Source: Palleronia aestuarii (lineage in GTDB: Bacteria; Pseudomonadota; Alphaproteobacteria; Rhodobacterales; Rhodobacteraceae). Taken from it: a stretch of 64,000 nucleotides of DNA. Shown here piece by piece: positions 1 through 64,000 of the stretch (positions are counted from its first letter, which is position 1; each line of letters opens with the position of its first letter). The notes beneath the pieces were generated by a model, which saw only the letters and a program-made list of their open reading frames with translations, did no database searches and had not been told where the DNA came from. The DNA lies in the NCBI RefSeq assembly GCF_003253995.1, contig NZ_QKZL01000018.1, positions 1 to 64,000 of the forward strand. The letters are read 5' to 3'. A program made the translations under genes and the position numbers.

Positions 1-371
1 GGGACGGTGCGGAGGCCGGGTCGCAATACCTGCAGGGCGTCACCCGGCTCGGCGGACCGGCGGACGAGGTGATGGAGGGCACTCCGCAGGAGGATTACCT
101 GATCGGGGGGGCGGGCGACGACCGCTTCGTGACCGTGGGAGGCCGCAACGGCCTCCATGGCGGGCCGGGCCGCGACCGGGTCGATTTCCCGCATGGGGCA
201 GAGGCCTATAAGCTCCGCGTGGAGGGGAACGGCATCCGCGTCGACGGACCCGAGAGCAGCGACTTCCTCGTGAGCGTGGAGGATCTCTCCTTCGCGGGCG
301 GCCCCGTGGTGGCGCTCGACACGCTCGAGCCCGACGCGGAGGGCCGCATCGTCCTGCCGTCCGAGGGCTGA
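1..371 (+). CDS. C-terminal end of an RTX-type calcium-binding protein (5' cut by window edge)
   Basis: The reading frame is open from the window edge (first full codon at base 3), so this is the last ~122 residues of a longer protein; the GTG and ATG codons at 69-74 are internal, not starts. It holds one clear hemolysin-type repeat (LIGGAGDDRF) followed by degenerate ones (GGRNGLHGGPGRDRVDF) and an acidic tail typical of proteins leaving through a type I secretion system. The tail after the repeats (EDLSFAGGPVVALD) resembles the closing strands of RTX surface proteins. The catalytic or adhesive part, if any, lies outside the window, so function is unknown. It faces the convergent wecG/tagA-like gene 10 bases downstream. 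Confidence 0.6.
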   Translation, partial: DGAEAGSQYLQGVTRLGGPADEVMEGTPQEDYLIGGAGDDRFVTVGGRNGLHGGPGRDRVDFPHGAEAYKLRVEGNGIRVDGPESSDFLVSVEDLSFAGGPVVALDTLEPDAEGRIVLPSEG

Positions 372-381
372 GCGCGAAGGC

Positions 382-1152
382 TCAGCCGCGCCGCCGCTCG
401 GTCCAGGCGATGCGGCCGAGCCGCGGCAGGATCGCGAGGCAGGCGAGGTAGCGCGCAGCGAGGCGGCGCGGATTGCCCGCCGCGCGCCAGAGCCATTCGG
501 CGGCCATGGCCCGCACCCAGTCGGGCGCGCGCGTCTGCGTGCCGGCGATGAAATCGAGCCCCGCGCCGATCGAGACGAAGCCGCAACGGGGCAGGAGGGG
601 GCCCGCGCGGGCGGCCAGGCGCTCCTGCTTCGGCGCGCCGAGCGCGAGGAGGCAGAGCCCCGCGCCGGAAGCGCCGACCGCCTCCAGGGCCTCCTTGGCG
701 GCCGCGCCGTCCGGATCAAAGCCCTGCGCGGGCGCGATCCGGGCCACCACCTCGAGCCCCGGATGCGCGGCCGCGAGCCGGTCGGCCGCGGTCGCGAGCG
801 TCTCCTCCGTGGAGCCCAGGAGCGCCACCTTCGTGTTCGTCCGCGCGGCGCGCTCGCAAAGCGGGTGGATCAGTTCCGATCCGGGGATCAGCTCCACCTC
901 GCGGCCCGCGAGCCGCGAGAGCCACACGATCGGGTTGCCGTCGGCCACGACGTGGCTCTGGGCCAGATAGGCCGCGCGGAAGGCCGGATCGTGCGCGATC
1001 TTCACCACGTGGTCGAGATTGAGCGTGGCGATCGTGAAGCCTTGTCCCGCGCGCATCCGCGCCTCGATCTCGTCGAGGAAAGGGTCCCGGTCGGCATGGG
1101 TGACGCGGACGGTGCCAGGCGAGGTTCCGGAAAAGGAGACGAGGTCGGTCAC
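382..1152 (-). CDS. WecG/TagA/CpsF family glycosyltransferase (GT26)
   Basis: 256 residues, the usual family length. Family features are visible: an N-terminal ATLNLDHVV segment, the ADGNPIVWLSRL block that holds the catalytic Asp (about residues 70-81), LLALGAPKQE (about 170), and the C-terminal GAGLDFIAGT...RAPDWVRAM...EWLWR...PRRLAARY signature. These enzymes add N-acetylmannosaminuronate, N-acetylmannosamine or glucose-type sugars to a lipid-linked acceptor early in surface polysaccharide assembly; the donor cannot be told from sequence. The start is GTG, supported by GAGGAG about 9 bases upstream. It is divergent from the oxidoreductase at 1258, sharing a 105-base control region. Confidence 0.88.
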   Translation of the reverse strand: MTDLVSFSGTSPGTVRVTHADRDPFLDEIEARMRAGQGFTIATLNLDHVVKIAHDPAFRAAYLAQSHVVADGNPIVWLSRLAGREVELIPGSELIHPLCERAARTNTKVALLGSTEETLATAADRLAAAHPGLEVVARIAPAQGFDPDGAAAKEALEAVGASGAGLCLLALGAPKQERLAARAGPLLPRCGFVSIGAGLDFIAGTQTRAPDWVRAMAAEWLWRAAGNPRRLAARYLACLAILPRLGRIAWTERRRG

Positions 1153-1257
1153 GGCGGAAGGCTCCTCGGGAATTCCGCGATGCAGCTACCACTGTACAGG
1201 GCGCGAGAAAACACGCTACGAGCGATCCGATCCCAAACGAGGCCCGATCTCCGCGAC

Positions 1258-2430
1258 ATGACCGAGAGAACCCCCATCGCGATCCTGGGCTGCGGCTATG
1301 TGGCCAACATGTACCGCCTGACCCTCGCGGGTCATCCGGAGCTCGAGCTCGCGGGTGTCTGCGACCGGGAACGGTCGCGGGCGGAAACGATGGCGCGGCT
1401 CACCGGCGCGCGGGCCTATCCCGATCTCGACGCGCTCCTCGCCGACGCGCGGGTGAAGATCGTCCTCAACCTCACCAACCCGTCGGAGCATCACGCGACC
1501 ACGAAAGCGCTCCTCGAGGCGGGCCGCCACGTCTATACCGAAAAGCCGCTCGCGATGCGGCTCGACCATGCCCGCGATCTGGCGGCGCTCGCCCGCGAGA
1601 AGGGCCTCCACCTCGTCTCCGCGCCCTGCACGCTCCTCAACCCCGTGGCCCAGACCCTCTGGAAGGCGGTGCGTGCCGAGGAGGTGGGCCGGATCCGCCT
1701 CGTCCACGCGGCGATGGAGGACGGGATGGTGCCGCGCGCACCCGTCCATCGCTGGGTCAACGAGGCGGGCATGGCCTGGCCCGCCATCGACGAGTACCGC
1801 ACCGGCTGCACGGTGGAACATGCGGGCTACGTGCTCACCTGGCTCTGCGCGATGTTCGGTCCCGTCATCCGGCTCACCGCCCATGCCGAGGAGCTGATGC
1901 CCGACAAGATCGACGGCTTGGCGCTCGAGCCTGTCCCCGACCTCTCGGTGGCGACGCTCAGGTTCGAGAACGGCGTGGTGGCGCGGATGACGAACGGGAT
2001 CTACGCGGCCCACGACCACGCGCTGACGCTTTTCGGCGACGCGGGCACGCTCACGGTCGAGGACCCCCGGAGCGACACGTCCGACATCCGCCGCCGCCGC
2101 TACCGCACCCTGCGCCGCCGCCGCTTCCTCGAGCCCTGGGGGCGCAAGCTGACCCGCCTCGGGGGACGGGAGACGATCGCCGCCTATCGCGGCTCGCAGA
2201 CGCGCGATTTCTGCCGCGCCATCGCCGACATGGGCGCCGCGATCCGCGAGGGCCGGGCACCCGCGACGGGCGCCGATTTCGCCGCCCACATCACCGAGGT
2301 GACGCTCGCGTGCCATTTCGGCACCCATCCGTCGGGCCGCGACGCGGGGTTCGACGGCGGTCTCGAATCCATGCCCTACACGCCGGTGACCCGCTTCGCG
2401 CCGATCGAACCGCGGCCTTGGGCGGCATGA
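1258..2430 (+). CDS. Gfo/Idh/MocA family NAD(P)-dependent sugar oxidoreductase
   Basis: 390 residues from ATG at 1258; the frame is open further upstream, but the Rossmann strand (PIAILGCGYVANMYRLTL, about residues 6-23) should lie near the N terminus. The family lysine motif EKPLAMRLDHA (about residue 93) follows the NPSEHH segment, and the C-terminal alpha/beta domain covers the rest. Members oxidise or reduce nucleotide-sugar or free-sugar hydroxyls, for example during amino-sugar or uronate formation. The ATGA overlap with the next gene (epimerase) and the following glycosyltransferases indicates one polysaccharide operon running 1258-5994. The exact substrate is not deducible. Confidence 0.85.
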   Translation: MTERTPIAILGCGYVANMYRLTLAGHPELELAGVCDRERSRAETMARLTGARAYPDLDALLADARVKIVLNLTNPSEHHATTKALLEAGRHVYTEKPLAMRLDHARDLAALAREKGLHLVSAPCTLLNPVAQTLWKAVRAEEVGRIRLVHAAMEDGMVPRAPVHRWVNEAGMAWPAIDEYRTGCTVEHAGYVLTWLCAMFGPVIRLTAHAEELMPDKIDGLALEPVPDLSVATLRFENGVVARMTNGIYAAHDHALTLFGDAGTLTVEDPRSDTSDIRRRRYRTLRRRRFLEPWGRKLTRLGGRETIAAYRGSQTRDFCRAIADMGAAIREGRAPATGADFAAHITEVTLACHFGTHPSGRDAGFDGGLESMPYTPVTRFAPIEPRPWAA

Positions 2431-3422
2431 GCCGGATCGTCGTCACCGGGGCCGGGGGCTTTCTCGGCCAGGCGCTCGTCGCGGCCGCGCGGGAGGCTGG
2501 CCATGCCGTCACGGCGCTCTCGCGCGGGGAGGGGCCCCCGGCCTGGGCCGAGGATGCGGGCATCGCGGCACACCGCGCCGATCTCGCCGCCGGCTCCGAC
2601 CTGAAGGAAAGCTTCGCGGGGGCGGACGCGGTGATCCACGCCGCCGCGGGGCGCGGCGACGACGCGGCCCATGCGCGCGACACGCGCGCGGCGACCGAAG
2701 CCGTGGTGGCCGCGATGCCCCCGGGCGCGCGGCTCGTCCTCGTCTCGTCGTTCTCCGTCTACGCGGCGGCGGGGCTGCCCGATTGGGCGACGCTCGACGA
2801 GACCTCGCCCACGGAGCCCGACGGGGCGGTGCGCGACGCCTATGCGCGGGCCAAGATCGCGCAGGAGAAGATCGCCGTGGCGGCGGCGCAGACAGCCGGG
2901 CTCGATCTCTGGATCCTCCGCGTGGGCACGCTCTACGGCCCCGGTCATCTCTGGACGGCGCGACTGGGCTGGGAGAAGGGGGGCCGGGTGGTCTCTCCGG
3001 GCGGCGACGCGCCCGTCCCCGCGATCCACGTAAATCACGCCGCAGCGGACCTCGTCGCGGCGGCCACGGCGGAGGAGCGGGGCTGGCCCGAGGATCTGCC
3101 CGTGCTCGAGGGGGCGGGCCACGTGCGGATCGTCAACCTCGTCGATCCCGACCCGCCGACGCAGGGCCAGTGGCTCGCGGCGATCGGACGGGGACGGGTC
3201 GTGAAGATCCCGCGCCGGCCGCTGATGAAGGCCGCGGGAATGCTCGATCTCGCGGGAAGCCTCGTGCCGGGGCTCGAGGCGCGCCTGCCCACGGGCCTGG
3301 GCGAGGCGGTCCTCGCCGCGCGGTTCAAGCCGCTGCGCTATTCCACGGCGCGCGCGGAGGACCGGCTCGGCCCCCGCCCCATGGCCCCCTTCGCGGGGCT
3401 GATCCACGCGGCGCGGCAATGA
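2427..3422 (+). CDS. NAD-dependent sugar epimerase/dehydratase (extended SDR)
   Basis: 331 residues. The start ATG overlaps the previous stop codon (ATGA), implying translational coupling. The N-terminal TGAGGFLG (residues 7-14) is the glycine-rich NAD-binding loop; SSFSVY and YARAKIAQE supply the Ser/Tyr/Lys catalytic set of extended short-chain dehydrogenases. It is slightly short and its C-terminal half diverges from the well-known UDP-glucose and dTDP-glucose enzymes, so a specific activity cannot be given. Lying between a Gfo/Idh oxidoreductase and two glycosyltransferases, it most likely edits a nucleotide sugar or lipid-linked sugar used by this cluster. Confidence 0.85.
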   Translation: MSRIVVTGAGGFLGQALVAAAREAGHAVTALSRGEGPPAWAEDAGIAAHRADLAAGSDLKESFAGADAVIHAAAGRGDDAAHARDTRAATEAVVAAMPPGARLVLVSSFSVYAAAGLPDWATLDETSPTEPDGAVRDAYARAKIAQEKIAVAAAQTAGLDLWILRVGTLYGPGHLWTARLGWEKGGRVVSPGGDAPVPAIHVNHAAADLVAAATAEERGWPEDLPVLEGAGHVRIVNLVDPDPPTQGQWLAAIGRGRVVKIPRRPLMKAAGMLDLAGSLVPGLEARLPTGLGEAVLAARFKPLRYSTARAEDRLGPRPMAPFAGLIHAARQ

Positions 3423-4684
3423 GCGGTTCCGCCATCTCCGGGCCCATCGCTTATCTGACGGGCGAATATCCCCGCGCCACCGACACGTTCATCCAGCGCG
3501 AGGTCGCGGCGCTTCGCGCCCTCGGGATCGAGGTGCTGACCCATTCGGTGCGGGCGACCGACGCCTCCCACCATGTGGGCCCCGAACAGCGCGCGGAGCA
3601 TGCGGCGACCTTCCGGGTGCAGCCCGCGGCCAAGCGGCCCGCGACGCTCCTCAGATCGCATCTCTCGTGTCTCGGGCGCCGCTGGCTCGCCGCCGCGCGC
3701 CTCGCCTGGCGCACCCGGCCCGCGGGGCTCAAAGGCTCTCTCTGGCAGATCTTCTACTTCCTCGAGGCGGGCGTGCTTGCCGCGCGATTGAAGGAAAAGG
3801 GGGTGGTGCATCTGCACAACCATTTCGGCAACTCGTCGTGTTCGGTCGCGATGCTCGCATCGGAGATGTCGGGCGTGCCCTTCAGCTACACGATGCATGG
3901 CCCGATGGAATTCTTCGAGCCGCAGACCTGGCGCATCGACGCGAAGGTGGCGCGCGCGGCCTTCGTCGCCTGCATCAGCCATTACGCTCGTGCCCAGGGC
4001 ATGATCTTCGCGGACCAGAGCCATTGGGAGCGGATGCGGATCGTCCATTGCGGGGTCGACCCGGCGCTCTACGACGGCGCGGAGCGGTCGGGGCCGGGCA
4101 AGACCATCCTCTTCGTGGGCCGGCTCGCCGCGATCAAGGGCGTGGCGCTGCTTCTCGACGCGGTGGCGGCCCTCGCGCCGGATCACCCCGACCTGCGCCT
4201 GACGCTCGTGGGCGACGGGCCCGACCGCGCGGGGCTCGAGGCGCGGGCGCGCGATCTCGGGATCGCGGAGGCCGTCACCTTCACCGGCTATCTCGGCCAA
4301 GCGGAGGTGGCCGAGCATCTCGCACGCGCCGACATCTTCGCGCTCCCGTCCTTCGCCGAAGGCGTGCCCGTGGTGCTGATGGAGGCGATGGCCGCGCGGC
4401 TGCCGGTGGTGGCCCCCCGCGTGGCGGGCGTCCCCGAACTCGTCGCCGACGGGGAGGCGGGCTTCGTGGTGCCGCCGGGCGACCCGGAGACGCTGAAGGT
4501 GCGCCTGGACACGCTCCTTTCCGATGCGGATCTCCGCGCCCGTATGGGGGAGGCGGGCCGCGCCCGCGTGGCGGCCGAGTACGACGCGAAGGCGGAGGCC
4601 GCCTGGCTCGCGCGGCTGATCGCGGGCAGCCTCGAAGGCCGCCTGCCCGACGGGCTCCGGCCCGAAGCGGAGGTGCCCGCATGA
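3419..4684 (+). CDS. Family 4 glycosyltransferase (colanic-acid WcaL-like)
   Basis: 421 residues, started at the ATG that overlaps the upstream stop codon. The N-terminal domain begins YLTGEYPRATDTFIQREVA, the arrangement seen in WcaL/ExoL-type enzymes, with HNHFGNSS in the acceptor domain. The C-terminal GT-B domain has FVGRLAAIKG (about residues 235-244), GDGPDR, and the nucleotide-sugar site FAEGVPVVLMEAMA with the EX7E glutamates. It is a cytoplasmic retaining enzyme that extends lipid-linked oligosaccharide. It overlaps the next glycosyltransferase gene by an ATGA junction. Confidence 0.9.
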   Translation: MSGSAISGPIAYLTGEYPRATDTFIQREVAALRALGIEVLTHSVRATDASHHVGPEQRAEHAATFRVQPAAKRPATLLRSHLSCLGRRWLAAARLAWRTRPAGLKGSLWQIFYFLEAGVLAARLKEKGVVHLHNHFGNSSCSVAMLASEMSGVPFSYTMHGPMEFFEPQTWRIDAKVARAAFVACISHYARAQGMIFADQSHWERMRIVHCGVDPALYDGAERSGPGKTILFVGRLAAIKGVALLLDAVAALAPDHPDLRLTLVGDGPDRAGLEARARDLGIAEAVTFTGYLGQAEVAEHLARADIFALPSFAEGVPVVLMEAMAARLPVVAPRVAGVPELVADGEAGFVVPPGDPETLKVRLDTLLSDADLRARMGEAGRARVAAEYDAKAEAAWLARLIAGSLEGRLPDGLRPEAEVPA

Positions 4685-5994
4685 GCTCCGCCCCCGGCAC
4701 GACGTCCCGCCCGCGCGTCCTCGTCATCGCCGAGGCCGCCAATCCCGAGATGGTGAGCGTGCCGCTCGTGGGCTACCAGCTCGCCGCGGCCCTGCGCGCG
4801 GTGGCCGACATCCATGTCGTCACGCAGGTGCGCAACCGCGCCGCCTTCCTCGCCGCGGGCTGGACCGAGGGGGAGGACTTCACCGCCATCGACAGCGAGG
4901 CGGTGGCCGCCCCCCTCCACCGGTTCGCGAATGCGGTGGTGGGCCAGGGGCGGGGCTGGACCGCGCGGCAGGCGATCAGCGCGCTCTCCTATGCCTGGTT
5001 CGAACGGCTGGTCTGGCGCCGCTTCGGCGACCGGATCCGCGCGCGCGAATGGGACATCGTGCACCGCGTGACCCCGCTCACCCCCACGAAGGCGAGCGCC
5101 GTCGCGCCGAAATGCGCGGCCGCCGGCGTGCCCTTCGTGCTGGGGCCGCTCAATGGCGGCGTGCCCTGGCCGGCAGGCTTCGACGCGGAGCGCCGGCGGG
5201 AGCGGGAATGGCTCTCCTATCTGCGCGGCGCCTACAAGGTGCTGCCGGGGCAAGGGGCCACGATGAAGGCCGCCGCCGCGATCCTGGTGGGGTCGCGCCA
5301 CACGATGAGCGAGATCCCCGCGGCCCATCGCGCCCGCACGATCTACCTGCCCGAGAACGCGATCGACCCCGCGCGGTTCAACGCCCGTGCTGCGCCCGGA
5401 ACCTCCGGCGGGCCGCTCCGGGGGGTCTTCGTCGGCCGCATGGTGCCCTACAAGGGACCCGACATGCTCCTCGAGGCGGCGCTGCCGCTCCTGAGGGACG
5501 GGCTCCTGACGCTCGAGATGATCGGCGACGGACCGATGCTCGAGGGTCTCAGGGCCCGGGCCGCGCGCGACGGGGTGGGGCGCGCGGTGACCTTCCACGG
5601 CTGGCTCGACCATCGCGACGTGCAGGGGGTGATGGCGGGCTGCGACCTCTTGACCTTCCCCTCGATCCGCGAATTCGGCGGGGGCGTGGTGCTCGAGGCG
5701 ATGGCGCTCGGCATCCCGCCGCTGATCGTGGATTACGCCGGTCCGGGAGAGCTGGTGCGGCCCGACTGGGGCTACACGGTGCCGATCGGCCCGCGGGCGC
5801 GGATCGTGGCCGATTTCGCGGCCGAACTGGCGCGGCTGGCGGCCGATCCAACCGATCTCGCGGTGAAGGGCACAGCGGCGCGGGCCCGCGTGGACGCGGT
5901 CTTCACTTGGGAGCGCAAGGCCCGTCAGGTGGCCCGCGTCTACGAATGGGTGCTGGCGGGCGGTACTGCCCCCGCCCCCGCGCTTCTCGACTGA
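4681..5994 (+). CDS. Family 4 glycosyltransferase
   Basis: 437 residues starting at an ATGA overlap. Visible features are VPLVGYQLAAALR near the N terminus, LGPLNGGVPWP in the middle (often seen in this group), the GT-B donor domain FVGRMVPYKGPDMLLEAALP, GDGPMLEGL, and FPSIREFGGGVVLEAMALG with the paired glutamates of the EX7E motif. It is the last gene of the 1258-5994 operon and meets the next gene tail to tail with four bases between stop codons. Probably a sugar transferase for the surface polysaccharide; sugar and linkage unknown. Confidence 0.9.
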   Translation: MSSAPGTTSRPRVLVIAEAANPEMVSVPLVGYQLAAALRAVADIHVVTQVRNRAAFLAAGWTEGEDFTAIDSEAVAAPLHRFANAVVGQGRGWTARQAISALSYAWFERLVWRRFGDRIRAREWDIVHRVTPLTPTKASAVAPKCAAAGVPFVLGPLNGGVPWPAGFDAERRREREWLSYLRGAYKVLPGQGATMKAAAAILVGSRHTMSEIPAAHRARTIYLPENAIDPARFNARAAPGTSGGPLRGVFVGRMVPYKGPDMLLEAALPLLRDGLLTLEMIGDGPMLEGLRARAARDGVGRAVTFHGWLDHRDVQGVMAGCDLLTFPSIREFGGGVVLEAMALGIPPLIVDYAGPGELVRPDWGYTVPIGPRARIVADFAAELARLAADPTDLAVKGTAARARVDAVFTWERKARQVARVYEWVLAGGTAPAPALLD

Positions 5995-5998
5995 CGCC

Positions 5999-6994
5999 TC
6001 AGCCCGCGGTGCGCGACTGCCAGAGCGCGGTGCGGCCCTCCACGATCTCCGCTGTGGCGCGCGCCTTGCCGACACGGAGCGCGCGGCGCTGATAGGCGCG
6101 CACGAAGGCCAGGAGCTCCGCGTCCTCGTGCTGCTCCGCGCCGCGGATCCAGGCCCGCACGTAGCCCCACCAGCTCGCCAGCCCGCCGATGACGAAAGGA
6201 GGATGCCCCATGCGGAAGAGGCACGAGGCGGTGAAGAAGGCGAAATCGGAGCCCATGTAGTACTGCCCGAAGCCGTGCCGCATCCGCCCCGTCAGCACGC
6301 CCGACTGCGACGAGCCCATCGGGCGCAGATGCTCGAAGCGAAGCTCCGGCGCGTCCCAGGAGCAGGCGATCCAGCCCATCTGGCGCGCCTTGTGGCAATC
6401 GATCGCGTCCCACATGACCTCGCGCACGAAGCCGCCGATCTCCTGGAAGCAGGCCACGCGGTAGAACTTGGTCATGCCCACCGACATCTCGTCGCCGCAT
6501 TTCTCCGAGATCATGCCGGAGACGTCGATGAGACCGCCTTGCGTGCGTTGCTCGGGCCGCGCGCCCTGGCGGAAATAGGGCTTGCCCGATGAGGTGCCGA
6601 TCCGGGGATCGTCCTCCATCCGGTCCATGAGCCCGGCGAAGTAGCCGTCGGGCAGGTCGAGATCGAGATCGAGCTTGCAGATGTAGTCGACGGCCGCGAG
6701 ATCGACATGGTCGAGCCCCGCATAGAACGCCTCGATGACGCCGGGGCCCACCGCGCGATGGCCGCGATCGGGCTTCTGGACCACCTCGATCCAGTCGTGG
6801 CGGGCGGCGTAATCGGCGAGGATCGCGGGCGTGGCGTCGGTGGAGCCGTCGTCGACGATCACCCAATGGGCCGGCCGCTCGGTTTGGCCCGCGACGGAAT
6901 CGAGGGTGCGGCGCATGTACTCGGCCTCGTTGCGGCAGGGCGTGACGAGGGCGTAGCGGCGGCCGCGGGGCGGCAGGTTGGTGGCGGAGGTCAT
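5999..6994 (-). CDS. Family 2 glycosyltransferase
   Basis: 331 residues. GT-A features: YALVTPCRNEAEYMRRTLDS (about 14-33), VIVDDGSTD (about 46-54) and the metal-binding DLDLDL stretch around residue 108. The long C-terminal part (MSVGMTKFYR, YYMGSDFAFFTASCLFRM) fits the PGD-type subgroup of GT2 enzymes that read a nucleotide-sugar in the cytoplasm. Start ATG at 6994 lies just after the divergent control region shared with the GT2 gene at 7307. An upstream in-frame extension exists but lacks GT features and is not used. Confidence 0.88.
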   Translation of the reverse strand: MTSATNLPPRGRRYALVTPCRNEAEYMRRTLDSVAGQTERPAHWVIVDDGSTDATPAILADYAARHDWIEVVQKPDRGHRAVGPGVIEAFYAGLDHVDLAAVDYICKLDLDLDLPDGYFAGLMDRMEDDPRIGTSSGKPYFRQGARPEQRTQGGLIDVSGMISEKCGDEMSVGMTKFYRVACFQEIGGFVREVMWDAIDCHKARQMGWIACSWDAPELRFEHLRPMGSSQSGVLTGRMRHGFGQYYMGSDFAFFTASCLFRMGHPPFVIGGLASWWGYVRAWIRGAEQHEDAELLAFVRAYQRRALRVGKARATAEIVEGRTALWQSRTAG

Positions 6995-7306
6995 GTGCGG
7001 GTGTTCCCTGGCGGCGGGTCGGGTTGGCCGCCGCCATAGACCAGGATCGGTTTCGCGTCCATGAATCGCGGAAGGCATCGTTAACCCTGCATGGCGAAAC
7101 GGATGGTGCCGGCGCGGGCCGATCCCTAAAATCCCGCATAACCGGAATCGGTGCAGGCGGGGCCCGGACGCGGCGGCGCGGTTGCAAATCCCGGCGGCAC
7201 GGCTAGTAAACAGACGGATTTCCGCGAGGACCCCTCCCATGACCCTCCCCTCCTTTTTCCGCGCCCCGGGCCGCTCGTCCGGCCGGGCCGGACTCTGACC
7301 GCGCCG
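6995..7306. other. 312-base divergent intergenic region
   Basis: This gap separates two divergent glycosyltransferase genes. It contains the promoter-like pair listed at 7182-7209 and, downstream of it, a 19-codon leader frame (ATG 7239, stop ending 7298) with GAGG about nine bases upstream. No convincing gene or structured RNA was recognised. A run around 7077-7140 (gttaaccctg, ccctaaaatc, cataaccgg) is less GC-rich and may hold the promoter for the minus-strand gene. Confidence 0.5.
7182..7209 (+). promoter_or_regulatory. Predicted sigma-70-type promoter for the GT2/sulfotransferase operon
   Basis: TTGCAA (7182-7187), 16 bases, TAGTAA (7204-7209). Transcription would start near 7216, giving a ~90-base leader before the GT2 start at 7307. 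Predicted by eye only. Confidence 0.4.
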
Positions 7307-8299
7307 ATGGCGATGCCGTCCGATCCCGCCACGCCGCAGGAACTCGACCTCGTGGTCTCCGTCATCAACTACCGCACCGCGGAGATGACGCTCGCCTGCC
7401 TGCGTTCGGTGCTCGAGGATTTCGCGCAAAGCGGGATCCGCGGCCATGTGGTCGTGGTCGACAACGCCTCGGGCGACGGATCGGACGCGGTGATCGCGGA
7501 GTGGATCGCGGCCGAGCCCGAGGGCACGCCCGTCACGCTCGTCCGCTCGGCCACGAATACGGGCTTCTCGGGCGGTCACAACCAGGGGATCGGGGCGCTC
7601 CCGGCGCCGTTCTATCTCGTGCTGAACTCCGACGCGCTGCTTCGTCCGGGTTTCTGCGCGACGATCCTCGCGGCCGCGCAGAACGCCCCCCGGACCGGCC
7701 TCTTCGCGCCGCGCCTCGAGGATGAGGACGGCACGCAGCAGATCAGCTGCTTCCGCGTGCCCTCGCCCGCGAGCGAACTCATCCGCGGCGCGGCCACGGG
7801 ACCCGTCACGAAGCTCCTCGGCCGCTGGGCCGTGCCGCTCGAGATGCCGCCCGCCCCGGGCGAGATCGGCTGGGCGAGCTTCGCCTGCATCCTCCTCCGC
7901 GGCGCGATGGTGGACGAGATCGGCCTCATGGACGAGGGCTATTTCCTCTATTTCGAGGATACCGAATATTGCCTGCGCGCGCGCCGCGCGGGCTGGGCCA
8001 TCGCCCATGTCCCCGAGGCCCGGGCCGTGCACCTGCGCGGCGGCTCCGCGCCGGTGAAATCGCTCGCGAGCGCGCGCAAGAAGCTTCCCCGCTACTATTA
8101 CGCCTCGCGCACGCGGCTCCTTTACCAGGCGCACGGGAAGACCGGGCTCTGGGCGGCCAACCTCGCCTGGCATCTCGGGCGGACGATCACCTGGACGCGC
8201 GGCCTTCTCGGGCGGCCCGGCAATCCCGGCACGGAGGCCGAGATCGTCGACATCTGGACCGGCGCGCGCGATCCGCTCGGGCCGTGGCAGAAGGGATGA
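7307..8299 (+). CDS. Family 2 glycosyltransferase (rhamnosyltransferase-like)
   Basis: 330 residues from ATG 7307. Motifs: VVSVINYRTAEMTLACLRS, VVVDNASGDGS, NTGFSGGHNQGI, LNSDALLRPG (DxD-equivalent) and the YFEDTEYCLRARRAGW block, together the pattern of WbbL-type rhamnosyltransferases. In a replicon carrying dTDP-rhamnose synthesis genes this is a reasonable rhamnosyltransferase candidate, but donor specificity is inference. The frame continues upstream to 7151 without family features; I chose the first ATG before the conserved domain. Its stop overlaps the sulfotransferase start, forming an operon through 10193. Confidence 0.88.
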   Translation: MAMPSDPATPQELDLVVSVINYRTAEMTLACLRSVLEDFAQSGIRGHVVVVDNASGDGSDAVIAEWIAAEPEGTPVTLVRSATNTGFSGGHNQGIGALPAPFYLVLNSDALLRPGFCATILAAAQNAPRTGLFAPRLEDEDGTQQISCFRVPSPASELIRGAATGPVTKLLGRWAVPLEMPPAPGEIGWASFACILLRGAMVDEIGLMDEGYFLYFEDTEYCLRARRAGWAIAHVPEARAVHLRGGSAPVKSLASARKKLPRYYYASRTRLLYQAHGKTGLWAANLAWHLGRTITWTRGLLGRPGNPGTEAEIVDIWTGARDPLGPWQKG

Positions 8300-9156
8300 G
8301 CGCGGGACGCGCCGAGCCACTGCCCGACTTCGTGATCGTCGGCGCGATGAAATGCGGCACCAGCACGCTCGCCGCGCAGCTGGGCGCGCAGCCGGGCGTC
8401 TTCATGACCGAGCCGAAGGAGCCCAACTTCTTCTCCGACGAGTCCGTTTTCGCGAAAGGAATGCCCTGGTACCAGGCGCTTTTCGCCGCCGCCGCCCCGG
8501 GCGACCTGAAGGGCGAGGCGAGCACGCATTACACCAAGCGGCCCATCCATCCCCATGCCCTGCCGCGGCTGGTCGAGGCTCTGCCGGACGCGCGGCTGAT
8601 CTACCTCATCCGCGATCCCGTGGCCCGCACCGTCTCCCACTACGTCCACGAATGGAGCCAGGGGGTGGTGACGGGCGATCTCGAGACCGCCTTCGCGGAC
8701 CATCCCGAACTCGTCGAATACGGCCGCTACGGCGCCCAGATCGCGCCCTTCGTGGAGCGGTTCGGGGCGGAGCGCATCCATGTCGACACGCTCGAGGCGA
8801 TGCAGGCGGACCCGCAGGCGCTCTTGTCGCGCGTGGGGCGCTTCCTCGGCCGCGAGGGGCTCGCGTGGGTCCATGATCTCGAACGGGTCAACGCCTCCGC
8901 CGAGCGGTTGCGCCGCGGCCGGTTCGACCGGGTGCTTCTCCACAGCGCGCCGGCCACGTGGCTGCGCCGGGCGCTGGTGCCGCAATCGCTGCGCGACCGG
9001 GTGAAGGCCTCCCGCCGGATGGCCGAGAAGCCGGTCCTCGCCCCCGAACGCCGCCGCGCGCTCGAAGCGGTCTTCGCGGAGGACCGCAAGACGCTCCACG
9101 CGCTTTTTCCCGAAAGGCCCGATCTCGATGCGGCCTATCCCTTCGTGGCACAATGA
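8296..9156 (+). CDS. Sulfotransferase (PAPS-dependent, heparan-sulfate sulfotransferase-like)
   Basis: 286 residues. The 5'-phosphosulfate loop GAMKCGTSTL is at residues 16-25 and the 3'-phosphate motif LIYLIRDPVARTVSHY at 101-116, the two signatures of cytosolic/Golgi-type carbohydrate sulfotransferases; EPKEPNFFSDE is also typical. It would transfer sulfate from PAPS to a sugar hydroxyl. It is sandwiched, with four-base overlaps, between two GT2 genes, so a glycan intermediate is the likely acceptor. It is the first of five sulfotransferase-like genes in the window. Confidence 0.9.
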   Translation: MSAGRAEPLPDFVIVGAMKCGTSTLAAQLGAQPGVFMTEPKEPNFFSDESVFAKGMPWYQALFAAAAPGDLKGEASTHYTKRPIHPHALPRLVEALPDARLIYLIRDPVARTVSHYVHEWSQGVVTGDLETAFADHPELVEYGRYGAQIAPFVERFGAERIHVDTLEAMQADPQALLSRVGRFLGREGLAWVHDLERVNASAERLRRGRFDRVLLHSAPATWLRRALVPQSLRDRVKASRRMAEKPVLAPERRRALEAVFAEDRKTLHALFPERPDLDAAYPFVAQ

Positions 9157-10193
9157 GCGCGGCGGACGACCCTATTGCGCCCGGTACGGCGGGCGACCCT
9201 GTCGCGCCCGGTCCCGCGGGTGACATCGCCGCGGTCGTGATCGGCCGCAACGAGGGGGCGCGACTCGAGACCTGCCTGAGATCGCTCGCCGGCGCGACGC
9301 GGCCGCCCGACCGCATCGTCTACGTCGATTCGGGCTCCACCGACGGATCGGTCGAAACCGCACGGGCCCTGGGCGCGGAGGTGGTCGAACTCGACGCGGG
9401 GGCGCCCTTCACCGCCGCGCGCGGCCGCAATGCCGGGGTCGTGCGTCTGCGGGAGGCGGGCGCGCCCGATCTCGTGCAATTCGTCGACGGCGATTGCGAG
9501 GTCGATCCGAACTGGATCGCCACGGCCGCGTCCTTCCTCGAGGATCGTCCGGAGGCCGCCGTGGCCTGCGGGCGCCGCCGTGAGCGCCATCCCGAAGCCT
9601 CCGCCTACAACCGGCTCTGCGACGTGGAATGGGACACGCCCATCGGCCGGACGCGGTCCTGCGGCGGCGACGCGCTCATGCGGATGGCGGCCTTCGATGC
9701 GGTGGGCGGCTTCGATCCGACCCTCATCGCGGGCGAGGAGCCCGAGCTTTGCGTGCGGCTGCGTGCGGAAGGCTGGGAGATCTGGCGCCTCGACGCGGAG
9801 ATGACGCTCCACGACGCGGACATGACGCGGTTCGCGCAGTTCTGGCGCCGCGCGCGGCGTGGCGGGCACGCCTATGCCGAGGGCGCGGCGATGCACGGGG
9901 CCCCGCCCGAGCGTCACGGCGTCGCGGGAACGCGGCGCGCGCTCCTCTGGGGGCTGGCGCTGCCCCTGGCGATCCTCGTGGCCGTGCTTCTCGCCGGACC
10001 CTGGGGGCTCCTCCTCGCCCTCGTCTATCCCGCGCAGATCGCCCGGCTGGCGCTCCGCGCGGGCGGCGGGCGCGCAGCCTGGGAGCGCGCGGGGCTCCTG
10101 ACCCTGGGCAAATTCGCGGAAGCGCGCGGCGTCGTCGATTACCGCCTCGCCCGCCTGCGCGGCCGCCGCCTGGGCCTCATCGAGTACAAGTGA
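9153..10193 (+). CDS. Family 2 glycosyltransferase with C-terminal membrane segments
   Basis: 346 residues, starting at an overlap with the sulfotransferase stop. GT-A motifs are VVIGRNEGARLETCLRSL, VYVDSGSTDGS, GRNAGV and the DxD site QFVDGDCEVD; the acceptor region has GEEPELCVRLRAEGWEIWRL. A hydrophobic segment (LALPLAILVAVLLAGPWGLL, about 265-290) suggests membrane attachment, as in the ExoA/SuccA-like subgroup. It ends the 7307-10193 operon, 19 bases from the convergent polymerase-like gene. Confidence 0.88.
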   Translation: MSAADDPIAPGTAGDPVAPGPAGDIAAVVIGRNEGARLETCLRSLAGATRPPDRIVYVDSGSTDGSVETARALGAEVVELDAGAPFTAARGRNAGVVRLREAGAPDLVQFVDGDCEVDPNWIATAASFLEDRPEAAVACGRRRERHPEASAYNRLCDVEWDTPIGRTRSCGGDALMRMAAFDAVGGFDPTLIAGEEPELCVRLRAEGWEIWRLDAEMTLHDADMTRFAQFWRRARRGGHAYAEGAAMHGAPPERHGVAGTRRALLWGLALPLAILVAVLLAGPWGLLLALVYPAQIARLALRAGGGRAAWERAGLLTLGKFAEARGVVDYRLARLRGRRLGLIEYK

Positions 10194-10212
10194 GCCCGCG
10201 AAGGCAGGCGGA

Positions 10213-11691
10213 TCAGGTGCCGCGCCGCGCGGTGAGCGGCGGTCGCGCGCCGTCGCCGAACCGGGTGTGGCGCAACCGGCGCCGGCCGTCGGGTGGCGCC
10301 GCCGCCTCGGTCTCGGGATCCTCCTGCCGGGCCCGCTCGAACTGCACAAAGCCCGCGAGCGCGCCTGCCATCATCCAGCCCAGCGGGGTCAGCGTGGAAT
10401 TCGGCACCATGTAGAGGAAGTTCGCGGCCATGACGATCGCGAGCGCCGCCGTCTCGAAGGGGACGGGTTGGCCCTTGAGACGGCCCGGCAGCAGGATCAC
10501 CGGCAGTGCGAGAAGCCCGAAGAAGGCGATGTAGCCGAACCAGCCCGAGGTTCCGAGGACGATGACCCAGATGCCGTCGGTGACCGAGACGTCGATGCCG
10601 TCCTCGTTGTAGACCCGGTTGCGGCCCCACTTGCCCCAGCCCGTGACCGGGCGTTCGAGCGCCCGCTCGAGCAGCTGGTCCTCGTTGTTGAGCCGGAACT
10701 GGAACGATTGCGCCCGGTCCTCGGAGATCGCCCGCGTGATGGCGGTGATCCGCTCCGTCGGCACGAGCCCGGATTGCCGGACCGCGGGGTAGAGCACGAA
10801 GAGGAGCGCGACGAGTGCCGCGAGACGGATCTGCCACCGCCCGCCCAGAAAGAGGATGACCGGGGCGAAGAGGAACGCGAGCCCGGTGGCGCCGAGATTG
10901 CGGCTGATCATCAGCACGCCCATCATCCACAGGCCCGAAAGAAGGATGCGCAGGGCCTTCGGATCGCGCTTCGCACGCAGGTGGCGGTAGAGCCCGCCGC
11001 TCGCGAGCACGACGGAGAGCAGGAAGAAGCCCACCCAGAGCCCGTGCTGCAGGAACACCATCGGGCGGTAGCTGCCGCCACGGACATGCTGCGCAAAGGA
11101 ATGCTGGTAGAATCCGTAGACCCAGCGGTTGAGCTGCGGGCTCAGCCGCACCTCGACGAGCACCAGGAGGGAATAGGCGAGCCCGGCCGCGAGGAGCGCG
11201 CGGAGCAGGATCCGGTGCGCCTCGGGCGTGGCGAGATACCGGCGGGCCATGAAATAGGGAACGAGCAGTGCCAGGTTCTCGGCGATCACGTTGCCGATAT
11301 CCCAGGGCCTGAGGCCCGACAGGACCCGTCCGCCGCCCACCCCGACGGGATCGGAATTGGCGAGCACGGTCAGGACCGGCGAGAGCAGCAGGCATCCCAT
11401 CAGCACCCGGAAGAGCAGGGTGACACCCTGGCCGCGGGAAGCCTGCCCCGCCGCGGACGCCGCACCCCGTCCCGGCGGGGTCTTGTCGTAGATGAGCACC
11501 GCCAGGATCAGCGTACAGGCGGGAATCGACCACTTGTCGAAGGCGGGGATGCCGGGAAAGTTGAAGGAGACGGTCTCGGGCAGGAAGAGATAGGCGAGCA
11601 GGATCGACCAGACCAGCGCCTCGCGCAGGGGCAGCCGCGCGAAGAGCAGAAGGGCCACGACGGGCCAGGCAATCAGTGCGATACTCGTCAC
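10213..11691 (-). CDS. O-antigen ligase/Wzy-polymerase-like membrane protein
   Basis: 492 residues with about ten to twelve hydrophobic segments (for example VVALLLFARLPLREALVW, ILLAYLFLPE, FFLLSVVLASGGL, IRLAALVALLFVLYP). The periplasmic stretch RPVTGWGKWGRN followed by DGIWVIVLGTSGWFGYIAFF matches the WaaL/Wzy/exopolysaccharide-polymerase type. The start is taken as GTG at 11691 because the hydrophobic N terminus begins there; a longer frame upstream has no membrane character. Divergent from a Wzx-like flippase, it would polymerise or ligate repeat units on the periplasmic side. Polymerase versus ligase cannot be settled from sequence. Confidence 0.8.
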   Translation of the reverse strand: MTSIALIAWPVVALLLFARLPLREALVWSILLAYLFLPETVSFNFPGIPAFDKWSIPACTLILAVLIYDKTPPGRGAASAAGQASRGQGVTLLFRVLMGCLLLSPVLTVLANSDPVGVGGGRVLSGLRPWDIGNVIAENLALLVPYFMARRYLATPEAHRILLRALLAAGLAYSLLVLVEVRLSPQLNRWVYGFYQHSFAQHVRGGSYRPMVFLQHGLWVGFFLLSVVLASGGLYRHLRAKRDPKALRILLSGLWMMGVLMISRNLGATGLAFLFAPVILFLGGRWQIRLAALVALLFVLYPAVRQSGLVPTERITAITRAISEDRAQSFQFRLNNEDQLLERALERPVTGWGKWGRNRVYNEDGIDVSVTDGIWVIVLGTSGWFGYIAFFGLLALPVILLPGRLKGQPVPFETAALAIVMAANFLYMVPNSTLTPLGWMMAGALAGFVQFERARQEDPETEAAAPPDGRRRLRHTRFGDGARPPLTARRGT

Positions 11692-11907
11692 GAACCGTTT
11701 CGTCCCAGTATGATCGACCCAGTGTGATTGACGCGGTTTCCCGCCTGCCTGTAGAGGGGCTTGCGGAGCCGGTACGCGTCTTCTACCCGAACTCCGTTTA
11801 CGGGAAAAGAAGAACGGCAGTGTAAAGCGCTTCCCGGTACCAGGATACGGGTTTTCTCGATGCAGTTTTCCTTCGCGAAAGGGCGGTCGCGCGCCCCCGG
11901 AGCGGTC

Positions 11908-13275
11908 ATGGCTATGATGGATCCCCTCAGGCGGCGGCTTTCGGGCAACGGATTGTCGGCGCGGGCGCTGCGCGGAACGGGCGCGGCGCTGCTTTCCGCG
12001 TTCAGCGAGAACGGCCTGCGGCTCGTGTCCAATCTCGTCCTGACGCGGCTTCTGTTTCCGGAAGCCTTCGGGGTCATGGCGCTGATCCAGGTGATCCTGC
12101 TGGGCCTGACGCTGTTCTCCAATATCGGCCTGCAGGCCTCGGTGATGCAGAACCCGCGCGGCGACGATCCGGATTTCCTCAACACCGCCTGGACGCTGCA
12201 GGCGATCCGCGGCGTCCTGCTTTGGCTGACGGTCTGCCTCTTCGCCGTCCCGGCCGCCCATTTCTACGACGAGCCAATCCTCGCCTACGCCCTGCCGGTG
12301 GCGGGCTTCAGCCTGGTGATCAAGGGCGTCTTCCCGACCAAGCTCCTGACCGCGCAGCGCCATCTGATGCTCGGCCGCGTGGCCTTCCTGACGATCGTGG
12401 CGCAGGTCGTGAACCTCGTCGCGCTCTCGCTCCTCGCCTGGCTCACGGGCTCGGTCTGGGCGCTGGTCTTTGGGCTCCTGATCTCGCCCACCGTGTCGCT
12501 GGCGCTCTACACGCGCTACATGCCCGGCATGCGCAACCACTTCCGGCTGGAGCGCCAGAGCGTGTCGGAGATGGTGAATTTCGGCAAGTACCTGTTCTTC
12601 AGCACGATCGCGACCTACGTGCTCAACCAGAGCGACCGGGCGGTGCTCGGCGCCCATATCCCGACCGACCTGCTCGGCATCTACGCGATCGGCTACACGC
12701 TCGCGACGCTGCCCTGGATGCTCGCGCAGAAGGTCGCGGGCATGGTGGTCTTCCCGCTCTACCGGATGCGTCATCCCTCCGAGAGCGCCGAGAACCGGGC
12801 CCGCATCTTCCGTAGCCGCCGGCTCGTGGTGGCAAGCGCGCTCGGCCTCGTCGCCACGATGACGTTCCTCGGACCCTGGATCGTCTCGCTGCTCTACGAC
12901 GACCGCTACATCCTCGCCGGTCCGATCGCGGTGCTGCTCGCGGCCTGCTACGTGCCGCCCATCGTGCTGATCGGGCTGATGAACGCGGCCCTCGCGCAGG
13001 GCAACAGCCTGGCGCTCCTGGTGGTCAACGTCGCCACCGCAATCTGCCAGATCACCATCCTGCTCCTGGGCGTGCAGGCCTTCGGCATTCCCGGCGCGGC
13101 CATCGCGATCGGCGCGGCACCGCTCCTGACCTATCCGATCACGGTCCATTACATGCGCCGACACGGCAATTGGGACGCGGTAGGCGACGCGGCGCTCTTC
13201 GCGGCGGGCTTCGCGATCTCCGCGACGGCCATCTGGCTCCACTGGGACGGCATCGCGCGCCTCTTCACGCAATAG
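11908..13275 (+). CDS. Wzx-like lipid-linked oligosaccharide flippase (MOP superfamily)
   Basis: 455 residues with a dozen or so membrane segments. The N terminus GTGAALLSAFSENGLRLVSN followed by RLLFPEAFGVMALIQ is the classic polysaccharide-transport protein pattern (Wzx/ExoT/WzxC group). Start chosen at ATG 11908, which has GGAG five bases upstream; an in-frame ATG at 11860 would add 16 residues but has no ribosome site. It would turn undecaprenyl-linked repeat units to the periplasm for the divergent polymerase-like protein. Note that the next kilobases hold a different system, so this gene ends the first polysaccharide block. Confidence 0.87.
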   Translation: MAMMDPLRRRLSGNGLSARALRGTGAALLSAFSENGLRLVSNLVLTRLLFPEAFGVMALIQVILLGLTLFSNIGLQASVMQNPRGDDPDFLNTAWTLQAIRGVLLWLTVCLFAVPAAHFYDEPILAYALPVAGFSLVIKGVFPTKLLTAQRHLMLGRVAFLTIVAQVVNLVALSLLAWLTGSVWALVFGLLISPTVSLALYTRYMPGMRNHFRLERQSVSEMVNFGKYLFFSTIATYVLNQSDRAVLGAHIPTDLLGIYAIGYTLATLPWMLAQKVAGMVVFPLYRMRHPSESAENRARIFRSRRLVVASALGLVATMTFLGPWIVSLLYDDRYILAGPIAVLLAACYVPPIVLIGLMNAALAQGNSLALLVVNVATAICQITILLLGVQAFGIPGAAIAIGAAPLLTYPITVHYMRRHGNWDAVGDAALFAAGFAISATAIWLHWDGIARLFTQ

Positions 13276-13459
13276 GCGCGGGGGGCTCGTCGCGCGCGCT
13301 CGTTACATAAGTTCGCCTATCGGGACGGCCTCGGTCGCCGCGGCCTTCGGGCTTGCCCGGCATGCGCCGCTGCCCCATCATCTGCCGAAAACCTTTCCCG
13401 ATGGACCTCATCGCGGCGTTTCCGAAGGGTCGCGGCTTACCTCAGGCGGGCAGACCGAG

Positions 13460-13651
13460 ATGTTCGACGGCTTCGAGACTTTCCGCATACCGGACGAACG
13501 GCCCGAGCCGGAGCGGCCGCGCAGGACGGTGCTGACGAAGCGACAGGAACGGACCTTCCTGCTCGTCATAGGCGTCAACCTTCTTTTGCTGTTCGTCGCG
13601 CCGATCGGGGGGGCGACCCTCTTCGCGGCGATCCGCGCCGCCTTCTTCTGA
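13460..13651 (+). CDS. Small single-span membrane protein, unknown function
   Basis: 63 residues: a charged, proline-rich N-terminal part (about 1-28) and one strong hydrophobic helix (FLLVIGVNLLLLFVAPIGG, about 33-51) ending AAIRAAFF. The ribosome site is weak. The amphipathic-then-hydrophobic layout, and codon use like its neighbours, make it more credible than overlapping frames, and similar short TM proteins occur beside roseobacter polysaccharide genes (recollection, not checked). It could be a small membrane partner of the flippase or polymerase, or not expressed at all. Confidence 0.45.
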   Translation: MFDGFETFRIPDERPEPERPRRTVLTKRQERTFLLVIGVNLLLLFVAPIGGATLFAAIRAAFF

Positions 13652-14002
13652 AAGGCCACGCGAGACCCGCCGGGCGCCTTCGACACCGAACCGGAGCCAT
13701 CTTGCGGTCGAGCCGGGCGATCGCTCGGCTCGATCGGCAGATCGGACAGGCCACGCGGCCCTGGATCGTGAAGAGATCGGGGGGATGCGGCCAGCCGCAT
13801 CCAGGCGGCCTCGGTACGCTCGCCGGCCACGGGCACGGCGGTGCCGATCTCGCCGCTTTTCCAGCCGCCCGCCCGGGCGGCACGAAACCCGCCTTTCGCT
13901 CAATTATTGGGCAGTCCCGGATTTCATGGCGAATAACCAGCGCGGCGGCACCGCAGCGCTTTCCCGTCTGGCCGAGATCTTCCCACACAGGAAGCGCAGG
14001 AA
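13652..14002. other. Non-coding stretch upstream of the guanidine riboswitch
   Basis: No gene is supported here. Two inverted repeats are visible: CGAGCCG/CGGCTCG (arms flanking a GCGATCGC core, about 13709-13732) and GGATGCGG/CCGCATCC (13783-13802), either of which could end transcription of the small gene at 13460. A less GC-rich patch at 13900-13940 contains TTGGGC (13907) and GAATAA (13931) with an 18-base spacer, the best candidate promoter for the riboswitch transcript, but weak. Confidence 0.4.
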
Positions 14003-14115
14003 GCTTAGGGTTCCGCTCCCGCCGCCGATGCCGCGCGGGAGGCCTGGTCCGAGAAGCGTCACCGGCGGGGCAAATTCCCCGGACGGCACACGGCGGGCCA
14101 AAATCCCGGGAGAGC
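14003..14115 (+). ncRNA. Guanidine-I (ykkC-yxkD) riboswitch aptamer
   Basis: The conserved blocks of class I guanidine riboswitches occur in order and at the right spacing: AGGGTTCCG (14007-14015), a hairpin with arms CTCCCG/CGGGAG, CTGGTCCGAGA (14044-14054), ACACGG (14088-14093) and GGGCCAAAATCCCGGGAGA (about 14095-14113). Known members bind free guanidinium and switch on guanidine carboxylases, exporters or importers. Its position 85 bases before the first transporter gene, in the same direction, means it should control the whole 14201-19285 operon. Confidence 0.9.
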
Positions 14116-14146
14116 ACTGCACCCCCTCGACCCGCGCCCCCCGACC

Positions 14147-14183
14147 GTTCCGCCCGCGGGCCGCGCGCCCCGCAAGGCGGAAC
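14147..14183 (+). promoter_or_regulatory. Hairpin between riboswitch and first start codon (candidate expression platform)
   Basis: Arms GTTCCGCC (14147-14154) and GGCGGAAC (14176-14183) flank a very GC-rich loop. The hairpin ends seven bases before the GGAG ribosome site (14190-14193) of the gene at 14201. There is no U-tract, so control of translation or Rho access is more likely than a classical intrinsic terminator. Confidence 0.45.
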
Positions 14184-14200
14184 CACGACGGAGAGACGCC

Positions 14201-15256
14201 ATGCCGACCCGAAGCCTCGCCGCCACAGCGCTCGCGCTGGCCACCGCCCTCGCCGCCCCCGCCATGGCGCAGGAGAAGACCGAGTTCCGCGTCGCCTGGT
14301 CGATCTACGTGGGCTGGATGCCCTGGGGCTATATCGAGGAGAGCGGCCTCATGGACAAATGGGGCGAGAAATACGGCATCGACGTCGAGATCGTGCAGAT
14401 CAACGACTACGTCGAATCGATCAACCAGTACACCGCGGGCGGCTTCGACGGGGTCGCGGCCACCAACATGGACACGCTCTCGATCCCGGCGGGCAGCGGC
14501 ATCGACACCACCGCGCTCATCGTGGGAGACTATTCCGACGGTAACGACGCGGTGATCGTGAAGGGCGACGCGACGCTGGAAGGTCTCGCGGGCAAGCCCG
14601 TGAACCTCGTGGAGCTGTCGGTCTCCCACTACCTCCTCGCCCGCGCGCTCGACAGCGTGGGGCTCGCCGAGCGGGACCTCGCGGGCGTGATCAACACCTC
14701 GGACGCCGACATGGTCGCGGCCTTCCAGACCCCCGAAGTGGAGGCGGTGGTGACTTGGAACCCGCTCGTCTCCACCATCCTCGAGGATCCGCAGGCGACA
14801 TCGGTCTTCGACAGCGCCGCGATCCCGGGCGAGATCCTCGATCTCATGGTGGTCAACACCGACACGCTCGCGGCCAACCCGGATTTCGGCCGCGCGCTCG
14901 CCGGCGCCTGGTACGAGGCGATGGCGCTGATGGCGGCGGGCGACGCGGACGCGCTTACCGCGATGGCCGAGGCCTCGGGCACCGATCTCGCGGGCTACGA
15001 GGCGCAGCTCGCGGCAACGCGGATGTTCTACGACCCCGCGGAGGCGGTGGCGCTCGCCGAGAGCCCGGACCTGCCGCAGACGATGGAGAACGTGGCGCAG
15101 TTCCTCTTCGACAAGGGCATCCTCGGCGTCGGCGCGCCGTCCGCGGACTTCATCGGCATCGAATATCCGGGCGGCACGACCACCGGGGACGCCGGCAACG
15201 TGCAGTTCCGCTTCGATCCGACCTACATGCAGATGGCCGCCGACGGCGCGCTCTGA
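14201..15256 (+). CDS. Guanidine/urea-type ABC transporter, periplasmic binding protein
   Basis: 351 residues with a Sec signal peptide (hydrophobic stretch 6-20, cleavage after AMA-QE near 23). The mature N terminus FRVAWSIYVGWMPWGYIEES and the segments VQINDYVESINQYT and DGVAATNMDTLSIPA are characteristic of the binding protein that accompanies urea carboxylase genes (the TIGR03427-type family, NMT1/SsuA-like fold). Those carboxylases are now known mostly as guanidine carboxylases, so guanidinium is the likely ligand. Directly downstream of a guanidine-I riboswitch and upstream of a guanidine-hydrolase-like gene, which supports this. Confidence 0.9.
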   Translation: MPTRSLAATALALATALAAPAMAQEKTEFRVAWSIYVGWMPWGYIEESGLMDKWGEKYGIDVEIVQINDYVESINQYTAGGFDGVAATNMDTLSIPAGSGIDTTALIVGDYSDGNDAVIVKGDATLEGLAGKPVNLVELSVSHYLLARALDSVGLAERDLAGVINTSDADMVAAFQTPEVEAVVTWNPLVSTILEDPQATSVFDSAAIPGEILDLMVVNTDTLAANPDFGRALAGAWYEAMALMAAGDADALTAMAEASGTDLAGYEAQLAATRMFYDPAEAVALAESPDLPQTMENVAQFLFDKGILGVGAPSADFIGIEYPGGTTTGDAGNVQFRFDPTYMQMAADGAL

Positions 15257-15262
15257 CGGGCG

Positions 15263-16075
15263 ATGCGCCTCGTCAACCGTCACCCCTCGCGCCGTGCCGC
15301 GATCGTGCTGGCCGCGCTGCCCTTCGCGGCGCTGGCCTTGGCCTATGTCGTGGGATCCGAGATCCGGCTCGCCGCGAACCCGCAGGACAAGCTCCTGCCC
15401 GCGCCCGGCACGATCTGGGAGACGGCGGTGCGGCTCTTCACCGTCCCCGATCCGCGTTCAGGCGAGCTCCTCGTCTGGCAGGACACCTGGGCGAGCCTGA
15501 GGCGGCTCGCCATCGGTGTGGGCCTCGCGGCAGCGATCTCGCTCGTCCTCGGGATGGCGATCGGGCTCCTGCCCTACCTGCGCCGGACCTTCGCGGGTTT
15601 CGTGGCGGTGATCTCCATGGTGCCGCCCCTGGCGCTCCTGCCGGTGCTCTTCATCGTCTTCGGGCTCGGGGAAGTGTCGAAGATCGTGCTCATCACCATC
15701 GGCATCGCCCCCTTCCTCACCCGCGACCTGAGCCAGAGGGTGCTCGCGATCCCGCGCGAGCAGATGGTGAAGGCCCAGACGCTCGGCGCCTCGTCCCTCG
15801 TCATCGCGCTCCGCGTGGCGCTGCCGCAGACCCTGCCGCACCTGATCGGCGGCGTGCGGCTGTCGCTCGGCGCGGCCTGGCTGTTCCTGATCGCGGCCGA
15901 GGCCGTGGCCTCCGACGTGGGGCTCGGCTACCGCATCTTCCTCGTGCGCCGCTATCTCGCGATGGACATCATCCTGACCTACGTGATCTGGATCACGGTG
16001 CTCGCCTTCGCGATCGACTGGACGCTGCGATGGGTGTCGCGCCGCGCCTTCCCGTGGATGGGGGCGTCGTTGTGA
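15263..16075 (+). CDS. Guanidine-type ABC transporter permease (SsuC/TauC-like)
   Basis: 270 residues with about six membrane segments. The cytoplasmic coupling loop carries the EAA-type signature QTLGASSLVIALRVALPQTL (about 172-191). The N-terminal LLPAPGTIWE is usual for the nitrate/sulfonate/taurine permease family. It lies six bases after the binding-protein gene and overlaps the ATPase gene at GTGA. It probably works as a homodimer, since only one permease is encoded. Confidence 0.9.
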   Translation: MRLVNRHPSRRAAIVLAALPFAALALAYVVGSEIRLAANPQDKLLPAPGTIWETAVRLFTVPDPRSGELLVWQDTWASLRRLAIGVGLAAAISLVLGMAIGLLPYLRRTFAGFVAVISMVPPLALLPVLFIVFGLGEVSKIVLITIGIAPFLTRDLSQRVLAIPREQMVKAQTLGASSLVIALRVALPQTLPHLIGGVRLSLGAAWLFLIAAEAVASDVGLGYRIFLVRRYLAMDIILTYVIWITVLAFAIDWTLRWVSRRAFPWMGASL

Positions 16076-16836
16076 GCTTCGTGCGCGTCCGCGGCCTCTG
16101 GCAGAGCTATGGCGGCCGGCCGATCCTCGAGCGGATCGACCTCGATGTAGCAAAGGGCGAATTCGTCTCCATCGTCGGCGCCTCGGGCTGCGGCAAGTCC
16201 ACCTTCCTGCGGCTTCTCCTCGCGGAAGAGATGCCCTCGCGCGGCACGATCCGGATCGAGGACGGCCCCGTGGCCCGCGAACCCGGGCGCGAGCGCGGCG
16301 TGGTGTTCCAGCGCTATTCGGTCTTCCCGCATCTCACCGTACGCGCGAACGTCGTGGCCGCCGAGAGCTTCGCCACCCGCCGGGGCTGGCTCTCGCGCGC
16401 AGGGCGGCAGGCGGCCCGCGACCGCGCCGATGCCCTGCTCGAGCGGATCGGTCTCGCCCACGTGGCGGACGCCTATCCCGCGACGCTCTCGGGCGGCATG
16501 CAGCAGCGCCTCGCCATCGGCCAGGCGCTGACCGCGCGGCCGCGGATCCTGCTTCTCGACGAGCCCTTCGGCGCGCTCGATCCCGGCACGCGCCTTTCCA
16601 TGCACGATTTCGTCTCCGAGCTTCGGGCGGAGACGGGGATGACGATCTTCATGGTCACCCACGACCTCGCCGAAGGCTTCAAGCTCGGCGACCGGGTGCT
16701 CGTCTTCGACAAGCCGCGCTGGGATCCGCACGAACCCGAGGCCTTCGGGGCCACCATCACCTACGATTTCGATGCCCGCCACGGCGGCATCCCCTACCAG
16801 ATCAAGGAGGACGACCATGCCGCGATCCATGCGTGA
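16072..16836 (+). CDS. Guanidine-type ABC transporter ATPase
   Basis: 254 residues. Walker A GASGCGKST (about 40-48), Q-loop VVFQRYSVFPHLTV, signature LSGGMQQRL, Walker B ILLLDEPFGALD, and a switch histidine in MVTHD. The start is the GTG that overlaps the permease stop, preceded by a G-rich site; an ATG at 16030 would give 14 extra residues overlapping the permease and is less likely. The C-terminal tail (DPHEPEAFGATITYDFDARH) is longer than in plain SsuB proteins and typical of the urea-carboxylase-associated group. Its 3' end overlaps the ureohydrolase gene by 20 bases. Confidence 0.9.
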   Translation: MSFVRVRGLWQSYGGRPILERIDLDVAKGEFVSIVGASGCGKSTFLRLLLAEEMPSRGTIRIEDGPVAREPGRERGVVFQRYSVFPHLTVRANVVAAESFATRRGWLSRAGRQAARDRADALLERIGLAHVADAYPATLSGGMQQRLAIGQALTARPRILLLDEPFGALDPGTRLSMHDFVSELRAETGMTIFMVTHDLAEGFKLGDRVLVFDKPRWDPHEPEAFGATITYDFDARHGGIPYQIKEDDHAAIHA

Positions 16837-18061
16837 GCGGAGCCGCTCGCACCACCCGGCCGATGCCCGCATCCCCGAGCGCCGGGCCCACCACCCCGAC
16901 CTCACGAAGCTCGGCGGCTGGCGCGCGATGCAGGACGAGGCCTCGATCGGCGGCAAGCGCTGGGACGAGGAGCGGCGATGGGCGCTGCGCATGGGCCTCC
17001 ACGGCGCGGAGTCGATCGAGGACAAGTCGATCCCCACCTTCGCGCGGGGGGAGCTGCCGCATTACGCGGGCATCAACACCTTCCTGAAGGCGCCTTACGC
17101 CGAGGACGTGCTCGAGGTCGGTCATTACGACGCGACGGTCCTGGGGATCCCCTTCGACGGCGGTACCACCTACCGCGCGGGCACGCGGTTCGGGCCGCAG
17201 GGGGTGAGGAAGATCTCCGCCCTCTACACGCCCTACAATTACGAGATGGCGATCGACCTGCGCGAGCAGATGACGCTCTGCGACGCGGGCGACGTCTTCA
17301 CCATCCCCGCCAATATCGAGAAGAGCTTCGACCAGATCTCGCGCGCCGTCAGCCACGTCGCGTCCTCGGGCTCGCTGCCCGTGATGATCGGCGGCGACCA
17401 TTCGATCGGCTATCCGTGCGTGAAGGGGATCGCGGACTGCACCTCGAAGAAGATCGGGATCGTGCATTTCGACCGCCACGCCGATATCCAGGAGAAGGAT
17501 CTCGACGAGCGGATGCACACGACGCCCTGGTTCCACGCCACCAACATGCCGAACGTGCCCGCGAAGAACCTCGTGCAGATCGGCATCGGCGGCTGGCAGG
17601 TGCCGCGCGACGCGGTCAAGGTCGCCCGCGAGCGCGAGACCAACATCATCACCATGTCCGACATGGAGAAGATGGGCATCGACAAGACCATCGAGATGGC
17701 GCTCGAGATCGCCTGGGACGGGGTCGACATGGTCTACATGTCCTTCGACATCGACAGCATCGATTGCGGCTTCGTGCCCGGCACCGGCTGGCCCGAGCCG
17801 GGCGGCTTTTTGCCGCGCGAGGCGCTGGCGCTCGCCGCGGGCGTGGCGGCCGAGGGCATCTGCGGGATGGAGCTCGTCGAGGTGGCGCCGCCCTACGACC
17901 AGTCGGAGATCACCGCGCTCATGGGCACGCGGGTCATCGTCGACGTGCTGGGCTCGCTCGTCTCCTCGGGCAAGCTCGGCGCGCACAAGCGCCATATCGA
18001 CAAGCCGGTGACGCTGCCCCACGGCGAGTTCGAGGGAAAGAGGTGGTCGAATGCCACATGA
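16817..18061 (+). CDS. gdmH: Guanidine hydrolase-like ureohydrolase (GdmH type)
   Basis: 414 residues; start ATG 16817 has an ideal AAGGAGG six bases upstream. It is an arginase/agmatinase-fold enzyme: metal ligands H195 (GGDHSIG), D219, H221, D223 (HFDRHADI), D311 and D313 (SFDIDSID). It differs from agmatinases in the long N-terminal extension (about 100 residues before VLGIPFDGG), the CDAGDVFTIPANIEKSFDQI block, HTTPWFHATN, IGIGGWQVPR and PGTGWPEPGG, features I associate with the Ni-dependent guanidine hydrolase of cyanobacteria. The product would be urea plus ammonium. The guanidine-I riboswitch and transporter upstream support this over agmatinase. No urease is in the window to use the urea. 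Confidence 0.85.
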   Translation: MPRSMRERSRSHHPADARIPERRAHHPDLTKLGGWRAMQDEASIGGKRWDEERRWALRMGLHGAESIEDKSIPTFARGELPHYAGINTFLKAPYAEDVLEVGHYDATVLGIPFDGGTTYRAGTRFGPQGVRKISALYTPYNYEMAIDLREQMTLCDAGDVFTIPANIEKSFDQISRAVSHVASSGSLPVMIGGDHSIGYPCVKGIADCTSKKIGIVHFDRHADIQEKDLDERMHTTPWFHATNMPNVPAKNLVQIGIGGWQVPRDAVKVARERETNIITMSDMEKMGIDKTIEMALEIAWDGVDMVYMSFDIDSIDCGFVPGTGWPEPGGFLPREALALAAGVAAEGICGMELVEVAPPYDQSEITALMGTRVIVDVLGSLVSSGKLGAHKRHIDKPVTLPHGEFEGKRWSNAT

Positions 18062-18506
18062 TCACGGCCCCCACGGGCATCATCACCACGACCATGCCCC
18101 GCATGGTCCGGGCCACAACCACGCCGAGCCCGACCACCTGCATTCCCATCTCCACGCGGCCGACGAGGCGGCGGACCTGCAGGTGCTGGCGGCGCAATTC
18201 GTCGACGGCTTCCTCCATGCCGCCGACAAGACCGCCTATCTCAAGCTCGCGGGCGTGCCCTTCGAGCGGCCGGGCAAGGGCGGCGCGAAGGCGCTGAAGC
18301 TCGTGGATGTCGAGCTCAGGACCGAGTGGCAGGTCGGCACCGCCGCACCCTCCTTCGGCTCGCGGGAGCTGAGCTACCTGCCGTTTCCGGGCCCGATGGT
18401 GCGGGAACGGACGAACATGGCGCTCGTCTACGTCTCGATGGACGAGAAGTCGCTCCTCGACATCCGCGACTTCCTCCAGGGGCGCAAGCGCGAGATCGAG
18501 CGGTGA
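18051..18506 (+). CDS. Histidine-rich small protein, candidate nickel handling for the hydrolase
   Basis: 151 residues, starting within the last codons of the ureohydrolase gene. Residues 2-36 contain about 14 histidines in HDH, HHHH, HNH and HLHSHLH clusters with Gly and Pro between them, like the metal-storage tails of HypB, UreE and SlyD. The remaining ~110 residues (AAQFVDGFLHAADK, KLVDVELRTEWQVG, FPGPMVRERTNMALVYVS) I do not recognise. Guanidine hydrolases need nickel and known ones use HypA/HypB-like helpers; no such helper is encoded here, so this protein may store or deliver nickel. That role is inference from composition and position. Confidence 0.7.
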   Translation: MPHDHGPHGHHHHDHAPHGPGHNHAEPDHLHSHLHAADEAADLQVLAAQFVDGFLHAADKTAYLKLAGVPFERPGKGGAKALKLVDVELRTEWQVGTAAPSFGSRELSYLPFPGPMVRERTNMALVYVSMDEKSLLDIRDFLQGRKREIER

Positions 18507-19285
18507 GCCCGTCCCTCCCCACAGCCGATCCCTGGTACGGGGTGGCGCGCCTCGACGACCGGGTCACCCGGATCACCGAGCCGCACGTCCATCCGGTCTT
18601 CTCCGCGAACATGCATCTCGTGGAGGGGCGGGACGCGGATCTGCTGATCGACAGCGGCATGGGCGTGGCGCCCCTCCGGCCGGTGGTCGACGCCGCGCGC
18701 CGCGACCCGGGAAAGCCGCTCACGCTCCTGACGACGCATGCCCATGTCGACCACGTGGGCGCCGCGCACGAGTTCGACGCGCATCTCGCCCACCCGATGG
18801 AGCGGGAGGCGCTGGCCCGGCCGCCCACGCAGAGCCTCCAGGCCGGGGATATTCCCGAAAACCTGCGGACGATGCTCGTCCAGGCGGGCTATCCGCCGCT
18901 CGAGGGTCTCCTCGTGGCCGCGGTGCCCGCGCCGCGCTACGATCCGGACGCCTGGACGCTCCGCCCCGCGCCGCTGACAGGCGAGGTCGTGGAGGGCGAC
19001 ACGATCAACCTCGGCGACTGGCGTGCGGAGATCCTCCACCTGCCCGGCCACGCACCGGGCCAGGTCGGGCTCTGGCATGCGGAGACGGGCACGCTCTTCG
19101 GGGCGGACGCGGTCTATGACGGGCCGCTCGTCGCGCCCGAGGCCGACCGCGCAGTCTATGCCGCGACGCTGCGACGGCTCCGCGCGCTCCCGGTCCGGGT
19201 GGTCCATGGCGGGCACGACGACCCGTTCGGCCCCGAAAGGCTTTCGGAGATCTGCGACGGCTACCTCGCGCTCTGGGAGGGCTGA
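18503..19285 (+). CDS. Metallo-beta-lactamase-fold hydrolase
   Basis: 260 residues, GTG start overlapping the previous stop. The metal motif THAHVDH is at 78-84 (H79, H81, D83, H84); later ligands appear in LHLPGHAPGQVGL and FGADAVYDG, with a final histidine in VVHGGHDDPFG. It belongs to the glyoxalase II-like branch, which hydrolyses thioesters, lactones or other esters; no signal peptide is present. As last gene of the riboswitch operon it might process an amide or adduct linked to guanidine use, but nothing in the sequence fixes the substrate. It overlaps the convergent gene at 19261 by 25 bases. Confidence 0.8.
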   Translation: MSPSLPTADPWYGVARLDDRVTRITEPHVHPVFSANMHLVEGRDADLLIDSGMGVAPLRPVVDAARRDPGKPLTLLTTHAHVDHVGAAHEFDAHLAHPMEREALARPPTQSLQAGDIPENLRTMLVQAGYPPLEGLLVAAVPAPRYDPDAWTLRPAPLTGEVVEGDTINLGDWRAEILHLPGHAPGQVGLWHAETGTLFGADAVYDGPLVAPEADRAVYAATLRRLRALPVRVVHGGHDDPFGPERLSEICDGYLALWEG

Positions 19286-20019
19286 GGCGTCCATTCCTCC
19301 ACCAGCTCGTGACCGAGGAAGGTGCAGCGGCGGGTGACGAGGGGCGCGCCCGACGCCGGGTCCCCCTCGAGAAGGACCCGGCCCTCGAGGAACGGATCGG
19401 TGGCCTGCTCCACCCGGCCGCCTTCCGCGCCGAAGTTTCCCATCGCGTAGAGCGCGCGGAACTGCGCGGCGAGCGCGACCTCGTCCGTCCGCCCACCCGC
19501 GACGAGCGCGGCGCGGAGCACGGAGGCGCGCGGCTGATCCGCCCGTCCGATCCCGAGGAGGAAGAGCGTCCCCGCCCAGGCGAGATGCAGCCGCCAATCG
19601 CCCGAGGCCCAGACCCCGTGGAAGGGCACGGGGCCGGGGAGGCCGCGCCAATCCTCCACGTAATCGGCGTGGATCCCGGTCTCGATCAACCGCCCCTCTG
19701 CGTCGAACGCGATCCGGCCCTCGTCGGGACCGACGGGAAAACCCTGCCAGTTGATCGCGCGGTGCCAGGTGCAGACGTCGCCCGCGACCGCGATCTCGCC
19801 CGCGAAGCCCTCGGCCGAGAGCAGATGGGCCAGATCGTCCCGCCCGAGGTCGCAGAGCGCCTCGCATCCCGCGATGTCGGGCCGGCCCGGGGGCAGACGG
19901 AGATCGACGAAGCCCCCCGGCGCCTGCATCCACAGAACCCGCGTGGACGTGTCGAGACACCCGCCCGCGACGATCCGCTCGCGGTCCCAGAGCCCGTCGA
20001 GCCGCGCCCGGAGGTTCAC
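19261..20019 (-). CDS. Conserved-looking protein of unknown function
   Basis: 252 residues, with a GTG start overlapping the stop of the isochorismatase-like gene (GTGA), so translationally coupled. I recognise no catalytic motif. Aromatic-rich blocks occur: RVLWMQAPGGFVDLRLPPG (about 27-45), CTWHRAINWQGFP, GVWASGDWRLHLAWAGTLFLLG. The pattern of alternating hydrophobics and tryptophans suggests a beta-barrel or lipocalin-like ligand-binding fold, but this is a guess. It ends a six-gene minus-strand operon with a spermidine/putrescine-type ABC importer, so it probably acts on or binds the imported compound or its product. Confidence 0.75.
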   Translation of the reverse strand: MNLRARLDGLWDRERIVAGGCLDTSTRVLWMQAPGGFVDLRLPPGRPDIAGCEALCDLGRDDLAHLLSAEGFAGEIAVAGDVCTWHRAINWQGFPVGPDEGRIAFDAEGRLIETGIHADYVEDWRGLPGPVPFHGVWASGDWRLHLAWAGTLFLLGIGRADQPRASVLRAALVAGGRTDEVALAAQFRALYAMGNFGAEGGRVEQATDPFLEGRVLLEGDPASGAPLVTRRCTFLGHELVEEWTPQPSQSAR

Positions 20020-20636
20020 GCGGCGCGCTCTTCGCGCTCCTCGAGGATCGCCACGATCTCGTCGGTCGACCGGCAAGCCCCGGTCTGGAGGTATTCCATC
20101 GCCGCGAGCGAGGCCGCATGCGCCGCGTCGGAGGTGCCACCCACGGAATCGGTGATCACGCGGCAATGGTAATCGTGCTGGTGGGCGTCGGCGAAGGTGT
20201 AGTGCACGCAGACATCGGTCATGCCGCCCACGAGGATCAGCGTCTCGGCCCTGAGCCCCTTCAGGAGGATCTCCAGATCGGTGCCGAAGAAGCCCGAATA
20301 GCGGCGCTTGCGAACGAAGTAATCCTCCCCCTCGCGGTAGCCCGTCTCTTCCACGGCGATGGGCGTGCCGGGATCGCCCGCACGGCAATGCACGCCCTCC
20401 GCCCCGTCGAGCTCGCGGCCGTAATCGACCATGTCGCGGCGGTGGTGCTCCTGGAGGAAGACGAGGGGCAGCCCGGCCGCGCGGGCCGCGTCGATCACCC
20501 GCCGCGCGCGATGCATGTTCTCGACATAGGCGGGCATCATCGGGATGCCGTTCTCCTCCGCACCGAGGAAGGCGCCCTTCTGGATGTCGATGACGATGAG
20601 GACGGCACGGCCGACGATGGGAGGGTTCACGGGCAT
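20016..20636 (-). CDS. Isochorismatase-family cysteine hydrolase
   Basis: 206 residues, normal for the family. The catalytic triad is present: D17 (VIDIQKGAF), K110 (FVRKRRYSGF) and C143 (GGMTDVCVHYT), with the usual cis-peptide region before the cysteine. Relatives include N-carbamoylsarcosine amidase, ureidoacrylate and biuret hydrolases and nicotinamidase; all cleave C-N bonds of amides or ureides. In an operon with an organic-cation-type ABC importer and next to a guanidine hydrolysis operon, an amidase on a ureido or guanidino compound is likely, but the substrate is unproven. No PncA-type metal site is evident. Confidence 0.85.
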   Translation of the reverse strand: MPVNPPIVGRAVLIVIDIQKGAFLGAEENGIPMMPAYVENMHRARRVIDAARAAGLPLVFLQEHHRRDMVDYGRELDGAEGVHCRAGDPGTPIAVEETGYREGEDYFVRKRRYSGFFGTDLEILLKGLRAETLILVGGMTDVCVHYTFADAHQHDYHCRVITDSVGGTSDAAHAASLAAMEYLQTGACRSTDEIVAILEEREERAA

Positions 20637-20658
20637 TTCTCTATCCTTTCCGGGGGGA

Positions 20659-21468
20659 TCAGTCGTGTTCGGGCTCCGCGCCCATCAACCGCGGCAGGTC
20701 GCCCCAGCGCGCGACGAGCGCGAAGGCCGTGATGGAGACCGAGACGAAGAGGATCGCGGCCACCGCCATCGTCGGCGTGAAGCCGTTCCGGAGCGAGTTG
20801 AAGATCTGCAGCGTCACGGTCGTGAAGGCGGAGGCGGAGACGAAGAACATCACGATGAACTCGTTGAAGCTCAACACCATGACGAAGAAGAGGCCCGAGA
20901 CCGTGTAGGGGATCGTCTGCGGCCAGACGATGGTCCGAAGCATGACGCTCTCCGTCGCCCCCATCGTCGCGGCCGCGTCGAGATGGGCGCGGTCGATCGA
21001 TTGCAGGCCCACGGAGATGGTGACGAGCGGCAGCGCGAGAAACAGCGCGGCATGGCTGAGGATCCCCGCCCAGAGCGTGCCGAGCCCGGCCGTGAAGGCC
21101 CAGAGGAACCCCAGCCCCACGCCGAAGACGATGGGCGGCAGCGCGAAGGGCATGGCGCCCGCGGCCGCCAGCGCCTTCGAAAGCCCGCTCCCGCCCTGCC
21201 AGACGAGATAGGCGATGGGCCAGGCGAGTGCAGTGGCGAGCACCGCGCTCGAAACCGCGATCAGGCCCGAGTTCCAGAGCGCGTCGCGCCAGACCGGATC
21301 GCCGGCGAAGAATTCGGCGAACCGCGCAAGCGTCGGGTCCTCGGGCGGGAAGAGCATGGTCCGCCCGCCATTGAGCGCCGCGGCCATGACGACGAGGATC
21401 GGCAGCGCGAGGACGAGGGCGCAGAGCCCCATGAAGAGCGCGGCCGCGGGATGGAGCCGGCGCCTCAC
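20659..21468 (-). CDS. ABC transporter permease, spermidine/putrescine type (PotC-like)
   Basis: 269 residues, about six membrane segments, with the EAA loop DAAATMGATESVMLRTIVWPQ (about 160-180; the conserved core is MGATE) and the PotC-type NEFIVMFFVSA near the end. It overlaps the partner permease by four bases and precedes the hydrolase gene by 22. With the partner it forms the heterodimeric channel of a polyamine/opine/amine-type importer. Confidence 0.9.
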   Translation of the reverse strand: MRRRLHPAAALFMGLCALVLALPILVVMAAALNGGRTMLFPPEDPTLARFAEFFAGDPVWRDALWNSGLIAVSSAVLATALAWPIAYLVWQGGSGLSKALAAAGAMPFALPPIVFGVGLGFLWAFTAGLGTLWAGILSHAALFLALPLVTISVGLQSIDRAHLDAAATMGATESVMLRTIVWPQTIPYTVSGLFFVMVLSFNEFIVMFFVSASAFTTVTLQIFNSLRNGFTPTMAVAAILFVSVSITAFALVARWGDLPRLMGAEPEHD

Positions 21469-22436
21469 GCGCCCCGTCCCCCGAGCCGTTGCCCGAACCA
21501 GAGGCAGAGCGCGGCCACGGCGAGGAGCACCACCGATTGCGCCGCGCCGAAGGGGGCGTCGAGCGTGGCGCCGCGCACCGCGTCGTAGATCGAGACCGCG
21601 AGCGTCTGCTGCGAGGGCGCGGCGAAGACCGAGACGGTGACGTAGACGCCGAGGAGATAGACGAAGAGGAACATCACCGCCCCGAGAAGCGGCAGCCGCA
21701 GCACGGGCAGCACCACCGTCCGGATCACGGTGGCGGGCCGCGCCCCCATCGTGCGCGCGGCCTCGGTCAGGGCCGGATCGAGCCGCGAGAGCGGCGGATA
21801 GAGCAGGATCACCGCATAGGGCCAGACGAGATAGGTCATGGTAAGCACCGTGGCCGTGGCGGAGGTCTTGAACTTCAGGTCGCGCGGATTGGCCAGCCCC
21901 CAGCCCCTCAGCGTGTCGAACCAGCCCACCGCCTTCAGCCAGTCCGTGAGGCCCGTCTCGCGCGCCACCATGGGCAGGCCCGAGCGGTTCGACAGCAGGA
22001 TGTCCCAGCCCATGACCACGAAGACCTCGGAGACCGAGACGCTCGAGAGCAGGAAGACGAGCCAGATCGTCTGCGCGCGGCGCCCCGTGCGGGTCAGGAA
22101 CCAGGTGAAGGGAAAGGCCGTCGCCACCGCGAGCACCGCGCCCAGCGTGGCGTAGAGGACGGAGTACCAGAGCCGCTGGAGATAGAGGCCGGAGAATTCC
22201 TCGGGCCAGAGCGCGCCGACGAAGACACGGGCGTAATTGCCGGGATCGACCGACCAGATCCAGGCGGCGCCCTGCACCTTCTCGCCGAAGGAGATCGCGA
22301 CGATCAGCGCGAAAGGCGCGAGGCAGAGGAAGGCGAGGAGAACCGCGAGGCCCACTTGCAGGAGCGTCCCGCCGCCGATCCGCGCGCCCGGGCCCGGGGC
22401 GCCGGCCCGGGGCGCAGGGAGGCTCTCGTCGCTCAT
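21465..22436 (-). CDS. ABC transporter permease, spermidine/putrescine type (PotB-like)
   Basis: 323 residues: a short Gly/Pro-rich cytoplasmic N terminus, then about six membrane segments (LLQVGLAVLLAFLCLAPFAL first). EAA-loop residues ARTMGARPATVIRTVVLPVL are at about 232-251. Its gene overlaps the ATPase stop (ATGA) upstream and the PotC-like gene downstream. The large periplasmic loop between segments 1 and 2 (GEKVQGAAWIWSVDP, YARVFVGALW) is normal for PotB relatives. Confidence 0.9.
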   Translation of the reverse strand: MSDESLPAPRAGAPGPGARIGGGTLLQVGLAVLLAFLCLAPFALIVAISFGEKVQGAAWIWSVDPGNYARVFVGALWPEEFSGLYLQRLWYSVLYATLGAVLAVATAFPFTWFLTRTGRRAQTIWLVFLLSSVSVSEVFVVMGWDILLSNRSGLPMVARETGLTDWLKAVGWFDTLRGWGLANPRDLKFKTSATATVLTMTYLVWPYAVILLYPPLSRLDPALTEAARTMGARPATVIRTVVLPVLRLPLLGAVMFLFVYLLGVYVTVSVFAAPSQQTLAVSIYDAVRGATLDAPFGAAQSVVLLAVAALCLWFGQRLGGRGA

Positions 22437-23509
22437 GCCACCTCCCGGGGCCGGGATTGGGCGGGATAGACCTGCAGCGCGCCGGGCGGCAGGTGGAGCG
22501 CCACCTCGCGGCCCGCCGCGATCCCGTCCCCGCCCTGGAGCCCCGATCCCTGGGCCACGACGAAGGGGCCCAGGGGCGTCTCCACGTGGACGTCGCGCTC
22601 CGATCCGATGGCGCGCACGAAGACCACGCGGGCGGGCAGGCGGTTGCCCTCGGGCAGGTCCTGCCCGAGACGGATCCGCTCCGGCCGGCAGGCGGCGCGG
22701 ACCGGGGAGCCCGGACGGAAGGCGGGCCCCGGTTCGAGCGCGAGCCGGTATCCGTCCGCCTCGAGCCCGCCCGGAACGGCCACCGCGTCGAAGAAGTTGT
22801 TGCGGCCGATGAAGCCCGCGACGAAGGCGTTGTCGGGCCGGTCGTAGATCTCCTGCGGCGCGCCCACCTGCTCGGCGCGACCCTCCGACATGACGACGAT
22901 CCGGTCGGCCATGCTCATCGCCTCGCGCTGGTCGTGGGTGACGACGATCGTGGTGATGCCGAGCCGCTGCTGCAAAAGCCGCAGCTCCACCTGCATCTCC
23001 TCGCGGAGCTTCGCGTCGAGCGCCGACATCGGCTCGTCGAGCAGGAACACCTCCGGATCCTGAGCGAGCGCGCGGGCGATCGCCACGCGCTGCTTCTGCC
23101 CGCCCGAGAGCGCCGAGATCGACCGATCGCCCAGATGGCCGAGCCGCACGAGGTCGAGAAGCTCGTCCGCGCGGGCGTGCCGCGCCGCCCGGCCCGTGCC
23201 CGAGATCGCCAGAGAATAGGCGACGTTGTCGCGCACGTTCAGGTGCGGGAAGAGCGCGAAGCTCTGGAACACCATGCCGAAGCGGCGCAGATGCGCGGGC
23301 ATGGCGGTGATGTCGCGCCCCCCGAGGAGGATGCGGCCGCGCGAGGGCGGTTCGAGCCCGGCGATGATCCGCAGGAGCGTGGTCTTGCCGCAGCCCGAGG
23401 GGCCGAGGAGCGCGGTAAGCTCGCCCTCGCGGAAGGCGAGATCGACCCGGCCCACGGCGCGCGTGGCACCGTAATCGCGTCCCACCCCCTCGAGCGCGAG
23501 CCCGGCCAT
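22433..23509 (-). CDS. ABC transporter ATPase, spermidine/putrescine type (PotA-like)
   Basis: 358 residues. Walker A GPSGCGKTT (about 35-43), Q-loop FGMVFQSFALFPHL, signature LSGGQKQRV, Walker B EVFLLDEPMSALD, switch THDQREAM. The C-terminal TOBE domain (AACRPERIRLGQ, VVFVRAIGSERDVHVETPLG) is typical of PotA/MalK-type ATPases and may give regulation. Five bases separate it from the binding-protein gene. Start ATG 23509 chosen by the conserved N terminus LALEGVGRDYG. Confidence 0.92.
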   Translation of the reverse strand: MAGLALEGVGRDYGATRAVGRVDLAFREGELTALLGPSGCGKTTLLRIIAGLEPPSRGRILLGGRDITAMPAHLRRFGMVFQSFALFPHLNVRDNVAYSLAISGTGRAARHARADELLDLVRLGHLGDRSISALSGGQKQRVAIARALAQDPEVFLLDEPMSALDAKLREEMQVELRLLQQRLGITTIVVTHDQREAMSMADRIVVMSEGRAEQVGAPQEIYDRPDNAFVAGFIGRNNFFDAVAVPGGLEADGYRLALEPGPAFRPGSPVRAACRPERIRLGQDLPEGNRLPARVVFVRAIGSERDVHVETPLGPFVVAQGSGLQGGDGIAAGREVALHLPPGALQVYPAQSRPREVA

Positions 23510-23514
23510 GCCGC

Positions 23515-24624
23515 TCAGGCCCCGGCCAGCATCTTGTCCCAGGTCTCCTTGATGAAGGTGTCCTCGTCGAGATAGGCCTCGTAGGCGGGCCGGATCGCGG
23601 GGCTGCCCGAGACCGCGTCGAACTCCTCCTGCGTCAGGTCCGTGGCCTCGCGCGGGACGAGCGGCGCGGTGCCGATCATCCGCGACATCAGCGCCTGCGT
23701 CTCGGGCTGCGAGGAGAAGTCGATGAATTCCGCGGCCTCCGCGCCCTTCTCCGACAGCGGCGAGAGGCACCAGGAGCCGTAATCCTGCACGTTGCCCTCC
23801 TTGGGGAAGATCGAGCGGATCGGGAAGCCGTCGGCGGCCATGAGCTGCGCCACGTCGTGGTAGTACTGCCCGCCGATCACGTCGAGATTCTTCATCGCCT
23901 GCTCCATCTGGCTCTCGGCCGAGTACCAGAGCGCGACGTTGGGCTTGATCTCGCCCGCCTTCTCGACGACCGCGACGATGCCCTCGCGCGAGCCCATCGT
24001 CTCGGCGCCGTCGAAGAAGGTGGCCGCGACGATGTCGAGGAACATGCTGTTGTAGAGCCGCGAGAGACCGAGGCTCGCCTCGAACCGCTCGGTGTCCCAG
24101 AACTCCGCCCAGCTCTGGGGCACTTCCACCGCGTCGGGATTGACCACCATGGAGACGAACCACGACATCGCGCCCACGCCCAGCGTGTCGCCGCCGTCCG
24201 AGAAGACGAAATAGGGATCGAGATTGTCCGCCGCCGGGATCGCGGACATGTCGAGGGGCGCGAGGAGCCCGCCGATCCGCGAGGCCCGGATCATCGTGTC
24301 GCGCGCGAAGAGCGAGAGGTCGGCGGGCACCGATCCCGCCGCCTGCGCCTGCTGCAGCGTCACGAGCCAGTCCGCCGAATTGGGCTGGGTCACGCTGTCG
24401 ACGGCGATGCCCGTGGCCTCGGTGAAGGCCGGGTAGACGTGCTCCATGAAGCTGTTCTCGAAATAGCCGCCATAGGAGCCGATCGCGAGCCGCCGCTCCT
24501 GCGCGAGGAGCGGCATCGGATAGAGGCTCGCGGCGGTGCCCGCCCCCGCGAGCCCCGCGGCCCCGCGCAGAAGCGTCCTGCGGCTCACCGTGCGGTTCGT
24601 GGGGATGCGGCTCCTCTGGGACAT
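23515..24624 (-). CDS. ABC transporter binding protein, spermidine/putrescine type (PotD-like), Tat-exported
   Basis: 369 residues. The N terminus has a twin-arginine signal (SRRTLLRGAAGLAG, about 14-27) with cleavage probably after PLLAQ near residue 42, so the protein is exported folded. The mature part begins LAIGSYGGYFENSF and continues with PADLSLFARDT and GVGAMSWFVSMVVNPDAV in the Type II binding-protein (SBP_bac_8/PotD) pattern. First gene of the six-gene minus operon. Ligand unknown; polyamines, opines, betaine-type or guanidino compounds are all handled by this family. Confidence 0.9.
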   Translation of the reverse strand: MSQRSRIPTNRTVSRRTLLRGAAGLAGAGTAASLYPMPLLAQERRLAIGSYGGYFENSFMEHVYPAFTEATGIAVDSVTQPNSADWLVTLQQAQAAGSVPADLSLFARDTMIRASRIGGLLAPLDMSAIPAADNLDPYFVFSDGGDTLGVGAMSWFVSMVVNPDAVEVPQSWAEFWDTERFEASLGLSRLYNSMFLDIVAATFFDGAETMGSREGIVAVVEKAGEIKPNVALWYSAESQMEQAMKNLDVIGGQYYHDVAQLMAADGFPIRSIFPKEGNVQDYGSWCLSPLSEKGAEAAEFIDFSSQPETQALMSRMIGTAPLVPREATDLTQEEFDAVSGSPAIRPAYEAYLDEDTFIKETWDKMLAGA

Positions 24625-24889
24625 GGTTCTCTCCTGGATCTGGCTGGAGGACCGCCCTGCCGGACGGACCGTTCCGGGCCATCACCGCGCGCGCGGGGCG
24701 CTCCTGTCACCGGGCGCGGCGGAATCAATCCCGGCCGCGCGTGTCTTGCCGCGTTTTTGGACGTTCCGCCGCGTCGATGACCGTTTTCGTGGCCCTGCGG
24801 GTCTTTCGCGCGACGGGGCCCGGCCCGGCCATTGGTTCCGGCCGGGGAAGGTCCGACCCTCGCCGCTCCCGAGTCCAGAGGAGAGCCCC
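24625..24889. other. 265-base divergent control region between the amine-type importer and the oxygenase
   Basis: No gene and no riboswitch motif was recognised on either strand here. It should contain promoters for both the importer operon (minus) and the oxygenase (plus). The AAACGCGGCAAGAC-type patch on the minus strand near 24745-24760 (gtttttggac on plus) is the least GC-rich part. Ribosome sites are clear at both ends: GGAGAG before 24624 and AGAGGAG before 24890. Confidence 0.4.
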
Positions 24890-25966
24890 ATGACCCTGTC
24901 ACCCGCCCCGGACCAGAGAGCCGCGACGATCGAGGATGCGACGCTGCCGGTGGTCGATCTCTCGGGCCTCGCCACGGGCGACGCGGAGGCGCGCCGCGCC
25001 GTCGCGGGCGCGCTCGGGGAGGCCGCGCGCGGCTCGGGTTTCTTCTACATCACCGGCCACGGCATCGCGCAGGAGCTCATCGACGCGGTGATGGCGGCCT
25101 CGCGCGATTTCCATTCCCGCTCGCGCCGCGAGAAGATGCGCTACTGGTCGGGCTTCACGACCCATCACCGCGGCTACGTGCCCTTCGAGGAGAACGGCGC
25201 CGACTTTCCGAAGAGCATCAACTTCAACGAGGCCTGGGATCTCTCTTTCGACGCGCCGGCCGACCATCCCGACTTCCTCGCCGGCTGGCGCATGACGGGC
25301 CCGAACGTCTGGCCCGACATCCCCGGCTGGCGCGAGACGGTCACGGCCTATTACGACGCGGTCTTCGCGCTGGGGCTGCAGCTTCTCGACACGCTGGCGC
25401 TCGAGCTCGGCGTCGATCCCGCGACGCTCCGCCGCCACATCACCGCGCCCACCTCGCAGATGCGGCTCCTGCGCTACGTGCCGAACGAGATGCCGGCGAC
25501 GAAGGAACTCGTGGGCATCGGCGCGCATTCCGACTTCGAATGCTTCACCATCCTCTTGCAGGGCGGTCCGGGGCTGCAGGTGATGAACGCCGAGGACACG
25601 TGGATCGACGCGCCGCCCATCCCGGGCGCCTTCGTCGTCAATATCGGCGACATCTTCGAGACCTGGTCGGGCGGGCGGTTCAAGTCCACCCAGCACCGGG
25701 TCGCCAATATCGGCCGCGAGCGCTTTTCGATCCCGCTCTTCTTCGGGCTCGACTACCACGCCGTCGTGGAGCCGCTCGAGAAGTTCCGCACGCCCGAGGC
25801 GCTCGAGAAATATCCGCCCATGAAGGCGGGAGAGCACCTGATGCGAATGTCGATCTCGGCCTTCCGCTACATGGCCGATGCCCGCGCGAAGGGCGAGCTC
25901 GTGCCCGATTACGAGGTGCCCGAAGACAATCCCTTCAAGCGCGAGGCGCGCGAGCCCGCCCGCTGA
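24890..25966 (+). CDS. 2-oxoglutarate/Fe(II)-dependent oxygenase, isopenicillin-N-synthase-like family
   Basis: 358 residues from ATG 24890, with AGAGGAG upstream. The N-terminal non-haem dioxygenase domain (LPVVDLSGLA, GSGFFYITGHGI, residues 19-58) precedes the double-stranded beta-helix with iron ligands H213, D215 (GAHSDFEC) and H269 (STQHRVAN) and the 2-oxoglutarate-binding R278/S280 (RFSIPLFF). The family includes ethylene-forming enzyme and plant enzymes that release guanidine from arginine or homoarginine, as well as many hydroxylases and demethylases. Between an amine importer and near a guanidine operon, an oxygenase acting on a guanidino or N-alkyl compound is an attractive but unproven idea. 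Confidence 0.88.
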   Translation: MTLSPAPDQRAATIEDATLPVVDLSGLATGDAEARRAVAGALGEAARGSGFFYITGHGIAQELIDAVMAASRDFHSRSRREKMRYWSGFTTHHRGYVPFEENGADFPKSINFNEAWDLSFDAPADHPDFLAGWRMTGPNVWPDIPGWRETVTAYYDAVFALGLQLLDTLALELGVDPATLRRHITAPTSQMRLLRYVPNEMPATKELVGIGAHSDFECFTILLQGGPGLQVMNAEDTWIDAPPIPGAFVVNIGDIFETWSGGRFKSTQHRVANIGRERFSIPLFFGLDYHAVVEPLEKFRTPEALEKYPPMKAGEHLMRMSISAFRYMADARAKGELVPDYEVPEDNPFKREAREPAR

Positions 25967-25987
25967 GGCCAGGGGGGGAAATTCCCC

Positions 25988-26692
25988 GTGCGCGCGGGAT
26001 TGATCGAAGCCGCGGAGGGCCCATCTCCATCACGTCTGGTCCCGCTCGGGGCGCAGGCGGCATATCCCGGACGCCTCCACTTGGACACCATTCTCGCCGC
26101 CCCCGCCGGCCCGCCGCGGCATCTCTCGACGCTCCTGCGCACGCTCGCGCCCGGCGGTCCGGGCCGCGTGTCGCTGGGCGAGATCATCGCGGCGATGGGC
26201 CGGCGCGGCTTCGCGCCGCTCCTTCTCCTCCTCGCCGCGCCGAACCTCGTCCTCTACGTCCCCGGCGCCTCCACGATCACCGGCATCCCGCTCCTTCTCG
26301 TCGCGGCACAGCTCCTGGCCGGACGGGACATGGCGTGGCTGCCGGGGATGCTCGCGCGCCGCTCGATGGAGCGGGACGCGCTGCGCCGCGTGATCGAGGC
26401 GGCATTGCCCTGGATCGAACGGGTGGAGCGGCTGGCGCGGCCGCGGCTCTGGCCGCGCGGGGCGGGACGGGCGGCGGGGATCGCCTGCCTCGTGATGGCG
26501 ATCGTGCTGATCCTGCCCCTGCCCTTCGTCAACGTCCTGCCGGCCGCGGCCATCCTGCTCATGGCCCTCGGGATGGGTGAGCGCGACGGGCTCTGGCTCG
26601 CCGCGGGACTCCTCGTGGGGCTCGTCTGCCTCGCCCTCGCCGCCGCCATCCTCGGCGGTGCGGCCCTGGCGCTCGCCCAAACCCTCGCATGA
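25988..26692 (+). CDS. ExoD-like exopolysaccharide synthesis membrane protein
   Basis: 234 residues if started at GTG 25988, which has AGGGGGGG eight bases upstream; a later TTG at 26081 would also precede the conserved part. The conserved ExoD region begins RHLSTLLRTLAPGGPG and continues LGEIIAAMGRRGFAPLLLLLAAPN, PGASTITGIPLLLVAAQ, with three or four membrane segments and a final LALPFVNVLPAAAILL-like hairpin. ExoD affects exopolysaccharide production and alkaline tolerance in rhizobia; its molecular function is unsettled. It overlaps the potassium transporter gene by four bases. Confidence 0.82.
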   Translation: MRAGLIEAAEGPSPSRLVPLGAQAAYPGRLHLDTILAAPAGPPRHLSTLLRTLAPGGPGRVSLGEIIAAMGRRGFAPLLLLLAAPNLVLYVPGASTITGIPLLLVAAQLLAGRDMAWLPGMLARRSMERDALRRVIEAALPWIERVERLARPRLWPRGAGRAAGIACLVMAIVLILPLPFVNVLPAAAILLMALGMGERDGLWLAAGLLVGLVCLALAAAILGGAALALAQTLA

Positions 26693-28578
26693 GCGCGGGA
26701 TCAGGCGCGGAGATCGCGGGGCCCGGCCGGCCCGGCCGGCTGGCCGCGCTCGCCCTGGGCGCGGTTGGCGTGGTCTACGGCGATATCGGCACGAGCCCGC
26801 TCTACGCCTTCCGCGAGGCCTTGCGCCCGGCCGCTGCCGACGGGCTCGCGGAGGCCGAGGTGCTGGGCGTCGTCTCGCTCCTGCTCTGGGCGATCGTGCT
26901 CGTGGTAACGCTCAAATACGTCCTCGTCCTTCTGCGCGCGGACAATCGCGGCGAGGGGGGCGTACTCTCGCTCGTGGCGCTGGTCCAGCGCGCCCGGCCC
27001 GGCTCCACGCTCGTCCTCGGGCTCGCCATCGCGGGCGCCGCGCTCTTCTTCGGGGACGCGATCATCACCCCCGCGATCTCGGTCCTGTCGGCCATCGAGG
27101 GGCTGGAACTCGTCACGCCGGCCTTCGATCCGTATGTCCTGCCGCTCTCCGCGGCGATCCTCGTGGGGCTTTTCCTGGTGCAGCGCCGCGGCACCGGGCC
27201 GCTCGCGCGCTGGTTCGGGCCCGTGACCGCGCTTTGGTTCTCGGCCATGGCCGCGACGGGGCTGATGGGCATCGCCGCGGGGCCGGAGATCCTCGCGGCC
27301 CTCGACCCGCGCCGGGCCGCGGGGTTTCTCGCCCAGCACGGGATCGTGGGCTTCACGGTGCTGGGCGCCGTCTTCCTCGCGGTGACGGGGGCCGAGGCGC
27401 TCTACGCCGATCTCGGCCATTTCGGGCGCCGGCCGATCCAGATCGCCTGGTTCGCGCTGGTCTTCCCGGCGCTCGGGCTGAACTACCTGGGCCAGGGGGC
27501 GCTGGTCCTCGCCGATCCGGCCGCGCTCGCCAATCCGTTCTACCTCCTCGTGCCCGGCTGGGCGCTGCCGGGCTATGTCGTGCTCGCCACGATGGCTACG
27601 GTGATCGCGAGCCAGGCGGTCATCACCGGGGCGTTCTCGCTCACCCACCAGGCGATGCAGCTGGGCCTCTTGCCGCGGCTCACGGTGCGTCACACCTCGG
27701 AGACCGAGACCGGGCAGATCTTCCTGCCCTTCGTCAATCTCGCGCTGCTCGCGGGCGTGCTCCTCCTCGTAGCCGCCTTCGGCAGTTCCGAGCGCCTCGC
27801 CGCGGCCTACGGGATCGCGGTGAGCGGCACGATGGCGGTCACGACGATCCTCTTCTGGCGCCTGCTCGTCGATGTCCGGGGCTGGGCGCGCGGGACGGCG
27901 GCGCTCGCCGTCGCGCCGATCCTCGCCGTCGAGGCGGCCTTCCTGGCCGCGAACCTCCTGAAACTGCCCGATGGCGGCGCGGTGCCGCTCGTCCTGGCGA
28001 CGATCCTCGGCCTCGTGATGTGGACCTGGTGGCGCGGGACGCGGCAGGTCTCGGACCAGGTGCGCCGGCAGGCGACCGCGCTCGCGTCCTTCCTGCCGAC
28101 GCTCGATCAAAGCTCCGCCTTCCGCGCGCCGGGCCTTGCGGTGTTCCTGACGAGCGATGCGGCGGCGACGCCGCCCGCGCTCCTGCACAATCTCAAGCAC
28201 AACCACGTGCTCCACGAACACATCGTGGTCGTCACCGTGGAGACCGCCAACCGGCCGCGGGTCGAGGATGCCGATCGGGTGGCGATCGAGCGGCTGCACC
28301 CGCGGCTCGACCGGGTCAGGATGCGCTTCGGCTACATGGAGAGCCCGAACGTCAACCGCGCGCTGGGGCTCTGCCGGCGCGCGGGGATCGAGGTCACGGG
28401 CCTGCGCACGACCTTCTTTCTCGGCCGCCGCAAGCTCATGGCCAACCGCGAGATCGGCATGCCGCTCTGGCAGGACCGGCTCTACATCCTGCTCTCGCGT
28501 CTCGCCGCCGATCCGAGCGACGTCTACCACCTGCCCCGCGACCGCGTGGTCGAACTCGGCTCCCGGATCGCGATCTGA
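26689..28578 (+). CDS. kup: Kup/HAK/KT-type potassium uptake transporter
   Basis: 629 residues, the normal Kup length. The signature GDIGTSPLYAFREAL is at 31-45, followed by about twelve membrane segments (DNRGEGGVLSL loop after segment 2; LFFGDAIITPAISVLSAIEG). The C-terminal cytoplasmic domain ends MPLWQDRLYILLSRLA...DVYHLP, as in other Kup proteins. It imports K+ with H+. Its ATG overlaps the stop of the ExoD-like gene, tying potassium uptake to polysaccharide production; K+ could balance an acidic polymer or support osmotic adaptation. Confidence 0.93.
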   Translation: MSAGSGAEIAGPGRPGRLAALALGAVGVVYGDIGTSPLYAFREALRPAAADGLAEAEVLGVVSLLLWAIVLVVTLKYVLVLLRADNRGEGGVLSLVALVQRARPGSTLVLGLAIAGAALFFGDAIITPAISVLSAIEGLELVTPAFDPYVLPLSAAILVGLFLVQRRGTGPLARWFGPVTALWFSAMAATGLMGIAAGPEILAALDPRRAAGFLAQHGIVGFTVLGAVFLAVTGAEALYADLGHFGRRPIQIAWFALVFPALGLNYLGQGALVLADPAALANPFYLLVPGWALPGYVVLATMATVIASQAVITGAFSLTHQAMQLGLLPRLTVRHTSETETGQIFLPFVNLALLAGVLLLVAAFGSSERLAAAYGIAVSGTMAVTTILFWRLLVDVRGWARGTAALAVAPILAVEAAFLAANLLKLPDGGAVPLVLATILGLVMWTWWRGTRQVSDQVRRQATALASFLPTLDQSSAFRAPGLAVFLTSDAAATPPALLHNLKHNHVLHEHIVVVTVETANRPRVEDADRVAIERLHPRLDRVRMRFGYMESPNVNRALGLCRRAGIEVTGLRTTFFLGRRKLMANREIGMPLWQDRLYILLSRLAADPSDVYHLPRDRVVELGSRIAI

Positions 28579-28585
28579 AGAGGCT

Positions 28586-30364
28586 TCAGAACGGGAAGAA
28601 GACCGGGATCGCCACCACCGCGGCGAGCCCCACGATGACGTTCATCGGGATGCCGACCTTCAGGAAGTCGGTGAAGCGGTAATTCCCGGCCCCGTAGACG
28701 AGCGTGTTGGTCTGGTAGCCGATGGGCGTGGCGAAGCTCGCGGAGGCCGCGAACATGACGGCGACCACGAAGGGACGGGGATCGGCGCCGATCTGGTCCG
28801 CGAGCCCGATGACGATCGGCGTGAAGATCACCGCCACGGCGTTGTTCGTCACCGTCTCGGTCAGCACCGATCCCACCAGATAGACGACGAGGAGGGTGAC
28901 GATCGGCGGCAGGCCCGCCATCCAGGGCGCGAGCGCGGTCACGACGAGCTCCACCGCGCCGGTCGCCTCGAGCCCCGCGCCCACGATGAGCATCGCGAAG
29001 ATCAGCACCAGGATCGATCCGTCGATGGAGCTCCAGGCCTCGTCGTTGTCGATGCAGCGGAAGATCAGGATCGCCGCCACGCCCACGAGCGCGAGGAGCC
29101 CGATCGGCATCACGTCGAGCGCGGCCAGGGCGACGATGGCCGCGAGCGTGGCGAGCGCCACCGGCGCCTGCCTGCGCCGGAAGGCGCGCCCGCCGGGCAG
29201 GCTCAGCGCCACCACGTCGCCGGTATCGGCGAGCGCGCCGAAACTCTCGGGGGCGCCTTCGAGCAGGAGCTTGTCGCCGGCCCTGAGCCGCACCTCGGAG
29301 AGTTCGGAGCCCGCGACGTGGCGCGGGCGCGCGGCGCCGAGCACGCGGATCCCCGCGCGCCGGCCGAGCGCCAGGTCGGCGATGCGGCGCCCGGCATTGT
29401 TCCGCGACGGCGTGAGGATCGCCTCCACCACCTGGCGCTCCGCATCCGCGTCGAGCGCGATGGAGCGGCGCAGGCCCACGAGGAGGCCCGGCTCGTCGGC
29501 GAGCGTCAGGAGCTCCGAGGTGGTCGCGCGGATCACCAGGGTGTCGCCGCGCCGGATCTGGTGCGCGCCCGGATCGCCGCGGTCGATCTGCCCGCCGCGT
29601 CGGATGCCCGCCACCTTGATGCCGGGGCGCTGCAGCGCGGAGATGTCGGCGATGCGCTCGCCGATCCGGGGATAGTCGGCGCGTACCGTGATTTCGGAGA
29701 GGAATTCGGTCTCGGGGGTCTCGATCCGGTCGGACCCGCGATCGGGCAGCAGGAAGCGTCCGAGGACCAGCATCGCCGTGCCGCCCACGACGGCCACGAC
29801 GATCCCCACCGGCGCGATCTCGAAGATCGAGAACGGCTCGAGCCCGCCTTGCCGCGCGATGCCATCGACGAGGATGTTGGTCGAGGTGCCGATGAGCGTG
29901 CAGGTCCCGCCCAGGATCGCGGCGTAGGAGAGCGGGATCAGGAGCCGCGTCGGCGCGAGATCGAGGCTCGCGGCCAGCCGGATCACCACCGGGATGAGCA
30001 CCAGCACGACGGGGGTGTTGTTCATGAAGGCCGACGCCGCGATCGTGGCGAAGACGAAGACCGCGACGGCGAGCACCGGGCGGTCGCGGGCATGCGCGAT
30101 CAGGAGGTTCGCCATGGCGTCGAGCACGCCCGTGCGCACGAGCGCGCCCGAGACCACGAACATCGCCGCGATGGTGATCGGTGCGGAATTGGAGAACACC
30201 GCCATCACGTCGTCCTGCGGCACGAGGCCCAGCACGACGAAGAGCGCGGCCGCCCCCGTGGCCGTGACCTCGGGCGGATAGCGCTCGAGCACGAAGGCCG
30301 CGAAGAGAAGCGCCAGGAGGGCGAGCGCGATGTAGGCGTCGTAGGCGGCGATCAGGCTCGTCAT
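28586..30364 (-). CDS. SLC13-family carrier with two TrkA-C (RCK-C) domains
   Basis: 592 residues. Two membrane halves (about 1-205 and 385-592), each with a re-entrant motif: GTSTNILVDG (about 155) and ETVTNNAVAVIFTP (about 520). Between them lie two RCK-C regulatory domains (DYPRIGERIADISALQRPGIKVAGIRR and NAGRRIADLALGRRAGIRVLG). This is the DASS/SLC13 arrangement used for sulfate, divalent anions or dicarboxylates. Given five sulfotransferase-like genes in the window, sulfate import is a sensible guess but not proven. Convergent with kup, eight bases apart. Confidence 0.88.
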   Translation of the reverse strand: MTSLIAAYDAYIALALLALLFAAFVLERYPPEVTATGAAALFVVLGLVPQDDVMAVFSNSAPITIAAMFVVSGALVRTGVLDAMANLLIAHARDRPVLAVAVFVFATIAASAFMNNTPVVLVLIPVVIRLAASLDLAPTRLLIPLSYAAILGGTCTLIGTSTNILVDGIARQGGLEPFSIFEIAPVGIVVAVVGGTAMLVLGRFLLPDRGSDRIETPETEFLSEITVRADYPRIGERIADISALQRPGIKVAGIRRGGQIDRGDPGAHQIRRGDTLVIRATTSELLTLADEPGLLVGLRRSIALDADAERQVVEAILTPSRNNAGRRIADLALGRRAGIRVLGAARPRHVAGSELSEVRLRAGDKLLLEGAPESFGALADTGDVVALSLPGGRAFRRRQAPVALATLAAIVALAALDVMPIGLLALVGVAAILIFRCIDNDEAWSSIDGSILVLIFAMLIVGAGLEATGAVELVVTALAPWMAGLPPIVTLLVVYLVGSVLTETVTNNAVAVIFTPIVIGLADQIGADPRPFVVAVMFAASASFATPIGYQTNTLVYGAGNYRFTDFLKVGIPMNVIVGLAAVVAIPVFFPF

Positions 30365-30417
30365 GGGCGCGTCGTCCTCGGGGGGTCCGGGTTCCGGGCC
30401 GGGACCTCCGACCGTGA

Positions 30418-32292
30418 TCACGTATCGAACACCGGCCGGGGGTCCGGGTTCCGTGGCGTGCGCGACCGCCAGAGAATGCGCGTTCCGGTTGCATCTCGCA
30501 GTTCCAGGCGGCCGCCGCCCGGCCGCGGATCGGGCGGCAGGGCGAGCCGGGCCTGGTCGCCGTCGAGCGCGAGCGCGAAAGCCGCCACCCCGTCGAGCCA
30601 GACGCCGAGCATCGCGGGCCCCGCGGGGGCCGTGACATGGAGCGTGCCCGCCTCGATCCGCGCGGAAAGTCCCGGTGCGGGCGGAAGCAGGTCCGCCCGC
30701 GCATCCCCGCGGCCGATCGCGAGGCGGCTCCGCGGGCCCAGGGGGCCGGTCTCGGCCACGAACCAGCGGCAGGGTCCCGCGTACCCGCCCGCGATCCGCC
30801 GCGGCCAGACGAGGTCGGGCTGCGCGGCGGGGGAGACGATGTGGGGTCCGGCCGCGCAGAGGCGCGCAGGGCTCTCCGGTCCGGCCCCGGAACATTCGAG
30901 GCGGAGCTCCGCACGCCGCGGCCGCGCCGCGCCGGGAATGCGGGCGAAGCCCGGCTGCCACTGGGCGATCCGCGCCGGGATCCCCCCGGCCCCTCCGATC
31001 TCGATGGCGATGCGGGGCGGCCCTTCGGGCGGCCCCTCCCCGCAGGGCGCGAGATGGAGGACGAGCGCGCCGCCCGGCGCGTCGGCGGCGAGCAGGGCGG
31101 CGAGCTCGAGATCGCCCGTCCCGCCCGGGAGTGTGAGGGGCGGGCCGAGCGGCACGGAGAGCGGCCCCGGCGCGCGGATCTCGAGCCGGGCGAGGGGCGG
31201 GCCCGCCTCCCCGTCGGGGCCGGGAGGCTCCACCTCAAGCGCATGGGTCTCCCCCCGGTGGGGGGCGAGGTCGAAGAGGCGCGGCGCGGCGCGGATGTCG
31301 GGCGCCTTGTCGAGGGGCACGAGCGGGCGCCGACGGAGGCCTGCGCGCAGGCGCACGCCCTGCCGGTCGAGATCGGGGGCGCCGCGGACGAGCACCCGTC
31401 CGGAGCCCACGCGGATCTCGGCGATGGCGCCGCGGAGCGCGGGCGCCGCGAGTTCCGCCGTCTCCGCCGCCGCGCCGAGCGGCCAGCGGCCCGTGGCGTG
31501 GCGCCGCGCCCGCTTGCGGGTCCTCACGAGCGCCTGCGACCAGAGCCGCCAAGCCGTCTCGGCGGGGTCGAGCTGCGCGAGGAACCAGGCCATCTGCGCC
31601 TCGGCCGCATTCTCCGAATAGCCGCGCGCGGGCGGGTGGGACACGGTCAGGCCGGTGTCGCAGAGCACCGCATGACCGCGGCTCCGCGCGATGGCGAAGG
31701 CCGTCCAGTCGATTCCCCAGCCGAGATCGTTGCCCGCGTAATCGAGCGCGGCGAGCCGGTCCAGGACGGGCCGGGAGAGCGCCCAGACCACGCCGTCGGT
31801 CTGCGCCGCGTCGTGGAGCGCACCCGACCGCCGACCCAGAAGCGCCGTCTGCAGGCGGTAGGGGCTCACATGCACCTCCGGCGCCCAGACGCCCAGATCG
31901 GGACAGGCGGCATGGGCGGCGCGCAGACGATCCACGAGGCCCGGCCAGTCCGGGGAGCCCGCATCGGCCTGGACCTGCAGCATCAGCGCCTCGCCCCGGT
32001 GGCGACGCAGGCTCTCGGCGAACTTGCGCCCGTAATACCAGTCCTGCGGCACGCCCACCCAGTCGCCCGCCCCGGTCTCCGGCACGCCTTCGTGATTGGA
32101 GTAGATCACCGTCAGCCGCTCCACCGCGGGGCCGAGCGCGGCGGCGATGGCCTGCGCCTCCGCGCCGCGGCCGGCCCAGCTGATCACCACCGCATGGATC
32201 GGGACGAGGGACCCTTCCGCGACCGGCCGGGCCATGTCCACGGGCGCTCCGCGCATGCGCCGCAAGGCCCGGCGCAGCCTGTCAGCAAACAT
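30418..32292 (-). CDS. Glycosyltransferase-like protein with long C-terminal beta-rich region
   Basis: 624 residues. The first ~240 resemble a GT-A fold: IHAVVISWAGRGAEAQAIAAAL, LTVIYSNHEG, LMLQVQADAGSPDWPGL, SRPVLDRLAAL and the acidic DLGWGIDW, followed by VLCDTGLTVSHPPARGYS. The remaining ~380 residues are Gly/Pro/Arg-rich with short beta-type stretches and no motif I can name; they may form carbohydrate-binding sandwich domains. No signal peptide is seen. It is divergent from manC and next to nucleotide-sugar genes, so polysaccharide assembly is likely. Family assignment is moderate. Confidence 0.65.
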   Translation of the reverse strand: MFADRLRRALRRMRGAPVDMARPVAEGSLVPIHAVVISWAGRGAEAQAIAAALGPAVERLTVIYSNHEGVPETGAGDWVGVPQDWYYGRKFAESLRRHRGEALMLQVQADAGSPDWPGLVDRLRAAHAACPDLGVWAPEVHVSPYRLQTALLGRRSGALHDAAQTDGVVWALSRPVLDRLAALDYAGNDLGWGIDWTAFAIARSRGHAVLCDTGLTVSHPPARGYSENAAEAQMAWFLAQLDPAETAWRLWSQALVRTRKRARRHATGRWPLGAAAETAELAAPALRGAIAEIRVGSGRVLVRGAPDLDRQGVRLRAGLRRRPLVPLDKAPDIRAAPRLFDLAPHRGETHALEVEPPGPDGEAGPPLARLEIRAPGPLSVPLGPPLTLPGGTGDLELAALLAADAPGGALVLHLAPCGEGPPEGPPRIAIEIGGAGGIPARIAQWQPGFARIPGAARPRRAELRLECSGAGPESPARLCAAGPHIVSPAAQPDLVWPRRIAGGYAGPCRWFVAETGPLGPRSRLAIGRGDARADLLPPAPGLSARIEAGTLHVTAPAGPAMLGVWLDGVAAFALALDGDQARLALPPDPRPGGGRLELRDATGTRILWRSRTPRNPDPRPVFDT

Positions 32293-32501
32293 CGCACGCC
32301 GCCTGGCGGGAACGAGGGAAGGGGCGCGGGGAGGAGCGGGCCATGCCCTTCCGCCTAGCCGATAATCCGGGCGGGGGCGAGACGGGCAAGCAGCGGCGAG
32401 ACGGGCACACCTTCACCACGATGGGCGGCGGGCCTTGTTATATCTCGCGAATATGCGAAACCCTGCGGGCCACGCGCGCAATGCTTCGAAGGACCTTATC
32501 C

Positions 32502-33920
32502 ATGATCACACCCATCATCCTGTGCGGCGGATCGGGGACCCGGCTCTGGCCGCTCTCGCGCAAGAGCTACCCGAAGCAATTCTCCCGCCTGATCGGGGAC
32601 ACGACGCTCTTCCAGGCCTCCGCGGGACGCCTCGCGGGGCCGGGCACCGCGCCGCCCGTCATCGTCACAACCGACAGCTTCCGCTTCATCGTGACCGAAC
32701 AACTCGCCGAGATCGGCGTGACCCCGGGCGCGGTGCTGATCGAGCCCGAGGGGCGCGACACCGCCGCGGCCGTGCTCGCGGGCGTGATGCACGTGGCCGA
32801 GACCGATCCGGAGGCCACGGTCTTGGTGGCGCCCTCCGATCACCTGATCCCCGAGACGGACGCCTTCGCCCGCGCCGTCGAGAGCGCCGCGCGCGCGGCC
32901 GCGGAGGGTCGGATCGTCACCTTCGGCATCGCGCCCGACCGGCCCGAGACGGGCTACGGCTATCTCGCGTTGGGCCAGCAGCCCGATCCCGCCGATCCGC
33001 AGGCCCCGCTGCCGCTTGAGGGTTTCGTCGAGAAGCCCGACGCGGAACGGGCCGAGGCCCTCGTCGCGGACGGCCGGCATCTGTGGAACTCGGGCATCTT
33101 CGTGTTCCGCGTCGACACCATCCTGGCGGCCTTCGCCGAGCATGCGCCGGCGCTTCCCGAAGCGGTGGGCGCGGCGCTCGCGGGGGCCAAGCGCGATCTG
33201 GGCTTCACCCGGCTCGCGGCCGAGCCCTGGGCCGCGATCGAGCCGATCTCGATCGACTACGCGGTGATGGAGAAGGCCTCGAACCTCGCCGTCGTGCCCT
33301 TCGCCGGGCGCTGGTCGGACTTGGGCGACTGGACGGCCGTCTGGCGCGAGACGCAGGCGGACGGCGTCGCGACCTCGGGGGCGGCCACCGCCATCGACTG
33401 CACCGACACGCTCCTGAGATCGGAGAACCCGCGCCAGACGCTGGTGGGGATCGGGCTCGACGACATCGTCGCGGTGGCGATGCCCGACGCGGTGCTCGTC
33501 GCCCACAAGAGCCGCTCGCAGGACGTCAAGAAGGCCGTCTCCACGCTGAAGACCAAGGGCTCGGTGCAGGCGGAGACCTTCCCCGTCGATTACCGCCCCT
33601 GGGGCTGGTTCGAGAGCCTCGTCACGGGCCCCCGCTTCCAGGTCAAGCGCATCCTCGTCCATCCGGGCGCGAGCCTCAGCCTGCAGAGCCACCATCACCG
33701 CTCCGAGCACTGGATCGTGGTGGAGGGCACGGCGCGGGTGACCGTCGACGACGAGGTGAAACTCGTGACCGAGAACCAGTCCGTCTACATCCCCTTGGGC
33801 GCCGTCCACCGGATGGAGAATCCGGGCAAGGTGCCGATGGTGCTCATCGAGGTGCAGACCGGGGCTTACGTGGGCGAGGACGACATCGTGCGCTACGAGG
33901 ACGTCTATGCCCGTAGCTGA
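32502..33920 (+). CDS. manC: Mannose-1-phosphate guanylyltransferase / mannose-6-phosphate isomerase
   Basis: 472 residues. Start ATG 32502 has GAAGGA eight bases upstream; earlier in-frame ATGs lie in non-conserved sequence. Pyrophosphorylase signature LCGGSGTRLWPLSRKSYPKQF is at 7-27, VEKPD in the middle, and the C-terminal cupin (isomerase) domain carries RILVHPGASLSLQSHHHRSE with HWIVVEGTA. The bifunctional enzyme turns fructose-6-phosphate into mannose-6-phosphate and mannose-1-phosphate into GDP-mannose. It overlaps the phosphomannomutase gene by 14 bases, completing the GDP-mannose pathway. Confidence 0.95.
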   Translation: MITPIILCGGSGTRLWPLSRKSYPKQFSRLIGDTTLFQASAGRLAGPGTAPPVIVTTDSFRFIVTEQLAEIGVTPGAVLIEPEGRDTAAAVLAGVMHVAETDPEATVLVAPSDHLIPETDAFARAVESAARAAAEGRIVTFGIAPDRPETGYGYLALGQQPDPADPQAPLPLEGFVEKPDAERAEALVADGRHLWNSGIFVFRVDTILAAFAEHAPALPEAVGAALAGAKRDLGFTRLAAEPWAAIEPISIDYAVMEKASNLAVVPFAGRWSDLGDWTAVWRETQADGVATSGAATAIDCTDTLLRSENPRQTLVGIGLDDIVAVAMPDAVLVAHKSRSQDVKKAVSTLKTKGSVQAETFPVDYRPWGWFESLVTGPRFQVKRILVHPGASLSLQSHHHRSEHWIVVEGTARVTVDDEVKLVTENQSVYIPLGAVHRMENPGKVPMVLIEVQTGAYVGEDDIVRYEDVYARS

Positions 33921-35313
33921 CACTCCTTCGGAACGGCCCAAATTCGGCACGAGCGGACTCAGGGGCCTCGTCACCCAGCTCACCGACGAGCTGGTGGCCG
34001 CCCATGTGCGCGCCTTCGCGGGGGCCTGCGCGACCGGCGGGCGGCTTTTCGTCGGGCGCGACCTGCGCGCCTCCTCGCCGCATATCGCGGCAGTGGTCGC
34101 GGCGGCGGGGCGGACCGCGGGGCTGACGGTCACCGATCTGGGCGCGCTGCCCACCCCGGCGCTGGCGCTCGCCGCGGCCAAGGGGGAGGGCGGCGCTGTG
34201 ATGGTCACGGGCAGCCACATCCCCGACGACCGCAACGGGCTCAAGTTCTACACGCTCCTGGGCGAGATCACCAAGGCCGACGAGGCCGCGATCGCCGCGG
34301 CGGTGGCCGCCGCCGCCCCTGCCCCGCCCGCCGATCCGAACGAGGACACGAAGGGCGTGCCCGGAGACGGTGCCGCACCCTACCGCGACCGTTACGTGAC
34401 GGCGTTCGGAACGCAGGCGCTCGCGGGGATGACTATCGGCCTCTACGAGCATTCGACCGTGGCCCGCGACCTGCTCGCGGAGATCCTCGAGGGCCTGGGC
34501 GCGGGCGTGGTCCGGCTCGGCCGGTCGGAGACCTTCCTCCCCGTCGATACCGAGGCCGTGAGCGCGGAGATGCGCGAAGAGCTTCGCGCCTGGGCCGCGG
34601 CGCACGACCTCGACGCGATCGTCTCGGCGGATGGCGACGGCGACCGGCCGCTTCTCGCGGATGCGGACGGAGAGGTCGTGCCGGGCGACGTGCTGGGGCT
34701 CCTGGCCGCGCGGGCGATCGGCGCGGAGGTGGTGGTCACGCCCGTTTCCTCCTCCACCGCGATCGAGGCGTCGGGCGCCTTCGGGCAGGTGGTCCGCACG
34801 AGGATCGGCTCTCCTCATGTCATCGAGGGCATCGTGGCGGCGGGCCCCGAGGCGCGCGTCGCAGGGTTCGAGGCCAATGGCGGGTTCCTTCTCGGCTTTT
34901 CCGCGGACCTGCCCGGCGGCCCGCTGACGCCGCTCCTGACCCGCGACGCGGCGCTGCCGCTCCTCGCGGCGCTGGTGGCGGCGCGGGAGGCGGGCGTCGC
35001 CGCCACGGTGGCCGCCCTGCCCGCCCGGCACCGCGCCGCCGACCGGCTGACGGGGATCGACATGGGAGCCGCCGCAGCGCTCCTCGCGCGGCTCGACGAG
35101 GACGGGGTGGCGCGCGAGGAGTTCCTCGGCACGGCGGTCACGGAGATCGACCGCACCGACGGGCTCAGGATGACGCTCGGCGACGGACGCATCGTGCATC
35201 TGCGCCCCTCGGGCAACGCGCCGGAGCTGCGCTGCTACGGCGAGGCGGAGAGCATGGCGGCGGCCGAGGCGCTGGTCGAGGGCACGCTCGCCCGGGTTTC
35301 GGACCGCCTGTGA
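33907..35313 (+). CDS. manB: Phosphomannomutase (ManB/AlgC/CpsG type)
   Basis: 468 residues. Substrate loop GTSGLRG (14-20); the phosphoserine motif reads TGSHIP (101-106, Ser103) instead of the usual TASHNP, keeping the serine and histidine; metal loop DGDGDR (242-247); sugar-binding GFEANGG; and phosphate-binding RPSGNAPELR near the C terminus. It interconverts mannose-6- and mannose-1-phosphate for manC, and may also act on glucose phosphates. Its stop codon overlaps the GTG of the next gene, so manC-manB-epimerase form an operon. Confidence 0.93.
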   Translation: MPVADTPSERPKFGTSGLRGLVTQLTDELVAAHVRAFAGACATGGRLFVGRDLRASSPHIAAVVAAAGRTAGLTVTDLGALPTPALALAAAKGEGGAVMVTGSHIPDDRNGLKFYTLLGEITKADEAAIAAAVAAAAPAPPADPNEDTKGVPGDGAAPYRDRYVTAFGTQALAGMTIGLYEHSTVARDLLAEILEGLGAGVVRLGRSETFLPVDTEAVSAEMREELRAWAAAHDLDAIVSADGDGDRPLLADADGEVVPGDVLGLLAARAIGAEVVVTPVSSSTAIEASGAFGQVVRTRIGSPHVIEGIVAAGPEARVAGFEANGGFLLGFSADLPGGPLTPLLTRDAALPLLAALVAAREAGVAATVAALPARHRAADRLTGIDMGAAAALLARLDEDGVAREEFLGTAVTEIDRTDGLRMTLGDGRIVHLRPSGNAPELRCYGEAESMAAAEALVEGTLARVSDRL

Positions 35314-36332
35314 CGCGGCGCGCCCTCGTCACCGGCTCCGCGGGCTTCATCGGCTTCCATCTCTGCCGGCACCTCCTGGGCCAGGGCTGGCAGGTGGCGG
35401 GCTTCGACGGGATGACCGATTACTACGACGTGGCGCTGAAGCGGCGGCGCCACCAGATCCTCCTGCAAAGCGAGGGGTTCACCGCGACCGAGGCGCTCCT
35501 CGAGGAGGATGGCGCGGTGGCGCGGGCGGCCGAGGCGGCGGAGCCCGACGTGATCGTGCATCTCGCGGCCCAGGCGGGCGTGCGCTACTCGCTCGAGAAC
35601 CCCCGCGCCTATCTCGACGCCAACGTGATCGGCACGTTCAACGTGATGGAGGCGGCAAAGGACCACGCCGTCGACCACCTCCTGATGGCCTCGACCTCGT
35701 CCGTCTACGGCGCCAATACCGAGATGCCCTATGCCGAGGCGCATGCGGCCGACCATCCGCTGACCATCTACGCGGCCACCAAGAAGGCGGACGAGGCGAT
35801 GGGCCATGCTTGGGCGCATCTGCACGACCTGCCCACCACGATGTTCCGGTTCTTCACCGTCTACGGGCCCTGGGGGCGGCCCGACATGGCGCTCTTCAAG
35901 TTCACCCGCGGCATCCTTGAGGGCACGCCCATCGACATCTACAATCACGGCGAGATGCGGCGCGACTTCACCTACGTGGACGATCTCGTGGAGGGCATCG
36001 TCCGGCTGATCGACGCCGTGCCTCCCCTGCCCTCCGCCCGCGCGGACTGGACGCCCGCCCCGGGCGACACGCTCAGCCCCGCGGCGCCCTGGCGGGTGGT
36101 CAATATCGGTAATTCCGAGAGCGTGCGGCTGCTCGATTTCGTGGAGGCGATCGAGGCGGAGATCGGGCGGCCCGCGATCCGCAACATGATGGAGATGCAG
36201 GCGGGCGACGTGCCCGCCACCTGGGCCGATGCGCGGCTTCTCCATGCGCTGACGGGCCACCGCTCCGAGACCGGGTTCCGAGAGGGGGTCGCGCGGTTCG
36301 TCGCCTGGTACCGCGACTACTACCGGATCTGA
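35310..36332 (+). CDS. UDP-glucuronate 4-epimerase-type SDR
   Basis: 340 residues, GTG start overlapping the previous stop. The Rossmann loop GSAGFIG is at 9-15, the SSVYG serine motif at 130-134 and the catalytic YAATKK with Y154 and K158. The segments YDVALKRRRH, HLAAQAGVRYSLENP and RFFTVYGPWGRPDMALFKFT are the hallmark of the GAE/LpsL/WbpP-like epimerases that make UDP-galacturonate from UDP-glucuronate. Convergent to ugd, whose product is UDP-glucuronate, the expected substrate. Confidence 0.9.
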   Translation: MTRRALVTGSAGFIGFHLCRHLLGQGWQVAGFDGMTDYYDVALKRRRHQILLQSEGFTATEALLEEDGAVARAAEAAEPDVIVHLAAQAGVRYSLENPRAYLDANVIGTFNVMEAAKDHAVDHLLMASTSSVYGANTEMPYAEAHAADHPLTIYAATKKADEAMGHAWAHLHDLPTTMFRFFTVYGPWGRPDMALFKFTRGILEGTPIDIYNHGEMRRDFTYVDDLVEGIVRLIDAVPPLPSARADWTPAPGDTLSPAAPWRVVNIGNSESVRLLDFVEAIEAEIGRPAIRNMMEMQAGDVPATWADARLLHALTGHRSETGFREGVARFVAWYRDYYRI

Positions 36333-36354
36333 GCGGGACGCCCCCGCCTCCCGA

Positions 36355-36378
36355 AGATGTTTCGCGCGCGAAACATCT
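36355..36378. promoter_or_regulatory. parS: parS-like centromere site 1 (24-bp perfect palindrome)
   Basis: The 18-bp core TGTTTCGCGCGCGAAACA (36358-36375) sits in a 24-base perfect palindrome between the convergent epimerase and ugd genes. The same core recurs at 42638 and 44779, flanking or close to parAB. It resembles the chromosomal parS TGTTTCACGTGAAACA with a two-base-longer, different centre, as expected for a plasmid ParB. Confidence 0.8.
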
Positions 36379-36386
36379 CCCCGGCT

Positions 36387-37709
36387 TCAGGCGGCACCCA
36401 TCGGTCGGCGGCCGACGCTGACATAGGCCTCGAACCCGCCCCGCTCGGCATCGTGCGCGGAATAGACGTTCCGCAGGTCGGCCATCCGCTTCACCCGCAT
36501 GGACCCGGCGAGGCGCCCGAGATCGAGCGCGCGGAACTCGTTCCACTCGGTCAGGATCACCACTAGGTCGGCGTCCTTCGCGGCCGCGTAGGCATCGTCC
36601 TCCCAGGTCACGCCTGGCAAGAGCGCCTCGCCCTCGTGGCGGCCTTGGGGATCGACGACGCGCACCTTCGCACCGCCGCCCACGAGGGCGGGGACGAGGG
36701 TGAGCGACGGCGCGTCACGCATGTCGTCAGTATTGGGTTTGAAGGTGACGCCGAGCACGGCCACGATCTTGCCGTTGAAGCTGTCGTCGCAGAGGTCGCG
36801 CAGCTTGCCGAGCATCCGCCGCTTGGCTTCCTCGTTGACCTCGATCACCGTCTCCGTGATCCGCATGGGCGAGGCGTGCTCCTGGCCGATGCGCGCGAGC
36901 GCTTTGGTGTCCTTCGGGAAGCACGACCCGCCATAGCCGGGGCCCGCATGCAGGAACTTGTTGCCGATGCGGTTGTCGAGCCCCATCCCGCGGGAGACCT
37001 GCTTGATGTCGGCGCCGACCTTCTCGCAGAGCGCGGCGATCTCGTTGATGAAGGTGATCTTGGTCGCGAGGAAGGCGTTGGCCGCGTACTTGATCATCTC
37101 CGCGCTCTCGAGGTCGGTCACCATGATCGGGAATTCGCGAAGGAAGAGGGGGCGGTAGATCTCCGACATGACCGCGCCCGCGCGCTCGGTCTCGACGCCC
37201 ACGACGACGCGGTCGGGACGCATGAAATCGTCGATCGCCGCCCCCTCGCGCAGGAATTCGGGGTTCGAGGCGACGTCGAAGTCGAGCTCCGGATTGGCGG
37301 CCGCCACCACCTCGCGGACGCGGGCATTGGTGCCCACCGGCACGGTCGACTTGGTGACGATGACGACGTAGTCCTTCGCGGCCTTCGCCACCTCCTCGGC
37401 CGCGGCCATCACGTAGGTCAGGTCCGCATGCCCGTCGCCCCGCCGCGTGGGCGTGCCCACGGCGATGAAGACGGCCTGCGCGCCGTCGATCGCGCGCGCG
37501 AGATCGCGGGTGAAACTGAGCCGTCCGGCCTCGACGTTGCGCACCAGGATCTCGTCGAGCCCGGGCTCGTAGATCGGCACCTCGCCCCTCTCGAGCCGGT
37601 CGATCTTGGCCGGGTCCTTGTCGACGCAGATCACGTCATGGCCGAAATCGGAGAAACACACCCCCGAGACCAGGCCCACATATCCCGTTCCAATCACCGC
37701 AATCCGCAT
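36387..37709 (-). CDS. ugd: UDP-glucose 6-dehydrogenase
   Basis: 440 residues. N-terminal NAD site AVIGTGYVGL (4-13), EPGLDEIL, KSTVPVGT (120-127), and the catalytic Cys263 in GGSCFPKDTKAL. The C-terminal UDP-binding domain has GVTFKPNTDDMRDAPS and ends with a typical tail. It oxidises UDP-glucose to UDP-glucuronate in the cytoplasm, feeding the convergent 4-epimerase and glucuronyltransferases. A parS site lies just beyond its stop codon. Confidence 0.95.
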   Translation of the reverse strand: MRIAVIGTGYVGLVSGVCFSDFGHDVICVDKDPAKIDRLERGEVPIYEPGLDEILVRNVEAGRLSFTRDLARAIDGAQAVFIAVGTPTRRGDGHADLTYVMAAAEEVAKAAKDYVVIVTKSTVPVGTNARVREVVAAANPELDFDVASNPEFLREGAAIDDFMRPDRVVVGVETERAGAVMSEIYRPLFLREFPIMVTDLESAEMIKYAANAFLATKITFINEIAALCEKVGADIKQVSRGMGLDNRIGNKFLHAGPGYGGSCFPKDTKALARIGQEHASPMRITETVIEVNEEAKRRMLGKLRDLCDDSFNGKIVAVLGVTFKPNTDDMRDAPSLTLVPALVGGGAKVRVVDPQGRHEGEALLPGVTWEDDAYAAAKDADLVVILTEWNEFRALDLGRLAGSMRVKRMADLRNVYSAHDAERGGFEAYVSVGRRPMGAA

Positions 37710-37841
37710 AATCCGTCACCCTTTTCGCCTCGATCGCGCCGGGCCGGGACCACGACGGTTCAACCGGCTTTTGGGAAAGCCGCGGACATGGCGCAAGGGG
37801 AAAGATCCCCGCCCGTCCCGGCCCCGGTAAAGGCCCTGTCC

Positions 37842-39641
37842 TCAGAGGAAGTCGGTTTGCAGGGCAAGCCCGGCGATATCGGTGAAATCCTCCACGACCA
37901 GCACGCCGGCCGCCCCGAAATCGAGCACGATGTCGCCCGAGACGATCCTCGCCACATCGAGAACCAATGCGGCCGCGTCATCGAAACTGTCCTCCCCGAG
38001 CCCGGGAGCGAGGTGCAGCCGGTCGTCTTCGGCCCGGCTGAAATCGACGATCCGGTCACGCCCGCCGCCCGCGAAGACGAAAACATCCGCCCCGGCGCCG
38101 CCGACGAGGACGTCGCGTCCGCCGCCGCCCGAAAGCAGGTCGTTCCCGCCGCCACCGAAGATCCGGTCGTTCCCGCCCTGCCCCAGGAGCCGGTCGTTCC
38201 CTGCCGCGCCGAAAAGGGTGTCCGCCCCGCCGCCGCCGTAGATCCTGTCGGCGTCGCCGCCGCCCCCGAGCGCGTCCCGCCCGGCCCCGCCGTAGAGCGT
38301 GTCGCGCCCCCCGTCGCCATAGAGGCTGTCGTCGCCCGCCGCCCCGAAGAGTACGTCGTTCCCGCCGCCGCCATAGATCATGTCGGCCTCGCCGCCGCCC
38401 CCGAGCGCGTCCCGTCCGGACCCGCCATAGAGCGTGTCGCGGCCCCCGTCGCCGTAGAGGCTATCGTCGCCCGCCGCCCCGAAGAGCAGGTCGTCGCCAT
38501 CGCGACCGTAGACCAGGTCGTTCCCGCCGCCGCCGCCCTGCGTATCGTCGCCGCCGCCGCCATAGAGCACGTCGCCCCCGGCCCCGCCGTAGAGCGCATC
38601 GTCACCGGCCCCGCCGCCGATCGTGTCTTGGCCGCCGCCGCCGCGGGCCAGATCGTGCCCCCCCCGGCCCCAGATCGCGTCGTTCCCGCCATTGCCGAAG
38701 AGCGCGTTCCGGGCGCCATTGCCGAAGATCGTGTCGCTGCCCGATCCGGCGCGGACCGCCTCGAGGATCGTGTCCCGCGTGATCGCGAGATTGCCCTCGC
38801 CGCCATAGATGTCCGAGAAGGTGCCCGGGGCGAGGTCGATGCGGTCGCCCGCGGTGCTGTTCGACAGGTCGAGCACGTCGCGCCCGCCGGCGTCGAAGAT
38901 GGTGAGCGCCACGGTATCGCCTTCGTAGAGGCGCGGACGGTCGGCGCCGCCCAGGGCCGCGAAGACCGCGCCGAGCGTGCCGTCCGACCCGACCCCCCAG
39001 ACCGTCGCGCCCCGCGTGACGGTGCTGGCGCCGTAAAGATCCTGGATGGCGACGATGTCGGCCTGCATCGGCGTGATGAGCTCGGCGCGCGGGACGCCGA
39101 CATTGGGGTTCTCCTCCTGGGAGAAGTAGGACATCACCGAGAGCTGCCAGCTGTCGTTGGCGAAGGTGGCGTCGCTGAATTCGGCGCCGATATCGTAATC
39201 GCCCTGGTGTCCGAGCCCCAGCGCGTGACCGATCTCGTGGAGATAGGTGGAGAAGGCGTAGCTGTCGATCGTGGTGCCGTACCGCTGCAGCCATTCCGCG
39301 CCCACATTCACATCGGCGGAGAAGGTCTCGCCGGTCACGGGGTTGTACTGGACCCCGCCCTCGCCGCCGGCCCTGTCGTTCGTGAAGGTGATGTCGGCCC
39401 CGCCCGCGACCTCGCGGAACGAGATGTCGGCGACCCGTTCCCAGGCCTCGAACGCCCAGCGGGCGAGTTGCGTCCCGCCTGCGCCGAGCCCCGTCAGATC
39501 GACGGTGACGACATTGCTGTTCGACGGGACGAAAGCGTGCCGGACGGCGCCCCGATCCTCCCAGTAGCCGTCGGTCTGATAGCGCGCGAGCGTGTCGAGA
39601 TCGGCAAGAGGGATGGAGCGGGCGGCGGTGGCGATGGGCAT
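37842..39641 (-). CDS. Secreted RTX metalloprotease (serralysin-like, M10B)
   Basis: 599 residues. The zinc site HEIGHALGLGH is at 135-145 and the Met-turn SVMSYF around M170, the metzincin pattern. From about residue 310 to 540 run some fifteen to twenty GGxGxDxL/I nonapeptide repeats (for example YGGGGNDVLFGAAGDDSLYG), including a near-identical duplicated block of about 48 residues. The last ~60 residues (DRIVDFSRAEDDRLHL, VLVVEDFTDIAGL) are the non-cleaved type I secretion signal region. No type I exporter is encoded in the window. Start supported by AGGACCC upstream. The protein could trim biofilm matrix proteins. Confidence 0.92.
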   Translation of the reverse strand: MPIATAARSIPLADLDTLARYQTDGYWEDRGAVRHAFVPSNSNVVTVDLTGLGAGGTQLARWAFEAWERVADISFREVAGGADITFTNDRAGGEGGVQYNPVTGETFSADVNVGAEWLQRYGTTIDSYAFSTYLHEIGHALGLGHQGDYDIGAEFSDATFANDSWQLSVMSYFSQEENPNVGVPRAELITPMQADIVAIQDLYGASTVTRGATVWGVGSDGTLGAVFAALGGADRPRLYEGDTVALTIFDAGGRDVLDLSNSTAGDRIDLAPGTFSDIYGGEGNLAITRDTILEAVRAGSGSDTIFGNGARNALFGNGGNDAIWGRGGHDLARGGGGQDTIGGGAGDDALYGGAGGDVLYGGGGDDTQGGGGGNDLVYGRDGDDLLFGAAGDDSLYGDGGRDTLYGGSGRDALGGGGEADMIYGGGGNDVLFGAAGDDSLYGDGGRDTLYGGAGRDALGGGGDADRIYGGGGADTLFGAAGNDRLLGQGGNDRIFGGGGNDLLSGGGGRDVLVGGAGADVFVFAGGGRDRIVDFSRAEDDRLHLAPGLGEDSFDDAAALVLDVARIVSGDIVLDFGAAGVLVVEDFTDIAGLALQTDFL

Positions 39642-39833
39642 GGAAAGGGTCCTACGTGGGTCGATCTGACAGATACGGGCTCCGGAGCCGGGATCCAGCC
39701 TCCGCCCGACATCGCGGCCCGGGAGGCCGGCTTGGGCCGCCCCGCGCGCCCCGACGGCGCGCGGGCAGAAAAGCCTGACTTTCTTAAGGCCCGATGAACG
39801 GATTGGGATCGGCGGATGCCGGGGCGTGCCGTC

Positions 39834-40826
39834 TCAGCGCGACGCACGGCCCTTCACCCAGCCCAGGAAGGCGCGCGAGGGCACCGCAAGCCGCGGCCGG
39901 CCCGTGGCATCCCACCAGGCGCGCCATTCCGCCTCGAGCGCATGGACGTCCGCGCCCGGCGCGAGGACCCGCGCGGCGGCGAGCGTCTCCGCGTCGAGCG
40001 CCGCCAGCGCCGCCACGGGCACCCGCGCGCGGCGCTGGCTCACCCGGACCACGTCGCCCGGATCCTCCGCGAGGAGATAATCGGGCAGGCCGTTCTGCGC
40101 GATCATCCGGCGCAGTGCGGCGCGAAACACCCTGAGCGGCGCGGCGGATCCCGATTTCAGGTGCAGCGTGGCCATCCCCACCCGCCATTCCGGCTGGCGT
40201 CCGCAATGCTTGCGCGCGAGCTCGTAGACCCGCCGCTCGAGCGGCTTTCTGAGATGGAAGTAATCGCGGCTGAGCGTCAGGACCGATTTCGACAGGACCG
40301 CCCGCCAGAGCCATTCCGACAGCGTCACCCGGACCGAGACCATGCGCCCGCCCTTCGCCCGGCGCACGATCTCCCAGGCGTCGATCAGGCCGAAGCCACG
40401 CGTCGTCTCGACCCCGCCGGTGGCGATGTTGGTCGTGATCCGCGTGCCCGCGAGCCGCTCGAACGCCTCGCGCAGCCGGGCATAGCCGTCGCCCGACGTG
40501 TCGCGGTTGGTCGCCACGAGCAGGTCGTGCGCGCGCAGATGCAGATGACGCGACACCGCCCGGCCCGCATTGATCGCGGCCATGAGCTGGCTCACGCAAT
40601 AGATCAGAATGTCCTTGTCGTGGATGGTCGCCCGTCCCCGGACGGACGGCGTCACCGACACCTCCATGCCGTTATGGACGTAGTCGAGGATGCGCCGGTC
40701 GGGCCGCGTGGCGAGCGAGAAGATCGGGTGCTCCATGGATCCGAGATCGCCCTTGGGGCTCGCCCCGAAGACGTCGCAGAGGAAGAAATCCGCCCCGCCC
40801 CCGGTGATGTCGCCGCTTCCGGCCAT
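39834..40826 (-). CDS. repA: Plasmid replication initiator RepA (RPA-family, roseobacter RepA type)
   Basis: 330 residues, start ATG 40826 with GGAGG upstream. Sequence blocks fit the alphaproteobacterial replication initiator A family: DFFLCDVFGASPKGDLGSME, MEHPIFSLATRPDRR, IHDKDILIYCVSQL, YFHLRKPLERRVYELARKHCG; the central and C-terminal parts look like winged-helix DNA-binding domains. It should bind the three iterons that begin 100 bases upstream of its start and open the origin. It is divergent from parA. The RepA-type module without RepC distinguishes this replicon from RepABC plasmids. Confidence 0.9.
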   Translation of the reverse strand: MAGSGDITGGGADFFLCDVFGASPKGDLGSMEHPIFSLATRPDRRILDYVHNGMEVSVTPSVRGRATIHDKDILIYCVSQLMAAINAGRAVSRHLHLRAHDLLVATNRDTSGDGYARLREAFERLAGTRITTNIATGGVETTRGFGLIDAWEIVRRAKGGRMVSVRVTLSEWLWRAVLSKSVLTLSRDYFHLRKPLERRVYELARKHCGRQPEWRVGMATLHLKSGSAAPLRVFRAALRRMIAQNGLPDYLLAEDPGDVVRVSQRRARVPVAALAALDAETLAAARVLAPGADVHALEAEWRAWWDATGRPRLAVPSRAFLGWVKGRASR

Positions 40827-40893
40827 GTCCCGCCTCCATCCGGCCGGCCTCGTTCCACGTGCCGACTATCGGGGTTTCAGTGACACCCTAGGC

Positions 40894-40902
40894 TTATCCA
40901 CA
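40894..40902 (+). promoter_or_regulatory. DnaA box
   Basis: TTATCCACA matches the DnaA consensus TTATNCACA exactly and sits 24 bases before the first iteron, implying that host DnaA assists RepA at this origin. Confidence 0.8.
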
Positions 40903-40926
40903 GATCCGGTCCAGCCAGCCCGTCGG

Positions 40927-40992
40927 GGGATCGGAGTCGTACCGACGTGGGATCGGAATCGCACGAACGTGGGATCGGATTCACTTACCATG
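40927..40992 (+). repeat. Three tandem 22-bp iterons
   Basis: The core GGGATCGGA occurs at 40927, 40949 and 40971, exactly 22 bases apart (two helical turns). Units 1 and 2 share TCG-AC--ACGT in their second halves; unit 3 diverges after the core (TTCACTTACC). This is the expected binding array for the RepA initiator. Confidence 0.88.
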
Positions 40993-41235
40993 CGAAAACC
41001 CGGATAAAAGTCTTTCGGCGCGGTAGTTTCTGATCAAATCGGAAAGCCGTAACACTAGACTAACTATCTTTAACCAGCAAAAATTTTCGTTCCTTCCGGT
41101 TTTCCCGGTTCTCACCCGTGCCGGAAGAAACCCAAATCCAAGAAAAAGCTTAGAAATTCTCTGAATGTCAGTATTCCTGTTTCATGTTCTGCGATTCTCG
41201 CTACACTGAGAGAAACGACGAACATCGAGGATGTC

Positions 41236-42612
41236 ATGGTCTCGGAAACATCCCTGCCCCCGTATCTGCGGCTCGATCCGGACATGGCCCTGGCAGGTCT
41301 CGGCGCGCCTGCCAGTACCGACGATTTCGCCCGTATCGCGGCGGCCTGTACCCAGGGCCGCGACGATCTGGCGAACCGCGGTCTCGAGGATGGCGCCGCG
41401 CGAAAGCTGCGTCTCTTCTCCACGTGGGAGATCACCCGTTATCTGATCCCCGTGGCGCAGGGACATTTCCGGCGGGTCCTGAAACAGAACCCCGACCTGC
41501 CGCAGGGACGATCGGAGACTGAAGGTGGGGCCAAGTGGTTCACCCTCGACGAAGTCTCCACGCTCCGCGCGCATTTCGCCGCGGAAGGATCGAAGGCGAA
41601 GGGTTACCTGCCCTACCGGCCCGAAGGACAACCCGCCAAGATCGCCGCCGTGGCCAATTTCAAGGGCGGCGTCGGCAAGACCTCGACGGCCGCGCATCTT
41701 GCCATGTCGGCCGCGCTCGACGGCTACCGCGTCCTGATGATCGACCTCGACAGCCAAGGGTCCATGACGTCGGTCTTCGGAGGGCGGGTGGAGGACGAGT
41801 GGCGGACCGTGTTCCCTCTTCTCGCGCGTCACTACGCGAACTACCTGCGGGCCGAGAACCAGCGTCGCCTCGATCGCGGCGACGCGCCGGTCCCGCTCGA
41901 CGACACGCTGAACGAGGCGCTCGGCATCGTGTCCGCCGACGTGATTCAGAAGACCCACTGGCCGAACATCGACCTCATCGGCGCGCAGCTGAACCTCTAC
42001 TGGGCGGAGTTCCAGATGCCGGTCTGGCGCATGCAGGGGCGCGGCTGGAAGCTCTGGGACGCGCTCACCGACATCCTCGGCGCCGACGGGGTGCTCGACC
42101 GCTACGACGTGGTCTTCATCGATACGCCGCCCGCGCTCGGATATCTCACGATCAACGGGCTCGCCGCGGCCGACATCCTCCTCGTCCCGCTGGGCGCGTC
42201 TTTCCTCGAATTCGATTCGACGGGACGTTTCTTCGACATGCTGCACACGACGTTCCGCTCCATCGAGGATGGCGAGAACCTCGCCGCCCGCGCACTTGGA
42301 CGCGACGAGACGCATTTCCAGTGGGATGCGGTGCGCGCCGTCGTCACCCGCTACGACGGGGCGCAGCAGGCCGAGCTCGCCGCGCTGATGCAGGCCTATC
42401 TCGGCCAGACCCTGTCGCCGCACCGTCAGGGCATGACCGCGCTCATCGGTCAGGCGGGCGAGCAGGTGCGCGGCATCTACGAGGCCGATTACCGCGACTT
42501 CAACCGTGAGACCTATGCCCGTGGCCGGGAGACCTTCGATGCGACCTACGCGGCCTTCAAGCAGCTCCTGATCGGGGCCTGGCGGCGCGACGTGCTCGCG
42601 GAGGCGGAATGA
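41236..42612 (+). CDS. parA: Plasmid partition ATPase ParA (type Ia)
   Basis: 458 residues. An N-terminal extension with a helix-turn-helix-like region (about 60-120: WEITRYLIPVAQGHFRRVL, WFTLDEVSTLRAHFA) precedes the deviant Walker A FKGGVGKTS (142-150), DLDSQGSMT (170-178) and FIDTPPALGYLT. Type Ia ParA proteins both move plasmids along the nucleoid and repress their own promoter through this N-terminal domain. It lies 85 bases upstream of parB, the gap holding a parS site. Confidence 0.93.
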   Translation: MVSETSLPPYLRLDPDMALAGLGAPASTDDFARIAAACTQGRDDLANRGLEDGAARKLRLFSTWEITRYLIPVAQGHFRRVLKQNPDLPQGRSETEGGAKWFTLDEVSTLRAHFAAEGSKAKGYLPYRPEGQPAKIAAVANFKGGVGKTSTAAHLAMSAALDGYRVLMIDLDSQGSMTSVFGGRVEDEWRTVFPLLARHYANYLRAENQRRLDRGDAPVPLDDTLNEALGIVSADVIQKTHWPNIDLIGAQLNLYWAEFQMPVWRMQGRGWKLWDALTDILGADGVLDRYDVVFIDTPPALGYLTINGLAAADILLVPLGASFLEFDSTGRFFDMLHTTFRSIEDGENLAARALGRDETHFQWDAVRAVVTRYDGAQQAELAALMQAYLGQTLSPHRQGMTALIGQAGEQVRGIYEADYRDFNRETYARGRETFDATYAAFKQLLIGAWRRDVLAEAE

Positions 42613-42637
42613 CGAACCCGCCTGCCCCCGGCGGCGA

Positions 42638-42655
42638 TGTTTCGCGCGCGAAACA
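42638..42655. promoter_or_regulatory. parS: parS-like centromere site 2
   Basis: TGTTTCGCGCGCGAAACA between parA and parB, 43 bases before the parB start. The palindrome is flanked by GCGA and TTCC, so only the 18-bp core is shared with the other two copies. Confidence 0.8.
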
Positions 42656-42697
42656 TTCCTGTCATGCATTCGACCACGTGCGAAGAGGAGAGAGGCG

Positions 42698-43723
42698 ATG
42701 GCCAAGCGCAGGCGATTGAGCCCGGCCCGGACGGATCCGGTGACCGATTCCGCGTCCGGGAAGGCGACGCCCTTCTCCGCCCCTCCGATCGCGGGCCTTG
42801 CCGGCGATGCCGCGCAGAACGCCGCCGCGGCGGAACTCGCCGAGACGCTGACGCGGGCCCGTCTCGAGGGCCGGATGGTGCTGGAGCTGCCGCTCGACCG
42901 GATCGACGCGGGCTATCTCGTGCGCGACCGGATCGCCGCCGATGAGGACGAGATGACCGCGCTGATGACGAGCCTCGCCGCGCGCGGCCAGCAGACCCCG
43001 ATCGAAGTCACCGATCTCGGGGATGGGCAATACGGCCTGATCTCCGGCTGGCGGCGTCTCGAGGCGCTGCGGCGTCTGGGTCCCGAAGGCGGACCGGATC
43101 GTATCCTCGCGCTGCTGCGCACTCCGCAGGAAGCCGGAGAGGCTTATCTTGCCATGGTCGAGGAAAACGAGATCCGGGTGGGTCTCGGCCATTACGAACG
43201 GGCCCGGATCGTCTGGAAGGCCGTGGAGCAGGAAGCCTATCCCGACGTGAGGGCCGCCCTGCAAGCCCTCTTCCACGCCGCCTCGCGGTCGAAGCGATCG
43301 AAGATCGGCAGCTTCCTCACGCTCGTCGAACATCTCGACGGCGTGCTCGCTTTTCCCGAGACGCTGGGGGAGCGCCTGGGCCTTTCCCTCGCCAAGGCGC
43401 TGGAGGAGGATCCGTCGCTTGCGGATCGGATCCGCGCGCGGCTCACGGAGACACCCCCGAAGGACGGCGCGGCGGAGCAGGCCGTGATCGCGGAGATCCT
43501 GAAGTCGCAATCCGTGAAAGGATCCCGTCCATCCCGCCCGGCTGTTTCGCAACGATCCGAGCCGGGTTCGGCGCGGCGCCTGAAAGTCACGCTGCGCGAC
43601 GGCGTCGAGTTCGTGGAGCACATGGACGGCAGCGTCACCCTGCAGGGCGACGCCGTCGATGCCGCCTTCCGCGCCGATCTCGTGCGCTGGATCAGCGAGA
43701 CCTGGCAGCCCGATCCGGAGTGA
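42698..43723 (+). CDS. parB: Plasmid partition protein ParB
   Basis: 341 residues. The ParB/Srx-like N-terminal domain contains LELPLDRIDAGYLVRDR, LAARGQQTPIEVTDLGDGQYGLISGWRRLEALRRLG (here ISGWRRLEAL stands for the usual GERR box) and EENEIRVGLGHYERARI. A helix-turn-helix domain follows (about 160-220, SRSKRSKIGSFLTLVEHLDG). The C-terminal part would dimerise. It binds the TGTTTC...GAAACA palindromes and works with ParA. Convergent with rmlA, three bases apart. Confidence 0.92.
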   Translation: MAKRRRLSPARTDPVTDSASGKATPFSAPPIAGLAGDAAQNAAAAELAETLTRARLEGRMVLELPLDRIDAGYLVRDRIAADEDEMTALMTSLAARGQQTPIEVTDLGDGQYGLISGWRRLEALRRLGPEGGPDRILALLRTPQEAGEAYLAMVEENEIRVGLGHYERARIVWKAVEQEAYPDVRAALQALFHAASRSKRSKIGSFLTLVEHLDGVLAFPETLGERLGLSLAKALEEDPSLADRIRARLTETPPKDGAAEQAVIAEILKSQSVKGSRPSRPAVSQRSEPGSARRLKVTLRDGVEFVEHMDGSVTLQGDAVDAAFRADLVRWISETWQPDPE

Positions 43724-43726
43724 GGA

Positions 43727-44602
43727 TCACTCCTTCAGGAGGCCGAGCAGGTATTTCCCGTAGGGGTTCTTCGCGAATTTCTCGCCCCGCGCCCTGAGGG
43801 CGTCGCGGTCGATCCAGCCCCGGGCGAAGGCGATCTCTTCCGGGCAGCCCACCTGCTGGCCCTGCCGCTCGCTCAGCGTCCGCACGAAATTCCCGGCATC
43901 GAGGAGGGAGCCGTGCGTCCCCGTGTCGAGCCAGGCGAAGCCCCGGCCCATCTGCGCGACGTCGAGGGACCCGTCGGCGAGGTACATCTCGAGGAGCGTC
44001 ACGATCTCGAGCTCGCCGCGCGCCGAGGGCGTGACCTTCCTCGCCCGTTCGGAGGCAGTCCCGTCGAGGAAGTAGAGCCCCGTCACCGCGTAATTCGACG
44101 GCGGCACCTCCGGCTTCTCGATGATGGCGCGTACCGTGCCGTCGCCATCGAAATCCACCACGCCGTAGCGTTCGGGATCGGCCACCCGGTAGCCGAAGAC
44201 CGTTCCCCCTGTTTCCCGCGCGGACGCCCGTTCGAGGTGCTGCGGCAGGTCGTGGCCGAAGAAGATGTTGTCGCCCAGAACCATGGCCGAGGCTGCGCCG
44301 TCGAGGAAATCCTCGGCCAGCAGATAGGCCTGCGCGAGCCCGTCCGGGCTCGGCTGGACGATATAGGTGAAGGCGAGGCCCCATTGCGACCCGTCGCCCA
44401 GCGTGCGCTCGAACTGGTCGCGATCCTCGGGCGTGGTGATGAGGGCGATCTCGCGGATCCCCGTCAGCATCAGCACGCTGATCGGGTAGTAGATCATCGG
44501 CTTGTCGTAGATCGGCAGGAGCTGTTTCGACACCCCGATCGTGATCGGATAGAGCCGCGTGCCGGAGCCTCCGGCGAGGATGATGCCCTTGCGCTTCGTC
44601 AT
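43727..44602 (-). CDS. rmlA: Glucose-1-phosphate thymidylyltransferase
   Basis: 291 residues. Nucleotidyltransferase signature ILAGGSGTRLYPIT (8-21) with SKQLLPIYDKPMIYYPISVLML, then LGDNIFFGHDL, FGYRVADPERYGVV, IIEKPEVPPSNYAVTGLYF and AWLDTGTHGSLLDAG, all diagnostic for RmlA. It makes dTDP-glucose, first step of dTDP-L-rhamnose. It is transcribed last in rmlC-B-D-A, each gene overlapping the next by four bases. Start ATG 44602 chosen by homology; an in-frame upstream ATG adds only 14 unconserved residues. Confidence 0.96.
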   Translation of the reverse strand: MTKRKGIILAGGSGTRLYPITIGVSKQLLPIYDKPMIYYPISVLMLTGIREIALITTPEDRDQFERTLGDGSQWGLAFTYIVQPSPDGLAQAYLLAEDFLDGAASAMVLGDNIFFGHDLPQHLERASARETGGTVFGYRVADPERYGVVDFDGDGTVRAIIEKPEVPPSNYAVTGLYFLDGTASERARKVTPSARGELEIVTLLEMYLADGSLDVAQMGRGFAWLDTGTHGSLLDAGNFVRTLSERQGQQVGCPEEIAFARGWIDRDALRARGEKFAKNPYGKYLLGLLKE

Positions 44603-45441
44603 GACGTCAACTCCTTCACGATGCGGACGAGCGCGGCGCGCCAATCGGCCGGCGGGATCCCGAAATCGGCCGTGAGCCCCGTGCAGTCGAGCCGGGAATT
44701 CAGCGGCCGCGCGGCCGGGGTCGGATATTCCGCCGTGGGGATCCCGGTCACGGCCACGTCCCGTCCCGCGGCGCGGAATGTTTCGCGCGCGAAACAGGCC
44801 CAGCTCGCGGCGGGCTGGCCCGCGTAATGATAGGTCCCGCCCCCCTGCCCGTCCGCCATCGCCCGGGCCATGACGACGAGCGCGTTCGCGATGCCGTCGG
44901 CCGGCGTCGGTCCCCCGACCTGGTCGTCGACGATGGAGAACGCGTCGCGGGTCTCCGAAAGCCGCAGCATGGTCTTCACGAAATTGCCGCCATGGGCGGA
45001 GAAGACCCAGGATGTCCGCAGGATCGCGTGCCGTCCCCCGGCCTCGCGCACGGCACGCTCCCCGGCGAGCTTCGTCCGCCCGTAGGCGTTGAGCGGTGCG
45101 CAGGCCGCGTCGGGGGCGCGGGGCGCATCGCCCGTCCCGTCGAAGACGTAGTCGGTCGAGACCTGCAGGAACGGCACGTCCAGATCCGCGGCCGCGCGCG
45201 CCATCGCGCCGGGGGCGTCGGCATTGATGCGCAGGGCCAGCGCCTCCTCCTCCTCGGCGCGGTCGACGGCGGTATAGGCGGCGGCGTTGATCACCGCATC
45301 GGGCCGCGCGGCACGGATCGCCGCCGCGCAGGCCTCGGGATCGGCGAGGTCCGCCCGGTCGCGTCCGAGCGCCGTGACGCCGGGATGCTCCTGCAGATGC
45401 GTGGCCACTTGGCCCGTCCGGCCAAAGACGAGGAGCTTCAT
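44599..45441 (-). CDS. rmlD: dTDP-4-dehydrorhamnose reductase
   Basis: 280 residues. NADP-binding [11 protein letters not shown] (6-16), [20 protein letters not shown] and the catalytic YGRTKLAGE (Tyr/Lys), then [29 protein letters not shown]. It performs the last step to dTDP-L-rhamnose. A parS-like palindrome lies inside this gene (44779-44796), encoding CFARET. Overlaps rmlA and rmlB by four bases each. Confidence 0.95.
44779..44796. promoter_or_regulatory. parS: parS-like centromere site 3, inside rmlD
   Basis: TGTTTCGCGCGCGAAACA within the rmlD coding sequence, read there as Cys-Phe-Ala-Arg-Glu-Thr. Identical in all 18 bases to the copies at 36358 and 42638; such exact conservation inside a gene is unlikely by chance. 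Confidence 0.78.
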
Positions 45442-46484
45442 GCCGACTTCCCCGTGCCGAGCCGTTGTCCCACGCCCTGGCGGTCCTGCAGGGCCCGCCA
45501 CCAGGGCTCGTTGTCGAGATACCAGGCGACCGTCCGCTCGAGCCCCTCGTCGAGCGTCACCGAGGGCCGCCAGCCCAGCTCCTCGCGGATCCGCGACGGA
45601 TCGATGGCATAGCGCAGGTCGTGTCCGGGCCGGTCGGCGACGAAGGTGATCAGATCGGCATGGGGGCCGTCCGCGGGCCTGAGCCGGTCGAGGATGGCAC
45701 AGATCCGCCGTACGAGATCGAGGTTCGTGGCCTCGTTCTCGCCGCCCACGTTGTAGCTGCGCCCCACCTCTCCCTTCGCCAGCACCGTCAGGAGCGCATC
45801 GGCATGATCCTCGACATAGAGCCAGTCGCGCACGTTCGCGCCTTCGCCGTAGACCGGGATCGGCTCGCCCGCGAGGGCGCGCAGGATCACGACGGGCACC
45901 AGCTTCTCGGGAAAGTGGAAGGGCCCGTAATTGTTCGAGCAATTGGTGAGCAGCACCGGCAGCCCGTAGGTCTCCCCCCAGGCGCGCACCAGGTGGTCGG
46001 ACGCGGCCTTCGAAGCCGAATAGGGGGAGTTCGGCGCGTAGGGGCTCTCCTCGGTGAAGAACCCCGTCGGTCCGAGTGAGCCGAACACCTCGTCGGTGGA
46101 GACATGGTGGAAGCGGAACCCCTCGGGCCGCCCCTCGGCCTCCCAGTACGCGCGGGCCGCCTGCAGGAGGTTGTAGGTGCCCGTCACGTTGGTCTCGACG
46201 AAGGCGCCGGGCCCGTCGATGGAGCGGTCCACGTGGCTCTCGGCCGCGAGGTGCAGCACCGCGTCGGGACGATGCGCCGCGAAGATGGGCCCGAGCGCGT
46301 CCGCGTCGCGCAGGTCGGCCTCGACGAAGGCATAGCCGGGCGCGTCCGCCACGGAGGCCACGTTGTCGAGGCAGGCGGCATAGGTCAGCGCGTCGAGATT
46401 GACCACCTCGTGCCCGCGCGCGATGGCGAGCCGCACGACGGCCGAACCGATGAACCCGGCCCCTCCGGTGACGAGCAACTTCAT
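45438..46484 (-). CDS. rmlB: dTDP-glucose 4,6-dehydratase
   Basis: 348 residues. NAD loop [14 protein letters not shown] (5-18), [35 protein letters not shown] (with the catalytic Asp/Glu pair), [12 protein letters not shown] (Tyr/Lys), [34 protein letters not shown] and [16 protein letters not shown]: the full RmlB pattern. Converts dTDP-glucose to dTDP-4-keto-6-deoxyglucose. Second gene of the rhamnose operon. Confidence 0.96.
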
Positions 46485-47047
46485 GCCGTGCCCTCCGGGA
46501 AGGGGGTGCCGATCTGCGACAGAAGCGGCGCCGCCGCGTCCTTGTCGGACAGGATCGCCGCGTCGGGGGAGAGGCCCCAGTCGATGCCGATCTCCGGATC
46601 GTCCCAGGCCACCGCGCCGTCGCAATCGGGCGCATAGAAATCCGAGCACTTGTAGATGATCTCGGTGTCGTCCGCCCGCGTGGCGAAGCCGTGCAGGAAC
46701 CCCGCCGGGATCAGGAGCTGGCGGCCGTTCTCCGCCGTGAGCTCGACGCCCACCCATTGCCCGTAGGTCGGACTTCCCGCGCGGATGTCGACGGCCACGT
46801 CGAGAAGCGCGCCGCGCCCGCAGCGCACGAGCTTGGCCTGGGCGTGCGGGGGACGCTGGTAATGCAGGCCCCTGACCGTGCCCGCCTGGGCGGAGAGGGA
46901 ATGGTTGTCCTGCACGAAATCGAGATCGATCCCGGCCTCGGCCATCCGCTCCCGGTTCCAGGTCTCCGCGAAGAAGCCGCGTGCGTCGCCGAACCGGCGG
47001 GGGGTGAGGATGAGGACGCCGTCGAGCGCCGTTCGGTCGACCTGCAT
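46481..47047 (-). CDS. rmlC: dTDP-4-dehydrorhamnose 3,5-epimerase
   Basis: 188 residues from ATG 47047, which has GAGG four bases upstream; an ATG at 47059 would add four residues. Cupin fold with [10 protein letters not shown] (24-33), FVQDNHSLS, the catalytic H62 in [27 protein letters not shown] and [13 protein letters not shown]. First gene of the rmlC-B-D-A operon, divergent from a GT2 gene with a 103-base gap between starts. Confidence 0.95.
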
Positions 47048-47150
47048 GGGGCCTCGCATGGGGATGTCGGATCGCCGCCACGCTTTATCGTGCTGTACCC
47101 GTCCTTGTGAACCGCTAATGCGGGATCAGGATGAACGGGCGGAGGTGCGG

Positions 47151-48149
47151 ATGCAGGGCGGAACGGATTTCGCGGCTGCGGGCGGGGCAGGGCGCCTCGT
47201 CGCCGTGGTCGTCACCTACGATCGTCTGGGCCCCCTGAAGGTCACGCTCGCCCGCCTTCTCGAGGCGGAGGCGGCGCATCTTGCCGCCGTGGTGGTGATC
47301 GACAACGCGAGCGGCGACGGCACCGCCGACTGGCTCGACGGCCAGGACGATCCGCGCCTGTTCGTGCATCGCTGCGAAACCAATCTCGGGGGCGCGGGGG
47401 GCTTCGCGCGCGGCATGCGCCTCGCCGTGGAGGAATGCGACGCGGATGTCCTCGTGGTGATGGACGACGACGCGCGGCCCGTCCCCGGTGCGCTCGCGGC
47501 CTTCCACGCAGCCCCCCGCGCGCCCGACCGCGCCGTCGCCGCCGCGGTGCGCTATCCGGGCGGCGGCATCTGCGAGATGAACCGCCCCGGCCTCAACCCC
47601 TTCGCGCGGCCCTCGGTGTTCCTGGGCGCCCTGGCGGGTCTTTTCCGCGGCCGGGCGCGGGCGGCCTGGCACGTGCCGGACGCGGATTTCGAGGGTACCG
47701 CCCCGCGGGAGATCGACATGGGCTCCTTCGTCGGCCTCTTCGTGCCGCGGGAGGCGATCGCCCGCTGCGGCTATCCCGATCCGGGGCTCTTTCTCTACGG
47801 CGACGACGTGATCTACTCGCTCGGCCTCAGGCGCGCCGGGATCGCGATCGACTTCGACCCCGCGCTGCATTTCGAGCACGATTGCGAGACCTACGCGGCG
47901 GGGCAGGGGACGCGGACCCAGGGCCCGCTCTGGAAGCTCTACTACCTGCAGCGCAACCGCCTCATCATGTACCGCCGCGCCGCGGGTCCGCTCTTCTGGC
48001 TCTTCGGCCCCCTCCTCGCGCTCGCCTGGGGAGGCCGGGCGCGGGGGCCGGGCGCGCGCCGGGTCTGGGCGCGGGCGGCGCTCGACGGCCTCGCGCGGCG
48101 CACGGACCGCCCGCACGACGAGATCCTGCGCCTCGCCCGCGCGCCCTGA
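47151..48149 (+). CDS. Family 2 glycosyltransferase (galactofuranosyl/rhamnosyltransferase-like)
   Basis: 332 residues from ATG 47151, with GGAGG five bases upstream (the ATG at 47118 lacks a site). Motifs: AVVVTYDRLGPLKVTLARLL, VVIDNASGDGT, NLGGAGGFARGMRLA, VVMDDDARPVPGA (DDD metal site), FLYGDDVIYSLGLRRAG. The NLGGAGGF pattern and the W/H-containing tail recall GlfT-like and rhamnosyl enzymes, and both Galf and rhamnose donors are made on this replicon; the exact donor is unproven. Convergent with the kpsM-like gene, two bases apart. Confidence 0.87.
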   Translation: MQGGTDFAAAGGAGRLVAVVVTYDRLGPLKVTLARLLEAEAAHLAAVVVIDNASGDGTADWLDGQDDPRLFVHRCETNLGGAGGFARGMRLAVEECDADVLVVMDDDARPVPGALAAFHAAPRAPDRAVAAAVRYPGGGICEMNRPGLNPFARPSVFLGALAGLFRGRARAAWHVPDADFEGTAPREIDMGSFVGLFVPREAIARCGYPDPGLFLYGDDVIYSLGLRRAGIAIDFDPALHFEHDCETYAAGQGTRTQGPLWKLYYLQRNRLIMYRRAAGPLFWLFGPLLALAWGGRARGPGARRVWARAALDGLARRTDRPHDEILRLARAP

Positions 48150-48151
48150 GC

Positions 48152-48976
48152 TCAGGCGTTCAGGATGGTGCGGTGGTAGCGGCCCATCAGGATCAGCCCC
48201 ATGACGAGGCAGATGAGGGCGATCGCGGCCACATAGGCGAGCGAGACGTAATCGGCGGCATAGCTTGGATAGATCCCGCTGCGCATCTCTCCGGTGATGT
48301 GGATGAGCGGAACCCAGTAGAGGATCGCCTGCACGTTCGCGGGCATGTCCTCGTAGAGGAAGAACACCCCGGAGACGATGAAGAGCGGCCGCATCGCGAT
48401 CGACCAGACGGTCTCCCAGACCGGAAAGAGGCCCATCAGCGCGCAGTTGAGCATTCCCACGCCGAGCCCGAGGATCATGGACATGCCGATCGCCGCGATG
48501 ACCGGTCCCATATCGACCGTGACCCGCGTATCGGCGGCGGCGAGGATCGCGAAGAGCAGCACGTAGGTGACGAGGATCCCCGTCAGCGCGTTCAGCACGA
48601 ACCGCGCCAGCACCGCGTCGAGCCAGGTGACGGCCGGATAGTAGAGCAGCGCGCGGGAGAAGCCGATCGAGCGCGCGATCTTGTTCGACAGGTCCTGGTA
48701 GAGCGTGAAGGGCAGGTAGCCCGAGGCGTAGAAGAGCAGGAAGCTGTTGCCGAGCGACGGGGTCCGCAGGAGAAGCGAGAAGCCGAAAGAGAGGATCAGG
48801 ATGCCGCCCAGGGGCTCGAGCAGCGCCCAGGCATAGCCCCCCGGGGAGCGGCCGTAGCGGGTCGACATCTCGCGCAGGATCAGCGCCAGGATCGCGCGGA
48901 AGGCGGGCAGGGAGCGGTTGACCCGGCGCAGCCGGCCAGGCTGTGGGGTCCGGGTTTCGGGCATGGCGGGAGGCAT
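48152..48976 (-). CDS. kpsM: Capsule/polysaccharide ABC exporter permease (KpsM/Wzm-like)
   Basis: 274 residues from ATG 48976 (an ATG four codons later is equally possible). ABC-2 type permease: the cytoplasmic amphipathic start FRAILALILREMSTRYGRSPGGYAWALLEP is diagnostic for KpsM/BexB/CtrC, followed by six membrane segments. With KpsT (50630) it would push finished lipid-linked polymer through the inner membrane, coupled to KpsE (49069). Transcribed away from kpsE, unlike the usual kpsMT pair. No KpsD/Wza-type outer-membrane protein is in the window. Confidence 0.9.
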   Translation of the reverse strand: MPPAMPETRTPQPGRLRRVNRSLPAFRAILALILREMSTRYGRSPGGYAWALLEPLGGILILSFGFSLLLRTPSLGNSFLLFYASGYLPFTLYQDLSNKIARSIGFSRALLYYPAVTWLDAVLARFVLNALTGILVTYVLLFAILAAADTRVTVDMGPVIAAIGMSMILGLGVGMLNCALMGLFPVWETVWSIAMRPLFIVSGVFFLYEDMPANVQAILYWVPLIHITGEMRSGIYPSYAADYVSLAYVAAIALICLVMGLILMGRYHRTILNA

Positions 48977-49013
48977 GGGCGCGGGCGATCCCGGACTGGC
49001 AATTGCGCTCGCT

Positions 49014-49042
49014 AATATGATAGAGCGGGATCGAAAAGACAA
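49014..49042 (-). promoter_or_regulatory. Predicted promoter for kpsM
   Basis: On the minus strand TTGTCT (49042-49037), 17 bases, CATATT (49019-49014); transcription would start about 30 bases before the 48976 start codon. The same AT-rich patch may serve kpsE on the other strand. Predicted by eye. Confidence 0.4.
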
Positions 49043-49068
49043 ACCGCTATCGGCGTGACGGACAGCCC

Positions 49069-50379
49069 ATGAACAAGCCCCCCGACGGAGCCGCCGCGCG
49101 CGGGGCACCGGCCGCGTCCGGCCCGGACGGAACCGCCGCGCGCCGCGCCGCGCCGGCCAACAAGCCCGCCGGTGCGAAGAACCTGCAGGCCGTGCCGCCC
49201 GCCGCGCCCGCGTCTCCCGGCCCGGAGACGGAAGCGGCGGCACGTCCGATCGCGCGGCGCGCCGGCATGAAGTCGCGCCACTGGGGTCTCCTGGCGGGGT
49301 TCGTCGCCCTCGTCGCGCTCCCGCTTCTGGCCACGATCGTCTATCTCTGGGGGTTCGCGGAGGACCAGTACGCCTCGAGCGCGGGTTTCACCGTGCGCCA
49401 GGAAGAGGGCGGCGGCGCCTCCGAGCTTCTGGGCGGTCTGGCGCAGCTCGCAGGTACCGGCACCGGCTCGGACGGCGACATCCTCTACGAGTTCATCCAG
49501 AGCCAGGAGATGGTCCGCGAGGTCGATGCCGAGCTGGGGCTCCGGACGCATTACGCCGCGCCCTTCCCCGGCGATCCGGTCTTCGCGCTCTGGCCCGGCG
49601 CGACGATCGAGGATCTGCAGGATTACTGGCAGCGCATGGTGCGGATCTCCTTCGACCAGGCCTCGGGCCTCATCGAGGTGCAGGCGCTCGCCTTCACGCC
49701 CGACATGGCGCAGGACATCGCGGCGGCGATCGTGGCGCGCAGCCAGGACATGATCAACGATCTGAACCTGCAGGCCCGCGAGGACGCGATGCGCTACGCG
49801 CGCGAGGATCTCGACGAGGCGCTCGTCCGGCTCAAGACCGCGCGCGAGGCGCTGACCTCGTTCCGCACCCGTACCCAGATCGTCGATCCGGAGGCCGACA
49901 TCCAGGGCCGCATGGGAGTGATGGCCAGCCTCCAGCAGCAGCTCGCCCAGGCGCTGATCGAGTACGACCTCTCCGCGCAGACCGCCAATCCGGGCGATCC
50001 GCGCCTCAGCCAGTCGCGCCAGCGCATCGAGGTGATCCGCAACCGCATCGCCGAGGAACGCCAGAGCTTCGCCTCCGACGATACCCAGATGGGCGGGGTC
50101 GGGGAGGATTACCCCTCGCTCATCGCCGAGTACGAGGGCCTGAGCGTCGACCGGGAATTCGCGGAGGAGACCTACCGCGCGGCGCTCGCGGCCGTCGATC
50201 TCGCCCGCGCCAAGGCGCAGCGGCAGAGCCGTTACCTCGCCACCTACATCGCGCCCACCGCGCCGGAGATGGCCGAATATCCGCGCCGCGTCATCCTGAC
50301 GGCCCTCACCGCGCTGTTCCTGACGCTGGTCTGGTCGATCCTCGCCCTCGTCTACTACTCCATCCGCGACCGTGGGTGA
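49069..50379 (+). CDS. kpsE: Capsule export inner-membrane protein (KpsE/BexC/CtrB-like PCP)
   Basis: 436 residues: an Ala/Pro-rich cytoplasmic N terminus (1-65), a first membrane segment (GLLAGFVALVALPLLATIVYLW, about 73-94), a long periplasmic coiled-coil region (for example LDEALVRLKTAREALTSFRTR, SRQRIEVIRNRIAEERQSF, 220-350) and a C-terminal segment (VILTALTALFLTLVWSILALV, about 407-428). The KpsE signature SSAGFTVRQEE and YLATYIAPTAPEMAEYPRR are clear. It bridges the ABC transporter to the outer-membrane channel. Followed by a terminator-like hairpin. Confidence 0.92.
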   Translation: MNKPPDGAAARGAPAASGPDGTAARRAAPANKPAGAKNLQAVPPAAPASPGPETEAAARPIARRAGMKSRHWGLLAGFVALVALPLLATIVYLWGFAEDQYASSAGFTVRQEEGGGASELLGGLAQLAGTGTGSDGDILYEFIQSQEMVREVDAELGLRTHYAAPFPGDPVFALWPGATIEDLQDYWQRMVRISFDQASGLIEVQALAFTPDMAQDIAAAIVARSQDMINDLNLQAREDAMRYAREDLDEALVRLKTAREALTSFRTRTQIVDPEADIQGRMGVMASLQQQLAQALIEYDLSAQTANPGDPRLSQSRQRIEVIRNRIAEERQSFASDDTQMGGVGEDYPSLIAEYEGLSVDREFAEETYRAALAAVDLARAKAQRQSRYLATYIAPTAPEMAEYPRRVILTALTALFLTLVWSILALVYYSIRDRG

Positions 50380-50551
50380 GCGGCGTCCCGAAAAGGCTCC
50401 AGTGGAGCCTTTTAGCCGCGAACGGGCGATAGCCCCGGCCCGGAGGGAGCGGCGTCCCGAAAAGGGTGAGGCCCGCGAGGCCCGCCTCCGGTGGAGGCGG
50501 GCCGGGCCGAACGGGGAGTTTTCCAACTGCGAACGCGCGATGGCCCCGGCC
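50378..50551. repeat. Two-copy hairpin element between kpsE and kpsT
   Basis: Two units (50378-50440 and 50447-50551) share a 19-base left arm GAGCGGCGTCCCGAAAAGG (50378, 50447) and a near-identical 23-base right arm beginning GCGAACG (50418, 50529), but carry different central hairpins: 10-bp stem at 50391-50413 and a perfect 11-bp stem GGCCCGCCTCC/GGAGGCGGGCC at 50479-50503. The first left arm overlaps the kpsE stop codon. The rest of this 250-base gap holds no gene. Confidence 0.75.
50391..50413 (+). terminator. Terminator-like hairpin after kpsE
   Basis: AAAAGGCTCC-AGT-GGAGCCTTTT: a perfect 10-bp stem with 3-base loop, A-tract before and T-tract within the stem end, 12 bases after the kpsE stop. 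It could reduce read-through into kpsT. Confidence 0.6.
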
Positions 50552-50629
50552 GCGAAATCCGGGTTCCGGCGGGGACCGCGCGTCCGGCCCGCTGCGAAAC
50601 CCGCCATCCGTGTCACGCCCTGAGCCCCG

Positions 50630-51304
50630 ATGATCGTCTTCGAGCACCTGACGAAGAGCTTCAACCTGCGCGGCATCCGCAAGGTGGTGATCGACGATCT
50701 CGACATGGTGCTGCCCACCGGCGCCTCGCTGGCGCTCCTGGGGAGGAACGGCGCGGGCAAGTCGACGCTCCTGCAGATGATCGCGGGCACGCTCCGGCCC
50801 GATCACGGGCGGATCGTGTCGGACGGCTCGATCTCCTGGCCGGTGGGCTTCGGCGGCTCGTTCCACCGCGATCTGACCGGCGCGCAGAACGTGCGGTTCC
50901 TGGCGCGCGTCTACGGCGTCGACACCGAGGAGCTCGAGGATTTCGTCGCCGATTTCGCCGAGCTCGGGCGGCATTTCCACATGCCGGTCCGCTCCTATTC
51001 GAGCGGCATGCGCTCGCGGCTGACCTTCGGCACCTCGATGGGAATCCCCTTCGACACCTATCTCGTCGACGAGGTGACGGCGGTGGGCGACAAGGCGTTC
51101 CGCCGCAAGAGCCAGACGCTCTTTCGCGACCGGATGCGGCAATCCTCCGCGATCCTCGTCAGCCACAACACCGAGGATCTGCGGCAATTCTGCGATGCGG
51201 GGCTGGTGCTCGAGGCGGGCCGTCTGGAATATTTCTCCGATCTCGAGGCGGCGATCGCGCGCCACGAGGAGGTGATGGCCGCCCCCCGTCCAAGCCTCGC
51301 CTGA
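50630..51304 (+). CDS. kpsT: Capsule/polysaccharide ABC exporter ATPase (KpsT/Wzt-like)
   Basis: 224 residues, the short KpsT form without a C-terminal glycan-binding domain. Walker A GRNGAGKST (38-46), SISWPVGFGGSFHRDLTGAQN (the KpsT-type WP..FGGSF loop), signature YSSGMRSRL, Walker B YLVDEVTAVGD, switch LVSHN. It energises KpsM. It follows kpsE but is separated by 250 bases containing the hairpin elements. Confidence 0.92.
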   Translation: MIVFEHLTKSFNLRGIRKVVIDDLDMVLPTGASLALLGRNGAGKSTLLQMIAGTLRPDHGRIVSDGSISWPVGFGGSFHRDLTGAQNVRFLARVYGVDTEELEDFVADFAELGRHFHMPVRSYSSGMRSRLTFGTSMGIPFDTYLVDEVTAVGDKAFRRKSQTLFRDRMRQSSAILVSHNTEDLRQFCDAGLVLEAGRLEYFSDLEAAIARHEEVMAAPRPSLA

Positions 51305-51330
51305 ACGCCCGCCCCCGCCCCGCGAGCCCC

Positions 51331-51373
51331 CCGCCCGCCATCGCGCCTTGAACGCCGGGCGCATCTGCTTCAT
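51331..51373. repeat. Direct repeat A upstream of the first sulfotransferase
   Basis: 43 bases almost identical to 52224-52266: the first 27 bases (ccgcccgcc...gaacgccg) match exactly and the last 12 (catctgcttcat) match again. Similarity extends left to the CTGAACGCC at the kpsT stop (51301), interrupted by a ~20-base insertion. It contains TTGAAC 17 bases before CATAGC, which could be a promoter. Confidence 0.7.
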
Positions 51374-51412
51374 AGCGGCGACGCTCCGAGAGACAGCGAT
51401 TGAGGCTGCGTC

Positions 51413-52162
51413 ATGAGTTCGGCCCTTTCCATGCCCGATCCCGGGCGCAGATTCGTCATCATGGGCCTGCCGCGCAGCGGAACGACCTACCTGATGACGC
51501 TTCTGAACGCGCATCACGCGGTGTTCTGCTCGGGCGAGCAGTTCAATCCTCGTGCGATCGTGGGCATCGGCAAGAAGAACGACGACCGCAGTACGGTCTT
51601 CGACCGCGACAGCGACCCGGTCGCGTTCATGGACCGCTTCTTCGAGACCCAGGCGACGGATCGCGCGGCGCGGACGGGCTTCAAGTTCATGATCGGCCAC
51701 AACGTCAGGGTGCTCGACGCGATCGCGGCGCGTCCGGATCTGACGCTCATCTACGTCCACCGCATCAACAAGCTCGCGCAGGTCTCCTCGCTCATCAAGG
51801 CCAGGAAGGCACGCAGATGGGCCCAGAGCCGGGCCGATAGGCATATCGAAGACAAGATCGTGGCCGGGCCACTGCAGATCAGCCAACTCTGGCACGAATT
51901 CGAGACCTACGATCGTCTGTTCAGCCCTTGGTTCGAGGCGCTGCCTCATCGCCGGATGGCGGTCGAGTATTGTGAGATGTTCGTACCGGACTTCAATGCA
52001 CGGCTTTGCGACTTCCTCGGGATTGCGCCCGATCCGAAGATGAAGAGCCCGCTTCTCAAGCAAAGTGCCAATCGCCCCCTCGAGCGCTTCGAAAAGCCTG
52101 AGCCGATCCGCCGCTACTTCACCAGGATCGGCCGCGCGGACTGGCTGGACGCGGAGTTGTGA
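51413..52162 (+). CDS. Sulfotransferase-family protein
   Basis: 249 residues. The PAPS loop reads FVIMGLPRSGTTYLMTLLN (14-32) and a 3'-phosphate-type region TLIYVHRINKLAQVSSLIKARK (about 110-131) follows; KSPLLKQS near the C terminus resembles the Stf0/LPS sulfotransferase group. By eye it is less GC-rich than its neighbours (for example ggtcgagtattgtgagatgttcg near 51960). It and its upstream region are flanked by the direct repeats at 51331 and 52224, so it may be a later insertion. Acceptor unknown. Confidence 0.82.
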   Translation: MSSALSMPDPGRRFVIMGLPRSGTTYLMTLLNAHHAVFCSGEQFNPRAIVGIGKKNDDRSTVFDRDSDPVAFMDRFFETQATDRAARTGFKFMIGHNVRVLDAIAARPDLTLIYVHRINKLAQVSSLIKARKARRWAQSRADRHIEDKIVAGPLQISQLWHEFETYDRLFSPWFEALPHRRMAVEYCEMFVPDFNARLCDFLGIAPDPKMKSPLLKQSANRPLERFEKPEPIRRYFTRIGRADWLDAEL

Positions 52163-52223
52163 ACGAGGTCCGATGGCTCGGATCATCAGACGCCCCGACG
52201 CCGCCCGGCTTCTCCTGAACGCC

Positions 52224-52266
52224 CCGCCCGCCATCGCGCCTTGAACGCCGAGGCCATCTGCTTCAT
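52224..52266. repeat. Direct repeat B upstream of the second sulfotransferase
   Basis: Second copy of the 43-base repeat at 51331, again preceded by CTGAACGCC (52215). TTGAAC (52241) is followed 17 bases later by CATGAC. The 893-base spacing between copies encloses exactly the sulfotransferase gene at 51413. Confidence 0.7.
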
Positions 52267-52306
52267 GACGCAGGCGCCCTGCGCCCAAGTCCGAGACCCC
52301 GCCATC

Positions 52307-53380
52307 ATGTTGAATCGCGCCGCCCGCAAGACGCTCTATATCCATATAGGGCATTTCAAGACCGGCACGACGGCGCTGCAGACCTTCTTCGACACCAACC
52401 GGGCCGTCCTGAAGCGTGCGGGCCTCGACTATTCAAGCCTTCATCTCAATTTCAGCAAGCACTCGCGGCTGGCCTTCTCGATCTACCGCAAGGCGGGCAT
52501 CCGGACGCTGATGCATGGCTACGACATCCCCAAGGATCCGGCGGATCTCTGGGCTGGGCTCCGCGACTACGTCCGCGCCAGCTCCGCCTCGAAGGTGCTC
52601 GTCAGTTCGGAGGAATTCGCGCGCCTCGGCGGCTTTCCGGAGGCCGCGGCGATGCTGCCGGGGCTCGTGCGCGACTTCCGCGGCATCGACATCCGCATCG
52701 TCGTCTACCTGCGCTCGCCGGGATCGCATCTGCCGTCGTGGTACAACCAGCTCGTGAAGATGGGCCAGCCCGTTCCCGATTATACCAGCGCGATCCTCGA
52801 GACGATCGAGCCCGTGCATTACGATTACGGCCTGGCGCTCGCGCCCTGGATCGACACGTTCGGACCCGAGGCGGTGATCGTGCGCCCCTATTCCACGGCG
52901 ACGCGCTCGGATCACGGGCTCGTCTTCGACATGCTCTCGACCCTGGGGGTGGAGATCGACCCCGCGGCCCTCGATCTGGGGCAGGGCGATCCCAATCCGC
53001 GTCTCGACCCGGCGAGCTTCGCGGTCGCGCAGATGGTGGCGGAGACCGGCCTGCCGGAGCGGATGAAGCGCAACATCCTCTCCCGCTCGCAGGCCTTCTA
53101 CCGCGACCGGACGCTGCGCGACGCGCTCGCCCCCGACATGGAGCCCGTCCACCACCGGATCCGGCAGGGGCTCGGAACACTGGAGAAGCTGCCCCATAAC
53201 GGGGTGGATTGCGCCGGCTACGCCCAGGATCTGCCGGGCCCCGACGACATCGCGGAGATCGATCCCGGAGAGCTCGTCCCGTTCCTCTTCTCGGAGCTCT
53301 TCCTCACCCGCCAGGCTCTCAACCAGGCGGTGGCGCGGATCACCGCGCTCGAGAAGGCCGCGGCGGATTCGAAGGCGTGA
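52307..53380 (+). CDS. Sulfotransferase-like protein
   Basis: 357 residues from ATG 52307; upstream in-frame codons overlap the direct repeat and look non-coding. The P-loop-like LYIHIGHFKTGTTALQTFF (about 10-28) and a strand IVVYLRSPGSHLPSWYNQLVKMG (about 132-154) match the 5'- and 3'-phosphate motifs of PAPS-dependent carbohydrate sulfotransferases. A C-terminal coiled segment (RQALNQAVARITALEKAAAD) ends the protein. Its stop overlaps the GTG of the next glycosyltransferase gene, so the two are coupled. Confidence 0.82.
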   Translation: MLNRAARKTLYIHIGHFKTGTTALQTFFDTNRAVLKRAGLDYSSLHLNFSKHSRLAFSIYRKAGIRTLMHGYDIPKDPADLWAGLRDYVRASSASKVLVSSEEFARLGGFPEAAAMLPGLVRDFRGIDIRIVVYLRSPGSHLPSWYNQLVKMGQPVPDYTSAILETIEPVHYDYGLALAPWIDTFGPEAVIVRPYSTATRSDHGLVFDMLSTLGVEIDPAALDLGQGDPNPRLDPASFAVAQMVAETGLPERMKRNILSRSQAFYRDRTLRDALAPDMEPVHHRIRQGLGTLEKLPHNGVDCAGYAQDLPGPDDIAEIDPGELVPFLFSELFLTRQALNQAVARITALEKAAADSKA

Positions 53381-54903
53381 GGATCCTCTACTACAACTGG
53401 GTCGATTATCTCGACGACGAGGCGCGCGGCGGTGGCGTGTCGGTCTACCAGAAGAACGTGATGGCGGGCCTTGCCGGGCGCGAGGGGGTGGAGACGGGGT
53501 TCCTCGCCGCGGGCCTGACCTACGACCTGCCGCCCGGCCGCGCGCCGCGCTGGGAACGGATGCGTCATGGGCCCAAGGAAGACCGCGATCGCCGTTACGA
53601 CCTCGTCAATTCCGGCACGCTCGCCCCCGCGCATCATTCCTTCGGCGACCCTTCGCAGATCTCCCATCCCGCGACGGAGGCCGCCTTCTGCGACATGGTG
53701 GCGGCGACCGGCCCCTGGGACGTGGTGCATTTCAACAATCTCGAAGGGGTGCCCGCGAACGTGATGGCCGCGCTCAAGGCGCGGTTTCCCGAAACCCGGA
53801 TCGTCGTGGCGCTGCACAATTACTATCCGGTCTGCCCGCAGGTGAACCTCTGGCAGCGCGAGAGCCGTCATTGCGACGACTTCCTCGGCGGCGCGGCCTG
53901 CACCGGGTGCCTGCTGCACCAGCCCTCCGCCCGGCTCGTGCGCGCTGCCCACGGCGTCGCCTACCGCCTGAAGCGGGTAGGCGTCCGCCCCGGCACGCGG
54001 GCTTTCGACCTTCTCTTCACGAACGCCATGCGCGCGGGCCAGCGCGCCTCCCGCCTCGTGGGCGCGCTCCGCCGCCGCCTGCGCCGCGCGGCGCCCCCGC
54101 CGCGGATAGAGGGGCCGTCGGAGCGGGTCGAAGCGGTGCCTCGGGAGGCCGCGGCCGAGGGGCCGGGCAATGCCTTCGCGGCGCGACGGGCCGAGATGGT
54201 GGCGCTTCTCAATACCCATGCCGACCGGGTGCTCGGCGTCTCGGAGCGGGTCTCGCGGATCGCCGCGGATCACGGCGTCGACCCGGCCCGGATCCGCACC
54301 TCCTATATCGGTACGCGGGAGGCGGCGAAGTTCGCGGCGACCGCCCCCCGCGGGCCCCTGCCGCCCGAGGGGCGTCCGCTGCATCTCGCCTATCTGGGCT
54401 ACATGCGGCGCGACAAGGGGTTCTTCTTCCTCCTCGACGCGCTCGACGCGATGGATGCGGACCTCGCGCGGCGGCTGCACCTGACCGTCGCCGCGCGCAC
54501 CGGTCCCGCGGAGGCGATGGCCCGGATGCGGGCCACGGGGGCGCGGCTCGGCGGCCTCACGCATCACGACGGCTATACCCATGCCGGGCTCGACACGCTC
54601 CTCGCGGACGTGGATGCGGGCCTCGTCCCGGTCCTCTGGGAGGACAACCTGCCGCAGGTCGCGATCGAGATGCATGCCCGCCACATCCCGCTCCTGACGA
54701 GCGACCGCGGCGGCGCGCGGGAGCTCGCGAACTGTCCCGACATGGTGTTCCGCGCGGGCGATGCAGAGAGCTTCGCCGAACGGATCGCGGCGCTTCTCGA
54801 GGGCCGGATCGACATGGATGCCTATTGGGCCGGCGCGCGGGCGCCCACCTCCATGGAGGCCCATCTCGACCAGCTCCTGGAGATCTACGCGGGCCGCGAC
54901 TAG
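53377..54903 (+). CDS. Family 4 glycosyltransferase with long insert
   Basis: 508 residues, GTG start overlapping the sulfotransferase stop. N-terminal GT-B domain: GGGVSVYQKNVMAGLA, VVHFNNLEGVPANV, VVALHNYYPVCPQVNLW. A Cys-containing stretch (CDDFLGGAACTGCLLHQ, about 166-182) is typical of a GT4 subgroup. A basic, Ala/Pro-rich insert (about 225-275) separates the halves. The donor domain has LAYLGYMRRDKGFFFLLDAL and WEDNLPQVAIEMHARHIPLL with the second catalytic glutamate. Convergent overlap of four bases with the giant glycosyltransferase gene. Confidence 0.85.
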   Translation: MRILYYNWVDYLDDEARGGGVSVYQKNVMAGLAGREGVETGFLAAGLTYDLPPGRAPRWERMRHGPKEDRDRRYDLVNSGTLAPAHHSFGDPSQISHPATEAAFCDMVAATGPWDVVHFNNLEGVPANVMAALKARFPETRIVVALHNYYPVCPQVNLWQRESRHCDDFLGGAACTGCLLHQPSARLVRAAHGVAYRLKRVGVRPGTRAFDLLFTNAMRAGQRASRLVGALRRRLRRAAPPPRIEGPSERVEAVPREAAAEGPGNAFAARRAEMVALLNTHADRVLGVSERVSRIAADHGVDPARIRTSYIGTREAAKFAATAPRGPLPPEGRPLHLAYLGYMRRDKGFFFLLDALDAMDADLARRLHLTVAARTGPAEAMARMRATGARLGGLTHHDGYTHAGLDTLLADVDAGLVPVLWEDNLPQVAIEMHARHIPLLTSDRGGARELANCPDMVFRAGDAESFAERIAALLEGRIDMDAYWAGARAPTSMEAHLDQLLEIYAGRD

Positions 54904-57900
54904 CCCCGCCCCAGCCGCGCGCGGACGAAGGCGCTGTCGGTCCACCGGACCGAGAGGGCGGGGTCGTGGATCCGGTCGCGCCCCTCCGAGGCGAGGGCGA
55001 GATAGCGGCGGTATTCCTCCGCGTCGTTGAAGTGCTGGCGCCGCGCGACCTCCTCCTGCGCCTTGCGGCGGAAATCGGCATTGTACTTGAAATGCGCGAA
55101 GAGAAGCTCGCGCCGCGCGATCCGTGCGCCGGAGACGTAATGCAGCCCGTCCGAGAGCCGCATCCACGGCGCGGGCCGCAGGAGCGCGTATTTCTGCGCC
55201 ACGAAGAGCGTCGGCCGCGATCCCGGAATGAGCCGGTGGCGCAGCGCGCTCGTCCAGGTCTCCCCGGTCGAGAACGGCCCGCGCAGCGGCGTGCATCTCA
55301 GGAACGGTCGCGCCTCGGTGAAGCCCGCCTCCGCGAAGGGATCCGCCTCGAACTGCGCCTCCGCGAGCGAGCCTTCGGGATACATGTCGAGCATGAAGAC
55401 CCGCGCCGCGTCGGCTTTCGCGAAATCCGGCCCCGAGAGCAGATCCGCGAGCCCCTCGGCCTGCGGCCATTCCCAGACGAGAAGCTCGTCGGCATCGGCC
55501 ACCAGCGTCCAGGCGCCGGGGCGAAGCCCCATCAGCGCGTTTTGCCAGGCCACGCCGTAATGCGACACCGCGTACGCGGTATCGACGGAGAAGGCGGCCA
55601 CGTCGGGCTCTTCCGCGAGCCGCTCGAGCGTGCCGTCGTCGGAGCCGTTATCGGCCACCGCGAAGGCCGTGACGCCCATGCGGCGGTAATGGTCGAGGAA
55701 ATGCGGCAGCATGAACGCCTCGTTCCTCATCACCGCCACGACCGCGACGGGGGCCTGCCGGAAGGCCGCGACGCGGCGGTCGGGGCTCACGAGCTCGAGC
55801 GCGCCGGAATTGCGGCCGAGCCGGATCTCCTCGTGGGCCGGCCAGAGCTTCTTCGGGGTGAGGGCGGGAGAGGAGAGCCGCGCCCGCGCCGCCGTCTGCG
55901 CCTCGGGGGCGTCGAGATGGACGAGCCGGACCGGCGCCGCGCGCGACGCGTCGAAGCCGTTCACCCAGGCGGGCACCGCGACCCCGCCGGGCCGCGCCCT
56001 GCGGCGCACGGTGACCCGGTGGCCCGTCGGATCGACGGCGATCCCCGAGAGCGACAAAAGATCGCCCACGAGCTTGTCCTCCATGAAGGAGGCGGCCGCG
56101 AGGCGCTGGCCCAGGGGGGTCGCGGCGGCCCGCGCCAGCGCCTCCATCGCGGTCCGCGAGAGCGCGTAGCCCGAGCCGCCATCGGCGTAGGAGGAGGGCT
56201 CCGGCGAGCGGTCGAGCTCGAACCGGCCCCGCTCGGTCCGCGACTTTCCGTTGTGCCAGGCCCGGTCGAGCTGCCCCGGCACGCGGGTGAGGGCCCGCCC
56301 GTGATAATCGGACCGCGCGTAATCCTGCGCGGCGAGGAACCCGTCCACGTCGAGGAAGCAATCGTCGTCGATCTTGATCATGTAGGCGTGGCCGGTATGG
56401 CGCCGGACCCACTCGACGGCGGCCAGGACCTTGAAGGGCAGCCCCTCGTAATCGTCGGGCGCGTCGAGATGGACCACGCGCCCCTCCCGCCGTCCGTCCC
56501 CGCCGCCCACCGCGACGATCCAGGGGACGCCCCAGGCCTCGAGCCCGTCCGCCCAGGCCGCCGCGAGCGGAGGGATCCGCGTCTCCAGATGCGCGCGGCA
56601 GGAGATCACGACGACCACCGTGTCGAGACGGCCCGCAGGCGCGGTGCCGGACGGCGCGGGCGGGGGCAGGGGGGTGTCCGCGAAGAGGGCGCGGGCGGCC
56701 CGCGCGGAAGCCGTGTCGCGCCGCGAAATCCCCCAGAGCGCCTGGACGACCGCCGGGGCCGCGACCGCCCCGTCCTCCTCCGCGCGCCAGCCCGCGAGCC
56801 GGTCGAGGAGCGCCCGGGCCACCGGCGTCTCCGCCGCGACATCGCCCAGGGCGCCCGCCGCGCGCAGGGCCAGCGCGATCCCCAGATGGTCCGCCTCCGC
56901 CCCCGCGATCCGGCCCATCGCGGCCCATTCCGGCTCTTCTCCGGTCCAGGCGGCGGGATCGGCCCGGGCGAGCCAGGTCACGAGCCGCGCCGTCAGCGCC
57001 GGCTCGTGCGGCTCCGGCACGTCCGGATAGAGCTCGGGCAGGGCGGCGGTGGCCCGCGCCGCGAGGCCGTCCTCCATCGCCTCCGCGCCGGGCATCGCCA
57101 TGTGGCGCAGGAGGGCCGTGCCGGGCGTCCCGGGGCCGACCGGGCCGCCTGCAGGTCCGAGCAGGTCGCGCGCCGCCCAGGTCGCGGCGGGCGCGGGGGC
57201 GAGGGTGTCGAGCGCCCGGGCGAGGCGCGCGCGGATCTCCGGCGAGAGCGGCCCCGCCGCCGCCGCGTCCCGCGCCGCGTGCACCGCCTCGAAGGCGTCC
57301 CTTGCGGGAGCGAGGCCCGCGCGCATGTCCCGCGGCAGGTCCGCTTCGTCCACCGCGTCCCAGAAGGACGGCGAGAGCGCGTGGACCGAGAGCGCCACGT
57401 CGCGTGCGCGGGCGGCAAGCTCCGGCGCCATCCCCTCCGCGCCGAGAAGCGCCACCGTCGCGCGCACGAGGAGCCGGCAGGGCGTGCGCGCCCAGTAATC
57501 GCCCGCCCGCGCCGCGAGGAAATCGAGGAAGGCGGTGGCGAGCCCCATGCGGACCTCCTCCGGAAGGTCCTGGCGCCCGAGCGCGCGCGCGATCGTCCAG
57601 CCCAGGGGCGCGGTCGCGATCCATTCCCCGCTCTCGGGCACGAGCGAGGCCATCGCGGCGAGAAGGTCGTCGAACCGCTCCTGCTCCAGCAGGAAGGGCA
57701 GCATCGCGGCATTGCTCCAGAGATGCCAGCCGGGGACGAAATCCGCATGGCCCTCCGCCGCGGCGTGGGCCACGAGCCCGGGCAGGTCGGCGTCGTGGAG
57801 CGCGAAGACCTCGGAGAGGTTGAGAAAGAGCTTGCGCCGCGGCACCGCTTGCAGTGCGAGGTCGTCCACGAGGTCGAGGAGCGGAAGCTCCGGCGCGACC

Positions 57901-60827
57901 GCCTGCACCTCGGCGAGCCGGGTGAGGCAGGCATCGATGACGGGCTGGTCGGGGTCGGCGGGGGGCAGGAACGGATCGGGCCGGCCGTCCTTCGGGCCCT
58001 CCGCGGGACCGTCCGCGGCGAGATAGGTCTCGAGCCCATAGTGCCGCGCGAGCCGGGCGAGGCCATCGCGCGCGCGAGAGGATAGCCGGGGCGCGAGCCC
58101 GGCGAAGCGGACATGCTCGATCGCGAGCATCGCCGCTTCCGGATCGCCGGGCAGCGTCGGATCGGTGAGCATCGCTTGGATCCGGGCGGCGAGGTCCGCG
58201 CGGGTGAGGACCAGCGGCGCCGCGCCCGCGAGCCGCAGCGTGAGCGCCGCGCCCTCTTCCACGCCGCGCCAGACCCGGCCGGGCAGGGGGCCGCGGAGCC
58301 CGAGCCCGCCCGCCACGCGGCTCGCGAAGAGCGGCGGCGGGGTCCCGCCGTCCATCTCGATCGCGGGGATCTCCGGCCCCGGTACATGCGCCGAGAGCAT
58401 CAGCCGCGCGTCGAGCGCGAGGGCGCCCCGCGCTCCGGGGGCGAGGTCGGCGGGGTTGATCTCGACCCCGGCGGGAGCGAAACCGCCCTGCAGGTCGAGC
58501 CAGGCGATCCGGTGGAGATCCGTGAAATCCCTCTCCGCGAGGTCGCCCGCGCCGAGCCGGGCCACGCGCACCCCGTCGATCCGGAGGTCGAGCCGCGGCG
58601 CGTCGAGCGCGATCTCCACCTCCGCCTCCGGGCCATCGAACGCCACCGGAAAGATCCGCTCCTCCCCCCAGTCGTCGCCGTGCCGATCGTTCAGCACGAC
58701 CCGGCCCTGGTCGGGCTGGAGCGAGAGATGGAGCAGGATGCGGCGGCGCGTAGCGTCGAAGAGCGCGAGATTGGCGAAGCGCGCGTCGCGAAACCCCGCC
58801 CGGGCACGAAGCGTCGCGCGGGGCCCGAGCCGGGCGGCGCGAAGCGGCACGTGAAAGGGCACGATGGGCGGCACGGGCGCGGGCGCGGGCCCCGAAAGCG
58901 CGGCGATCCGCGCCCGGAACGCGGCCCGCCCGCCCCGGATCAGGCCGCGCGGATCCATGAGCGGCGCGAGGCGGGGGTCGAGATCGAAGGCGATCTCCGG
59001 ATCCCAGCCCGCCGCGGGCGCGCCCACCCCTCCGAGCCGGCGCCACGCCACGGCCCAGGCCGCGCCGCGCAGAAAGCGTGCCTGCGCCTCGGGAGCGCGC
59101 GGTCGGTCGATCTCCGCGGCGAGCGCACGGGCGAAAAGCCGCCGCTCCCAGCCCCGGGGCAGGCGGTCGCGCGCAGGCCGGGGCAGCGCGCGGAGCATCG
59201 CGTCGTGGCTGCGGGCGAGGTCGCGCGCCGTCCCGCCCGGGCCGGCGGGGCGCGCGGGCGCCATTCCGGGCCAGGCCAGATAGGCCGCGCGCTCTGCGAG
59301 GAGACCCGCGCCCAGGATCGTGGCCCAGCCGCCGCGGGGGCCATGGCCGGGCGCGAGGCCGTGCTCCGCGAGGAAGGCACGGTCGAAGATCCGCGCCGGG
59401 AGTTCGGGGGCGAGGGCCAGCGCGTCCTCGGGGGCGAGGGCGAACGTCCCGGTCACGGGCGGGGCCGGGTCGCGTTCGGGCGGGGCGAGGAATCCCGAAT
59501 GGATGCCCCCCTCCGGCAGCCGGAATTGCGACACGCCGAGCTGCGCGCCGGTTTGAAGCATCGTGTCGACCCAGGCCCCGAGCGCGCCGAGCACGGGGAT
59601 GTCGCCGGGCGCGAGAAAGACGACGAACCGCCCCTGCGCCGCCGCGAGCGCCGCGCCCCGTCCGCCCGTCACGCGGCGCAGCGCCGGGGGATCGGCGGGG
59701 CCGGACCTCTCTGCGCCGGGCGGGACACAGAGAAGGATCTCGTGGCCGGGCAGGGACGGATCGGCCAGGGCGTCGAGCGTTGCCGCGAGCGGCGCCGGAT
59801 CCGGCGGCGTCTCTCCGTCGTCGAGGATGACCGTGAGCGGCAGCTCGCCCGCCATCTCGAGCGCCCAGGACCGCGCGAGCCCCGGATCCCAGCCGGGTGC
59901 ATAGGCGAGCCCGCGACCTGCGAGATACCGCCCCGCTTCGGCTGCGAAGCGGGTGCGCCGGGCTGGGTCGCGCAGCGCGCTCGAACGTTCGAAGACGAGG
60001 CGGGAGGCGATCCGCTCGAGCGCCTCCTCCCCGTGCGACTTGCCCCCCGCCGCGATCACGCCCGCGATGTCGTCGATGACGCCGAATTGCTGGGAGACGC
60101 GGTCGTCGTCGGCCGCGGTGATCTGTCCCGGCCGTCCGCGGGTCTGCAGGTAGAGCGTCTGCGGCAGGTGCAGGATATGGTCGGTGCGTGCCGCCGCGCG
60201 CCAGTAGAAGCCGTGATCCTCGAACCAGGTGCCCTCGGGAAAGCGCAAGTCCTCGACGAGCTCGCGACGGTAGAGCTTGTTCCAGGCCGACGGGAAGTGC
60301 CGCGCCACCTCCCGCCAATCGTCGAGCGCGTAGCGCCGCGCCGCGGGATGACGGGCGAGATCGGCCGCGCCGTGGATCGCCGAATGGGTGGAGCCGTGGC
60401 CCGGCACGCCGGGATCGGTGCCCACGAACCGGATCGCGCAGGCGACCCAGGAGGCGCCGTCCTCCTCGAGCGCGCGCGCCATCTGCGGGTACATGTCGGG
60501 CATCACCCGGTCGTCGCCGTCGACGAAGCCCAGGAGATCACCCGTGGCGAGCGCCATCCCGGCATTCCGCGCCGCCGAGAGCCCGCGATTGTCCTGCGAG
60601 ATCAGGCGGAAGCGCGGATCGTCCCCGATCGCCTCCTCCGCGCGCGCGCGGCTGGCATCGGTGGAGCCGTCATCTATCACGATCACCTCGAGATCGACGC
60701 CCACCTGCGCGCGGAGGCTTGCGAGGCAGGCCCCCACATGGTCCTCGACGTCGAAGACCGGCACGACGACGGAGATCCGCGGGCGGCGGTCGGCGTCGTC
60801 CGGGGCGGTCGGCTCTTTCTCCTTCAT
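54900..60827 (-). CDS. 1,975-residue multi-glycosyltransferase with internal galectin-like domain
   Basis: Start ATG 60827. Domains in order: an active-looking GT2 (RISVVVPVFDVEDH at 17-30, VIDDGSTD 50-57, FVDGDD 101-106); a degenerate GT2-like unit (LTVILDDGE 331-339, GRFVVFLAPGD 399-409); a galectin-like beta-sandwich (about 657-780) with FANLALFD, the H...VVLND...WGEER pattern and IDGVRVARL; a long helical region (about 800-1390); a GT31/fringe-like domain with IKIDDDCFLDVDGF (about 1475) and GGSGYALSR; and a C-terminal Glyco_tranf_2_4/GT92-like domain (VMRNEAFMLPHFLDHYRRMG about 1697, VADADELLVWEW). No signal peptide or obvious membrane segment. It probably builds several linkages of the capsule repeat. 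Confidence 0.85.
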   Translation of the reverse strand: MKEKEPTAPDDADRRPRISVVVPVFDVEDHVGACLASLRAQVGVDLEVIVIDDGSTDASRARAEEAIGDDPRFRLISQDNRGLSAARNAGMALATGDLLGFVDGDDRVMPDMYPQMARALEEDGASWVACAIRFVGTDPGVPGHGSTHSAIHGAADLARHPAARRYALDDWREVARHFPSAWNKLYRRELVEDLRFPEGTWFEDHGFYWRAAARTDHILHLPQTLYLQTRGRPGQITAADDDRVSQQFGVIDDIAGVIAAGGKSHGEEALERIASRLVFERSSALRDPARRTRFAAEAGRYLAGRGLAYAPGWDPGLARSWALEMAGELPLTVILDDGETPPDPAPLAATLDALADPSLPGHEILLCVPPGAERSGPADPPALRRVTGGRGAALAAAQGRFVVFLAPGDIPVLGALGAWVDTMLQTGAQLGVSQFRLPEGGIHSGFLAPPERDPAPPVTGTFALAPEDALALAPELPARIFDRAFLAEHGLAPGHGPRGGWATILGAGLLAERAAYLAWPGMAPARPAGPGGTARDLARSHDAMLRALPRPARDRLPRGWERRLFARALAAEIDRPRAPEAQARFLRGAAWAVAWRRLGGVGAPAAGWDPEIAFDLDPRLAPLMDPRGLIRGGRAAFRARIAALSGPAPAPVPPIVPFHVPLRAARLGPRATLRARAGFRDARFANLALFDATRRRILLHLSLQPDQGRVVLNDRHGDDWGEERIFPVAFDGPEAEVEIALDAPRLDLRIDGVRVARLGAGDLAERDFTDLHRIAWLDLQGGFAPAGVEINPADLAPGARGALALDARLMLSAHVPGPEIPAIEMDGGTPPPLFASRVAGGLGLRGPLPGRVWRGVEEGAALTLRLAGAAPLVLTRADLAARIQAMLTDPTLPGDPEAAMLAIEHVRFAGLAPRLSSRARDGLARLARHYGLETYLAADGPAEGPKDGRPDPFLPPADPDQPVIDACLTRLAEVQAVAPELPLLDLVDDLALQAVPRRKLFLNLSEVFALHDADLPGLVAHAAAEGHADFVPGWHLWSNAAMLPFLLEQERFDDLLAAMASLVPESGEWIATAPLGWTIARALGRQDLPEEVRMGLATAFLDFLAARAGDYWARTPCRLLVRATVALLGAEGMAPELAARARDVALSVHALSPSFWDAVDEADLPRDMRAGLAPARDAFEAVHAARDAAAAGPLSPEIRARLARALDTLAPAPAATWAARDLLGPAGGPVGPGTPGTALLRHMAMPGAEAMEDGLAARATAALPELYPDVPEPHEPALTARLVTWLARADPAAWTGEEPEWAAMGRIAGAEADHLGIALALRAAGALGDVAAETPVARALLDRLAGWRAEEDGAVAAPAVVQALWGISRRDTASARAARALFADTPLPPPAPSGTAPAGRLDTVVVVISCRAHLETRIPPLAAAWADGLEAWGVPWIVAVGGGDGRREGRVVHLDAPDDYEGLPFKVLAAVEWVRRHTGHAYMIKIDDDCFLDVDGFLAAQDYARSDYHGRALTRVPGQLDRAWHNGKSRTERGRFELDRSPEPSSYADGGSGYALSRTAMEALARAAATPLGQRLAAASFMEDKLVGDLLSLSGIAVDPTGHRVTVRRRARPGGVAVPAWVNGFDASRAAPVRLVHLDAPEAQTAARARLSSPALTPKKLWPAHEEIRLGRNSGALELVSPDRRVAAFRQAPVAVVAVMRNEAFMLPHFLDHYRRMGVTAFAVADNGSDDGTLERLAEEPDVAAFSVDTAYAVSHYGVAWQNALMGLRPGAWTLVADADELLVWEWPQAEGLADLLSGPDFAKADAARVFMLDMYPEGSLAEAQFEADPFAEAGFTEARPFLRCTPLRGPFSTGETWTSALRHRLIPGSRPTLFVAQKYALLRPAPWMRLSDGLHYVSGARIARRELLFAHFKYNADFRRKAQEEVARRQHFNDAEEYRRYLALASEGRDRIHDPALSVRWTDSAFVRARLGRG

Positions 60828-60902
60828 GGGGGTGTTTTTCTTCACCGAAGGATCGGGGTAAAGGACAATCCGGTGCAAGCGAGGCTTTCCAAAGGACGTG
60901 CC

Positions 60903-61604
60903 ATGGTTCCCCATCCGCACCTGAACGCGCCCGCGGGGGGGTATGTCTTCGTCGTGACCTACGGCCGGTCCGGCTCGACGGTCCTGCAGATGCTGCTGAA
61001 CGCCATCCCGGGCTATTGCATCCGCGGCGAGAACGGCAACACGCTCTATCATCTCTTCCGCGCCTGGCACGTCCTCGAGACGACGGATTCGATCCGTCGC
61101 CTACGCCGGAACGGCAAGCGGACCGCCCCCCATCAGCCCTGGTACGGCATCGAGGACGCGGCCGCGGCGGATTACGCGCGCGACCTCGCGGACGCCTTCG
61201 TGCGCGACGTGCTGCGGCTGCCCCAGGGCACGCGGGTCGGCGGGTTCAAGGAGATCCGCTTCCACCAGGCCGGGGCCCATCTCGGGGCCTATCTCGACTT
61301 CATGGCGATGGCCTTTCCCGGCGCGCGCTTCGTGATCAACACCCGCAATCTCGCGTCGGTGGCCCGGTCGAGCTGGTGGGCCCGGCAGCCGCCCGACAAG
61401 GTGGCCGAGATGCTGCGCCCGGCCGAGCAGGCCTTCGCGGCCTTCGCACAGCGCCATCCCGCGCGGACGATCGCGCTCCGCTACGAGGATTACGCCGCGG
61501 CGCCGGAGGCGCTGGCGCCGCTCTATGCCTTCCTGGGCGAGCGGTTCGACGGCGAGGCGGTCGCCCGGCTCATGGAGCGCCGGCTCGATCATTCGACGGG
61601 CTGA
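60903..61604 (+). CDS. Sulfotransferase-family protein
   Basis: 233 residues from ATG 60903 with AAAGGA six bases upstream. The PAPS loop is YVFVVTYGRSGSTVLQMLLN (14-33), followed by RGENGNTLYHLF, GFKEIRFH and the 3'-phosphate-type strand ARFVINTRNLASVARSSWW (about 140-158), as in GT-associated Stf0-like sulfotransferases. Divergent from the giant glycosyltransferase with only 75 bases between starts, so the two are probably regulated together. Confidence 0.85.
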   Translation: MVPHPHLNAPAGGYVFVVTYGRSGSTVLQMLLNAIPGYCIRGENGNTLYHLFRAWHVLETTDSIRRLRRNGKRTAPHQPWYGIEDAAAADYARDLADAFVRDVLRLPQGTRVGGFKEIRFHQAGAHLGAYLDFMAMAFPGARFVINTRNLASVARSSWWARQPPDKVAEMLRPAEQAFAAFAQRHPARTIALRYEDYAAAPEALAPLYAFLGERFDGEAVARLMERRLDHSTG

Positions 61605-61671
61605 CACGCTGGCAAAGGGCGTGCGGCGGGGCTAGAACCGGCCGCGTGCCGCATCGTTCGAGGATCTTTCC

Positions 61672-62406
61672 ATGCTCCTGAGCTTCGAGCGCCGCTTCCT
61701 CTTCGTGGCCAACACCAAGACCGCCTCGACCTCGATCGAGAGCGTGCTCAGGCCCCATGCCGAGATCGTCCGGGCGGGCAGCCCGGCCCTGAAGCACACG
61801 CCGCTCGCGCGCGCGCTCGACGAGCACCAGGAGGATTTCGCCCGGGCCGGGCGGAGCCCCGCGGATCTGCTGAAATTCGGGGTGATGCGCGATCCGGTGG
61901 ACTGGATCCTCTCCTGGTACCGCTACCGCCGCGGCAACGACGTGGAAAGCCCGCTGCCGGCCGACATGGATTTTCCCGCCTTCTGGGCACGGGCCGACTG
62001 GAATATCCGCCGGGCCGATGGATCGCGCTACCTGCAGCGCGACCTCTTCTGCGCGCCCGACGGCCGGCTCCTCGCCGATCTGGTTATCCCCTTCGACCGG
62101 ATCGAGCCCGTCTTCGGGGCGGTCCGCGCGGGCCTCGGCCTGCCCCCGGCTGAGGCGCTGCCGCGGGAGAACCGCTCTAGGCTCGGGGCGACCGATCCGC
62201 TGCCGCCCGCGCTTCTGGAGGAGATGCGCGCCTTCTATGCCGAGGATTACGCGCTCTGGGACCGGCTCGGGGAGATCAATGCACCCGCCCTTGCGCGGCT
62301 CGAGGCGGGCGCGTGGCGGCCCTCCGGCCTCCGCCGCGCCCTGTCGCCTTTCCTGGAGGGGGCGAAGCGGGCCTGGAGCAGGGGCCGCCCGGCGCGCCGC
62401 CCCTAG
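61672..62406 (+). CDS. Sulfotransferase family 2-like protein
   Basis: 244 residues. RFLFVANTKTASTSIESVL (8-26) corresponds to the HIPKTAGTS-type PAPS loop of the sulfotransferase family 2 (chondroitin/dermatan type), and LLKFGVMRDPVDWILSWYRYR (about 63-83) to the 3'-phosphate motif. The C-terminal half is variable and basic at the end (RAWSRGRPARRP). It follows another sulfotransferase by 67 bases. Some members of this group act on other acceptors, so carbohydrate sulfation is probable but not certain. Confidence 0.8.
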   Translation: MLLSFERRFLFVANTKTASTSIESVLRPHAEIVRAGSPALKHTPLARALDEHQEDFARAGRSPADLLKFGVMRDPVDWILSWYRYRRGNDVESPLPADMDFPAFWARADWNIRRADGSRYLQRDLFCAPDGRLLADLVIPFDRIEPVFGAVRAGLGLPPAEALPRENRSRLGATDPLPPALLEEMRAFYAEDYALWDRLGEINAPALARLEAGAWRPSGLRRALSPFLEGAKRAWSRGRPARRP

Positions 62407-62434
62407 ACCGCCCGTACGCCCGGCGCGGTGCGCC

Positions 62435-63643
<1,209 letters not shown>

Positions 63644-64000
63644 TCAGGGCGCGATCGGCCGCGCGCGCCCGTCTTCGTCGAGCGCCACGAAGGTAAAGGT
63701 CGCCTCCGTCACCTTCTCCGTCTCGTGGCTGTCGCGCGACCGCCGCCAGGCGCCCACGCGGATCTGCATGGAACTGCGCCCCGTGCCCAGGAGCGTGGCG
63801 TGGAGCGAGACCTCGTCGCCCACCTTCACGGGGCGCAGGAACTTCATCCCCTCGACCGCGATCGTGGCCGCGCGGCCACGGGCGGTGAGCGCGGCGAGGT
63901 TGCCCGCGGCGAGATCCATCTGGCTCATCAGCCAGCCGCCGAAGATGTCGCCCGCAGGGTTGGTATCGGCGGGCATGGCGATGGTGCGGATCGCGGGCGC
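63644..64000 (-). CDS. Acyl-CoA thioesterase, YciA-like (5' cut by window edge)
   Basis: 119 residues visible. The frame stays open to the window edge (APAIRTIA before MPADTNPAGDIFGGW), and family members have these residues before the conserved methionine, so the ATG at 63976 is internal. Hotdog-fold signature NPAGDIFGGWLMSQMDLAAG with the catalytic Asp, then VEGMKFLRPVKVGDEVSLHA and TFTFVALDEDGRARPI. It hydrolyses acyl-CoAs in the cytoplasm. Unrelated to polysaccharide synthesis as far as can be seen; it marks the end of that block. Confidence 0.9.
   Translation of the reverse strand, partial: APAIRTIAMPADTNPAGDIFGGWLMSQMDLAAGNLAALTARGRAATIAVEGMKFLRPVKVGDEVSLHATLLGTGRSSMQIRVGAWRRSRDSHETEKVTEATFTFVALDEDGRARPIAP

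Follow-up and report, generated by a model that had tools for sequence, protein, structure and literature searches.

The protein and its units

Galectins are usually regarded as a eukaryotic lectin family, and a bacterial glycosyltransferase with a galectin-like domain raises the questions of whether this domain is genuine, how it came to lie within the enzyme and which task it might perform there. The locus was analyzed within a stretch of 64,000 nucleotides of Palleronia aestuarii (contig NZ_QKZL01000018.1, positions 1 to 64,000; hereafter the window). The initial annotation had described the gene at 54900..60827 (minus strand) as a four-unit glycosyltransferase with an inner galectin-like domain. 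This observation was confirmed by the single open frame of 1,975 amino acids, by Pfam and by fold. On the 1,975-residue protein, Pfam detected GT2 (residues 19-194), GT31 (1450-1597) and Glyco_tranf_2_4 (GT2_4; 1701-1787), and a galectin match (690-752) remained sub-threshold with an E value of 0.0066.

All units lie on the minus strand. The GT2 unit (residues 13-330; 59838..60791) matched Glycos_transf_2 with 7.4e-36 and has intact acidic motifs, DD at 52-53 and DGDD at 103, the D columns being invariant across 10 alignment rows. It is followed by a degenerate GT2-like unit (residues 325-599; 59031..59855), in which the acidic motif is changed to APGD at 406, as the initial annotation had recognized when it counted four glycosyltransferase-type units including a degenerate one. 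The galectin domain, based on fold and sequence evidence, comprises residues 662-812 (58392..58844). Directly behind it lies a second beta-rich stretch (residues 813-904; 58116..58391), which is modeled by AlphaFold as strands up to about residue 874 and helices thereafter.

The middle region (residues 905-1404; 56616..58115) of the window copy matched no Pfam family and its best PDB match was 0.35; single relatives gave weak Pfam matches in this region, the best being CSN8_PSD8_EIF3K at 1.4e-4. The GT31-like unit (residues 1405-1689; 55761..56615) carries DDD at 1487 and EDK at 1583 and scored 33.1 bits with Pfam GT31 (PF01762; cut-off 23). Galactosyl_T was matched in 12 of 12 members (E up to 0.1), the DDD and ED columns were invariant in 12 rows, and the unit had a PDB match to beta-1,3-galactosyltransferase 6. 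The C-terminal Glyco_tranf_2_4 unit (residues 1690-1975; 54903..55760) was assigned by Pfam and has a DADE motif and invariant columns. A hydropathy scan of the window protein found no clear membrane helix; the highest 19-residue mean was 1.69, within a GT2-like unit.

The galectin domain and its sugar-contact positions

Using structure prediction and fold search, residues 662-812 were assigned to the galectin beta-sandwich fold, in agreement with the proposal of the initial annotation; the fold matches include the Toxascaris leonina galectin (4hl0/8yzq) with about 16% identity. With Pfam PF00337, the window domain alone reached 21.4 bits and was just below the cut-off of 22.1, and the curated score was reached by relatives in five of seven genomes. 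The other 10 domains of our galectin profile A1 share 17-37% identity with that of the window. A chance match was ruled out: none of the 357 controls, reversed or shuffled, gave a match, and fold, motif and selection (see below) are concordant. By its fold, the domain is judged a genuine galectin, for which a carbohydrate-binding role is predicted.

The galectin signature is H-x-[NS]-x-R ... N ... W-x-x-E-x-R. Contact positions are named here H44, N46, R48, N61, W68, E71 and R73, after galectin-1; in the window copy, they comprise H700, S702, Q704, N713, W720 and E723 (58659..58730, minus strand). The H...N...W..E pattern noted initially was borne out. Over 19 copies, which include the frame-broken L042 and the short, divergent L043 and of which 11 built the aligning profile, H44, N61 and W68 were present in all 19, R48 in 17 and E71 in 18; the N46 position was serine in 18, and R73 was arginine in just 6. 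Pararhodobacter aggregans (L007) has arginine at R48 as well as at R73. None of 20,000 random draws of 7 columns from 141 matched the conservation of the contact columns. Five plasmid copies outside the profile building kept H, S, N and W (5/5 each) and, in four of five cases, R48 and E71. The nematode galectin shares H-x-S-x-R with the bacterial copies.

The contact site is altered in the clade to which the window copy belongs. This clade retains H, S, N and W, but R48 is replaced by glutamine in all three members, i.e., in the window copy (Q704), in Palleronia pontilimi (L006) and on a plasmid of Palleronia LCG004 (L068). E71 is retained in the window copy and gone in the other two, and R73 of the window copy is isoleucine. 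L006 is the sister of the window copy on the tree, from which L068 is absent. Because one contact arginine is glutamine, the ligand preference has probably shifted in this clade, as judged from the sequences.

Relatives, gene fusion and selection

Whether the same architecture occurs in other Rhodobacteraceae, as the initial annotation had anticipated, was answered positively by genome and plasmid searches. A contig search returned 14 loci, of which L001-L011 are of this kind (L008 being incomplete); in L012-L014, the match is confined to transferase units. Five further intact copies were obtained from genomes of the family and five from closed plasmids. The order galectin, middle region, GT31, GT2_4 was constant in 21 of 21 intact copies. 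The claim of four units on one chain, however, holds for only part of them: GT2 and degenerate GT2 are fused in front in 11/21 (window, L001, L002, L006, L011, L036, L037, L065 from Tropicibacter oceani, L067, L068, L069), whereas in 8/21 (L003, L004, L005, L007, L010, L038, L040, L066) this pair forms a separate tandem gene and the galectin is N-terminal in the second gene. In L039, the pair lies on the opposite strand, and the stretch searched around L009 showed no such pair. Two contig pieces from a single MAG, L063 and L008, are compatible with the split form and were left out of the counts.

The galectin domain is therefore the start of a second protein, which was fused to the first in part of the family, and no insertion into the middle of an enzyme. 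On a tree of 16 rows (7 fused, 8 split; L039 taken as split), the distribution of both forms requires two label changes, and we infer fusion rather than repeated splitting as the direction. A sequencing artefact or false fusion was ruled out, since four closed plasmids contain a single long CDS and fused copies group together on the tree; these CDSs of 1,797-2,021 amino acids were annotated by others. Five plasmid records name such proteins merely glycosyltransferase or glycosyltransferase family 2 protein.

For dN/dS, two close pairs were used (L003/L004 and L007/L010), both from other clades than that of the window. The galectin domain gave 0.13 and 0.16, near GT31 (0.08, 0.12), GT2_4 (0.12, 0.16) and GT2 (0.23, 0.16) and below the middle region (0.29, 0.29) and the degenerate GT2 (0.43, 0.36). 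A vestigial galectin domain is disfavoured by these values and stays a rival for the clade of the window only.

Genomic setting

The gene is flanked by a convergent GT4-type glycosyltransferase gene (53371..54903, plus strand; Pfam Glyco_trans_1_4 6e-11 and tblastn) and a divergent sulfotransferase-family gene (60846..61604, plus strand, start provisional; Sulfotransfer_3 1.5e-14). UDP-galactopyranose mutase (glf) is encoded at 62435..63604 (minus strand; GLF 1.1e-74). An ABC exporter consists of a permease (48152-49015, minus strand; ABC2_membrane) and an ATPase (50630-51304, plus strand; ABC_tran), between which lies a presumed KpsE-like gene (49069-50379, plus strand) with no Pfam match and a plasmid counterpart annotated as sugar transporter. 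A dTDP-rhamnose operon (43727..47059, minus strand) was recognized from its translations; related plasmids have rfbABDC annotated in the same order. The genes at 32343-37709 belong to GDP-mannose and UDP-sugar metabolism by type and are of the mannose-1-phosphate guanylyltransferase and phosphomannomutase types and of the epimerase and UDP-glucose/GDP-mannose dehydrogenase families; by their predicted products, they suggest additional sugars in the polymer.

A RepA replication initiator (39834..40826, minus strand; RPA 7.4e-95) suggests a plasmid replicon, and with RepA, ParAB-like and dTDP-rhamnose genes the replicon of the window resembles annotated Roseobacter plasmids. Next to repA, at 37842-39641 (minus strand), lies the gene of an RTX-repeat protein that weakly matches M10 peptidases, and M10-type CDSs are close to the cluster on two related plasmids as well.

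Conservation of the surroundings extends to the export and sulfotransferase genes, and the order of the exporter genes is shared by related plasmids. In the stretches searched around the 11 first-found relatives, GT4 was present in 9, the ATPase in 8 (a weak ATPase match of L008 excluded) and the permease in 8. In contrast, glf was near only 5 of 19 distinct loci (L002, L005, L006, L038, L040), the flanks of some loci being short, and in two of five plasmid stretches; since it is sparse, galactofuranose is no established constant partner. In Phaeobacter, deletion of the rhamnose operon reduces attachment according to the part of the source available (PMC11481893), and by analogy this suggests a role of the window's polymer in surface attachment.

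Proposed function

In the reading which we consider moderately probable, and which is derived from the sequence, the protein would be a large synthase using its galectin domain as an acceptor-gripping module for a galactose-bearing chain. The product would be a sulfated surface polysaccharide, presumably containing rhamnose and galactose, which would be built in the cytoplasm and then exported by the KpsMTE-type ABC system. The galectin may hold the part of the growing chain that bears a beta-galactoside beside the GT31-like and GT2_4 units; such a grip would direct further sugars to the right chain and could allow more than one transfer per binding event. Observed in favour of this are the fold, the site residues conserved in the family, selection on the domain, its constant association with GT31 and GT2_4 and the surrounding polysaccharide genes; galactose is indicated by GT31, a family of galactosyltransferase type, and by glf close by in the window. 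Counted against it were the spacing of about 590 residues between galectin and GT31 in the sequence and the galectin-10 entries prominent among the fold matches of the window domain; galectin-10 is one of several animal galectins in which the site is altered and which bind different sugars or have little lectin activity. The changed contact positions in the clade of the window, the Pfam score just below the cut-off and the sparse occurrence of glf were likewise counted against it.

The conserved contact sites would also fit if the domain were a sensor of chain length or chain end, which we consider unlikely. It would then bind a finished or modified (e.g., sulfated) galactose end, and binding would stop synthesis or pass the chain to the exporter in a Wzt-like manner; the carbohydrate-binding domain of Wzt plays a comparable part in O9a export. 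The conserved position of the gene next to ABC-exporter and sulfotransferase genes is consistent with a sensor, but the domain is fused to transferases in all 21 intact copies and not to the ABC ATPase.

Quite improbable is a full assembly line, in which all four glycosyltransferase-type units work in turn on one galectin-held chain. Acidic motifs are intact in three of the four units, and 11 of the 21 intact copies have all units on one chain, but one unit is degenerate and the GT2 pair is a separate tandem gene in eight copies, on the other strand in L039 and not found in the stretch of L009. As a whole, the earlier interpretation is partly supported. It is hardly probable that the fold now serves as a structural or dimerisation module and has lost galactoside binding, at least in the clade of the window: glutamine at R48 in all three members and the loss of E71 in two of them point that way, but H, S, N and W persist even there, R48 and E71 are kept across the family as a whole, and purifying selection was found in two pairs from other clades.

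Distribution among bacteria

Among 295 genomes of the family, 12 gave a match with the galectin profile and 11 with that of GT31, and 10 genomes (the window's own counted) matched both; of the 12 galectin-positive genomes, G262 is chance-like and G207 is broken by a contig end. PF00337 at an E value of 0.001 matched in three of 385 genomes of the class, that of the window and two more, each time in a glycosyltransferase protein. At 1e-4, no match was obtained in 398 genomes of the phylum, a limit which missed the window's own copy too and is uninformative on absence. Profile A1 at 0.01 gave seven matches in 398 genomes of the phylum: two strong ones, in G250 and in the window's genome, and five marginal ones. 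The alignments of four marginal matches, those other than L030, were inspected, and each of them lacks the full motif.

A second design was found in two genomes of another alphaproteobacterial family, in which frames of 1,223 and 1,282 residues (L072:5475-9143 and L073:4686-8531) carry GT2 and GT25 units and, close to the N-terminus, a galectin, PF00337 being above its cut-off (2.6e-9). The existence of this second galectin-fronted synthase was counted in favour of the grip. GT25, like GT31, includes beta-galactosyltransferases, so that in both designs the galectin is joined to a galactoside-making transferase family.

Two short frames depart from these layouts. L043:206-2356 (minus strand) encodes 717 amino acids, a size near that of the plant GALT proteins, with galectin and GT31 profile matches and without GT2_4; Pfam at 0.01 gave no match. 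L062:5698-7896 (minus strand; 733 amino acids) has the reversed order, Glyco_tranf_2_4 (by Pfam) ahead of a GT31 match obtained with our own profile (3e-14) and not with that of Pfam. In this divergent protein, no galectin was detectable, which was counted against the grip.

Comparison with known systems

KpsC, WbdA, WbbM and GlfT2 have multiple glycosyltransferase units per chain and belong to ABC-exported or galactan systems, and in GlfT2 a beta-sandwich adjoins a glycosyltransferase unit. To our knowledge, none of them has a galectin domain, and they differ from the window protein in their glycosyltransferase families. Animal and fungal galectins, such as that of Toxascaris leonina (4hl0/8yzq), are free lectins, whereas the window's is a module of a bacterial enzyme and has glutamine for R48.

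The initial statement that galectins are chiefly known from animals and fungi omitted plants: in Arabidopsis GALT1-GALT6, a galectin (PF00337) is N-terminal to GT31 (PF01762) on one polypeptide, as described in the available parts of the sources (PMC4687291, PMC4431829). This plant family is the nearest precedent, and the bacterial side shows the same arrangement in 21 of 21 intact copies. The differences, as far as these parts of the sources go, are that plant GALT proteins, of about 670-700 amino acids, sit in the Golgi membrane as type II proteins, whereas the bacterial protein has no clear membrane helix; that the galectin-GT31 gap is 47-73 residues in GALT2 and GALT5 compared with about 590 in the window protein; that GT31 is the sole transferase in plants, whereas the bacterial protein has further units, with GT2_4 after GT31; and that the bacterial setting is that of an exported polysaccharide. 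According to the accessible portion of PMC8667403, what the galectin domain does in the plant enzymes is unknown, and galactose holding is suggested.

In open-licence full-text literature on galectins and biofilm plasmids, no paper on bacterial galectin-glycosyltransferase proteins was found, most subscription papers being outside this scope. The word galectin is absent from the main text, as available, of two lectin-prediction papers of bacterial or general scope (PMC7778903, PMC8206207), and it is used in the available part of a fungal survey (PMC8227253). Human GT31 enzymes are said to carry a galectin domain in a passage of PMC9321575, which was not relied on here.

It is conceivable, though we hold it doubtful, that bacteria use galectins as intracellular chain grips in synthases and have recruited them at least twice, in the galectin-GT31-GT2_4 design (Rhodobacteraceae, Methylobacterium) and in the galectin-GT2-GT25 design of another alphaproteobacterial family, and that the plant galectin-GT31 enzymes work in the same way, perhaps through shared ancestry. 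If true, a conserved bacterial galectin branch in polysaccharide synthases would place the fold in intracellular biosynthetic work. This branch offers systems in culturable bacteria, and its copies, some of them plasmid-borne, could open the question of what galectins do beside glycosyltransferases to direct test.
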